Part shown: positions 1 through 34,770 of the stretch, piece by piece
Numbering within the stretch: the first letter of the stretch is position 1
Layout: each line of letters opens with the position of its first letter
IMG/VR virus record: IMGVR_UViG_3300032116_000713
Span: 1-34,770 of that record
Length of the DNA stretch: 34,770 nt
DNA from: a virus
Strand: one strand, 5' to 3'
Position numbers and translations under genes: made by a program
The notes under the pieces: model-generated
Told to the model about the DNA's origin: nothing
Database searches by the model: none
Seen by the model: only the letters and a program-made list of their open reading frames with translations

Positions 1-161
1 GCGGCTGCTTTGTGTGCAGCATCCGATCCTTTAACTCCATCAACTCTTTTAGCCCACGGTACCATGTTTTGAATCCGAATCCAAAATTCTTCTTTTTTAG
101 GTTCGTCATAGGTTAAAAATATACAGTCTAAATCGGCTATATCAATAATTTGTGTATTCAT
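1..161 (-). CDS. Partial conserved marine-phage protein (glycosyltransferase-like?), 5' end only
   Basis: An open frame of 53 codons starts at the ATG at 161-159 and runs off the left edge of the window. It begins MNTQIIDIADLDCIFLTYDE and continues with a PWAKRVDGVKGSDAAHKAA segment. From memory, the combination of a 'YDEP' motif followed by 'PWAKRV.GVKG.D.AHK' is characteristic of a protein family widespread in marine T4-like phages, whose later part carries a DGD-type acidic motif like that of GT-A glycosyltransferases. That later part lies outside the window, so the enzymatic reading is inference. The start overlaps the end of the preceding gene by 20 nt, so it is likely co-transcribed and translationally coupled with the glycosyltransferase-like genes upstream of it. 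Confidence 0.7.
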   Translation of the reverse strand, partial: MNTQIIDIADLDCIFLTYDEPKKEEFWIRIQNMVPWAKRVDGVKGSDAAHKAA

Positions 162-513
162 AAAATTCAATCATGTCATATGTTTCGTTGTTTTCTAATA
201 ACAATGAAGCGTGACCTTTTACTGTTGCCAAGCCCTTTGTTGATTTTTTTAATCTTGCTTTTGTTGGCTGTTTCACATCAATAACAACAAGTTTTTTATC
301 TTTAACACGTAGTAGATTAGTGTTGTTTTTAAAAAATATGTTTGGATCCTCTAAGACAATATAATTTTCCCCAACTGGATGATTTGTCTCGTGATATCCA
401 ATTATTGTACCGTCAGTGTTATAGTATAGTCTATTTTCTATTATAATACACGGACGTTGATTATCGTATTCGGCAACCAGTTGAAAAACCTCATCCCAAA
501 AATTATTTTTCAT
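142..513 (-). CDS. Hypothetical protein, 123 aa
   Basis: I do not recognise this protein. It is acidic to neutral, with no evident membrane segment or signal peptide. It has a central 'YIVLEDPN' strand-like segment, a lysine-rich stretch (KDKKLVVIDVKQPTKARLKK), and an aromatic C-terminus ending FYEYTNY. The ATG at 513-511 is preferred. An in-frame TTG at 522-520 would add three residues, but neither site has a clear Shine-Dalgarno sequence. The start overlaps the end of the upstream glycosyltransferase-like gene by 11 nt, and the gene's end overlaps the next gene by 20 nt, so it belongs to the same tightly packed operon. Its position between glycan-related candidates suggests an accessory role, but nothing in the sequence proves this. 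Confidence 0.7.
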   Translation of the reverse strand: MKNNFWDEVFQLVAEYDNQRPCIIIENRLYYNTDGTIIGYHETNHPVGENYIVLEDPNIFFKNNTNLLRVKDKKLVVIDVKQPTKARLKKSTKGLATVKGHASLLLENNETYDMIEFYEYTNY

Positions 514-1327
514 AATAGTCAATCATTTCTTTAGTAATAAAATCTTTATCAAAATAATGAAAGGGATGATATTGATTTATATTATTAACTCTGATCATTC
601 CGTTATCAAATTCAGTTACGAACGCTTCGCTTGATGTTAAATCTTTATCAAACCCGTTTATTGCAGGTTTCATATGAACGAAATTAATAAAATCTGCGCT
701 AGGAATTGTACAATGTTCTCTTCCGATTATCTGCGCTGCAATTGCGAATACTAAGTCTGTGCTAGGAATATCTTCTCTACAATTTTTTATTTTTGTTTTT
801 ACAATATCCCAATCTGCAAATATTTTTTTTACTGTGTCAAAAAAGTTTTTTGCAGTTTTAGTAAATCTAAAATACATAAGTCCATTATATATGTCCGGTA
901 AGTAATTATCATCGAATGTTTTTCTATAAGTTCTTACGGAAGATTTTTCTTGTTTATAATTTCTACATCCTGTACTTAAAACTATATCTTTCAATCTAAA
1001 AATATTAATCCAATGATCAATACTTCTAGTCAAAAGCAAATCACTTTCTAATTTAATGGTTTCTTTAAAAGGAGTAAGTTCGAACAAAAATGCTTCTGTA
1101 CCAAAAGGTCCATAATTGTGATTAGGTGCTTCAATTATATAATCAAATACTTTCAAATGTTTGTCTGTCACAGATGTTTTTGTAACAGCATCTACAACCA
1201 AAGCAAATTTATTATTTTCTTGTGTCTTTTTTACACATAAAGCCTGTGTGTAGGCAAGTTCTAAATAATTAGTGCGTTCGTTGTTGCAAGCAACCGTCAA
1301 ATAACCTATTTGTTCTTTATGATTCAT
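503..1327 (-). CDS. Glycosyltransferase-like protein (GT-A type), copy 2
   Basis: This 274-aa protein looks like a small nucleotide-sugar transferase of the GT-A fold. The N-terminal strand-helix (GYLTVAC ... LAYTQAL) is followed by a second strand (FALVVD). An acidic motif ESD lies at residues 94-96 in the context ETIKLESDLLL, at the position where GT-A enzymes have the metal-binding DxD. Further on come 'YNGLMYFRFTKTAKNFFD' and 'TDLVFAIA', then His-containing 'HPFHYFDKDF'. The same order of motifs occurs in the neighbouring 262-aa protein, so the two are tandem paralogues. The ESD in place of a full DxD leaves catalysis uncertain. The ATG overlaps the upstream gene by 11 nt. Substrate and acceptor are unknown; plausible roles are glycosylation of virion fibres or alteration of host-surface glycans. 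Confidence 0.7.
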   Translation of the reverse strand: MNHKEQIGYLTVACNNERTNYLELAYTQALCVKKTQENNKFALVVDAVTKTSVTDKHLKVFDYIIEAPNHNYGPFGTEAFLFELTPFKETIKLESDLLLTRSIDHWINIFRLKDIVLSTGCRNYKQEKSSVRTYRKTFDDNYLPDIYNGLMYFRFTKTAKNFFDTVKKIFADWDIVKTKIKNCREDIPSTDLVFAIAAQIIGREHCTIPSADFINFVHMKPAINGFDKDLTSSEAFVTEFDNGMIRVNNINQYHPFHYFDKDFITKEMIDYYEK

Positions 1328-2105
1328 CTAGTAAATTTTTTATCAAAGTTTCAAAATTATTACTCTGTAAATAGGCTTTGCTCATAATATGTAAATTGGT
1401 CTTCGGTACTACATAAGAACAAGTTAAATCTTTAATAATAAAATTATCTTTGTCTAATTTAATATTATTAATAGCTTGATTTACTGCTAACATATTTTCA
1501 GGAATTGACTTTTTTTCGATGCTATAGCCATTTAATATTACATCTGCCATAGCAAATACAAAGTCATTTCTAAATATTCTTTCTTGGACATTAAACAAAC
1601 TGTAATAATAATCGTAGTTTCTTTGAATTCGACCGATTAAATCAAAAAACAATTTAGATTTTTCTGTTTTTCTAAAAGCAAACACCGTTGCCCAGATATA
1701 AGGCAAACTGGTTACTCCCATAAGAGTTGGCCAAGTTGTGGTTAGTGCATAACTATTTCTTTGTAATAGATAATCCCACTCTATATCAAATATTTTATTT
1801 AGGCTGTTATCGATCACTAGATAATCTACATCAATGACTAAAGTTTCGTCATAAGGAGAAAGATAATAGGCATTGTGTCGGCCAACATTTCTCCATTTTA
1901 CAAAAGTATTTGAGTCAATGTCATATCTTGTGTTATTAATATCATTTTTAAATTCCTTATCAGTTATTAAAGTATAAGGTAAGTTTAATTTTTTGCTAGC
2001 TAGTTCTAACGTCAATTGTGCAATTGATACATAATCTATGGTGTCTATATTGTAGGCAAAAGCCAAGATACCTCTAGATTTTTCTGATTTTTTTAAGTTC
2101 TGCAT
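1317..2105 (-). CDS. Glycosyltransferase-like protein (GT-A type), copy 1
   Basis: This 262-aa protein has a clear DVD motif at residues 92-94 (ETLVIDVDYLVID). That fits the metal/nucleotide-sugar binding DxD of GT-A glycosyltransferases. Other motifs in order are 'GILAFAYN' near the N-terminus, 'LPYTLITDKEF' (about 42-52), 'WATVFAFRKTEKSKLFFD', 'NDFVFAMADVI' and a late 'LHIMSK' containing His. These match, in the same order, segments of the adjacent 274-aa protein, indicating a tandem duplication followed by divergence. The chosen ATG overlaps the end of the upstream 104-aa gene by 32 nt; there is no strong Shine-Dalgarno and no other methionine nearby, so coupling is likely. No transmembrane segment is apparent, so it should act in the cytoplasm. 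The sugar and target cannot be told from sequence. Confidence 0.75.
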   Translation of the reverse strand: MQNLKKSEKSRGILAFAYNIDTIDYVSIAQLTLELASKKLNLPYTLITDKEFKNDINNTRYDIDSNTFVKWRNVGRHNAYYLSPYDETLVIDVDYLVIDNSLNKIFDIEWDYLLQRNSYALTTTWPTLMGVTSLPYIWATVFAFRKTEKSKLFFDLIGRIQRNYDYYYSLFNVQERIFRNDFVFAMADVILNGYSIEKKSIPENMLAVNQAINNIKLDKDNFIIKDLTCSYVVPKTNLHIMSKAYLQSNNFETLIKNLLDES

Positions 2106-2388
2106 GAGCTTGATGCCAACGATTCATTACTTTTTGATAGTGTTGTTGGGCTGCAATCAAAAATGTCTTACGATCTACTGCTATAGGATTTTCATAAATG
2201 TCTTCAAGATATAATTCATCTATAGGCCAAGTTTGTATAAAAGCCAATAGTTCTGGTGTAATTTTGAACATTCCACCATTGTGAGTCAAATGCAAATCTG
2301 TTTGAATCTTTTCTTTTAATATTTTTTTATTGAGTTGAAAATCTGTAGCCAATTTGATTTCATTGACTATACCAGTTAAATTGTCCAT
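2074..2388 (-). CDS. Small conserved phage protein, 104 aa
   Basis: This is the first gene of the left-hand operon. The protein is helical, with a 'THNGGMFKITPELLAFI' segment at about 35-51, a 'LYLEDIYENPIAVDR' segment, and a C-terminal helix rich in aromatic and basic residues (HYQKVMNRWHQAHAELKK). From memory, proteins with this HNGGMFK.TPELL...NPI.VDR layout are common in T4-like marine phages close to structural or glycosyltransferase genes, but I know of no assigned function. The gene is preceded by a 58-nt gap that holds a promoter-like sequence and an inverted repeat (described separately). There is no clear ribosome binding site ahead of the ATG. Its 3' end overlaps the next gene by 32 nt. 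Confidence 0.75.
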   Translation of the reverse strand: MDNLTGIVNEIKLATDFQLNKKILKEKIQTDLHLTHNGGMFKITPELLAFIQTWPIDELYLEDIYENPIAVDRKTFLIAAQQHYQKVMNRWHQAHAELKKIRKI

Positions 2389-2403
2389 AATTTAGATTGT
2401 GAG

Positions 2404-2443
2404 AGATTAGTGATATTTTATACTAATCTTATATAAATGTAAA
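2404..2443 (-). promoter_or_regulatory. Candidate sigma-70-like promoter with inverted repeat around the -10
   Basis: In the gap before the 104-aa gene, the minus strand carries TTTACA (2443-2438), a 17-nt spacer, and TAAAAT (2420-2415). These are 5/6 matches to the -35 and -10 consensus. An exact 8-bp inverted repeat, AGATTAGT (2404-2411) and ACTAATCT (2422-2429), flanks the -10 and would cover the expected start of transcription. The geometry suits a promoter with an operator. There is no T-run after the repeat, so a terminator for the upstream fibre gene is less likely but not excluded. Confidence 0.35.
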
Positions 2444-2446
2444 GTA

Positions 2447-3412
2447 CTATGAACCTTGACGAGATACAGTCACTGCACCCCAGGTGTTAGCTAAATTGAC
2501 AGTTTCCGGGAATGAAACGTCTACCGTTACAGTTGGTGTAATGTTAATACTATCATCAAAACTTAAACTACCTGCGTTAGCCCCAGAAGTTGAAGTTACA
2601 TTAAACCAAAAACTTAAAATTGCTCCGTTGTCGTTGTGCTGACCCTGTGTTCCATTTGTTCTATAAGTAATGGTAGCAGTATCAGATGTGTAATTGGTTG
2701 TAGTAGAAGTCACTGAAACTAATGTAACATTAGCTATTGTGGCGTCATAATATCCTCTTGCTGTGTTGTTGGTATTTAATGTACCACCTGACCCAGTTCT
2801 TCCACCGTTGGTATTTGCACCAAAAATAGCTATCCCTCCGGCATTTGTAAATAAAGCCACTACCGCTGCTGATCTTGAATTAGCCCCAGCATTATTAACT
2901 GCACTTACGTTGAATTTTAATCTACCGCCAGAGTTAAAGAAAAATCTAGCTCGGTCAGGACTTTCAAAAGCCACGTTGGCACCAAAACTTCGTGAGACTG
3001 TGGTTGAAGTATCTCCAACTATCCATGCCGAATATGCAGTCAATGAATTTTGATTAGCAATTACAGCAGAATTGGTAGCAAACAACAATCTATCTTGATT
3101 AAGTCGTTGTATAGCTGTAGTTAAAAAACCAGAATGTCCAATCAATTGTCCTGCTGTGTTTGCAGTTAAACCAGAGCTGGTATTTCTAATATGGAGATTG
3201 GCACTATTTAAAGTATTGATCAATGAAGCCCAATTTGTAGCTGTCACAGTTCCTGATACAGCAACATTAGCAAGCGCAGTCTGTCCATAGCCTCTGCTAC
3301 CATTACCCCATGCCCATACTGCATCTAATGTATTAGAATTAGATGTTGCATTACCCCCCAATAGATTATTGTAATCTTGAGCTTCAATTAGCCCGCCTTG
3401 CACGTATGTCAT
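2447..3412 (-). CDS. Tail-fibre/structural protein of the 'YVQGGLIEA.DYN' type, 321 aa
   Basis: The N-terminus (MTYVQGGLIEAQDYNNLLGG, then 'AVWAWGNGSRGYGQT') matches a family that I recall as recurrent among virion fibre or adhesin proteins of marine myophages. The rest is rich in N, T, S, G and A and poor in charge, as expected for a beta-structured fibre. A 'RARFFFNSGGRLKFNVSAV' segment near residues 155-175 is another hallmark of this family. The protein ends VTVSRQGS. The gene starts 9 nt after the previous stop, with AAGGA just upstream of the ATG (TAAGGATTTACAATG), so it is co-translated with the 551-aa fibre gene. It is the last gene of the structural run; a new promoter-like site follows. 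A distal fibre or small adhesin role is inferred. Confidence 0.7.
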   Translation of the reverse strand: MTYVQGGLIEAQDYNNLLGGNATSNSNTLDAVWAWGNGSRGYGQTALANVAVSGTVTATNWASLINTLNSANLHIRNTSSGLTANTAGQLIGHSGFLTTAIQRLNQDRLLFATNSAVIANQNSLTAYSAWIVGDTSTTVSRSFGANVAFESPDRARFFFNSGGRLKFNVSAVNNAGANSRSAAVVALFTNAGGIAIFGANTNGGRTGSGGTLNTNNTARGYYDATIANVTLVSVTSTTTNYTSDTATITYRTNGTQGQHNDNGAILSFWFNVTSTSGANAGSLSFDDSINITPTVTVDVSFPETVNLANTWGAVTVSRQGS

Positions 3413-3421
3413 TGTAAATCC

Positions 3422-5077
3422 TTAACTGTTTAACTTAACGATAGCTTCGACTATGCCTTCACTAGAATCTAATTTGTCTTCTAAACTGCGGCCAATCACG
3501 TTCCACGGAGAAAGTTCATGTTTAGCACCTGCTCTAGCTAAACCATTTCCTGCACTTACTAATCTATCCCCTTTTCTTACACGACCTATAACTTTCACTG
3601 GAACTCTGCCATTGACAGCTACCGGAGGATGTGTAGAATTTGGTCCTGCTGCCCCATTCATCAAATAGGCTGCACGAGTACTAATAACTCCAAACACATC
3701 TTCACTTAATTCTTTATGTTCAGCTGTGATTTCTTTAATACCACCAATAGCTACAACTGTCCCTGGATCGTAAGGCATATCGGCCTCGAATCTCTCCGCT
3801 AAGTCAGCGTATTGAGCTTGCACTGATTTTCCGTGAATTGTGTTAAACCACATACCCAGGCTACCCAAATTAGATGTTGTATTAGCTACTGGCATAATGT
3901 CGGATGACACAAATACAGTTCCAGTAATGTTTGATTGGTGAGTGAATGTGTTAGCCGCATAAACATTACCAATTAACATACTCTGAGTAAAAACGTTACT
4001 CCATCTGTTAGTGGTATTTCCTAAAGTAAATGTAACGTTTGCAGCTGGATTCAAGCTTGCATTAAAAGTACTAATGAATGTACCACCGCCTAACAATCTA
4101 TCAACATAAAACTTTGTAGCAAGGCTCAAATCAGGCGATGTAGAAACTGGATTAGAATATGCCTCAGGCAATCCGGTATCGTAATTTAGTTTAAGTACGT
4201 TTTGATCAACACCAGATTTTTTAACTCCCAAAACAAGGTCTTTATTGTTTGAAGTGTTCCTTAATTTTACCACACCTGTATCAACCGATGCAACAAATTC
4301 TCCTGACTCGCCTACTGTAATTCCATTATCATCATCTACTACCAAAAAACCATTGATTGTACCCGACTGATCGTTTCTTAAAAATGCTGTTCCGGGCACA
4401 CTTGCACCACTTACACTCAGTGCCAATGCTAAAGCTGTATTTCCATAAAACTGTTGATTGAGATCTGTATTTAAGTTTAAACCACGCGACACAGTAGCGA
4501 AACCAGATACATTAGTCTGAAACTGAGCATCTTTACTCCAAATACCAACTAAAGTTCCATCAATAAAAAACTTTAATACAACATAGGTTGGCCCTGCTCC
4601 GCCGCCTGGCAATTGAGATTGCAATGTGTCAGGAATAGCACCAGTGTTACCCAATGCAGTAGCAGATACTGGACCAATAACTACCCATGCAGTACCATTC
4701 CAAACTTTTAATTGTTGATTGATTGTATCAAACCATTGTTCTCCTGCTACTGGTGTTGTAGTAAAACTGCCAGCATATGTCATTGTTGCAATAGTCTTCC
4801 AAATTGCATTTGCTGTACCTTTTGTTGTTGCTGTATTAATATTCAAATATTTTGTTGAAGAATTCCACCAAAGTTGTCCTGGTAAAGGTGCGCTTGGTGC
4901 AGCAGTATTGCTAAAATTTTCCATCAATCGTACCATATTTTGGTTCAAAAATATACCGTATCCGGGATAATTTTTTCCTACCAAAGTCAAGCTTGTAGAT
5001 GTGATGTCAATAGTGCCGTCAACTAATCCGCCGGTAATTAAAGCAGATCCGTTTGTTAAGGTTATATTATAAGCCAT
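3422..5077 (-). CDS. Tail-fibre protein with C-terminal autoprocessing-type domain, 551 aa
   Basis: The N-terminus contains 'DITSTSLTLVGKNYPGYG' followed by 'NQNMVRLMENFSN..AP..PLPGQLWW'. It is clearly related to the N-terminus of the 371-aa protein, so the two probably share a baseplate-attachment domain. The middle is a low-charge beta-rich shaft with a fibre motif 'TLGNTTNRWSNVF' at about 350, also found in the 874-aa protein. The last ~120 residues begin 'YADLAERFEADMPYDPGTVV'. They continue with 'VFGVISTRAAYLMN', 'RVPVKVIGRVRKGDRLV' and 'GRSLEDK...GIVEAIV'. This resembles C-terminal domains of phage appendage proteins of the peptidase G2 type; no cleavage residue is assigned. The gene has its own late-type promoter motif upstream and a GGAG about 15 nt before the ATG. 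Confidence 0.75.
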   Translation of the reverse strand: MAYNITLTNGSALITGGLVDGTIDITSTSLTLVGKNYPGYGIFLNQNMVRLMENFSNTAAPSAPLPGQLWWNSSTKYLNINTATTKGTANAIWKTIATMTYAGSFTTTPVAGEQWFDTINQQLKVWNGTAWVVIGPVSATALGNTGAIPDTLQSQLPGGGAGPTYVVLKFFIDGTLVGIWSKDAQFQTNVSGFATVSRGLNLNTDLNQQFYGNTALALALSVSGASVPGTAFLRNDQSGTINGFLVVDDDNGITVGESGEFVASVDTGVVKLRNTSNNKDLVLGVKKSGVDQNVLKLNYDTGLPEAYSNPVSTSPDLSLATKFYVDRLLGGGTFISTFNASLNPAANVTFTLGNTTNRWSNVFTQSMLIGNVYAANTFTHQSNITGTVFVSSDIMPVANTTSNLGSLGMWFNTIHGKSVQAQYADLAERFEADMPYDPGTVVAIGGIKEITAEHKELSEDVFGVISTRAAYLMNGAAGPNSTHPPVAVNGRVPVKVIGRVRKGDRLVSAGNGLARAGAKHELSPWNVIGRSLEDKLDSSEGIVEAIVKLNS

Positions 5078-5102
5078 TTTTAAAAAATCTCCAACTGTTT
5101 AT

Positions 5103-5110
5103 TATTTATG
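5103..5110 (-). promoter_or_regulatory. T4-type late promoter motif CATAAATA
   Basis: CATAAATA on the minus strand matches the T4 late promoter octamer TATAAATA at 7 of 8 positions. It lies in the 56-nt gap before the 551-aa fibre gene, 25 nt upstream of its ATG, leaving room for a short leader. Its placement between genes, together with the same motif before gp6 and before the 348-aa gene, supports a functional site read by a gp55-type late sigma factor. Confidence 0.5.
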
Positions 5111-5129
5111 AATTAAAATTTACTGCCAA

Positions 5130-5146
5130 AAGCTTAGGTAAAGCTT
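5130..5146 (-). terminator. Weak hairpin at the end of the 334-aa fibre gene
   Basis: Two AAGCTT copies (5130-5135 and 5141-5146) separated by 5 nt can form a 6-bp stem. The hairpin overlaps the TAA stop of the 334-aa gene, and the minus strand continues TTGG. It sits just before the late promoter motif of the next gene, where a terminator would make sense. The stem is short and the T-run minimal, so this is tentative. Confidence 0.2.
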
Positions 5147-6138
5147 CTAGTTGATGTACTATAAAGTTGTGTGTTTGCAACAAAATCTAAATTTAGTTGG
5201 CCCGACCCTTGTACTTCTCTCCATTTATCATCAACTTTTACAAAAATTTTTTCTATATCTTTCCATGAACCACTTATTTTGATAAAGGCATCACTGACTT
5301 GGCGCCACTCGCCGCCAGTTTTAACACCAAACAGGCCTGTTGGTTCAATTTGTATGAAAACCCTACCATTTTGTCCATTGCCGCCACCACTGCTGCCGGC
5401 GGCAGCAAATCCAATTTTGTAGTAGGGTGTATTTACTCCGGTATTAGCTGAAAATATAGGAAAGTTGCCTCCGCTCTGACCTGCATTAGCAGTTTTATCT
5501 AAACCAACTACAGCGCCGCCTTGACCGCCCGGGTAGCCACCTCCACCACCACCACCTCCACCACCATTTCCGGTTTTGTTTTGTCCATTTTCGCCTCGAT
5601 AGTCTGTAGCTGCTAGTCCATTGGCGTTATTCTGTATAGATGCATTAGAAATTTGTCCTTGACTTTGACCACCATCACCTGCACCACCGCCACCGCCACC
5701 TCCGGCTGCAACAATAACTGGAGTGTTATTGATAAGGATAGCCGATGCTCCACCGCCTCCGCCACCTGCGCCGCCACTTCCAATAGGTCCCGAATTGCCT
5801 CCTTGGCCGCCGTTAAAACTGAAAGCATTATTACCGTTTATTTCTATTCTACTGTTTCCAGCTTTTCCGCCTGGCGAACTGCCATTGATAGATCCACCGC
5901 CTGCGCCTCCTTGCCCAACTACGACTTCAAGTATGTCGCCACGATTAACTGTAAAAGTTGTTGTATTGTATAAACCTGCAGAACCTATTCCTCCCCAGGG
6001 ACTATTGGAATCGTATCCACCGCCACCGCCACCACCACCCCACAGATGTGCAGTAATATTTGCTCTAAATGGCATTTCGATCACGAATCTACCAGTTGAT
6101 GTAATTGTAAATTCGCGAGAAATTAATTTTGTCGGCAT
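5134..6138 (-). CDS. Glycine-rich tail-fibre/adhesin protein, 334 aa
   Basis: After a short beta-type N-terminus (residues 1-32) the protein has a very glycine-rich domain to about residue 265. It contains runs of G broken by conserved strands such as 'FTVNRGDILEVVVGQGGAGG' and 'VIVAAGGGGGGGAG'. This is the layout of phage glycine-rich receptor-binding tips, which may form polyglycine-helix sandwiches as in T-even gp38-type adhesins (family knowledge; not shown here). Residues 271-309 hold three short tandem repeats with a W every 12-13 residues (GGEWRQV, SGSWKDI, DDKWREV). These are typical of the 'K.GG.WK.V' repeats in fibre proteins. The gene starts 3 nt after the previous stop without a strong Shine-Dalgarno, suggesting translational coupling. 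It is probably a receptor-binding adhesin. Confidence 0.75.
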   Translation of the reverse strand: MPTKLISREFTITSTGRFVIEMPFRANITAHLWGGGGGGGGYDSNSPWGGIGSAGLYNTTTFTVNRGDILEVVVGQGGAGGGSINGSSPGGKAGNSRIEINGNNAFSFNGGQGGNSGPIGSGGAGGGGGGASAILINNTPVIVAAGGGGGGGAGDGGQSQGQISNASIQNNANGLAATDYRGENGQNKTGNGGGGGGGGGGYPGGQGGAVVGLDKTANAGQSGGNFPIFSANTGVNTPYYKIGFAAAGSSGGGNGQNGRVFIQIEPTGLFGVKTGGEWRQVSDAFIKISGSWKDIEKIFVKVDDKWREVQGSGQLNLDFVANTQLYSTSTRSFT

Positions 6139-6141
6139 GCT

Positions 6142-7257
6142 TTAAGGAATATATTTAAACCAAATATCGCCATTATTACCGTCGCTTACACTAGGATCAG
6201 ATGTGCTAACGAATTTTCTACTGCCGTCCCAAAATGTACTTCTGGTCATGACATATTCGGTGGTGGCTATCTGTGTTGTATTTGCACCAAACGATGCGGT
6301 AGGTGCAACCGGTGTTCCGGTCAATACAGGACTTACCAAATCAGCTTTGGTTGCCACGTTGTTTAAAATTGCTATGTTTAAATCTATAGTATTATTATCT
6401 ATCTTGGTATTTAAAGCAGCAATGCTAACATTAGCAGCATTGACTCTAAGATTAGCAGCAGCAACATTTGCTACCATAGCTGTTTCGACTGCTACTGTTT
6501 GATTTACCCTCGATGCCAAATTAGAATTAATAACATCAACATTAGAAATAATTGAAGAATTAATTGTATTGTTTATTGTATCTACTCTAGATATTGTATC
6601 TCTGAGAGATATCTGGGCATTTGCAGCAGTGATATTAGCTCTTAATTGATTTTCTTCGGAAATTCTAGAAGCAAGATTTGAATTGATTGCGTTAATGTTG
6701 GCATTAACATTACTTGTGCTATTTGCTAATACAGAATTCAATTGACTATCAACATAGATTTTAGTTGTTAAACCAAAATTGTTTGTAGCATTTGCACTTA
6801 CTTCAACTTGGCCATTTAGCCCGTTTATGTGTAAAACCCTTGTGCTGGTTCCAACTACATTGGCAAAAACACTTACATTACCAATGTTAGAAAAGTTGGT
6901 AATTTGAACACTGCCATTAGTTTCGTTTATACGAAAACCACCACTGCCAATTTCTAAATTTCCAGATATATCAACATTACCTTGTATTACGCTACCTACT
7001 GGTATCCATGTGTTGTTGATCGAATAAATTTTTAAGTTTGTATTACCTTTATCAAAATATAGCTGTCCAGTTATCGGAAATGCCGGCTCGGTGTTAGCAC
7101 TGAAATTTTCTAGTAATCTTACAAAATTTTCATTGGTTTGATCACCATAATTTTGTGCCAATCTACCAATCAAGGTCAAGCTTGTACTTGTAGTATCTTT
7201 GGTACCGTCTTGTACAGTTATAACAGTACCGTCTGTTTTTGACACAAAATATGGCAT
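6142..7257 (-). CDS. Tail-fibre protein with baseplate-anchor-like N-terminus and coiled coil, 371 aa
   Basis: The first ~90 residues (DTTSTSLTLIGRLAQNYGD, NENFVRLLENFSANTEP, then PITGQLYFDKG) are homologous to the start of the 551-aa fibre. This suggests a shared attachment domain. A shaft with 'GNVDISGNLEIGSGGFRI' follows. Then a long region of about residues 165-290 is rich in heptad-like N/A/I/L repeats (for example INAINSNLASRISEENQLRA), predicted here to be a trimeric coiled coil. The C-terminus contains 'SPVLTGTPVAPTA' and 'TTQIATTEYV', hallmarks of phage side-tail-fibre repeats, and ends with 'GDIWFKYIP'. The gene follows the 232-aa gene by 4 nt, with TAGGATAA overlapping the preceding stop as ribosome binding site. 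Likely a short or long tail fibre subunit. Confidence 0.75.
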   Translation of the reverse strand: MPYFVSKTDGTVITVQDGTKDTTSTSLTLIGRLAQNYGDQTNENFVRLLENFSANTEPAFPITGQLYFDKGNTNLKIYSINNTWIPVGSVIQGNVDISGNLEIGSGGFRINETNGSVQITNFSNIGNVSVFANVVGTSTRVLHINGLNGQVEVSANATNNFGLTTKIYVDSQLNSVLANSTSNVNANINAINSNLASRISEENQLRANITAANAQISLRDTISRVDTINNTINSSIISNVDVINSNLASRVNQTVAVETAMVANVAAANLRVNAANVSIAALNTKIDNNTIDLNIAILNNVATKADLVSPVLTGTPVAPTASFGANTTQIATTEYVMTRSTFWDGSRKFVSTSDPSVSDGNNGDIWFKYIP

Positions 7258-7261
7258 TGTA

Positions 7262-7960
7262 TTATCCTATGCTACTTAAATTGGTAAGGGTTTGTATTCT
7301 AATAGTGTAATCAATTTGTATTAATCGATTCAAACTTTTTTGTACAGGATGGAAAATAACATGCGTTAATAATTTTCCAGTGGTAGTAAGACCCGAAGTG
7401 CCGTCGTTACTCCTTGCTTTAAGACCCAATTCATCAAACGTGTATGTGTCTTCGAGTGTAGTGCTGTTGTCAAAGGCACTTTGCCCTAGAGGTTCCCCGT
7501 AGTCTAATAAACAAGAAATAACAATATCACTATAAACACGACCAGGAACGTGCCGAACTTCCATTTTGTTTCTAGTAGGATCAGCATTTAAAGCACTAGT
7601 ATTATCTACAATTTTTGCAAAAGTTGGATTGTATAGATTGCTATTGCCTGTGTTTGTATTTGGCGGCAAATAGTTGATGATTCCAGTTGGATCTACACTG
7701 GTTCCACCATTTCCAAAATGCATTTCAAAAATATAACTTTGTCCTTTATTGGCTAACGTATAACCAATGGCTTCACTTATATTTTCGTAATGAATAGCAT
7801 TGCGTTTTTCTATAAAAACTTCGCCCGATTCAGGGTCAAAAATCTTTATGTGACCCTGCACGTTTATGCCGCCAATTTCATCTGGCTTAATATTATTGTC
7901 TTTATCTTGGTCTGAATTTTCCATTTTTGATTCCATATTACTATTTAGTGAGGTATTCAT
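7262..7960 (-). CDS. Conserved baseplate/tail structural protein (gp8-position), 232 aa
   Basis: Recognisable segments are 'INVQGHIKIFDPESGEV' with 'KRNAIHYENISEAIGYTLAN' (about 28-72), 'FEMHFGNGG', 'TRNKMEVRHVPGRVYSDIVI' and the C-terminal 'LLTHVIFHPVQKSLNRLIQI'. From memory, this set marks a conserved virion protein of marine T4-like phages encoded next to the giant baseplate gene. The synteny (after gp6 and the giant gene) puts it where T4 has gp8, but I see no convincing similarity to T4 gp8 itself, which is also longer (334 aa). The gene overlaps the giant gene by 4 nt (ATGA), a sign of coupled translation. Methionines at residues 9 and 13 are alternative starts, because the first ~25 residues are polar and probably disordered. 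Confidence 0.65.
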   Translation of the reverse strand: MNTSLNSNMESKMENSDQDKDNNIKPDEIGGINVQGHIKIFDPESGEVFIEKRNAIHYENISEAIGYTLANKGQSYIFEMHFGNGGTSVDPTGIINYLPPNTNTGNSNLYNPTFAKIVDNTSALNADPTRNKMEVRHVPGRVYSDIVISCLLDYGEPLGQSAFDNSTTLEDTYTFDELGLKARSNDGTSGLTTTGKLLTHVIFHPVQKSLNRLIQIDYTIRIQTLTNLSSIG

Positions 7961-10900
7961 GGTATATAACTAGTCTGCTCTCTAATAAATTGTGCTGCTG
8001 TAGTGGTGCTATTTTCTAGTGTAACACCAAACTGTTCCCAAATATTACTTCTCAATGTGCTAACACCGCTTAAAACAACATTACCGTTTGATAACAATGT
8101 TCTAGGGTACTCAATATTGTTTGTAAATGTTAGTGAGCCAATTGGTTGTAAAGTCAAAATATTAGCAGTAGTAGTAACTACACCCAGCGCATTACTTACC
8201 ACACCAATTCGTGTCTGAGTATTTCCTAACACGTTGCTACCAAAACCTTCTAGACTTATTGACACAACGTTTGCGTTAGTGATAAAGTTGTTGGAATCTA
8301 TCAGTCTTGTGGCAACATTTGTACCAAATTTCAATGTGATTGAATTTCCAGTTATAAATTCAACTGGCACAGACAGTGATGAATTTACGTTAGAACGCAC
8401 TCTAAATATAGTTTGAACATTTGGCGCCACAGTTATACCCACAATGTTTGCTGTAGTAAAATTGAACGTATTTGCTTTGATATTGGCTATATTAACTCTT
8501 GTGCCTACGTTCGCTGCTGTCTTGAACACAGTTGTGTCTCCTGTAATAAATCTTACTGGAACAACATTACTGTTTATACTATTAACTGCCACAACAACAT
8601 TTACATTGCCTACACCAGCCACATTAGGAGAAAAACTATTTTGATATATGCTCACTATGTTTGCTGAAGTGTTACTGAAAACTGATCCGCCAAAGCTGTA
8701 TAAGTTTGCAATATTGACTCTAGTTCCAATATTTGTTGCAAATTTGAGATTCTGAACATTAGCAGTAACAAACTGTACATTTACAAAGTTTGATACCACG
8801 TTGGCATCAATAACCTTGAGATTTGTTAAATTGCCTTCAAATTGTGTTATGTAGTCACCAATATTTGCACTAATTGTTTTATCTAATTCTAGTCTATAAG
8901 TGTTACCCTGAAACTGTGTGATATAATCACCTACGTTTGAGGTAATCGGACTTGACAGCTCCATCAAGTAAATATCTTTGTCATAAAACTGTGTTAAATA
9001 ATCATTTTTGTTTGCGGTAATAACATTACTTAATGTTAGTGTATAATCAAGATTTGCAGTTGCCCATAATCCTGGCGATACAATATCAACAACAACAACA
9101 TCATCTTCTATAATATCTTTTTCTACTTTGGTGATATACAAACTTGTCAATTTGTTGTTTATATAAACTGGATCAACTAAAGAACTAATAAATCTACTAT
9201 TAGGAGTAACAATTAGAGTGGTAGAATTATTTACAGTTTCAACAATTGTTGCCGTGGCATTCGAAGTTCCAAACTGTGTGATTACATTACCTTCAAGCTG
9301 ACTTGTTGTTCCTGATAAGAACAATCTATAACCTTTTACGTTACCACCTATTATTCTTGCATTACCTGCATTTCCTGTAAATTGTGTAATGTAATCGCCG
9401 ATGCTTGCTGTGATTGGTGCTGTAAGCACTGCTTTATAAGAAGCGTTTGATGTGACATGTAAATTTCCAGTAATAGTTTGGGTACCAGTTATTTGAGCAT
9501 CTGGTATAAGTTGAATTAAACTACTGTCAGACACTAAATTACCGCTGACTACATTTGCACTTATTCCAGTTCCATCAACCCCCCTGCGTAATTGACGTAA
9601 AGAGTTATTTTTAATTAGTTGAATATTTGATGTGTTTATGTATGGTACGGAATTTGCAAATACGTTTCCTAATGTTAAAAATGTATTGCTATTGATAACA
9701 ATTAATGAGTTTTTAGCGATTATAGTATTTGCTGTCCATGGAATAGCTGTGCCTAGTTTTACCGAATCATATTTTTGATAATAATGAATTTTTTCTCCAT
9801 TAATATAAATGACTCCAGGAATACCTGCTGGAACGTTTGGTTCTGGCAATTTAGTTACATCGCTAACTAAAATTTCTTGATCAGTATAGAGTAAATTATT
9901 TGAAAGCGTTGTTGTTGCATTACCACTTATTCTGTGATAATCAATATTGGCACTCATTGGTTGAAATACTCTGTAACCATAAGTTGCTGTATCTGCAACT
10001 GTATTACTAAACACCCTCATTTCTAAAGCATCGTACAATCTTCCTGGAATCAATTCTTCTGGTGCATGGCTAGAATAGATATCAAAATAAGCTCCGCCTA
10101 CAATGTTTATATCCTCGGGTCTGGTTCCCAAATCAGTATCTAAATATGTACTGTAAATATTTGAATCAACGATATAATCTTGATCAAGATAAGCTATAGT
10201 TACTTCAACATTCCCGCCTGACGCAATTGGCGTAAATGTTTTATCAAAATTTGATATTGAAGTTACGTTAGCGTTTAATGGTATGCCATTTTTAGAAATT
10301 TGTAAATTGGCATATACATTTCCGGCTAGCACAGGTAAAAATCCAGGTGTGCTGTAAATTATATCAATTTGATTTGAATTTGTAACAGATTTTAACACCC
10401 AAGCATTTCCACTAGAATTTGCCTGAGTAAGATAATCACCGACATCAGCATTAATATTTTGATTTAATGTAACCTTATATGTAGTTTCAACAGGCTGACC
10501 TGTCAAGATCATTGTATCTCTATCGACTCCCACTATTCTAAAATAACCATTATTTTGAAAGTCAAAAGGTACGGCGGCTTCAATTCTGATAGTTTTGTTA
10601 ATATCAAAACCTAAATCTAAAAAGTCAAATTGTGCTGTGTTTCCGCTATTAATTGTTAAACCATCATAGTTGAAAGAAATAATATCACTAGTAACTTCAA
10701 AAGCATTTGATCTAAACGTAGGGCCAATCACTTTTGACGCAGGATATTTTGTTCCTGATACTAACTCGTTGATATTTTTTCCAGGCATTCCTACAGTAGG
10801 CTCATAGAACGCTGTTATTCTATCTAATGCATTTAATAATACATTTCCATCTTGAATTCTTGAAAATCTAGTAAAATCAAATTGTGTAACCAATGCAACA

Positions 10901-13900
10901 TTAGATTGCACCGATGTTGCATTAAAATTACTTGCATAAACATTGCCTGATGTCGAGTAAATGTCGTTATTAAACGAAATGTAACTGTTAATTGGATATA
11001 TGGTATTCACTAACCAAGGTCTTGCATTAGCATTTTGTGGAAGATAAACTTCATTTTCATGTGCAACTAAATTTCCAGACACAATATATAAATTGCCTGG
11101 ATCTAAATTATCACCTGATATTGCAATATTTGAATAAGAGGTATTTGGCGTCCAAATTACCAAGTTACTATTGTAAGTTGTTCTGTCAAATTTTAATGAG
11201 GTTACAATATTTTTTACCAAGTTATAACTTAGATCACTTTGTAACGGATAAAATTGATTTTTTAAAATTGGATAAGCTGTTGCTCCTGAGCCGTCACCGT
11301 TAATTACTACATTGGGTGCAAATGTGTATCCACTACCTGGATTAGTAATTGTTATACCTGATATAGATCCGTTTGAATATAAGGTAGTCAGCGCCGATGC
11401 GCCTGTGCCTCCTCCGCCTGTAATTTCTACATTTGGAGGGAAGGTATAATTTAATCCTATGTCTCCAATTATAAAATCTACAATTTGAAATTTGTAATTG
11501 TTTGCCCAATCAGAATAGATTGGTTGATCAAATAATTCATTATCGAATTGATTACTTATACTAGGACTTCTGAATTGATCAAAGCGAGCATCATATACAC
11601 TTGGTAAATCAAAATCAGTGATGTCACTATCTAAATTATCTTGTTTAAAATAATTAGGAATATATTCTTTTATCTGAGTCCTATATGGTTTAACTTCGTT
11701 AATATAGTCATTGTAAAAATCCTGATTATCTCTTGTGAAATTTGGAAATTGTTCTAATGCTCTTAAATTATGAACGACGTCAATTAAACTAGTTTTGATT
11801 ACCCAATCTGGACTTTTTTGTTCAGTGAAAACATAGTTTAACATTGCAAAGAACAAATTGTTGAATTCAACACTCAATTCATCTGTCAGAATCTGTTGAA
11901 CCATTCCGTCAAAAATAAATCTAAATTCAGTAGTTGGAATTGGATCATATCCAGAAACATCGTAGGTTGTAGTATCATATCCTCCCCCAAGTGAAGGATC
12001 GTATAATCCTCTGTTTAATTGTAATGTACCGTTTTGAGCACCAATTAGAGATAAACTTGAATCATCCTGTATTTCATACAATAACCAAGTTCCATTACCA
12101 CCATCCAATATTTTGATATAGTCACCTACTGCCGGACTAATTGTCTGTATCTCTGCGAATGTATTGAGAGTATAAGCAATTGTGGTACCAGATTGATAAA
12201 CGGCGTCATACCAGTCAAACGCAGTCCAATACAATGTTGATTTGTAACTTTGTATTGTTGAAAGATTAAATTCCCCTGTTGTATCATTAAATGTATAAAT
12301 TGTCCATTTACCATTGTGATTAGTATCACTGGGCACTAGTATTTTGTATCCATTTGGCAATGTGGATGTATCTATATAATTTAGATTATCAACACTGTCT
12401 GTTTGTTCATCAAATCCAGAAACTGGCAAAGGTTCTTCTGCCTTCAATGAAGTAGGTGTGCTTAATAGTAAAATAGGATATTTAACTAATATTAAATTGA
12501 GTGTTTCTACATACGTGGTAATAGCTGTGTTTCTATTTACTACCATAGATTGTCTTGGCAAGAGGCTAACACCTAACTTGTCTTGAGCACTTAATGCGGG
12601 ATCAGGAACAATAGCTCCTAGTTCGTCGAATCCGGCCAAACTATCTTTAAGTTTATTAATTATTTTTGTTGGCAGATTTGTAAGTGAAGCCCCCTGCTGT
12701 ACTAGCTGCCATTCGGTATGTATTAAATTTGTATTTCTTATTTGTGCAAGATCAAAATGAACAGCAACGTTTTCGCCCGACAATTTATCTGATATATTGT
12801 ACAGACCAACTGCATTAGGCGCTAATAGAGCGAGATAAGGTATATTTTGATCTTTGGGACTGGTAATGTAATTCTGTAAAGCCAACGCACTAATAGTTCT
12901 TTTGGTCTTAAGAACATCAACGTTAGTTTTTCCTACAACCCAATAGTAATACTTTTGTGTTACAATTCCAGTAACTGGGTCAATAAAAGTTACAGATGAA
13001 TATGCAGAATTATCAGCATATCTAGGAACTCCATCCCCCACTGCATTCACGTACTGGCTTGGTAAAAATTCGCTTTCTACCCATTCAAAAATTCTTACTT
13101 GGCTTCCTGGAAATAAAGAACCCCAGTTTTTGATTCTGTACGTGATTTCATCTTGTTCATAATCAATAAAACTTATTTGCTTCAAATCCCACCAGGTCCT
13201 ACCAACTTGTTTGTCTGACCAATAAAAATTTGTATTATTAATTGTATCAGACCTATTAGATTGATTGTAACTAGCAGGATCATATTCTTCTTTATAGTCT
13301 AGTTCTTGATCTACAACTCCTAACAATTTTCCTTTAGCTGGGTCAATATAATCAAAAAAATCTAAAATCTGTTGTGAATTTACATTATATAAAAAAGAAC
13401 TTAAAACAGCATTAGTATCAACTCTTGGTTGGCGTAATCTTGACAACGTCCATCCACTTTGTTGATTTTCATTGTAAAAATAAAAAAGTTCTCCGTTTTC
13501 ATTTGATACAGTTCTTGCATTTGATAATCCTGCTATCAAATATTTTCCATTCAAAACAACACTTGAACCAAAATTAACATTATCATCTAGTGCTGGTCCA
13601 AAAAGTTTTTGACTGTAAGCAAACAGTGATGGATTATCTACGTTTTCATTGGGATTTTCTAATAAATCATACACATATACAGATCCGCTATCTTTTAAAA
13701 TATCTACAAAGTTTGTGGTATTGCCATCAAACGTAGTAATTATTGGCAACCCTTGATCAAAACTTATAGGCAAGTCATAATCACCGCCCTCACTTCCTAC
13801 TACTAGAACTCCAGAAGTTTGATCAACTGCGATACTGGTTCCGTAAAATTGTTGCTCATTTTCAGGATGTTTGAACACCTGTACAAATTTGTAATCTTCC

Positions 13901-16900
13901 AAACCAAGATCCGCTAATGGAGTTCCTTGGTTACCGTTAAGTATGTTTAACTTGTTTCCTATAACTGTCACATCGCTAGTGATTTTAAGTTTTCCACTTT
14001 CATTGCTAGCGGTTACTCCTGGAATAAGTGCTTGATTGATATCTGTTACAACATTTGTCAGCTGCGATCCTGAAAACTGAACTAATCTATCATTTATAAT
14101 AATACTTTGTCCAGGTGTCACAGTTGGATTTGTCTTCGTGGATAGAATACTTCCATATATTCTTCCCACGTTTAAAAATCTAGTTACTAGACCTTGATTG
14201 TAATCAGTTTCGATATAGGCTGAACTTACAACATAAATGTTACAACCGCTGTTACACATAGCCAGACCGCTACCAAAGTTGTCACCTTGTAGGCCTGACA
14301 ATGATGAGTATAATACTTGATCAAAAACAAACTGATTGGTTTCAACAAATACTTTTCTACGTGCCGCAAGTAACGATGATCCAGGATCTCCAAAAGTAAT
14401 CTGAGAAGGATTAATAGAGGTAATTGTGTAGTCTGCATCTACCCCTACTGGTTTATTTGTGAAATCATACTGCAGAACTCCATCTAAATAAACTCTATAA
14501 AAATTACCAAAAGCATCAGGCAAATTAAATGTATTTGATGAACCAGTAGTAATTAATTCTGTTTTAGTTCTATGATAAACAAATACCGCCCCTGCACCGC
14601 TTACGTTATTGACCGGTGTGTTACTAGCCCCAACTGCAATTACTGATCCATCTGAATTGCAAACTACCGCAGATCCAAATTGACTGTTTTCAGCAACTTC
14701 AGATGCCTTTGGTAAAGTTTCTAAAAATATATATTTTTCTACCGGCTTGGTCACTGCAATGATAAGGAAGCTGGCTGGAGGAGTTGTAAAAACTAGGTTG
14801 GTTACAGCACCTACAGCAGTAACGGTAATTGTAACATCATGAACTCCTGATAACCCACCAACAGTTGCGCCGTCGATAGTCAGAACATCTCCGACCAAAT
14901 AATCTACACCTGCGTTTTCTAAAACCAATGTATAATTTGTTGATGCAGAACTATATGAAACTCTGAACTTAGCTCCAGTGCCACTGCCACCTGTTGCAGT
15001 TCTGTTGTAATAGAATACTTCTAGTGTAGCTGCAGGTCGTGATCCGGTATGTGTGTAACCTGTTATTCCAACTAAAACTTTAGTGATGTTAATAGTTAAA
15101 CCGTTTGTTATTGATGACCCGCCTAGCACCTCACCAAGAATACTAATAGTATCATTTAACACATAGCCTTTTCCAGGATTGTTTAGTGTGACAGTATATA
15201 CTCCGCCTGATCTACTTACATTAAAGGTTGCACCGGTGCCGCTGCCTCCGTCGGCCGGAACGTTTGTATAGCTTGCTGTTCCGGCTGCGGCAGTTCCTGA
15301 AAATGTAAATGTTACAATTGAAGCTCTTTTGGTGTTATCAAGACTATAATCAATGTAGGGAAGAAACTGACCAGCAATAATAGGTGCCGATACAATAATA
15401 TCCGTTTCATTATCTATTAATGCCAATAGACTCAAAGTGGTAATAGAACCATTATCTGGTTGTATTAATTCTTGAACAGCAGACTGTCTTTCGTAATCAA
15501 TGGCGTAACAATAAACTTTATCGGCACCTGGTGCTCCAACATATAGATATTGAGCATCATCGCTTAGTGCTAATGAATGACCAAACATATCACCTGTGGC
15601 ACCAGATTCTGCGGTCAATATACACATTAATTGTCTGTCTTTATAAACATACACAACACCGGTATCGTTGGCCGCGGTTGGGTCACTTGCTATTAGATAA
15701 CTGTTAACATTATTCTTGGTTCCAGTCCTAATTACTTTACCAAATTGATTAATTTGTGAATAGATGTGATTGCTAAACAATGAAGCTCTTATAGCAAAAT
15801 CATCCTCGGAATCTCTAGAATAAACACCTATTCTACCTGATCCAGAATCCGGAGCTGATGCGTAAAGATATGTTGATGAGAAATCCAATGCTATTGCACT
15901 ACCAAAATGATCAAAACCTGCGTATTGATCCAACTGTATTGTATCTCTATATTCCCAAGGATCAGTTTTAGTATAGACTCCCCAATTGTCTTGATCATCA
16001 ACAGTTTCGACCCACACTTTATCATTTTTTACCAGCCCTGAATAAGGTGCGTAATTTACAATATCTAATGGAGTAGAGAACTTGCTACTTGTTAATTTAT
16101 ATAACAACCCTTGTCCAAGAATAGCTTGACTTTCAATTAATTCTTGTAAATTAACATAAATGGTTGCTAAAAATCTCGTGTCATCAATGATAGATTGCAC
16201 AAGATACATCCCGTTATATCTAGGATCAAAATTTTTCAAAGCAACTATATCATTTTCTTGCAAACCATGTGGTGCATTGGATACAAATTCTGCCTGTGAA
16301 TTAACATGATAACGCAGAATAAAAATTAAACCAGGTACCGGAGTGGCTCTATAAACATTCCATTCGTCGTTAAGATCTCTAGCGGTCCAAATAGTGTAAC
16401 CTATCCCGATTTCATTGGCTATTTCTCTATAGCTTTCATAATTTTTTATATCAAATACTGTATTATCAATATCATCTAAATGTACAAAACCCGCCACTGG
16501 TAAGGGTTTGAATTCAACTGGTTGATCATAGTCAACTGTTTTTAGGAAATCAACTTGAAATGCGCCACTTTGTCTATATACAGATTGTTGTGTAAATGTT
16601 TTAATATCTACGTCAGTGTTCGATTCAACATCAGCAAGCTGGAACACTGATGGATTATTTCTAAAAAATTGTTCTGGTAAAATAAACTCAAGAAAATTAT
16701 TTGTTTCTAAAGCACCGTATTCGCCCACTCGAATGGCCCAATTTTCAAACACAGTTACCGGTTGAGTACCTAAATTATTAAATTGTGCCCCTTGCAAAGC
16801 ATCAATCGCATTTAGAGTTCCGCTTTGTTTAATTAATCCTTGGTAAAATTTTGATTGAGTTGTAACATCAATGCCTAAATTTGTAAAATACTCTCTTGGT

Positions 16901-19900
16901 CTAAAACCTATTAATCCGTTGCTAAACAACTGTATTTCTTCATTGATTGGTTGATCATTGATATCGTAGTATTTCAATGATTGTGAAGCGTTTGTAGCAA
17001 AATTGTTTATCAATCCTGATCGTAATTCATTGCTGTCTATTTTTTGCCAAAATGCAATTTGAAAAGTGTCGGCCGCAATGATGTTTTGCAATGCTGTGTA
17101 AAACGAAGATTTATAACTTACCAATGATCCTTTAAGATAATCACTACCAGGAAGCCATTCTGGAACCGTTTCACTGCTGAAAATATATCCTGGTAATTCT
17201 AAACTTCCATTCCATAATCCTGTTTTATTGCCAACCAGTTTCAGTCTTGATTGCCTACTTCCTGTTTCAGGAACATAAATTACATCATTAAAAACTGTTG
17301 TGTTATCTAACAAAAGTAAATGTTCAAATTGAACAAAATCAAACGTGGCAAAGCCAATAGTTTCATTTTCAATACATTTGATTGTAAATAGTCCATTATC
17401 TCGTGTGACGGTAAAGCTATTTTTTCTAATAGCTTTAGAATTGATATCAAGAATACGACTACCATATGCAGACCCGGTAACTTCGTCGATGATTGCGGTC
17501 GGGTTGAAAATTTTGATATAATCACTAACAGGGCTCAGAACCAATACATTACCAGTTTTCCAACCTTGATTGGTCCAATGTAAAAATTCTTTTGCACTTA
17601 ATGCCCAATCTTTCTTTTCTTTTAAAAAGCTGTCTCTTTCATCAAATACAAATCCTTGAAGTGTAAGATAACGCTGATAGCTGATTAAAAAATCAACTAA
17701 TTGTTGTTTTTTTGTAAATTCAAATCCATATGGTATGGCTAATCTTTGATTTTTAAAATCCTGATAAACCACCGCAGTAGCTTCACCCACTTGAATATTA
17801 TATGAATTATTATTTGCAAGACTTGGTACAATTATAAAATAGGGATTTCCTACATCATATCCGCTGACCGTATAACCATTTTCTGTTTTTTCAACTATAA
17901 CAGCCGAATAGGATAATTTGTCTAATGGAGCCCCTTTATATAATTCAATGCTGTAATTTTCGTCAGGAATGACAACACTGTTATTAATACTGCTAGGACT
18001 AAATTGTTCGGCTAATAAATTAATAATTTTTTTGTCCGAAAAACCTGCCATTTTATAACTTAGTTGAATGCTTACTAGTTCTAAGTTATCTTTTACAAAC
18101 GTACTGGCATCATTAATACCAAGATTTTTAGCATAATCAACAATCCAGTTAATGTATCCGGCAGATCTTTCAATAGTGTTGTCTGCATTAGGATATCCGT
18201 TAATTTTAACGAGGCCGGGCGTTATATGGCTGTTGTTTTCAACCAAAAACTGAGAAGTTGCTAAATTCCTATTGTAATTTTGAATATCCAATAGTAATCC
18301 AAAATATTTTGCAGGTTTAGCAATCGCAAGTGCAAAATGTAAGGCAAAGGGAAATTCAGAACTTCTGCGCCAGGCCAATTCAGATGGGCCAATATCTCCT
18401 ACTGCAAAACTAAGATTAGCAGATGCACTGTCATAATCAGTGGCTAAAAATTCAGTAGGGCTACGCAAATTTCCATTATCATCAACCGGAATAATAGATG
18501 TTAAACTAGGTCTGCTGTATCTTAAATCTAAGCCGGCTCTTGGTCCAGAATGAATGTAACCTGCTTCTAAATCGCTCCATAAAACAAAGTTACCGCCTGT
18601 GTATGGAGCTGGTCCATATCTATCATTCCAATAACTGGGTTTTTCGCTAAACCCTAACATTTCCCATGGGTGAGTATGAGGTCTATCTGTATCATAAAAA
18701 TATCTGTAGATACTACGCCACGTACCTGGGAAATTTTCTCCATTAATTATATCTCGGAATTTTTTTAAATTCCAAGTAAATGGATCACTTGCTGTGAATG
18801 TACTGTTTGTTGTATAATTGACACGATTAGTACCAGCCCATCTTAAAAAATCCTGACTGAGTAGTTGATTGATTTCCTGTAAATTATAATCTAATACCCT
18901 AAATTTGCCAGGAATATAATCATTAATGTTAAACAAATTTACATCATATTCTACTTTTATATTATTGTAAATTCTTTTTTCTAATTCTAAAAGTAAATTG
19001 TCTCTAAAATCTCCAAATGCCACAGTGAGACTTCCGTCATGTCCTTGAATTACCGGCACAGGAGTTCTATAGGTATTGTCAGTATATATTTCCGGAATAT
19101 ATTTTGGATATAAACCTAACTTGGTAGGGGTTTCTGGAATATAACTTCCGTCTGTATTACCATATTCAACTACTGTAATAATGTCGTCTATTAATAATGT
19201 AAAAGACTCAACAATGTTGATTGCTGGACGGGTTTGATCAAATGTGTAATCTCTGTTTTTAATTAATAACTCTGTGGTGGTAATATTGTCAAGTGTTCGT
19301 GTTAGATAAACTAAAACAGCCTTGTTACTAACCACAGTGTCTTGAAAAATATTTGTTATTTCATATGTTCTTATTTCTGGATCAAAAACAGTATAGCTCG
19401 GCAGCGTAACTTTATTACTCTCCCCATAAGGAACCATGTCGCTAAATTGCCAAGGAAAATTGCTATTCTTAACGCTGTTTATTCTCAATAAAATTGTATC
19501 AACAGCGGCGGCGATGTTTTGTCTATCAAACTCTAAGTTTGCTGCATATTCAAGAAATTTTTGTTTGAATTTTGAATATTCTTTTGATGCCAATCTTAAA
19601 CTATCAACAAAATTCATTGTTGGATGATTTAAAAATAAACCAGAATATACTACCGGGGCACTGTGCTGTAAGATTGCTCCGCCGCGATTGGTATAAAAAA
19701 TATCTCTTAAATTGCTTTTACCAGGAACTGATCCTTCAATATCAAGGCTGTTATTTTTAAATGCAATCAAATGATTACGCATTTGTCCAAGAGTTAGCTC
19801 AGTGGTACTGATGTTCAATGAATTGATATCTAAATTTAAAGGAACTTCATAAAAAGCATTTCGTGAAGTTTCTTGTGAATTAAAAATACTAACAAAAACA

Positions 19901-22647
19901 GCATCATTAATTTGCAAAAGATCCGGATTGACTAGAAGTGATAATCTTTCATTTATTTGAGTGATGGCAAAATTTCCGTTTTCTACTCTAACATTATTAA
20001 TAGTAACTTTGATATTAGGACTATCCAGTGTTACATCAGGAAGGATATCAATAGGGAACAAGTTTGTAGTTCCGTCATAAACAAAATTAAAAATTTGATA
20101 TTGTTTGCTAAAACTTAAGTTTATTTGCCAAATATTAATCCTACTGCTGGTCGTTCTTGTAATATTTTTTTGTAATAAACCAGAATTTATAGTACCAGTT
20201 AGTTCAAGTCCGGCCGACGATCTATAAGTAAAGGAGTCTATATCAAAATTATTTTCAAAAATTATATCGCCTTGAGTGGTCAAATTTCTATAACTGATAG
20301 GAAATCCTAAAACATTATCATTGGTACCAGAACCTACTTTATATGAAAATAATTTTGTGCCTTGGAAATTAGACTGAGGATAAAAAGAATTATCGCCTAG
20401 ACTGACACCATCGCTGTTTATGATGTCAAATTTGGGTGGTTGATTTATTGAAGTTTTTTGTTGTGACTCGACCCAATTGACCCCATTAAAATGCCATTGT
20501 TTTGCTCCGTTGGAACCATAATTAACTGGTACTGTGTGCCCATCTTGGATAGTAGAATCTTCAGCCTCTTCAAAATAGGCTTTATAAACATTTACAGGAT
20601 TGGTAGCAAATAATTCTATACTAAAATTATAAATTTTATTTCTTACATTTAGATCTTCATCTGCAGTAAAAACTATTCTATCACCATTGGCAAAAGTTAC
20701 AGTCTGAGTGTCTTGAGCTTGCCCTGTGCCTGTTACACCTTGAGTTGCAATAAATTCTGTGTTTAGTCCAAACCCGCTAGGAGCTCCAGCAGCCGCCCAA
20801 TTTGTATTTCCAAGAGAAGTGATCCTATATGTTCTTCCTGGTCTTAAAAATTCAGAATTTATAGTTACACTAAATGTTGCCTGAGTAGGTGCCGTGGGCG
20901 GTGAATAATTAATTATTACACCTTGAACCTGTTGATAAGCATTTGTAATTACATCATCTAAAACATCAATAGCAGCCTTGGCCTGTGTTCCATAATTGAA
21001 TAATTGAAGATCAGGATTGAATTCAATGATTGGACGTTGTGCCCGTAAATTCTGATTGATCAACAGTTGAGTATTGTTATACTCTGCTGTCTTTTCCAAA
21101 ATATTTACATGAAACCATCTATTACTTCTTGACCATGCATTGTTATCAATCGAACTTCTATTGATAGTAATGTAATCAGGATTAGATAAATCATTATCTA
21201 ATTCGGTAGAAAATAATGTATTTGCTTCTACAAGTTTTATAGATGTGCCTACACCTTCTACATAATAGGTATTATTTGTATAAGGAGCCACAGCAGTTGA
21301 ATCAAAAGTTATCTTTAATCCATTTGTGAATGTAATACCGTTAGGACTAACATAATTTTTTTGTCCTACAATCTCAGTTGCCGGATCAATAGTAAATGCA
21401 TTGTAATCTACTAATCTTATAACCCCAACAGCATTGTCAGACTGATCGCTTTGATAATATAAAAAATCCAACGCTGCTGTTAATGGCGGAACCTGGTTAA
21501 AAATATTTGATCGTTTGTAAAACTCTCTGCCAGTGTTTTCTAGACCAGATATAATTCTTACCTTACTTTCATTTTGAACACTAAATTTTATGGTCAAATA
21601 TAAACGCAAATCTCCTTGTGCATCTGGATAAACACTTGTTTGAAATATGCTGGTTCTTGACTCAAGAGGTACAACAACATCTTGATCGAGATAGATTACG
21701 TCATCAATCACTCTAGCAGTATTGTGCCAATATTGTTCATCTATGTATTCATTATTGACAAATACAATTGATAAGTTATCAAAAGAAGTAGAAGCGCCAT
21801 CAAAGCCGCCTAAATTTACCAGATCACTTATCAAACAACCTTGTAAATCTTGATAACTCAAACTGGTTGCATAATTAACCTGATCTACTATCGGCATCAA
21901 TGTCCATTCAATTTGCGCAGTAGCAGATGGCACATCAAAAGTTACCGAACCTGTGTCCTGTCCATTGTTAGACACACCTAATACATTTCTAGTTTCTAAA
22001 TTATTTAGATTTGGATCAAAGCCGGATACCCCTGGTTTAGATTGTATAAAAAATTTGTTGCCGGGTTCATTGATATTAAATGTATATGATCCTCCACGAG
22101 CTAAAGTTATTAATGGATTGGTAATAGCGTTAAAACCACTTACCGAATATGAGCCCTTTGTAGCATCATAGGTAATATCAAAATTTGCTTCAGTTGGTAC
22201 ATCGGCTGCACTAATTATTATTTCGTCTGGGCCGTTCTCTAACCAATAGTATTGAACAAAATTAACAAATTTATCTAAATCAATTTGAGGATCATAGGAA
22301 TAGAATTCATTATCAAACAAGCGATTATGATTGTTATCAAAGCCACCGTAATAATTTATTTTGTTAGTGATATCTGCATATGTAGTTGCAAATTCTAGCT
22401 TTTCATTTACTGGATTTTTGATGACTATCGTGGGTTCGACTTGATAATTTTGTCTGTCTTGAGTGGGTTCTGTAACATAACTGTCCGTAACTTTAAATGA
22501 AGGTGCTAGTTTTCTTCCAATATAGCCAGAAACTCTAACCAAGTTTGGCTCACTTAAAAGTTGATCCGTTGTAGCATTGAGAAACTTTTTGTTAGTTTCT
22601 GTCCTAAAAACTTCTGGTAAAAATTGTAGAGTTTTAAAAACCGCCAT
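7957..22647 (-). CDS. Giant multi-domain baseplate/virion structural protein, 4896 aa
   Basis: One uninterrupted frame encodes about 4900 residues. The N-terminus (LQFLPEVFRTETNKKFLNA, then 'SEPNLVRVSGYIGRKLAPSF' and 'YYGGFDNNHNRLF') matches, from memory, very large virion proteins encoded after gp6 in marine T4-like phages. Domains in order: a cupredoxin-like beta segment (about 175-243); a GTGTG-type module (600-648); a CBM-like W/G/Y segment (about 1828-1870); an FG-GAP-like beta-propeller (about 2240-3070) with two GTGA repeats inside it (about 2465-2620); a third GTGA repeat (about 3727-3793); 'INGEKIHYYQK...QLRRGVDGTG' (about 4250-4370); and two C-terminal repeat families. There is no signal peptide or transmembrane segment. 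AGGAATAATAATG is a good ribosome binding site and overlaps the gp6 stop. T4 has gp7 and gp10 at this position (1032 and 602 aa); functional replacement of one or both is inferred. Confidence 0.85.
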   Translation of the reverse strand: MAVFKTLQFLPEVFRTETNKKFLNATTDQLLSEPNLVRVSGYIGRKLAPSFKVTDSYVTEPTQDRQNYQVEPTIVIKNPVNEKLEFATTYADITNKINYYGGFDNNHNRLFDNEFYSYDPQIDLDKFVNFVQYYWLENGPDEIIISAADVPTEANFDITYDATKGSYSVSGFNAITNPLITLARGGSYTFNINEPGNKFFIQSKPGVSGFDPNLNNLETRNVLGVSNNGQDTGSVTFDVPSATAQIEWTLMPIVDQVNYATSLSYQDLQGCLISDLVNLGGFDGASTSFDNLSIVFVNNEYIDEQYWHNTARVIDDVIYLDQDVVVPLESRTSIFQTSVYPDAQGDLRLYLTIKFSVQNESKVRIISGLENTGREFYKRSNIFNQVPPLTAALDFLYYQSDQSDNAVGVIRLVDYNAFTIDPATEIVGQKNYVSPNGITFTNGLKITFDSTAVAPYTNNTYYVEGVGTSIKLVEANTLFSTELDNDLSNPDYITINRSSIDNNAWSRSNRWFHVNILEKTAEYNNTQLLINQNLRAQRPIIEFNPDLQLFNYGTQAKAAIDVLDDVITNAYQQVQGVIINYSPPTAPTQATFSVTINSEFLRPGRTYRITSLGNTNWAAAGAPSGFGLNTEFIATQGVTGTGQAQDTQTVTFANGDRIVFTADEDLNVRNKIYNFSIELFATNPVNVYKAYFEEAEDSTIQDGHTVPVNYGSNGAKQWHFNGVNWVESQQKTSINQPPKFDIINSDGVSLGDNSFYPQSNFQGTKLFSYKVGSGTNDNVLGFPISYRNLTTQGDIIFENNFDIDSFTYRSSAGLELTGTINSGLLQKNITRTTSSRINIWQINLSFSKQYQIFNFVYDGTTNLFPIDILPDVTLDSPNIKVTINNVRVENGNFAITQINERLSLLVNPDLLQINDAVFVSIFNSQETSRNAFYEVPLNLDINSLNISTTELTLGQMRNHLIAFKNNSLDIEGSVPGKSNLRDIFYTNRGGAILQHSAPVVYSGLFLNHPTMNFVDSLRLASKEYSKFKQKFLEYAANLEFDRQNIAAAVDTILLRINSVKNSNFPWQFSDMVPYGESNKVTLPSYTVFDPEIRTYEITNIFQDTVVSNKAVLVYLTRTLDNITTTELLIKNRDYTFDQTRPAINIVESFTLLIDDIITVVEYGNTDGSYIPETPTKLGLYPKYIPEIYTDNTYRTPVPVIQGHDGSLTVAFGDFRDNLLLELEKRIYNNIKVEYDVNLFNINDYIPGKFRVLDYNLQEINQLLSQDFLRWAGTNRVNYTTNSTFTASDPFTWNLKKFRDIINGENFPGTWRSIYRYFYDTDRPHTHPWEMLGFSEKPSYWNDRYGPAPYTGGNFVLWSDLEAGYIHSGPRAGLDLRYSRPSLTSIIPVDDNGNLRSPTEFLATDYDSASANLSFAVGDIGPSELAWRRSSEFPFALHFALAIAKPAKYFGLLLDIQNYNRNLATSQFLVENNSHITPGLVKINGYPNADNTIERSAGYINWIVDYAKNLGINDASTFVKDNLELVSIQLSYKMAGFSDKKIINLLAEQFSPSSINNSVVIPDENYSIELYKGAPLDKLSYSAVIVEKTENGYTVSGYDVGNPYFIIVPSLANNNSYNIQVGEATAVVYQDFKNQRLAIPYGFEFTKKQQLVDFLISYQRYLTLQGFVFDERDSFLKEKKDWALSAKEFLHWTNQGWKTGNVLVLSPVSDYIKIFNPTAIIDEVTGSAYGSRILDINSKAIRKNSFTVTRDNGLFTIKCIENETIGFATFDFVQFEHLLLLDNTTVFNDVIYVPETGSRQSRLKLVGNKTGLWNGSLELPGYIFSSETVPEWLPGSDYLKGSLVSYKSSFYTALQNIIAADTFQIAFWQKIDSNELRSGLINNFATNASQSLKYYDINDQPINEEIQLFSNGLIGFRPREYFTNLGIDVTTQSKFYQGLIKQSGTLNAIDALQGAQFNNLGTQPVTVFENWAIRVGEYGALETNNFLEFILPEQFFRNNPSVFQLADVESNTDVDIKTFTQQSVYRQSGAFQVDFLKTVDYDQPVEFKPLPVAGFVHLDDIDNTVFDIKNYESYREIANEIGIGYTIWTARDLNDEWNVYRATPVPGLIFILRYHVNSQAEFVSNAPHGLQENDIVALKNFDPRYNGMYLVQSIIDDTRFLATIYVNLQELIESQAILGQGLLYKLTSSKFSTPLDIVNYAPYSGLVKNDKVWVETVDDQDNWGVYTKTDPWEYRDTIQLDQYAGFDHFGSAIALDFSSTYLYASAPDSGSGRIGVYSRDSEDDFAIRASLFSNHIYSQINQFGKVIRTGTKNNVNSYLIASDPTAANDTGVVYVYKDRQLMCILTAESGATGDMFGHSLALSDDAQYLYVGAPGADKVYCYAIDYERQSAVQELIQPDNGSITTLSLLALIDNETDIIVSAPIIAGQFLPYIDYSLDNTKRASIVTFTFSGTAAAGTASYTNVPADGGSGTGATFNVSRSGGVYTVTLNNPGKGYVLNDTISILGEVLGGSSITNGLTINITKVLVGITGYTHTGSRPAATLEVFYYNRTATGGSGTGAKFRVSYSSASTNYTLVLENAGVDYLVGDVLTIDGATVGGLSGVHDVTITVTAVGAVTNLVFTTPPASFLIIAVTKPVEKYIFLETLPKASEVAENSQFGSAVVCNSDGSVIAVGASNTPVNNVSGAGAVFVYHRTKTELITTGSSNTFNLPDAFGNFYRVYLDGVLQYDFTNKPVGVDADYTITSINPSQITFGDPGSSLLAARRKVFVETNQFVFDQVLYSSLSGLQGDNFGSGLAMCNSGCNIYVVSSAYIETDYNQGLVTRFLNVGRIYGSILSTKTNPTVTPGQSIIINDRLVQFSGSQLTNVVTDINQALIPGVTASNESGKLKITSDVTVIGNKLNILNGNQGTPLADLGLEDYKFVQVFKHPENEQQFYGTSIAVDQTSGVLVVGSEGGDYDLPISFDQGLPIITTFDGNTTNFVDILKDSGSVYVYDLLENPNENVDNPSLFAYSQKLFGPALDDNVNFGSSVVLNGKYLIAGLSNARTVSNENGELFYFYNENQQSGWTLSRLRQPRVDTNAVLSSFLYNVNSQQILDFFDYIDPAKGKLLGVVDQELDYKEEYDPASYNQSNRSDTINNTNFYWSDKQVGRTWWDLKQISFIDYEQDEITYRIKNWGSLFPGSQVRIFEWVESEFLPSQYVNAVGDGVPRYADNSAYSSVTFIDPVTGIVTQKYYYWVVGKTNVDVLKTKRTISALALQNYITSPKDQNIPYLALLAPNAVGLYNISDKLSGENVAVHFDLAQIRNTNLIHTEWQLVQQGASLTNLPTKIINKLKDSLAGFDELGAIVPDPALSAQDKLGVSLLPRQSMVVNRNTAITTYVETLNLILVKYPILLLSTPTSLKAEEPLPVSGFDEQTDSVDNLNYIDTSTLPNGYKILVPSDTNHNGKWTIYTFNDTTGEFNLSTIQSYKSTLYWTAFDWYDAVYQSGTTIAYTLNTFAEIQTISPAVGDYIKILDGGNGTWLLYEIQDDSSLSLIGAQNGTLQLNRGLYDPSLGGGYDTTTYDVSGYDPIPTTEFRFIFDGMVQQILTDELSVEFNNLFFAMLNYVFTEQKSPDWVIKTSLIDVVHNLRALEQFPNFTRDNQDFYNDYINEVKPYRTQIKEYIPNYFKQDNLDSDITDFDLPSVYDARFDQFRSPSISNQFDNELFDQPIYSDWANNYKFQIVDFIIGDIGLNYTFPPNVEITGGGGTGASALTTLYSNGSISGITITNPGSGYTFAPNVVINGDGSGATAYPILKNQFYPLQSDLSYNLVKNIVTSLKFDRTTYNSNLVIWTPNTSYSNIAISGDNLDPGNLYIVSGNLVAHENEVYLPQNANARPWLVNTIYPINSYISFNNDIYSTSGNVYASNFNATSVQSNVALVTQFDFTRFSRIQDGNVLLNALDRITAFYEPTVGMPGKNINELVSGTKYPASKVIGPTFRSNAFEVTSDIISFNYDGLTINSGNTAQFDFLDLGFDINKTIRIEAAVPFDFQNNGYFRIVGVDRDTMILTGQPVETTYKVTLNQNINADVGDYLTQANSSGNAWVLKSVTNSNQIDIIYSTPGFLPVLAGNVYANLQISKNGIPLNANVTSISNFDKTFTPIASGGNVEVTIAYLDQDYIVDSNIYSTYLDTDLGTRPEDINIVGGAYFDIYSSHAPEELIPGRLYDALEMRVFSNTVADTATYGYRVFQPMSANIDYHRISGNATTTLSNNLLYTDQEILVSDVTKLPEPNVPAGIPGVIYINGEKIHYYQKYDSVKLGTAIPWTANTIIAKNSLIVINSNTFLTLGNVFANSVPYINTSNIQLIKNNSLRQLRRGVDGTGISANVVSGNLVSDSSLIQLIPDAQITGTQTITGNLHVTSNASYKAVLTAPITASIGDYITQFTGNAGNARIIGGNVKGYRLFLSGTTSQLEGNVITQFGTSNATATIVETVNNSTTLIVTPNSRFISSLVDPVYINNKLTSLYITKVEKDIIEDDVVVVDIVSPGLWATANLDYTLTLSNVITANKNDYLTQFYDKDIYLMELSSPITSNVGDYITQFQGNTYRLELDKTISANIGDYITQFEGNLTNLKVIDANVVSNFVNVQFVTANVQNLKFATNIGTRVNIANLYSFGGSVFSNTSANIVSIYQNSFSPNVAGVGNVNVVVAVNSINSNVVPVRFITGDTTVFKTAANVGTRVNIANIKANTFNFTTANIVGITVAPNVQTIFRVRSNVNSSLSVPVEFITGNSITLKFGTNVATRLIDSNNFITNANVVSISLEGFGSNVLGNTQTRIGVVSNALGVVTTTANILTLQPIGSLTFTNNIEYPRTLLSNGNVVLSGVSTLRSNIWEQFGVTLENSTTTAAQFIREQTSYIP
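8195..8800 (-). repeat. Protein-coding tandem repeats (GTRVNIAN type) near the giant protein's C-terminus
   Basis: Three to four imperfect repeats of about 65-75 codons occur here. Each has a strand like 'PVEFITGN', then '(T/A)NVGTRVNIAN', then 'ANIVSI' and a valine/asparagine-rich segment. The GTRVNIAN core is seen at about 8700-8740 and 8470-8520, and in a diverged form (ATRLIDSN) at about 8275-8330. They probably form a chain of small beta-domains. Confidence 0.6.
8831..10458 (-). repeat. Dispersed protein repeat 'I(T/S)xNxGDY(I/L)TQF' in the giant gene
   Basis: The motif occurs at about 10415-10458 (NADVGDYLTQA), 9370-9417 (TASIGDYITQF), 8979-9028 (TANKNDYLTQF), 8902-8945 (TSNVGDYITQF) and 8831-8880 (SANIGDYITQF). 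A decayed form (GNVITQF) lies near 9270-9300. The last three copies are nearly tandem. They are diverged at DNA level, so this is an old protein-level duplication rather than a fresh DNA repeat. Confidence 0.6.
13437..15930 (-). repeat. FG-GAP-like beta-propeller repeats within the giant gene
   Basis: About seven to eight repeats share the pattern FG-(S/H)-(A/S)-(L/V/I)-A ... YLYVGAP ... G-x-V-(Y/F)-V-Y. Clear copies begin HFGSAIAL (near residue 2245), MFGHSLAL (about 2350), QFGSAVVC (about 2655), NFGSGLAM (about 2785), FYGTSIAV (about 2930) and NFGSSVVL (about 3020). This is the repeat of integrin-type FG-GAP propellers. Most copies lack the DxDxDG calcium loop. One blade region is expanded by two GTGA-type repeats. 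Confidence 0.65.
20705..20850 (-). repeat. GTGTG-type module, copy in the giant protein (residues ~600-648)
   Basis: This segment encodes PGRTYRITSLGNTNW followed by a glycine/alanine turn, then 'NTEFIATQGVTGTGQAQ'. It matches the pattern G.(T/S)Y.I.S.G.T.F...GA....G..F.A...GTGT also found in gp6 and in the 874-aa protein. Confidence 0.65.
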
Positions 22648-22655
22648 TATTATTC

Positions 22656-25600
22656 CTACGTTACATTAATGTTTAATTGTGCTGCTGTTATCGCTGAAAT
22701 GACTTGTACATTATCCACTGTGGCTGCGCTTACTAAAATTTCATCCGGGTCTGCATTGATTTGATATAAATTTCCAAATTGCGAACTTGTATCTGCTGGC
22801 ACAATTACAATGCTGCTTACATTAGGAACCAAAGATGTATGTAGGTAAGCACTTAACTCGCTAAAATAAAAAGTTTCGCCAAAGTCCCAATTATTAATAT
22901 TGAAATAATCATTAATGGCTGCAATTACCTGACTTTTAATTTCGTTATCGCTAATAATAATGTTTGGATTTTTAACAACTTTAAAAGTTGATCTTAAACT
23001 TGGTTGTGCTTTATTACCAAACAAAGGTTTAAAAACAGCAGGATTATAAATTATGCTGTCACTCACTGTTTTGTAAGATTCAATTGAACTAAATTCTGTT
23101 TGTAATTCAGCAGCAGATGGCGGAGTTGGCTCTGTAATTTTTCCGCTAGAGTCATTGATATAGGCAAAATAATCATCAGAATAACTCTTTGTAAGAATAT
23201 AAAAATCAATCAAGTTATTAGGACTAGGATCAATACGTCTTGTGTTAGGTGCATTGTGTCTATATTGAAATTGTAGATTTTGTCTTCCAACAAAAGCTAT
23301 ATAGGAATCAGATTGAGTTATGGTTGTACCATCAGACACATAAAACAATTGATCTTCAAATGCATAAAAAATTGTTCCAGGTGCATACAAAGAAATAAAA
23401 GTTAAAATTTCATTTTCAGTGTCATATTCACTTACAACATCACTTTGGTTCAATAAATCGTATTGTAAAAAATCGTATTGATTTCTATTTTGAACAAAAT
23501 AAACTAATTTGTTACGTGCATTTACTGAAGGTTCGATAAGCCGAACAAAAAGATCTGGGTTATCTGGCACTTCGTCTAAATTGTCATCAGGAAAAGTTAC
23601 TCTTATTTTTCTATTGTCTTCTGTTCCATTTGTACCAAATGCTCTTTCCCAAATACGATAAGTTTGGCTGTAATATAAAGCATCGCTAGAGTCTGGCAAA
23701 GTGTTTGTACGCAACACTTTAATGCTATCAACAAGAGTAGTTGCTGTTCTACTATCATAAACCCTAATGTCTGGATCAAAGTAGAATCTAGTTTCTCTTT
23801 CACTTTGAAAATAGTAATCTATTCCCCTACTGACTGCGGTATATTGACCGTTTGAATATGAAAGACTTAAAAACCAACTGTTGTCTAGTGCAGTTCCGGC
23901 TGTACTACCAGCATTGGTCAAACTGAAATCGCCTGTGCCTAGATTTTGACTTTCAATTATTTTCCATGATAATGATGGTATATCATATCTAAGTCCAAAA
24001 GTTTTGAAACTCAAAATTTGAGCTACAATATCTGATATCAATGATTCTGACCAATCGTTGGCAAACACCGGAATAATTTCACTTACAATCGCTCCGGTAG
24101 GTACTACTACACTCAATGTTGCTGTCTCGGCAGGCCCGGGCACGTCGTAATTTATAATGCTGGCCCATAATTCGGTTCGTTGAAATTCGGTGGTAGGAGT
24201 TCCAGTTTGTATTTGATTTTGAGCATCAAAATACTTGCCAGTAGGCGGTACAAACTTTACCAAACTACCTTGCACAAGAAACGTATAAGCAGGGCTTGAA
24301 AATCTGCCCAGACTACGCCCACTTGCAGCTTGTGTTTGTGTCCAACTTGGCATAATTGCAACTGTTCCTGTGCCTGTTCCTGGTGCAGTGGCTTGAAACA
24401 ATGTTCCCACTGCATTGCTAGTTGCACCAACAGTTGTAAATAAAGTAGTTCCGGTTGATACAATTTTATAACTTGTTCCTGCGACCATGGCAGTGGCATT
24501 TATTGTAGCACCAATTGGACTTGATCTAGTTGCACTATCATAATAAAGATGACTGCTGGTTTTACTAGCAATTAATGGCTTCAACACATTTCTGACAATT
24601 GAATTTACTTCGATACTGCTAGTAAATTGGAAATATTCTGTTTCTGCATAAGATGTATCTTTGTAAATTATTCCGTCTTCGGCAAAAATATTTGTGCTTG
24701 AGTATTTTCCTGTAGTATCAATAACATCAAGATATCTACTTGTTCCAGAACTTGTCCTATTCACAGCTTTTAATTTTAAGATATTACTAAATGTAGTGAA
24801 AGGCAATACATTATAATCCTCGCCGGTGACCATACGATTTTGTGTATAGTACTGTTGAGGAGCATTTGTTCTGATGCTGTCTAATGATTCTCTTGATATA
24901 GCATTTGATACTGTATATTGCAGGCTTGCTCTGACAGTTAATGTTTCTGCTCTACCTGTACGACCTCTATAAGGAATACTGATTGTTATTCCAGACATTT
25001 CGTCAGGAGTAATTTTGTATGTTAAATTGTTTCCAGTTCTATAATAAACTCTAAAATTGCCAACTGGAGAGTTAGTAAAACTGCCATCACCAAAAACTAA
25101 ATCAATTTGATCATTTGCTCTTGATGCAACGCTATACAGATTTCTCTCTGCAGTGTTGTTGTAAATTACATTTATTCCATTTACTGCAGGAACCTGTGTC
25201 CAAATTGTATCCAAGGATCCATTAGATGCAAGACTGTACAGCCACACATCTGTATTATTAATGTTGTCAAAGTTGATATTAACAATTCTATTTGGTAAAT
25301 TTTCTGTTATAACAAAGTCAAGATTGTTTAGGCTTCCTTGTTTAAAAAAGAAAAAGAAACCTGTATTATTGCTTGCATTTCCTTGATTATCGTTTTTATA
25401 TAAAATATTAAAATTGCCGCCGGGTATAGGTGCAGCTTCGTAAATATATTCTTGATTTAAACTTGTGGCGCTTACAATTTCAAATGGATAATTTACTCCA
25501 GATACTGCTGCTGAAAATGGATAAGTTGGTATCAGGCCAGACAATGTAGATACTGTATATTCATCTACTTTAACATTGTTTAAAGTTTTTGATGATGCTG

Positions 25601-26117
25601 GTTTGCCAACAGCTTGCGATGGTACCAATGCTAAATTTAGGATTGTTGTGAATTGCTCCAACCAGTTTTCATTTGCACTATCGTTCCAATTTACAATGGT
25701 GTTGCTTAGATTAATACCAGTTGTGTCAAATATAGTTTCTGTTGTGCTTACACTGTCAAATTTCAAAAATCCTGATGCTGGGATACTACGTTTGGGATTA
25801 TAACTAACTAATCTTGCCAGTTTTAAAATGCTATCTCTACGTTCTGCAGTATCAATAAAATTTTCTCTAGCGTTTAAGTCAGTTCTAAACGCCAAGCTTT
25901 GTCCTAAGAAGGCAATTAAGTCAATAAGGGCAATGTATTCTGAACTGTCTGTAAAATCGTTGAAATCTTCTGGATAGTAAGTGCGCAGATATTCGATCAT
26001 TGATTTTCGCAAAGTTTCGTAGTCAAAACTTTGAAAATCAGCTTCTCTGAAAGTTTGATAAATTTTAGTCCAATCTTGTTGAACTAATAAACTTGTTTGC
26101 CTTGTAGTAATTGCCAT
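22656..26117 (-). CDS. gp6: Baseplate wedge protein gp6 (Baseplate J-like), 1153 aa
   Basis: gp6 forms the ring of heterodimers that joins baseplate wedges in T4. The N-terminal ~120 residues are strongly diagnostic of the T4-like marine gp6 family: 'LVQQDWTKIYQTFREADFQS', 'MIEYLRTYYPEDFNDFTDSS', 'LIDLIAFLGQSLAFRTDLNA' and 'RENFIDTAERRDSILKLARL'. The Baseplate J-type core follows, with 'NRMVTGEDYNVLPF' near residue 425, and the C-terminal domain includes 'IKSQVIAAINDYFNINNWDFG'. The protein is much longer than T4 gp6 (660 aa). Part of the excess is a ~50-residue GTGTGT module at about 538-587 that also appears in two other proteins here. A late-type promoter motif lies 20 nt upstream of the ATG, with AGG about 12 nt before it. 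The TAG stop overlaps the ribosome binding site of the giant gene. Confidence 0.9.
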   Translation of the reverse strand: MAITTRQTSLLVQQDWTKIYQTFREADFQSFDYETLRKSMIEYLRTYYPEDFNDFTDSSEYIALIDLIAFLGQSLAFRTDLNARENFIDTAERRDSILKLARLVSYNPKRSIPASGFLKFDSVSTTETIFDTTGINLSNTIVNWNDSANENWLEQFTTILNLALVPSQAVGKPASSKTLNNVKVDEYTVSTLSGLIPTYPFSAAVSGVNYPFEIVSATSLNQEYIYEAAPIPGGNFNILYKNDNQGNASNNTGFFFFFKQGSLNNLDFVITENLPNRIVNINFDNINNTDVWLYSLASNGSLDTIWTQVPAVNGINVIYNNTAERNLYSVASRANDQIDLVFGDGSFTNSPVGNFRVYYRTGNNLTYKITPDEMSGITISIPYRGRTGRAETLTVRASLQYTVSNAISRESLDSIRTNAPQQYYTQNRMVTGEDYNVLPFTTFSNILKLKAVNRTSSGTSRYLDVIDTTGKYSSTNIFAEDGIIYKDTSYAETEYFQFTSSIEVNSIVRNVLKPLIASKTSSHLYYDSATRSSPIGATINATAMVAGTSYKIVSTGTTLFTTVGATSNAVGTLFQATAPGTGTGTVAIMPSWTQTQAASGRSLGRFSSPAYTFLVQGSLVKFVPPTGKYFDAQNQIQTGTPTTEFQRTELWASIINYDVPGPAETATLSVVVPTGAIVSEIIPVFANDWSESLISDIVAQILSFKTFGLRYDIPSLSWKIIESQNLGTGDFSLTNAGSTAGTALDNSWFLSLSYSNGQYTAVSRGIDYYFQSERETRFYFDPDIRVYDSRTATTLVDSIKVLRTNTLPDSSDALYYSQTYRIWERAFGTNGTEDNRKIRVTFPDDNLDEVPDNPDLFVRLIEPSVNARNKLVYFVQNRNQYDFLQYDLLNQSDVVSEYDTENEILTFISLYAPGTIFYAFEDQLFYVSDGTTITQSDSYIAFVGRQNLQFQYRHNAPNTRRIDPSPNNLIDFYILTKSYSDDYFAYINDSSGKITEPTPPSAAELQTEFSSIESYKTVSDSIIYNPAVFKPLFGNKAQPSLRSTFKVVKNPNIIISDNEIKSQVIAAINDYFNINNWDFGETFYFSELSAYLHTSLVPNVSSIVIVPADTSSQFGNLYQINADPDEILVSAATVDNVQVISAITAAQLNINVT
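24358..24503 (-). repeat. GTGTGT module, copy inserted in gp6 (residues ~538-587)
   Basis: This segment encodes AGTSYKIVSTGTTLFTTVGA followed by 'NAVGTLFQATAPGTGTGTV'. It interrupts a gp6 region between 'SHLYYDSATRSSP' and 'GSLVKFVPPTGKYFD'. It is the best-conserved of the three copies in the window. Confidence 0.7.
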
Positions 26118-26137
26118 ATTTGATACCTATTGTTTAA

Positions 26138-26145
26138 TATTTATC
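26138..26145 (-). promoter_or_regulatory. T4-type late promoter motif GATAAATA before gp6
   Basis: GATAAATA matches TATAAATA at 7 of 8 positions. It lies in the 48-nt gap between gp25 and gp6, 20 nt upstream of the gp6 ATG, the right distance for a short leader. It would drive gp6, the giant gene and the genes after them. Confidence 0.5.
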
Positions 26146-26165
26146 TGGAAATTTATATGGTACTT

Positions 26166-26546
26166 TTATGTGGCTGCTAAACTATTACTATCGCGATCAA
26201 ATTGTATTGCTAGTACATCACTGAGATTGTCGGGCAGGAAAGTTAGTTCAATTTGAATTTGTAGGCCATATTCGAATTGATCAACCAGCACATTATCTAC
26301 TCTCAATCTTGGATCATAGCTGACGACACGTTGAATATCAGCAACTACAAGTGCTTTGACATCTGCAGTTAAGGGTTCGAATAGTACATTCCAAATTATG
26401 CTGCCAAAATTTGGATTCATTAATTTTTCACCTTTTCTAATAGAAAAAGTGTTAAGTAAATCACGTTTTATCAATTCCAAATCAGTTAATCTGAATTTTT
26501 TGTATTGATTTATAGTGCTGAAACCTCGGTATCTAGTAATGGCCAT
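26166..26546 (-). CDS. gp25: Baseplate wedge protein gp25 (GPW/gp25 family), 126 aa
   Basis: gp25 is the wedge protein that links the baseplate to the first sheath ring in contractile tails. The protein starts MAITRYRGFSTINQYKKFRL. It continues with 'LELIKRDLLNTFSIRKGEKL', 'MNPNFGSIIWNVLFEPL' and an amphipathic helix leading to 'SYDPRLRV'. This is the GPW/gp25 signature, with DPR in place of the usual EPR. Its length is close to T4 gp25 (132 aa). The ATG at 26546-26544 is preferred: it gives the expected N-terminus and lies 13 nt after the preceding stop. An in-frame TTG at 26630 would add 28 unrelated residues overlapping the upstream gene. No clear Shine-Dalgarno is visible, so coupling to the upstream gene is likely. 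Confidence 0.9.
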   Translation of the reverse strand: MAITRYRGFSTINQYKKFRLTDLELIKRDLLNTFSIRKGEKLMNPNFGSIIWNVLFEPLTADVKALVVADIQRVVSYDPRLRVDNVLVDQFEYGLQIQIELTFLPDNLSDVLAIQFDRDSNSLAAT

Positions 26547-26559
26547 AAATGTATTTATT

Positions 26560-29184
26560 TTACGCTGTGAAGGAAAAAGTTCCAGTGTTTGTATAAGTAT
26601 GTAACCAAAATGTTGTTGGGCCCGACACAAATGAAGTTACTGTACCGCCTGAACCACGTTGAGTTGTACTTGCATAATAGATTATAACTACTCCGCTACC
26701 ACCGGCACCGCCTGCTGATCCTGGTTCAGAGGTGTAACCGCCACCACCGCCGCCACCACCAGTATTGCTAACGCCGGACCCTCCTACCGTAGAATTACCA
26801 CCTGTAGTAATACCATCACCACCACCGCCTATTCCCCCTACTCCTCTTACAGGTCCGTTGAATGCGCTACCACCGCCACCAGCTCCTACGTAATACGCTC
26901 CGCCTGAGAAAGATCCCACAGTTGAGCCCGGAATGGGATTAGTAATACCAATACCACCATTTCCGCTGGCTAAACCGGTTGCACCAGCAGCACCAGCTCC
27001 ACCACCGCCGCCTGAACGGTCGGCACCACCTCCGCTGGATCCTCCAGCATTTCCATAACCAATTGCTATGCCTGAGCTTGTTTGTGTTGCTGAACCTCCG
27101 GCGGCGCTAGGACTAGATCCTGCACGACCACCACCACCGCCTGATCCCCCAGCTTTACCTACACGCTGGTCTGTACCGGCTCCTCCTCCGCCGCCTTGAG
27201 CAATGAATCCAAATACGCTGGAATCTCCCCCGTTAGTTCCATCTACTGCGAGGCTGCCGGCTGGACCATTACCACCAGGACCTCCAGCACCTACTATCAC
27301 GGTGTAGGTTGTACTAAGGGTTACTGGTTGCGACAATCCGCCTATCATGACGCCGCCACCTCCACCGCCGCCTCCAATACGGCCTCCACCCCCACCTCCT
27401 CCGGCAACAATAACGAATCCAACCGAATAATTAGCACTTGCAATTGTTACCCATGCTCCGCCTACATAGACTTCAACTGATCCACCATTAATTGAAGTGT
27501 TGTACCTAATCATACCATTAACCAATGTGCCTGGTCTTTCTCCAGTGGTGCCGCCGGGCAGAGTCCAAGCACCGGTACCCGACACAGTTGACCCGGCACT
27601 TAGATAGGCTGCGACATTAACATTACTGTAAGGATCGCTGCTAAATGATTGTCCGTTTCCAACCCAACGAACTCCTTCGGTTACGTAGGTTACATTTGAA
27701 AAAACATTGCCAAGTATTAGGTTAGCACGTTGTGCAACATTTCCCGCTAAAATAATACTTCCACCGGCTTCGTTAGTAATAACTACGTTTGATTGATTAG
27801 TGCTAATGTTAGCATTACCTAAATTAATAGACGAACCCGAAAGCCATAAATCTTGAAATCTATTTGTAGTATTTCCCAAATTGAAAACTACGTTTTGTCC
27901 TGGAATTATGTTTCCGTTAATAATTAAATTACCAGTAGAAGCAGTGATGTTACCAGTGGTTATAATGTTCCCACTGGTAATAATATTATTACTAGCTATA
28001 ATATTACCGCTAACAGTTAGATTGCCTTCAACCGAAGCATTAATGCTGGTGCCAATTACAACACTAGGGGCAACTGGTGGTGTTAAAACTTGTGTTATTG
28101 GGACTATAACTTCGCCCGGTGTATCTCCACCTATTACATCAGCACCAAGTGTGGCTATAGCGTATCTACCTGCATTAAAATAGATATGTCCCGGACGACC
28201 TTGACTATCTACAGTTTGTCCTGTATTTCTCCATACATTAGCTCTATGACCAACTGAATAGTTTTCAACATTGATTGTGCCATCGCTATTGATTATGTTC
28301 TGAGCTAGATTTGGATTGCCAAAATCTTGGTACTGATATGCCAATGCCAACATTCCAGCTACTACGTCTCGAGTGTCTCCTACTCGTATAGCTTTACTTC
28401 TTATTAGCTCGATATATTTTTCTTCTATATAATTTTTTTGAATTAAATCTTGTATATAAGTTGCTGACAAAAATACATCATTGCTATCTATACCATCTTT
28501 GCCTGTCCATGCGCCGTTGGCCTGTAAATAACCGGCATTGGTCAGAAGAGTTTGTGAAGCTTGATACTTGCCAAGTTTTAATGGATTAACAAAAAATCTT
28601 ACAGTACCTGTAACTGTGTTATTACTAGCTAAAATAATTTGATTATTTGAAGCACTGGCGGTACCTGTGCCAGTACCTGCTGTGTTAGCAATAAACACAT
28701 TACCAATTACATTTTGACCTCCAACTGCACCAAAGTCTGTATCGCCTACACTGGTTACAGTATATGTACATCCCACAACAAAATTACCAGCAACTATATT
28801 GCCACCAACAGATTTGCCTACTATCAATGTGTTATTGCCAAAACTTCCGTTGCTACCTACAGTTAAATTTGCCACTGATCCAATCTTGATATTTGTGTTA
28901 TCTAGATTAGATATGGTCACTTGAGTTTGCCCGGCTGTAACGTTACCAACAAACACACCCTGTTGAGGATTTCCAACTGTGACTAATGTTGAATTTGAAT
29001 TACTTTCTAGTTCTCCAAGTTGAACCAATAAGCACTTGATATCAAATCTACTTAACGTAGGTATTCCGGATTGAAATTGGCTAAGATTAATACCCACAGG
29101 AGCATTAACGTTAGCCAACAGTGCTCTAGGAGCCGGACTAACCACTGAATAATTTGCTGCTAGTTCTATACCTACATTGCTCAT
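26560..29184 (-). CDS. Lysozyme-like module fused to fibre shaft and glycine-rich tip, 874 aa
   Basis: Three regions can be seen. (1) Residues ~45-350 resemble the lysozyme/transglycosylase-like domains of tail proteins: 'LLVQLGELESNSN' (E58/E60 candidate acids), 'KLGKYQASQTLLTNAGY' (203-219), 'WTGKDGIDSNDVFL' (226-239), 'VAGMLALAYQ' and 'WRNTGQTVDSQG...YFNAGRYA'. Between the first two motifs about 130 residues are inserted (72-203), containing a GTGTGT module. (2) Residues ~380-545 are a fibre shaft with 'GNI' repeats and 'NLGNTTNRFQDLWLSGSSI'. (3) Residues ~588-874 are a glycine-rich domain ending 'WLHTYTNTGTFSFTA', like adhesin tips. The gene overlaps gp5 by 4 nt (ATGA), so production is coupled to the hub. 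Cell-wall digestion plus receptor or surface binding is inferred; catalytic activity is uncertain. Confidence 0.65.
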   Translation of the reverse strand: MSNVGIELAANYSVVSPAPRALLANVNAPVGINLSQFQSGIPTLSRFDIKCLLVQLGELESNSNSTLVTVGNPQQGVFVGNVTAGQTQVTISNLDNTNIKIGSVANLTVGSNGSFGNNTLIVGKSVGGNIVAGNFVVGCTYTVTSVGDTDFGAVGGQNVIGNVFIANTAGTGTGTASASNNQIILASNNTVTGTVRFFVNPLKLGKYQASQTLLTNAGYLQANGAWTGKDGIDSNDVFLSATYIQDLIQKNYIEEKYIELIRSKAIRVGDTRDVVAGMLALAYQYQDFGNPNLAQNIINSDGTINVENYSVGHRANVWRNTGQTVDSQGRPGHIYFNAGRYAIATLGADVIGGDTPGEVIVPITQVLTPPVAPSVVIGTSINASVEGNLTVSGNIIASNNIITSGNIITTGNITASTGNLIINGNIIPGQNVVFNLGNTTNRFQDLWLSGSSINLGNANISTNQSNVVITNEAGGSIILAGNVAQRANLILGNVFSNVTYVTEGVRWVGNGQSFSSDPYSNVNVAAYLSAGSTVSGTGAWTLPGGTTGERPGTLVNGMIRYNTSINGGSVEVYVGGAWVTIASANYSVGFVIVAGGGGGGGRIGGGGGGGGVMIGGLSQPVTLSTTYTVIVGAGGPGGNGPAGSLAVDGTNGGDSSVFGFIAQGGGGGAGTDQRVGKAGGSGGGGGRAGSSPSAAGGSATQTSSGIAIGYGNAGGSSGGGADRSGGGGGAGAAGATGLASGNGGIGITNPIPGSTVGSFSGGAYYVGAGGGGSAFNGPVRGVGGIGGGGDGITTGGNSTVGGSGVSNTGGGGGGGGYTSEPGSAGGAGGSGVVIIYYASTTQRGSGGTVTSFVSGPTTFWLHTYTNTGTFSFTA
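28650..28795 (-). repeat. GTGTGT module, copy in the 874-aa protein (residues ~130-178)
   Basis: This segment encodes VGCTYTVTSVGDTDFGAVGG followed by 'IGNVFIANTAGTGTGTASAS'. It is nested between 'LTVGSNGSFGNNTLIVGKSV' and 'NNQIILASNNTVTGTV'. Those flanks look like the two halves of another small beta-domain, itself inserted in the lysozyme-like region. Confidence 0.65.
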
Positions 29185-30677
29185 GTGGTTGATCCTGGAG
29201 TTTGAGGTGATGGCTCTACTACTGTGCCATCATTTTTCTTTAATTGACCTGATTGTCTTGTCCAAGGTTCATGCGTTGGTGCATAAGGTGATAAACTCTC
29301 AAATGTTTCATCTGACGGTTCCCATAATTTTTTATCAGTGTTGTAACTAACATTTGCTTGTTTATAGAATTCCAAAGGTTGATTTGTAAGAGGTAACTCA
29401 GGGTCATATGTGTTTAGATAAATGTTTCTTCCTTTCAACACAATGTCTCCAGAAGTTTTCCATCCTCCGGTAACCGCTTCCATCAATAGTGTAGTACCAC
29501 TTTTAAGTCCAATATTACCTGCATTCATTGATATATTTTTGTCAGCTGAAAGTTGATAACTTTGTGTTTCATTAATAAATTGCTTGGCTGCAAAAATTTT
29601 CAGTTCATTACCACTGTGAATGTTTATGTTGTTGTCGGCATGAAAATTAATATCTTGTTGCGCACGTATGCTCACATTACTATTACTAAAAATATTGACA
29701 CTACCATCAGGTGTTAATTCTACCCAACTGGTTCCAAGACTATTGCTGATATACATGATATTTTCAGTATCATGCATTAATATCTGATGACCTCCGCTGC
29801 TTCGTAATCTTGTGAGCCTACTTTTTCCAAAAATATCGCCATCGTCCATCACAAGCGAATGACCACCTTTTCTATTTGGAAACTGCTGAACTGTAGCAAC
29901 TGTTAATTTGTCTTCCTTTAATAAAGTTTCAAGATTAGGAAACTCTGCGGTATCGGGGATGCTGCGCCCAGGGCTACTTAAACCAATTACTTGACTGGGG
30001 GTTTCCCTTTGACTGCTACTAGTTACTGTACCGCGTATAGGATCTTTGTCTAAACCTTGCTCTAGCACTATGTTGGCTTGATAGGTATGAACTACCTTGG
30101 GCAGTTCAAAAAACTTAGGGTCTGTGTCACTCTTTTGATTTTGTGCCACCAATTCTGAAGTTGGCAAATAGCTGTCACTTGAGATTCTACCTGCACCAAA
30201 TAAGGGATCTTCGTTAATCTTTGTAGTACCAATATTTTCGCCATCGGGTCTAGCAATAGCAGGAACCATACCTGTAGTGGGAAGATTAGGAACGCATGCG
30301 AACCAAAAACCTTGATTGGGATCGCCCATGACAAATGTAATCAACACATGATTACCAATATCAGGTGGCACTGCCCAAAAGCCGTAAGTCTGTTGTGATA
30401 TGTTGAAATTTTTTGTATCATCGCCGTTTAGTCCCAGCGTACTTCCAAAGAAAGGACTGGCATATCTTACTATAAACCATTTGTCTGCATCATTTTCATC
30501 ACCACCAATGGCCGGTACCCAAACTGCCAAACGACCTGCTCTGGCAGGATCAGCATTATTTTTAATAATACCTATGAAAGGACCGGGATCAAATTTGACG
30601 CCAGATACTGCATTATAATAACCCGAGGTGCCTGCCCAATCAGGAATTCTTCCTTGACTTGATTTATTTTGTGCCAT
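29181..30677 (-). CDS. gp5: Baseplate hub/central spike protein gp5-like, without visible lysozyme domain, 498 aa
   Basis: gp5 forms the trimeric membrane-piercing spike below the hub in T4. Residues ~30-150 match the gp5 OB-fold domain: 'GPFIGIIKNNADPARAGRLA', 'VWVPAIGG', 'WFIVRYASPFFGSTLG' and 'GNHVLITFVMGDPNQGFWFA'. Residues ~320-430 are a run of short beta repeats (GSVNIFSNSNVSI, QDINFHADNNINIHSGNELK, KNISMNAGNIGL) typical of the gp5 C-terminal/VgrG-type beta-helix spike. The T4 lysozyme domain that lies between these parts in T4 gp5 (575 aa) is not recognisable; instead there is a linker with 'GHSLVMDDGDIFGKSRLTRLRS' and 'GGHQILMHDTENI'. The start overlaps the stop of the hub-like gene by 1 nt (TAATG), and the end overlaps the lysozyme-like gene by 4 nt. 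Confidence 0.8.
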   Translation of the reverse strand: MAQNKSSQGRIPDWAGTSGYYNAVSGVKFDPGPFIGIIKNNADPARAGRLAVWVPAIGGDENDADKWFIVRYASPFFGSTLGLNGDDTKNFNISQQTYGFWAVPPDIGNHVLITFVMGDPNQGFWFACVPNLPTTGMVPAIARPDGENIGTTKINEDPLFGAGRISSDSYLPTSELVAQNQKSDTDPKFFELPKVVHTYQANIVLEQGLDKDPIRGTVTSSSQRETPSQVIGLSSPGRSIPDTAEFPNLETLLKEDKLTVATVQQFPNRKGGHSLVMDDGDIFGKSRLTRLRSSGGHQILMHDTENIMYISNSLGTSWVELTPDGSVNIFSNSNVSIRAQQDINFHADNNINIHSGNELKIFAAKQFINETQSYQLSADKNISMNAGNIGLKSGTTLLMEAVTGGWKTSGDIVLKGRNIYLNTYDPELPLTNQPLEFYKQANVSYNTDKKLWEPSDETFESLSPYAPTHEPWTRQSGQLKKNDGTVVEPSPQTPGSTT

Positions 30678-33271
30678 TATTGATTAGCTCCAGGATACAC
30701 AGGAGTAGGGTTGGATACAAAATCTTCACCCCTGGTATTAGTTTGATAAAGTTTACCGCGCCACTCAAATACACCACCCGGTCGATTACCGAAGTCTCTC
30801 CTTGCTTGAGCAAATGCTTGATCAAATGTAAGTGGAGTATTTGGACTGCCTACGTCACTAGGCTGATTGGCTACAATTGGCGGTGGCTCAATAGGAGCCG
30901 CTGCAGAAATAGGCGGATTTGATGGTATAACTGGTCTGGCAAAAATATCAAGTTTTGCTTCGGCATCGCCACTTGCGGAAGGGTTATTTATAATTCTATT
31001 GCTATTACCAGCAGGCGCAGCCGGTGGATCAAGTGCGTCGGGTATTCTAACTATATCCAATGTTTGTGTAAATTGACCGCGACTGAATTCACTATTAACA
31101 GTTAAAACTTTATAAATTCCAGAAAACGTTCCATTGGTCGTACGTCCATTCATTAGAATGTCCTGTTTATTGACTATACCAATGCTATCATTAATATCAA
31201 CTGCATTTTTTACGTTCAATTCTATATACACTTGTTCCGCATCAAACAGAATTTGGCCGTTTTGGCCTATTGGCTTCTTTGAAATATTACTGATTCTATT
31301 AGAAATAAAGTCGGCATATTCATCAGGACTACCAGGATTATAGAAAATATCGTCTTGTTTAATAAACGCAGGATCCCCTATAATTTGAAGTTTAATATTT
31401 AATGCATCGCCGCGCTGTCTGGTATAAATGCTGGTTTTTAAATCTGCTGTAACTTGATCATCAGGATCAGTAGCTTTGGATGTGGCCAATGACTGTCTAT
31501 TTGATCCAGCAAATGCTTTACTAACCGGTGGGTTATTAGTAGCTTTACCAGTTTGTTGATATGTATCTTTTCTTTTGTCTATATCCTCAAAATCTGTGTC
31601 GGCATGAGTGGCCACACGTTCAACCTGCTCGCCTTTTGTAGTAATTAATGTATAAAAGGATGTGTCAAAATCAATATCTAATTTAATAATGTCTTGATTA
31701 AGACCAGTATAAAGATAATTGTATTTTCTAACAACATTATCTTTTACGTTACTAGAATTTATTTGTACGAAATTTGGGTGATATGTGTTAGCTGTCTCAT
31801 AAGGCAGTATTGAATACAATACGGTTTTACTATAGTTATTGGTACTTGCATCAAAATCGTTTAACACCACAGTTGGAAGTATTTTAAACCAATTCAACGT
31901 ACCCGACGAAGCTTGTGTTTCCGATCTATTAGTATTCCCATTATATTCATTGGCAGCATTGGTTTGATTTTGCTGCGTGCCACGATTTTTTAATTGTTTT
32001 TTGATATATTCACTTCTACCTATTACCATATCAATTACATCAATAATACTAGTGCCTTCTCTCAATGTAAAATTTTGTTTCTTTTTAAAACCAGTGCTAT
32101 CAGGTTTATTAACCGCAGTATCAGTAGATTGCATTCCTACATCGGTAGTAGAGCTGTCAAATTCATTTACGATTAATGCTTTTGCTATTTTATCGTCTGG
32201 AATATTAAAGGCAATTTTAACAGGAATTTGATCAGCTAATTTTTTTTGTTTAACTAAACTTTCCATGTAAGTGTTATATGCTGCTGCTAGATTTTTTACG
32301 CTATAAATGATACCTTGCTTTAAAGCACGTCTTTCATTAGCAATTTGTTCTTCTGTTGGTTTTCTATTCACCCAAAAATATGTGTCAGGCCTGTTTGATG
32401 TAATTTTTTGTATTTCAGATTCAATTCGTTCTTCATCAGCCTTGACTTGATCTGAGAACAGTTTAACCGTTTCTTCATTGTTTTCGCCACTGAAAAATTC
32501 TCCCACAGTGCTAGCAACAACATTAATTGGTACTGGCAAAGAAGCAGTTGTAATTTCAAACGCAGTATGATTGTATGGAATAGCTCTGACTGCATAGGTA
32601 GTCCCGCTGCCAGTGGGTTTGATTTTCATTTCTATCAATTTGATTGCTATTTTTTTAGTTACAATGACATTACTTGATGTTGGTCCCTCTAATTCTGCTG
32701 ACTGTGATGGTTCTTGTAACAAATCTACTTGTAACAAATACGGTTGCGACATGTAGTTAGTGGCAGCATCCTCTGATGTTTCGCAAGCACTTAACAATCT
32801 ATCAAGCAAACTTAATCCATAAGGTTCAGTAATAGTGAAACCTATCCCGACAGCGTTAGATGCTTTTGTTTTAGCATTTAATCCAACTACTGTATCTATT
32901 GATAAATTATCAATGAAAAAATCTGTTTGAAAATCAGGATGTCTGGTGGTGACATTATAATTTGCCGATCCGGTTCTAGTTTCTTGTGCTACTAAATCTC
33001 CCATAGTGGTATTGAACCCGCCACCACTACTGATAAGAGAATACTTTGGTACAAAAGTTTTTGGACTAGCACACAGTTGATTGTAATCCTTTGAAGTTAG
33101 AAAAAATAAAGTTATTCTATAAGTGTAACTAGCAACCTTGTGTAGAATATTTTCACGTTCAATATCTTCATACAACACTTCATTAGGTAAATTGCCTGAA
33201 ACGTTTGCACCTGTTACTGAATTATTTTGATTGGTAACTGCGCCTTCGACGAAGTCGGATTCTGAAGCCAT
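30677..33271 (-). CDS. Large baseplate hub-like protein (gp27-position), 864 aa
   Basis: The gene lies directly before gp5 with a 1-nt overlap, where a hub partner is expected. T4 gp27 (391 aa) is the torus that holds gp5. Visible segments: 'VASYTYRITLFFLTSKDYNQ' (about 42-61), 'FFIDNLSIDTVVGLNAKTKA', 'LREGTSIIDVIDMVIGRSEY' (about 400), 'LKLQIIGDPAFIKQDDIFYN'-type text (about 640-660), 'GIYKVLTVNSEFSRGQFTQT', then a proline/alanine-rich linker (about 740-830) and a C-terminal 'GGVFEWRGKLYQTNTRGEDF'. The 'GDP..IKQDDIFY' and final 'F.WRGK.Y.T' patterns recur in hub proteins of large myophages as I recall them. No direct gp27 similarity can be shown by eye. TTAGGAG upstream of the ATG is a good ribosome binding site. 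Hub assignment is inference from context. Confidence 0.6.
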   Translation of the reverse strand: MASESDFVEGAVTNQNNSVTGANVSGNLPNEVLYEDIERENILHKVASYTYRITLFFLTSKDYNQLCASPKTFVPKYSLISSGGGFNTTMGDLVAQETRTGSANYNVTTRHPDFQTDFFIDNLSIDTVVGLNAKTKASNAVGIGFTITEPYGLSLLDRLLSACETSEDAATNYMSQPYLLQVDLLQEPSQSAELEGPTSSNVIVTKKIAIKLIEMKIKPTGSGTTYAVRAIPYNHTAFEITTASLPVPINVVASTVGEFFSGENNEETVKLFSDQVKADEERIESEIQKITSNRPDTYFWVNRKPTEEQIANERRALKQGIIYSVKNLAAAYNTYMESLVKQKKLADQIPVKIAFNIPDDKIAKALIVNEFDSSTTDVGMQSTDTAVNKPDSTGFKKKQNFTLREGTSIIDVIDMVIGRSEYIKKQLKNRGTQQNQTNAANEYNGNTNRSETQASSGTLNWFKILPTVVLNDFDASTNNYSKTVLYSILPYETANTYHPNFVQINSSNVKDNVVRKYNYLYTGLNQDIIKLDIDFDTSFYTLITTKGEQVERVATHADTDFEDIDKRKDTYQQTGKATNNPPVSKAFAGSNRQSLATSKATDPDDQVTADLKTSIYTRQRGDALNIKLQIIGDPAFIKQDDIFYNPGSPDEYADFISNRISNISKKPIGQNGQILFDAEQVYIELNVKNAVDINDSIGIVNKQDILMNGRTTNGTFSGIYKVLTVNSEFSRGQFTQTLDIVRIPDALDPPAAPAGNSNRIINNPSASGDAEAKLDIFARPVIPSNPPISAAAPIEPPPIVANQPSDVGSPNTPLTFDQAFAQARRDFGNRPGGVFEWRGKLYQTNTRGEDFVSNPTPVYPGANQ
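30985..30992 (-). promoter_or_regulatory. Exact TATAAATA inside the hub-like gene
   Basis: The minus strand carries a perfect T4 late promoter octamer about 310 nt upstream of the gp5 start, inside the codons for R-I-I-N-N in the linker of the 864-aa protein. It could boost gp5 and the downstream genes. In AT-rich DNA a chance match is quite possible. Confidence 0.25.
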
Positions 33272-33274
33272 CTA

Positions 33275-33577
33275 TCAAACTCCTAAATCTTGTTTGAGAG
33301 TATCTAATTTAGGAATGTAAATTCTTGTACCTGCTATGAAGTCTCTTAACGGATCTACTAACACATTAGGATTCCGTTGTGCAAACACCCACCATAAAGA
33401 ACTAGTGCCATATAAATCTGCTGCCAGTAAGTCCGGTCTATATTCATAAACACTATCAATTTCATAAAGAACATCATCGGTTCTTTTAGTAAAAGGCCTA
33501 GGTGTCATTACATCTAAAAATTTACCAAATGTTTTTGTTTGATAGTATGGGCTAGTAATACTGTATTGTGCAGCCAT
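33275..33577 (-). CDS. gp53: Baseplate wedge protein gp53-like, 100 aa
   Basis: gp53 sits in the baseplate inner wedge in T4 and holds neighbouring wedges together. The protein shows the conserved core of this family: 'VYEYRPDLLAADLYGTSSLW' at about 43-62, followed by 'WVFAQRNPNVLVDPLRDF' and 'AGTRIYIPKLDTL', a LysM-like end. It also has an N-terminal 'YYQTKTFGKFLDV'. It is about half the length of T4 gp53 (196 aa), as expected for a minimal version. The ATG overlaps the stop of the upstream gene by 1 nt (TAATG), with GGAGG about 11 nt before it. The next gene begins 3 nt after its stop. Gene order (cap candidate, gp53, hub candidate, gp5) supports the assignment. Confidence 0.8.
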   Translation of the reverse strand: MAAQYSITSPYYQTKTFGKFLDVMTPRPFTKRTDDVLYEIDSVYEYRPDLLAADLYGTSSLWWVFAQRNPNVLVDPLRDFIAGTRIYIPKLDTLKQDLGV

Positions 33578-34623
33578 TATAGGAATCCTCCGGTTAATGC
33601 ACTGTTTTTGCCTACTATGAGCTCACCTCGAGCAAATTTATCAAAACTCCATGAAAAAGCTTGCGATCTGCTGACCACAGGTTGCAAAGTCAAATTAAAT
33701 GTACTGGCAGTAGGCACTCGATTAAACGCTGTATTAATTGTTTGGGAAACTATTTCACTACCTGCATTGGTTCCGCTTATTACTGGCAATGTAATACCAG
33801 GGCCTCGTGCGCCATTGGAAAGCAATGCTCCCGGTGCAGTTGTACTCTGTATATTAGTACTTACTGATTGTGGAGTATTTACTTCTAAATAATCAACATC
33901 ATTAGGCATGGTATGACTAAAGCTTGTAACTACACAAGCCACATGTGGTAAATAATGTTGTCCATAACCGTCAAGATAAACTATAGGGGGCGGACTACCT
34001 GGGTAGCTAGCACTAGAACCATAAAACATTTTTGTAGCCGCTCTAAAAAAATATAAACCTGCCAAGAAGTACCGTGCTTCATCTATGTTTTGTACAGTAA
34101 AATCACCGCTTATGTTTATGGCCGAAACAGCACTAGATTCATAAAAATATTGTGCATAATTGCTGTGTGTAAGAGGAACGGTTTGATAGTTTGCACTGTG
34201 TGTGATAGTAACATTTGGCACATAGGGAAAAATAAAACCATCAGTTTGTTTTAAAGGTGCAACTAAACCAGCAGTATTACCAGATGCATTAGGATCCCAA
34301 TATAAAATTTTACTAGAAGGACTTACACTGATACGCACTCTCCAATCGTTGCCCGAGTCGGTACCGGCACCAAACTGTACAGAAGGCTCCTGTGAGTTAG
34401 CTTTGACACTGCCTGGCAAAAAACCTGCTTTGAGCAATCTGCTGTCTTTGGGATCTATACTGCCAGGCAAAGTAATTTGGTTACCGTTCTGCGGTAAAAA
34501 ATTATTAAAAATTCCAGCTCCAGCATTAGCCAAACGCTTACCAGCTTCGGCTATGTTTTCCTGTACTGTGCCAACACTTCCAAAACCACCACGGGCAAAA
34601 CCACCACCATTTACTACTGCCAT
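33577..34623 (-). CDS. Candidate tail-tube cap/baseplate protein (gp48/gp54-like), 348 aa
   Basis: The first gene of the leftward structural run. The core (about 90-245) has 'DWRVRISVSPSSKILYWDPN', 'GFIFPYVPNVTITHSANYQT', 'LTHSNYAQYFYESSAVSAIN', 'FRAATKMFYG', 'PPPIVYLDGYGQHYLPHV' and 'VTSFSHTMPNDVDYLEV'. From memory, this series marks a conserved marine T4-like virion protein encoded just before gp53. The length agrees with T4 gp48 (364 aa) and gp54 (320 aa), the proteins that cap the baseplate and start tube assembly, but similarity to either cannot be proven by eye. The first ~40 residues are glycine/alanine-rich. Upstream are AGAGGAA as ribosome binding site and a late-type promoter motif 25 nt before the ATG. 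Confidence 0.65.
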   Translation of the reverse strand: MAVVNGGGFARGGFGSVGTVQENIAEAGKRLANAGAGIFNNFLPQNGNQITLPGSIDPKDSRLLKAGFLPGSVKANSQEPSVQFGAGTDSGNDWRVRISVSPSSKILYWDPNASGNTAGLVAPLKQTDGFIFPYVPNVTITHSANYQTVPLTHSNYAQYFYESSAVSAINISGDFTVQNIDEARYFLAGLYFFRAATKMFYGSSASYPGSPPPIVYLDGYGQHYLPHVACVVTSFSHTMPNDVDYLEVNTPQSVSTNIQSTTAPGALLSNGARGPGITLPVISGTNAGSEIVSQTINTAFNRVPTASTFNLTLQPVVSRSQAFSWSFDKFARGELIVGKNSALTGGFL

Positions 34624-34648
34624 AATTAAATTCCTCTTGCTTTTTTAT

Positions 34649-34656
34649 TATTTATT
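34649..34656 (-). promoter_or_regulatory. T4-type late promoter motif AATAAATA
   Basis: AATAAATA on the minus strand matches TATAAATA at 7 of 8 positions and lies 25 nt upstream of the ATG of the 348-aa gene, with AGAGGAA between. It sits in the 65-nt gap between divergent genes and would start the whole leftward baseplate transcript. Confidence 0.5.
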
Positions 34657-34688
34657 TGCTAAATTAACAGCGTATTTTAAGGAAAATG

Positions 34689-34770
34689 ATGAAACACAAC
34701 TATCTTAATAATCGTGATATTTTGAAAGAAATACACAAAAGTAAAATGACTTACTGTAGTTTTGCTTCGC
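34689..34770 (+). CDS. Partial conserved phage protein, 5' end only, divergent
   Basis: A plus-strand frame opens at tandem ATGs (34686 and 34689) and remains open to the right edge. It encodes MKHNYLNNRDILKEIHKSKM followed by TYCSFAS. From memory, the '(Y)LNN+D+L.EIHKSK.(S/T)YC.(F/Y)' start is typical of a conserved protein of marine T4-like phages of unknown function. AAGGAA at 34679-34684 is a good ribosome binding site; its spacing favours the second ATG. It is the only plus-strand gene in the window and marks the boundary of the leftward structural unit. Confidence 0.7.
   Translation, partial: MKHNYLNNRDILKEIHKSKMTYCSFAS

Follow-up and report, generated by a model that had tools for sequence, protein, structure and literature searches.

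A lytic-transglycosylase-like domain, probably displaced from the gp5 spike, split by an insertion and joined to a fibre in a small branch of phages

In phage T4 the hub spike gp5 carries a wall-cutting domain (PMC4576200), and the question raised by the locus described here is where such an enzyme lies when gp5 itself has none. The window analysed, meaning the whole stretch of DNA, is the 34,770-base virus record IMGVR_UViG_3300032116_000713 from IMG/VR. Its gp5-like hub/spike protein, P0002 (29181..30677, minus strand), resembles the gp5 of the jumbo phages PA5oct (33%) and Atu_ph07 and Phosso (both 27%) and consists of an OB domain (PF04717) and a DUF2345 beta-helix (PF10106; phrog_13211), without an enzyme domain; domain and PHROG profile scans of this gene returned no lysozyme match, in agreement with a preliminary description of the DNA made from its letters alone. 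The start codon of the next gene overlaps the gp5 stop by four bases (ATGA, 29181-29184). This gene, P0001 (26560..29184, minus strand, in the open-reading-frame listing), encodes 874 residues comprising a split lytic-transglycosylase-like domain, a fibre shaft and a glycine-rich tip, and it is followed by the baseplate wedge gene gp25 (26166..26546, minus strand; PF04965, E 2.7e-11), gp6 (P0004; phrog_10646, E 3e-296) and P0007, a baseplate protein of 4896 residues (7957-22647, minus strand). In the last of these, residues 2344-2377 also match an FG-GAP repeat (E 1.5e-6), and CBM_5_12 is matched below the threshold.

The preliminary description had proposed that P0001 contains one lysozyme-like domain in two pieces separated by about 130 inserted residues, and both parts of this proposal are borne out: residues ~30-61 and ~203-350 are confirmed as one domain, split by an insertion of that size. 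The N-terminal piece (residues 1-61; 29002..29184, minus strand) ends with the catalytic-helix motif E60-S61, part of the GELES at residues 57-61, and the C-terminal piece (residues 203-350; 28135..28578, minus strand) begins with LGKYQ at residues 204-208 and further contains W226, A282-Y283 and Y335. The insert (residues 66-202; 28579..28989, minus strand) separates motif I (ES) from motif II (GKYQ), so that S61 and G205 are 143 residues apart in P0001 and 143-160 in its clade, as against 13-19 in 21 aligned insert-free relatives. The insert is also absent from L119, a relative whose gene in the equivalent position runs directly from the ES to the G-x-Y motif (MESGNN...GPRFGRYA). A hidden Markov model (HMM) built from insert-free relatives alone matches P0001 at E 3.4e-28 (Z = 1000) in two consecutive stretches, which in the clade alignments end just past ES and at the end of the domain, respectively (model positions 13-51 and then 71-189 in the near-identical relative L106). 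Two side observations concern the same region. The L119 gene (6593-8098) carries another insert, of roughly 270 residues, in a loop further along the domain, which makes this a second site of insertion. In most relatives a further GxYx-like motif (e.g., GIYK or GIFK), possibly duplicated from motif II, is found near the start of the insert between motifs I and II; the profile extends clearly through this motif only in L116 and L112.

Further relatives were obtained by tblastn with the joined flanks of the insert, which match the gp5 tail-lysozyme region of T4-like phages of Rhizobium, Agrobacterium, and Sinorhizobium, as well as the beginning of the Pseudoalteromonas phage pYD6-A virion RNA polymerase, all of them uninterrupted from ES to G-x-Y-Q. 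A scan of IMG/VR with an alignment of these uninterrupted proteins yielded 80 loci. Every insert-free alignment member (30/30) matches phrog_27932, 'baseplate hub subunit and tail lysozyme'; P0001 itself is not listed for this family at E 0.1 in a plain PHROG scan, which the split of the domain and the shortness of its first piece would lead one to expect. With the whole of P0001 as query, tblastn returned mostly Rhizobium gp5, and its C-terminal half returned cyanophage tip domains. A search of NCBIfam gave no match for P0001, phmmer against PDB sequences gave nothing relevant, and the insert-free profile found nothing among PDB sequences.

The fold of the domain is predicted to be that of the lytic transglycosylases (GH23/SLT, goose-lysozyme-like) and is not demonstrably that of the T4 gp5 (GH24) lysozyme. 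In an AlphaFold2 model of P0001 residues 1-352, block means of pLDDT lie between 72 and 97 for residues 1-61 (84-96 along the N-terminal piece) and 205-348, except in a loop near 291-310, and fall to about 27-47 for residues 62-200, where the model of the insert is unreliable. A model of L024, a relative without the insert, reached pLDDT 94.6 and pTM 0.91, and its VIA neighbours are Cj0843 (Z 11.9 over 144 residues), MltE (11.1), MltC (10.8), the T7 core protein (10.4), SLT70 (10.2), phiKZ gp144 (9.9), and the cod goose-type lysozyme (9.9). The best VIA neighbour of the P0001 model is a lytic transglycosylase too, MltE; the alignment bridges the insert and takes in 150 residues between model positions 4 and 352. 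Its Z of 8.6 is near the values that VIA describes as common for unrelated folds, the insert being weakly modelled, and what carries the case for P0001 is its sequence homology to the insert-free family. T4 gp5 does not appear among the VIA neighbours shown and may rank further down. Foldseek E-values are weak (0.01 at best), and with the P0001 model Foldseek gave no meaningful match, probably owing to the low-confidence insert, although VIA recovered lytic transglycosylases from the same model.

Given the weak Foldseek values, the fold call draws on the coherence of the neighbour list, on the motifs, and on weak family matches. Among the 30 insert-free relatives, PF06737 matches ten (best E 5e-4) and the C-terminal domain of aggregation-promoting factor matches 23, and endolysin PHROGs are matched as well; curated family models gave no lytic-transglycosylase match for P0001. 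Phage_lysozyme (PF00959) matches neither P0001 nor any of the 30 relatives but does match the gp5 of RaK2 and of Vibrio phage 2.275.O. In hhalign comparisons with phiKZ gp181 and gp144, the ES, GWFQF, and AHF motifs fall in register, at low probabilities of 28% and 15% that make these alignments supporting evidence and no more.

An origin of the P0001 enzyme as the gp5 enzyme domain, displaced to a gene of its own directly downstream, is supported by sequence comparison, as the nearest gp5 relatives outside the clade of the window carry the lytic-transglycosylase domain as their own C-terminus (residues about 500-710 of about 690-720). These fused proteins of uncultured phages (phrog_27932 type; IMG/VR loci L024-L035 and BFVD A0A6J5L6V6) share the domain with P0001 and have a core 35-41% identical to the window gp5, but differ from P0001 in having the enzyme attached to gp5 and in lacking insert, fibre, and tip. 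A tree of 41 gp5 sequences contains 21 fused to the domain, 11 split from it and nine with no such domain or with another lysin; as the loci were found largely by searching with the domain, the fused share should not be read as a population frequency. The window, its close relatives, and L119, in all of which the enzyme gene is separate, form one clade (support 100/99), and the simplest reading of the tree is a fission of gp5 in the ancestor of the window and L119, at the linker before the enzyme domain. In L039, whose place in the tree is unsure, the domain is also a separate gene, which suggests an independent split. Since L119 has no insert at the place in question, the insertion of ~130 residues most likely occurred after L119 branched off, and the order of events on the tree would thus be fission, then insertion, then fusion of a C-terminal fibre and tip in one small branch. 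A separate observation in this clade is that the gp5 reading frame of L003/L106 (2352-3848) is interrupted by a stop (169 + 328 residues), be it a sequencing error or real.

The fibre shaft of P0001 (residues 351-545; 27550..28134, minus strand) is 68% identical to that of L114 and 51% to that of L106 over residues ~351-516, and among the relatives seen it occurs only in these two and in P0001 with its identical or near-identical contigs L001 and L002. Beyond it, the glycine-rich tip (residues 577-837; 26674..27456, minus strand) matches PF21722 (Gly_rich_2) at E 1.7e-12, so that the shaft and adhesin-like tip described earlier on this chain are both recovered. Glycine makes up about 40% of residues 601 to 850, a content like that of Pam3 gp24 (39%), which together with S16 gp38 exemplifies glycine-rich receptor-binding fibre tips (PMC9608196); the likeness is one of composition, and unlike the tip of P0001 these two are not described as joined to a wall-cutting enzyme. 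The region before the tip (TTGERPG...NGMIRYNT) resembles tail proteins of cyanophages and of Methylophilales phage Melnitz. The L106 and L114 chains end at 519 and 529 residues and the glycine-rich part forms a separate 320-residue reading frame, which marks the tip as an exchangeable module. As at least ten distinct clade members in the equivalent position are 356-369 residues long, end at or just past '...RYAIRTLGAD' and have a split enzyme without a fibre, the fibre was not gained with the enzyme's move out of gp5. The earlier idea that wall digestion may have passed to a separate, surface-binding protein is upheld for the displaced enzyme domain, and its surface-binding part can apply only to P0001, L106, and L114. 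Elsewhere in the window are a second glycine-rich protein (5134-6138, minus strand; PF21722, E 3.3e-5), probably another tip or adhesin, and a fibre-like protein of 551 residues (3422-5077, minus strand) that is 28% identical to part of the P0001 shaft and has a weak match, below the cut-off, to the Peptidase_G2 autocleavage domain (E 0.0012).

The reading that we favour, with a probability of roughly 75%, is that P0001 is the peptidoglycan-cutting domain of gp5 on a gene of its own, with an insert beside its expected cleft and, in one subclade, a probable host-binding tip. By analogy with known virion-associated lysins, the protein would be carried at the baseplate hub, and upon tail contraction it would cut the MurNAc-GlcNAc bonds of the wall as lytic transglycosylases do, through a single catalytic glutamate (Glu60), to let the tube pass. 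With the enzyme no longer part of gp5, the trimeric spike would have puncturing as its only task, and the enzyme would be free to evolve alone. In the subclade of the window, the shaft and exchangeable tip probably bind the host surface and would keep the enzyme chain there, linking adsorption to wall digestion.

The insert itself was earlier described as a small beta-domain interrupted by a GTGTGT module. The module is real: about 50 residues long, it occurs in three copies in the window, at residues 127-177 of P0001 (28654..28806, minus strand), in gp6 (24360..24503, minus strand; HMM i-E 8.7e-17), and in P0007 (20716..20862, minus strand; HMM i-E 6.4e-18). In gp6, L119 and every compared protein from outside the clade have an empty site; in P0007, the window, L106, and L107 have the module, and the site is empty in L109, L111, L116, and L117. 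From these differing distributions it follows that the module did not enter the two genes at one time. Neither Pfam nor PHROG has a family that matches it, and tblastn with the module gave no match. The interruption is plausible: the module is found in every insert-bearing relative of P0001, and a search with the outer beta-domain alone confirmed clade members only, with no module-free version among them. We infer the nesting of the module in the outer domain, which is likely, from the clean insertions in gp6 and P0007.

The site at which this beta-rich domain with its module would have entered separates catalytic motif I from motif II and adjoins the presumed substrate cleft. Across 15 insert-bearing sequences, median dN/dS is 0.13-0.28 by region for both enzyme pieces and all parts of the insert, indicating purifying selection on all of them, and the insert thus probably adds a contact (with glycan, with a baseplate partner or as a lid) rather than breaking the enzyme. 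A more specific version, in which the insert serves to gate or aim the enzyme, as a lid or a targeting domain, and the GTGT module binds a partner common to gp6 and P0007, supplements the favoured reading and does not replace it. The position beside the cleft, the recurrence of the module in three baseplate proteins of one phage, and the constraint on the insert (median dN/dS 0.18-0.23 by region, about 0.2) are in its favour; the low pLDDT of the insert (27-47) and the module's lack of a Pfam or PHROG family weigh against it, and we hold it to be possible, if doubtful. A further reading, offered just as tentatively, has a single chain, receptor-binding tip included, sense the surface, position the cleft through the inserted domain and cut, with the GTGT module as a mobile domain spreading through several baseplate proteins of one lineage.

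A different view would take the lytic-transglycosylase-like domain to be catalytically dead or dispensable, serving as a fibre-docking platform in the subclade and as a structural piece of the hub in the others. The domain is N-terminal, and this is the end by which fibres usually dock on baseplates. Motif III, A282-Y283-Q284 in P0001, differs from the A-H-L of most relatives (pattern A-Y/H-N/L), and two relatives have lost the catalytic Glu. These two, L037 (5950-6537) and L039 (5923-6525), have Ile or Val in its place and may be inactive forms; the fold can therefore survive without catalysis, which lowers the certainty that P0001 is active. On the other side, E60, S61, Q208, and W226, along with G205, Y207, and Y283, are the same in all 15 insert-bearing sequences, where selection is purifying; these residues include the ES of motif I, which aligns with that of phiKZ gp144 and gp181, and the G, Y, and Q of motif II (G-x-x-Q; G205-K-Y-Q208 in P0001). 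Members without a fibre retain the domain as well, and all of this makes a dead enzyme unlikely. Least probable by far, and rejected here, is a chance resemblance to one lysozyme fold of residues 45-70 and 203-345 from different domains, a way in which the preliminary description could have failed: the N-terminal piece alone scores only about 6-15 bits, but both pieces are contiguous in L119 and the 21 aligned insert-free relatives, the insert-free HMM matches across them, AlphaFold2 models both at high confidence, and MltE aligns across the gap.

As a displaced gp5 enzyme, P0001 would belong to a kind of protein already known, the virion-associated lysins, of which phiKZ gp181, in the cell-puncturing device, is an example (PMC5380687, where baseplate lysins are reviewed). 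Both phiKZ gp181 and gp144 are enzymes of the lytic-transglycosylase type whose motifs (ESSFNY / GWFQF / AHFMGPAGARKF) align with those of the P0001 family, although they belong to other genes and architectures and the aligned part has no insert between motifs I and II. T4 gp5 fills a similar functional slot, but with a GH24 lysozyme between OB domain and beta-helix in one chain; here the OB domain and beta-helix are in P0002 and the enzyme is in P0001. The gp5 of the Rhizobium/Agrobacterium T4-like phages RL2RES, Atu_ph04, and P10VF has a homologous domain, annotated as tail lysozyme, but, unlike P0001, carries it without an insert, before the beta-helix of the same chain. A split gp5 has been reported for Atu_ph04, phiM9, and P10VF (PMC6630229), but this is not the split of the window, as the enzyme domain there is still joined to the beta-helix. 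In other jumbo phages, lysins are found at the gp5 C-terminus (GH24 in RaK2 and Vibrio 2.275.O) or just after gp5 (a Phage_lysozyme2 gene in Atu_ph07). RaK2 gp078 has its lysozyme after the beta-helix (PMC3622015), the order of the fused relatives, but the enzyme is GH24 with a weak M23-like region and remains fused to gp5. In Atu_ph07, the Phage_lysozyme2 protein lies two genes downstream of gp5, and gp5 itself (L015, 8905-11502) has, beyond a region containing GRYQ, a C-terminal trypsin-like peptidase domain (PF13365, E 6e-17). A gp5-derived lytic transglycosylase with a domain between its catalytic motifs, or one fused to a fibre, was not found in the literature searched, most subscription journals lying outside that search.

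For annotation, the locus corrects a trap, in that the wall-cutting enzyme here is probably the product of the gene after gp5 and not gp5 itself. Taken as a set, the loci form an ordered series within one phage group, from fused through detached and domain-inserted to fibre-joined enzyme, which makes the rebuilding of a spike testable. The relatives that lack the insert or the fibre provide natural controls for the effect of each addition.
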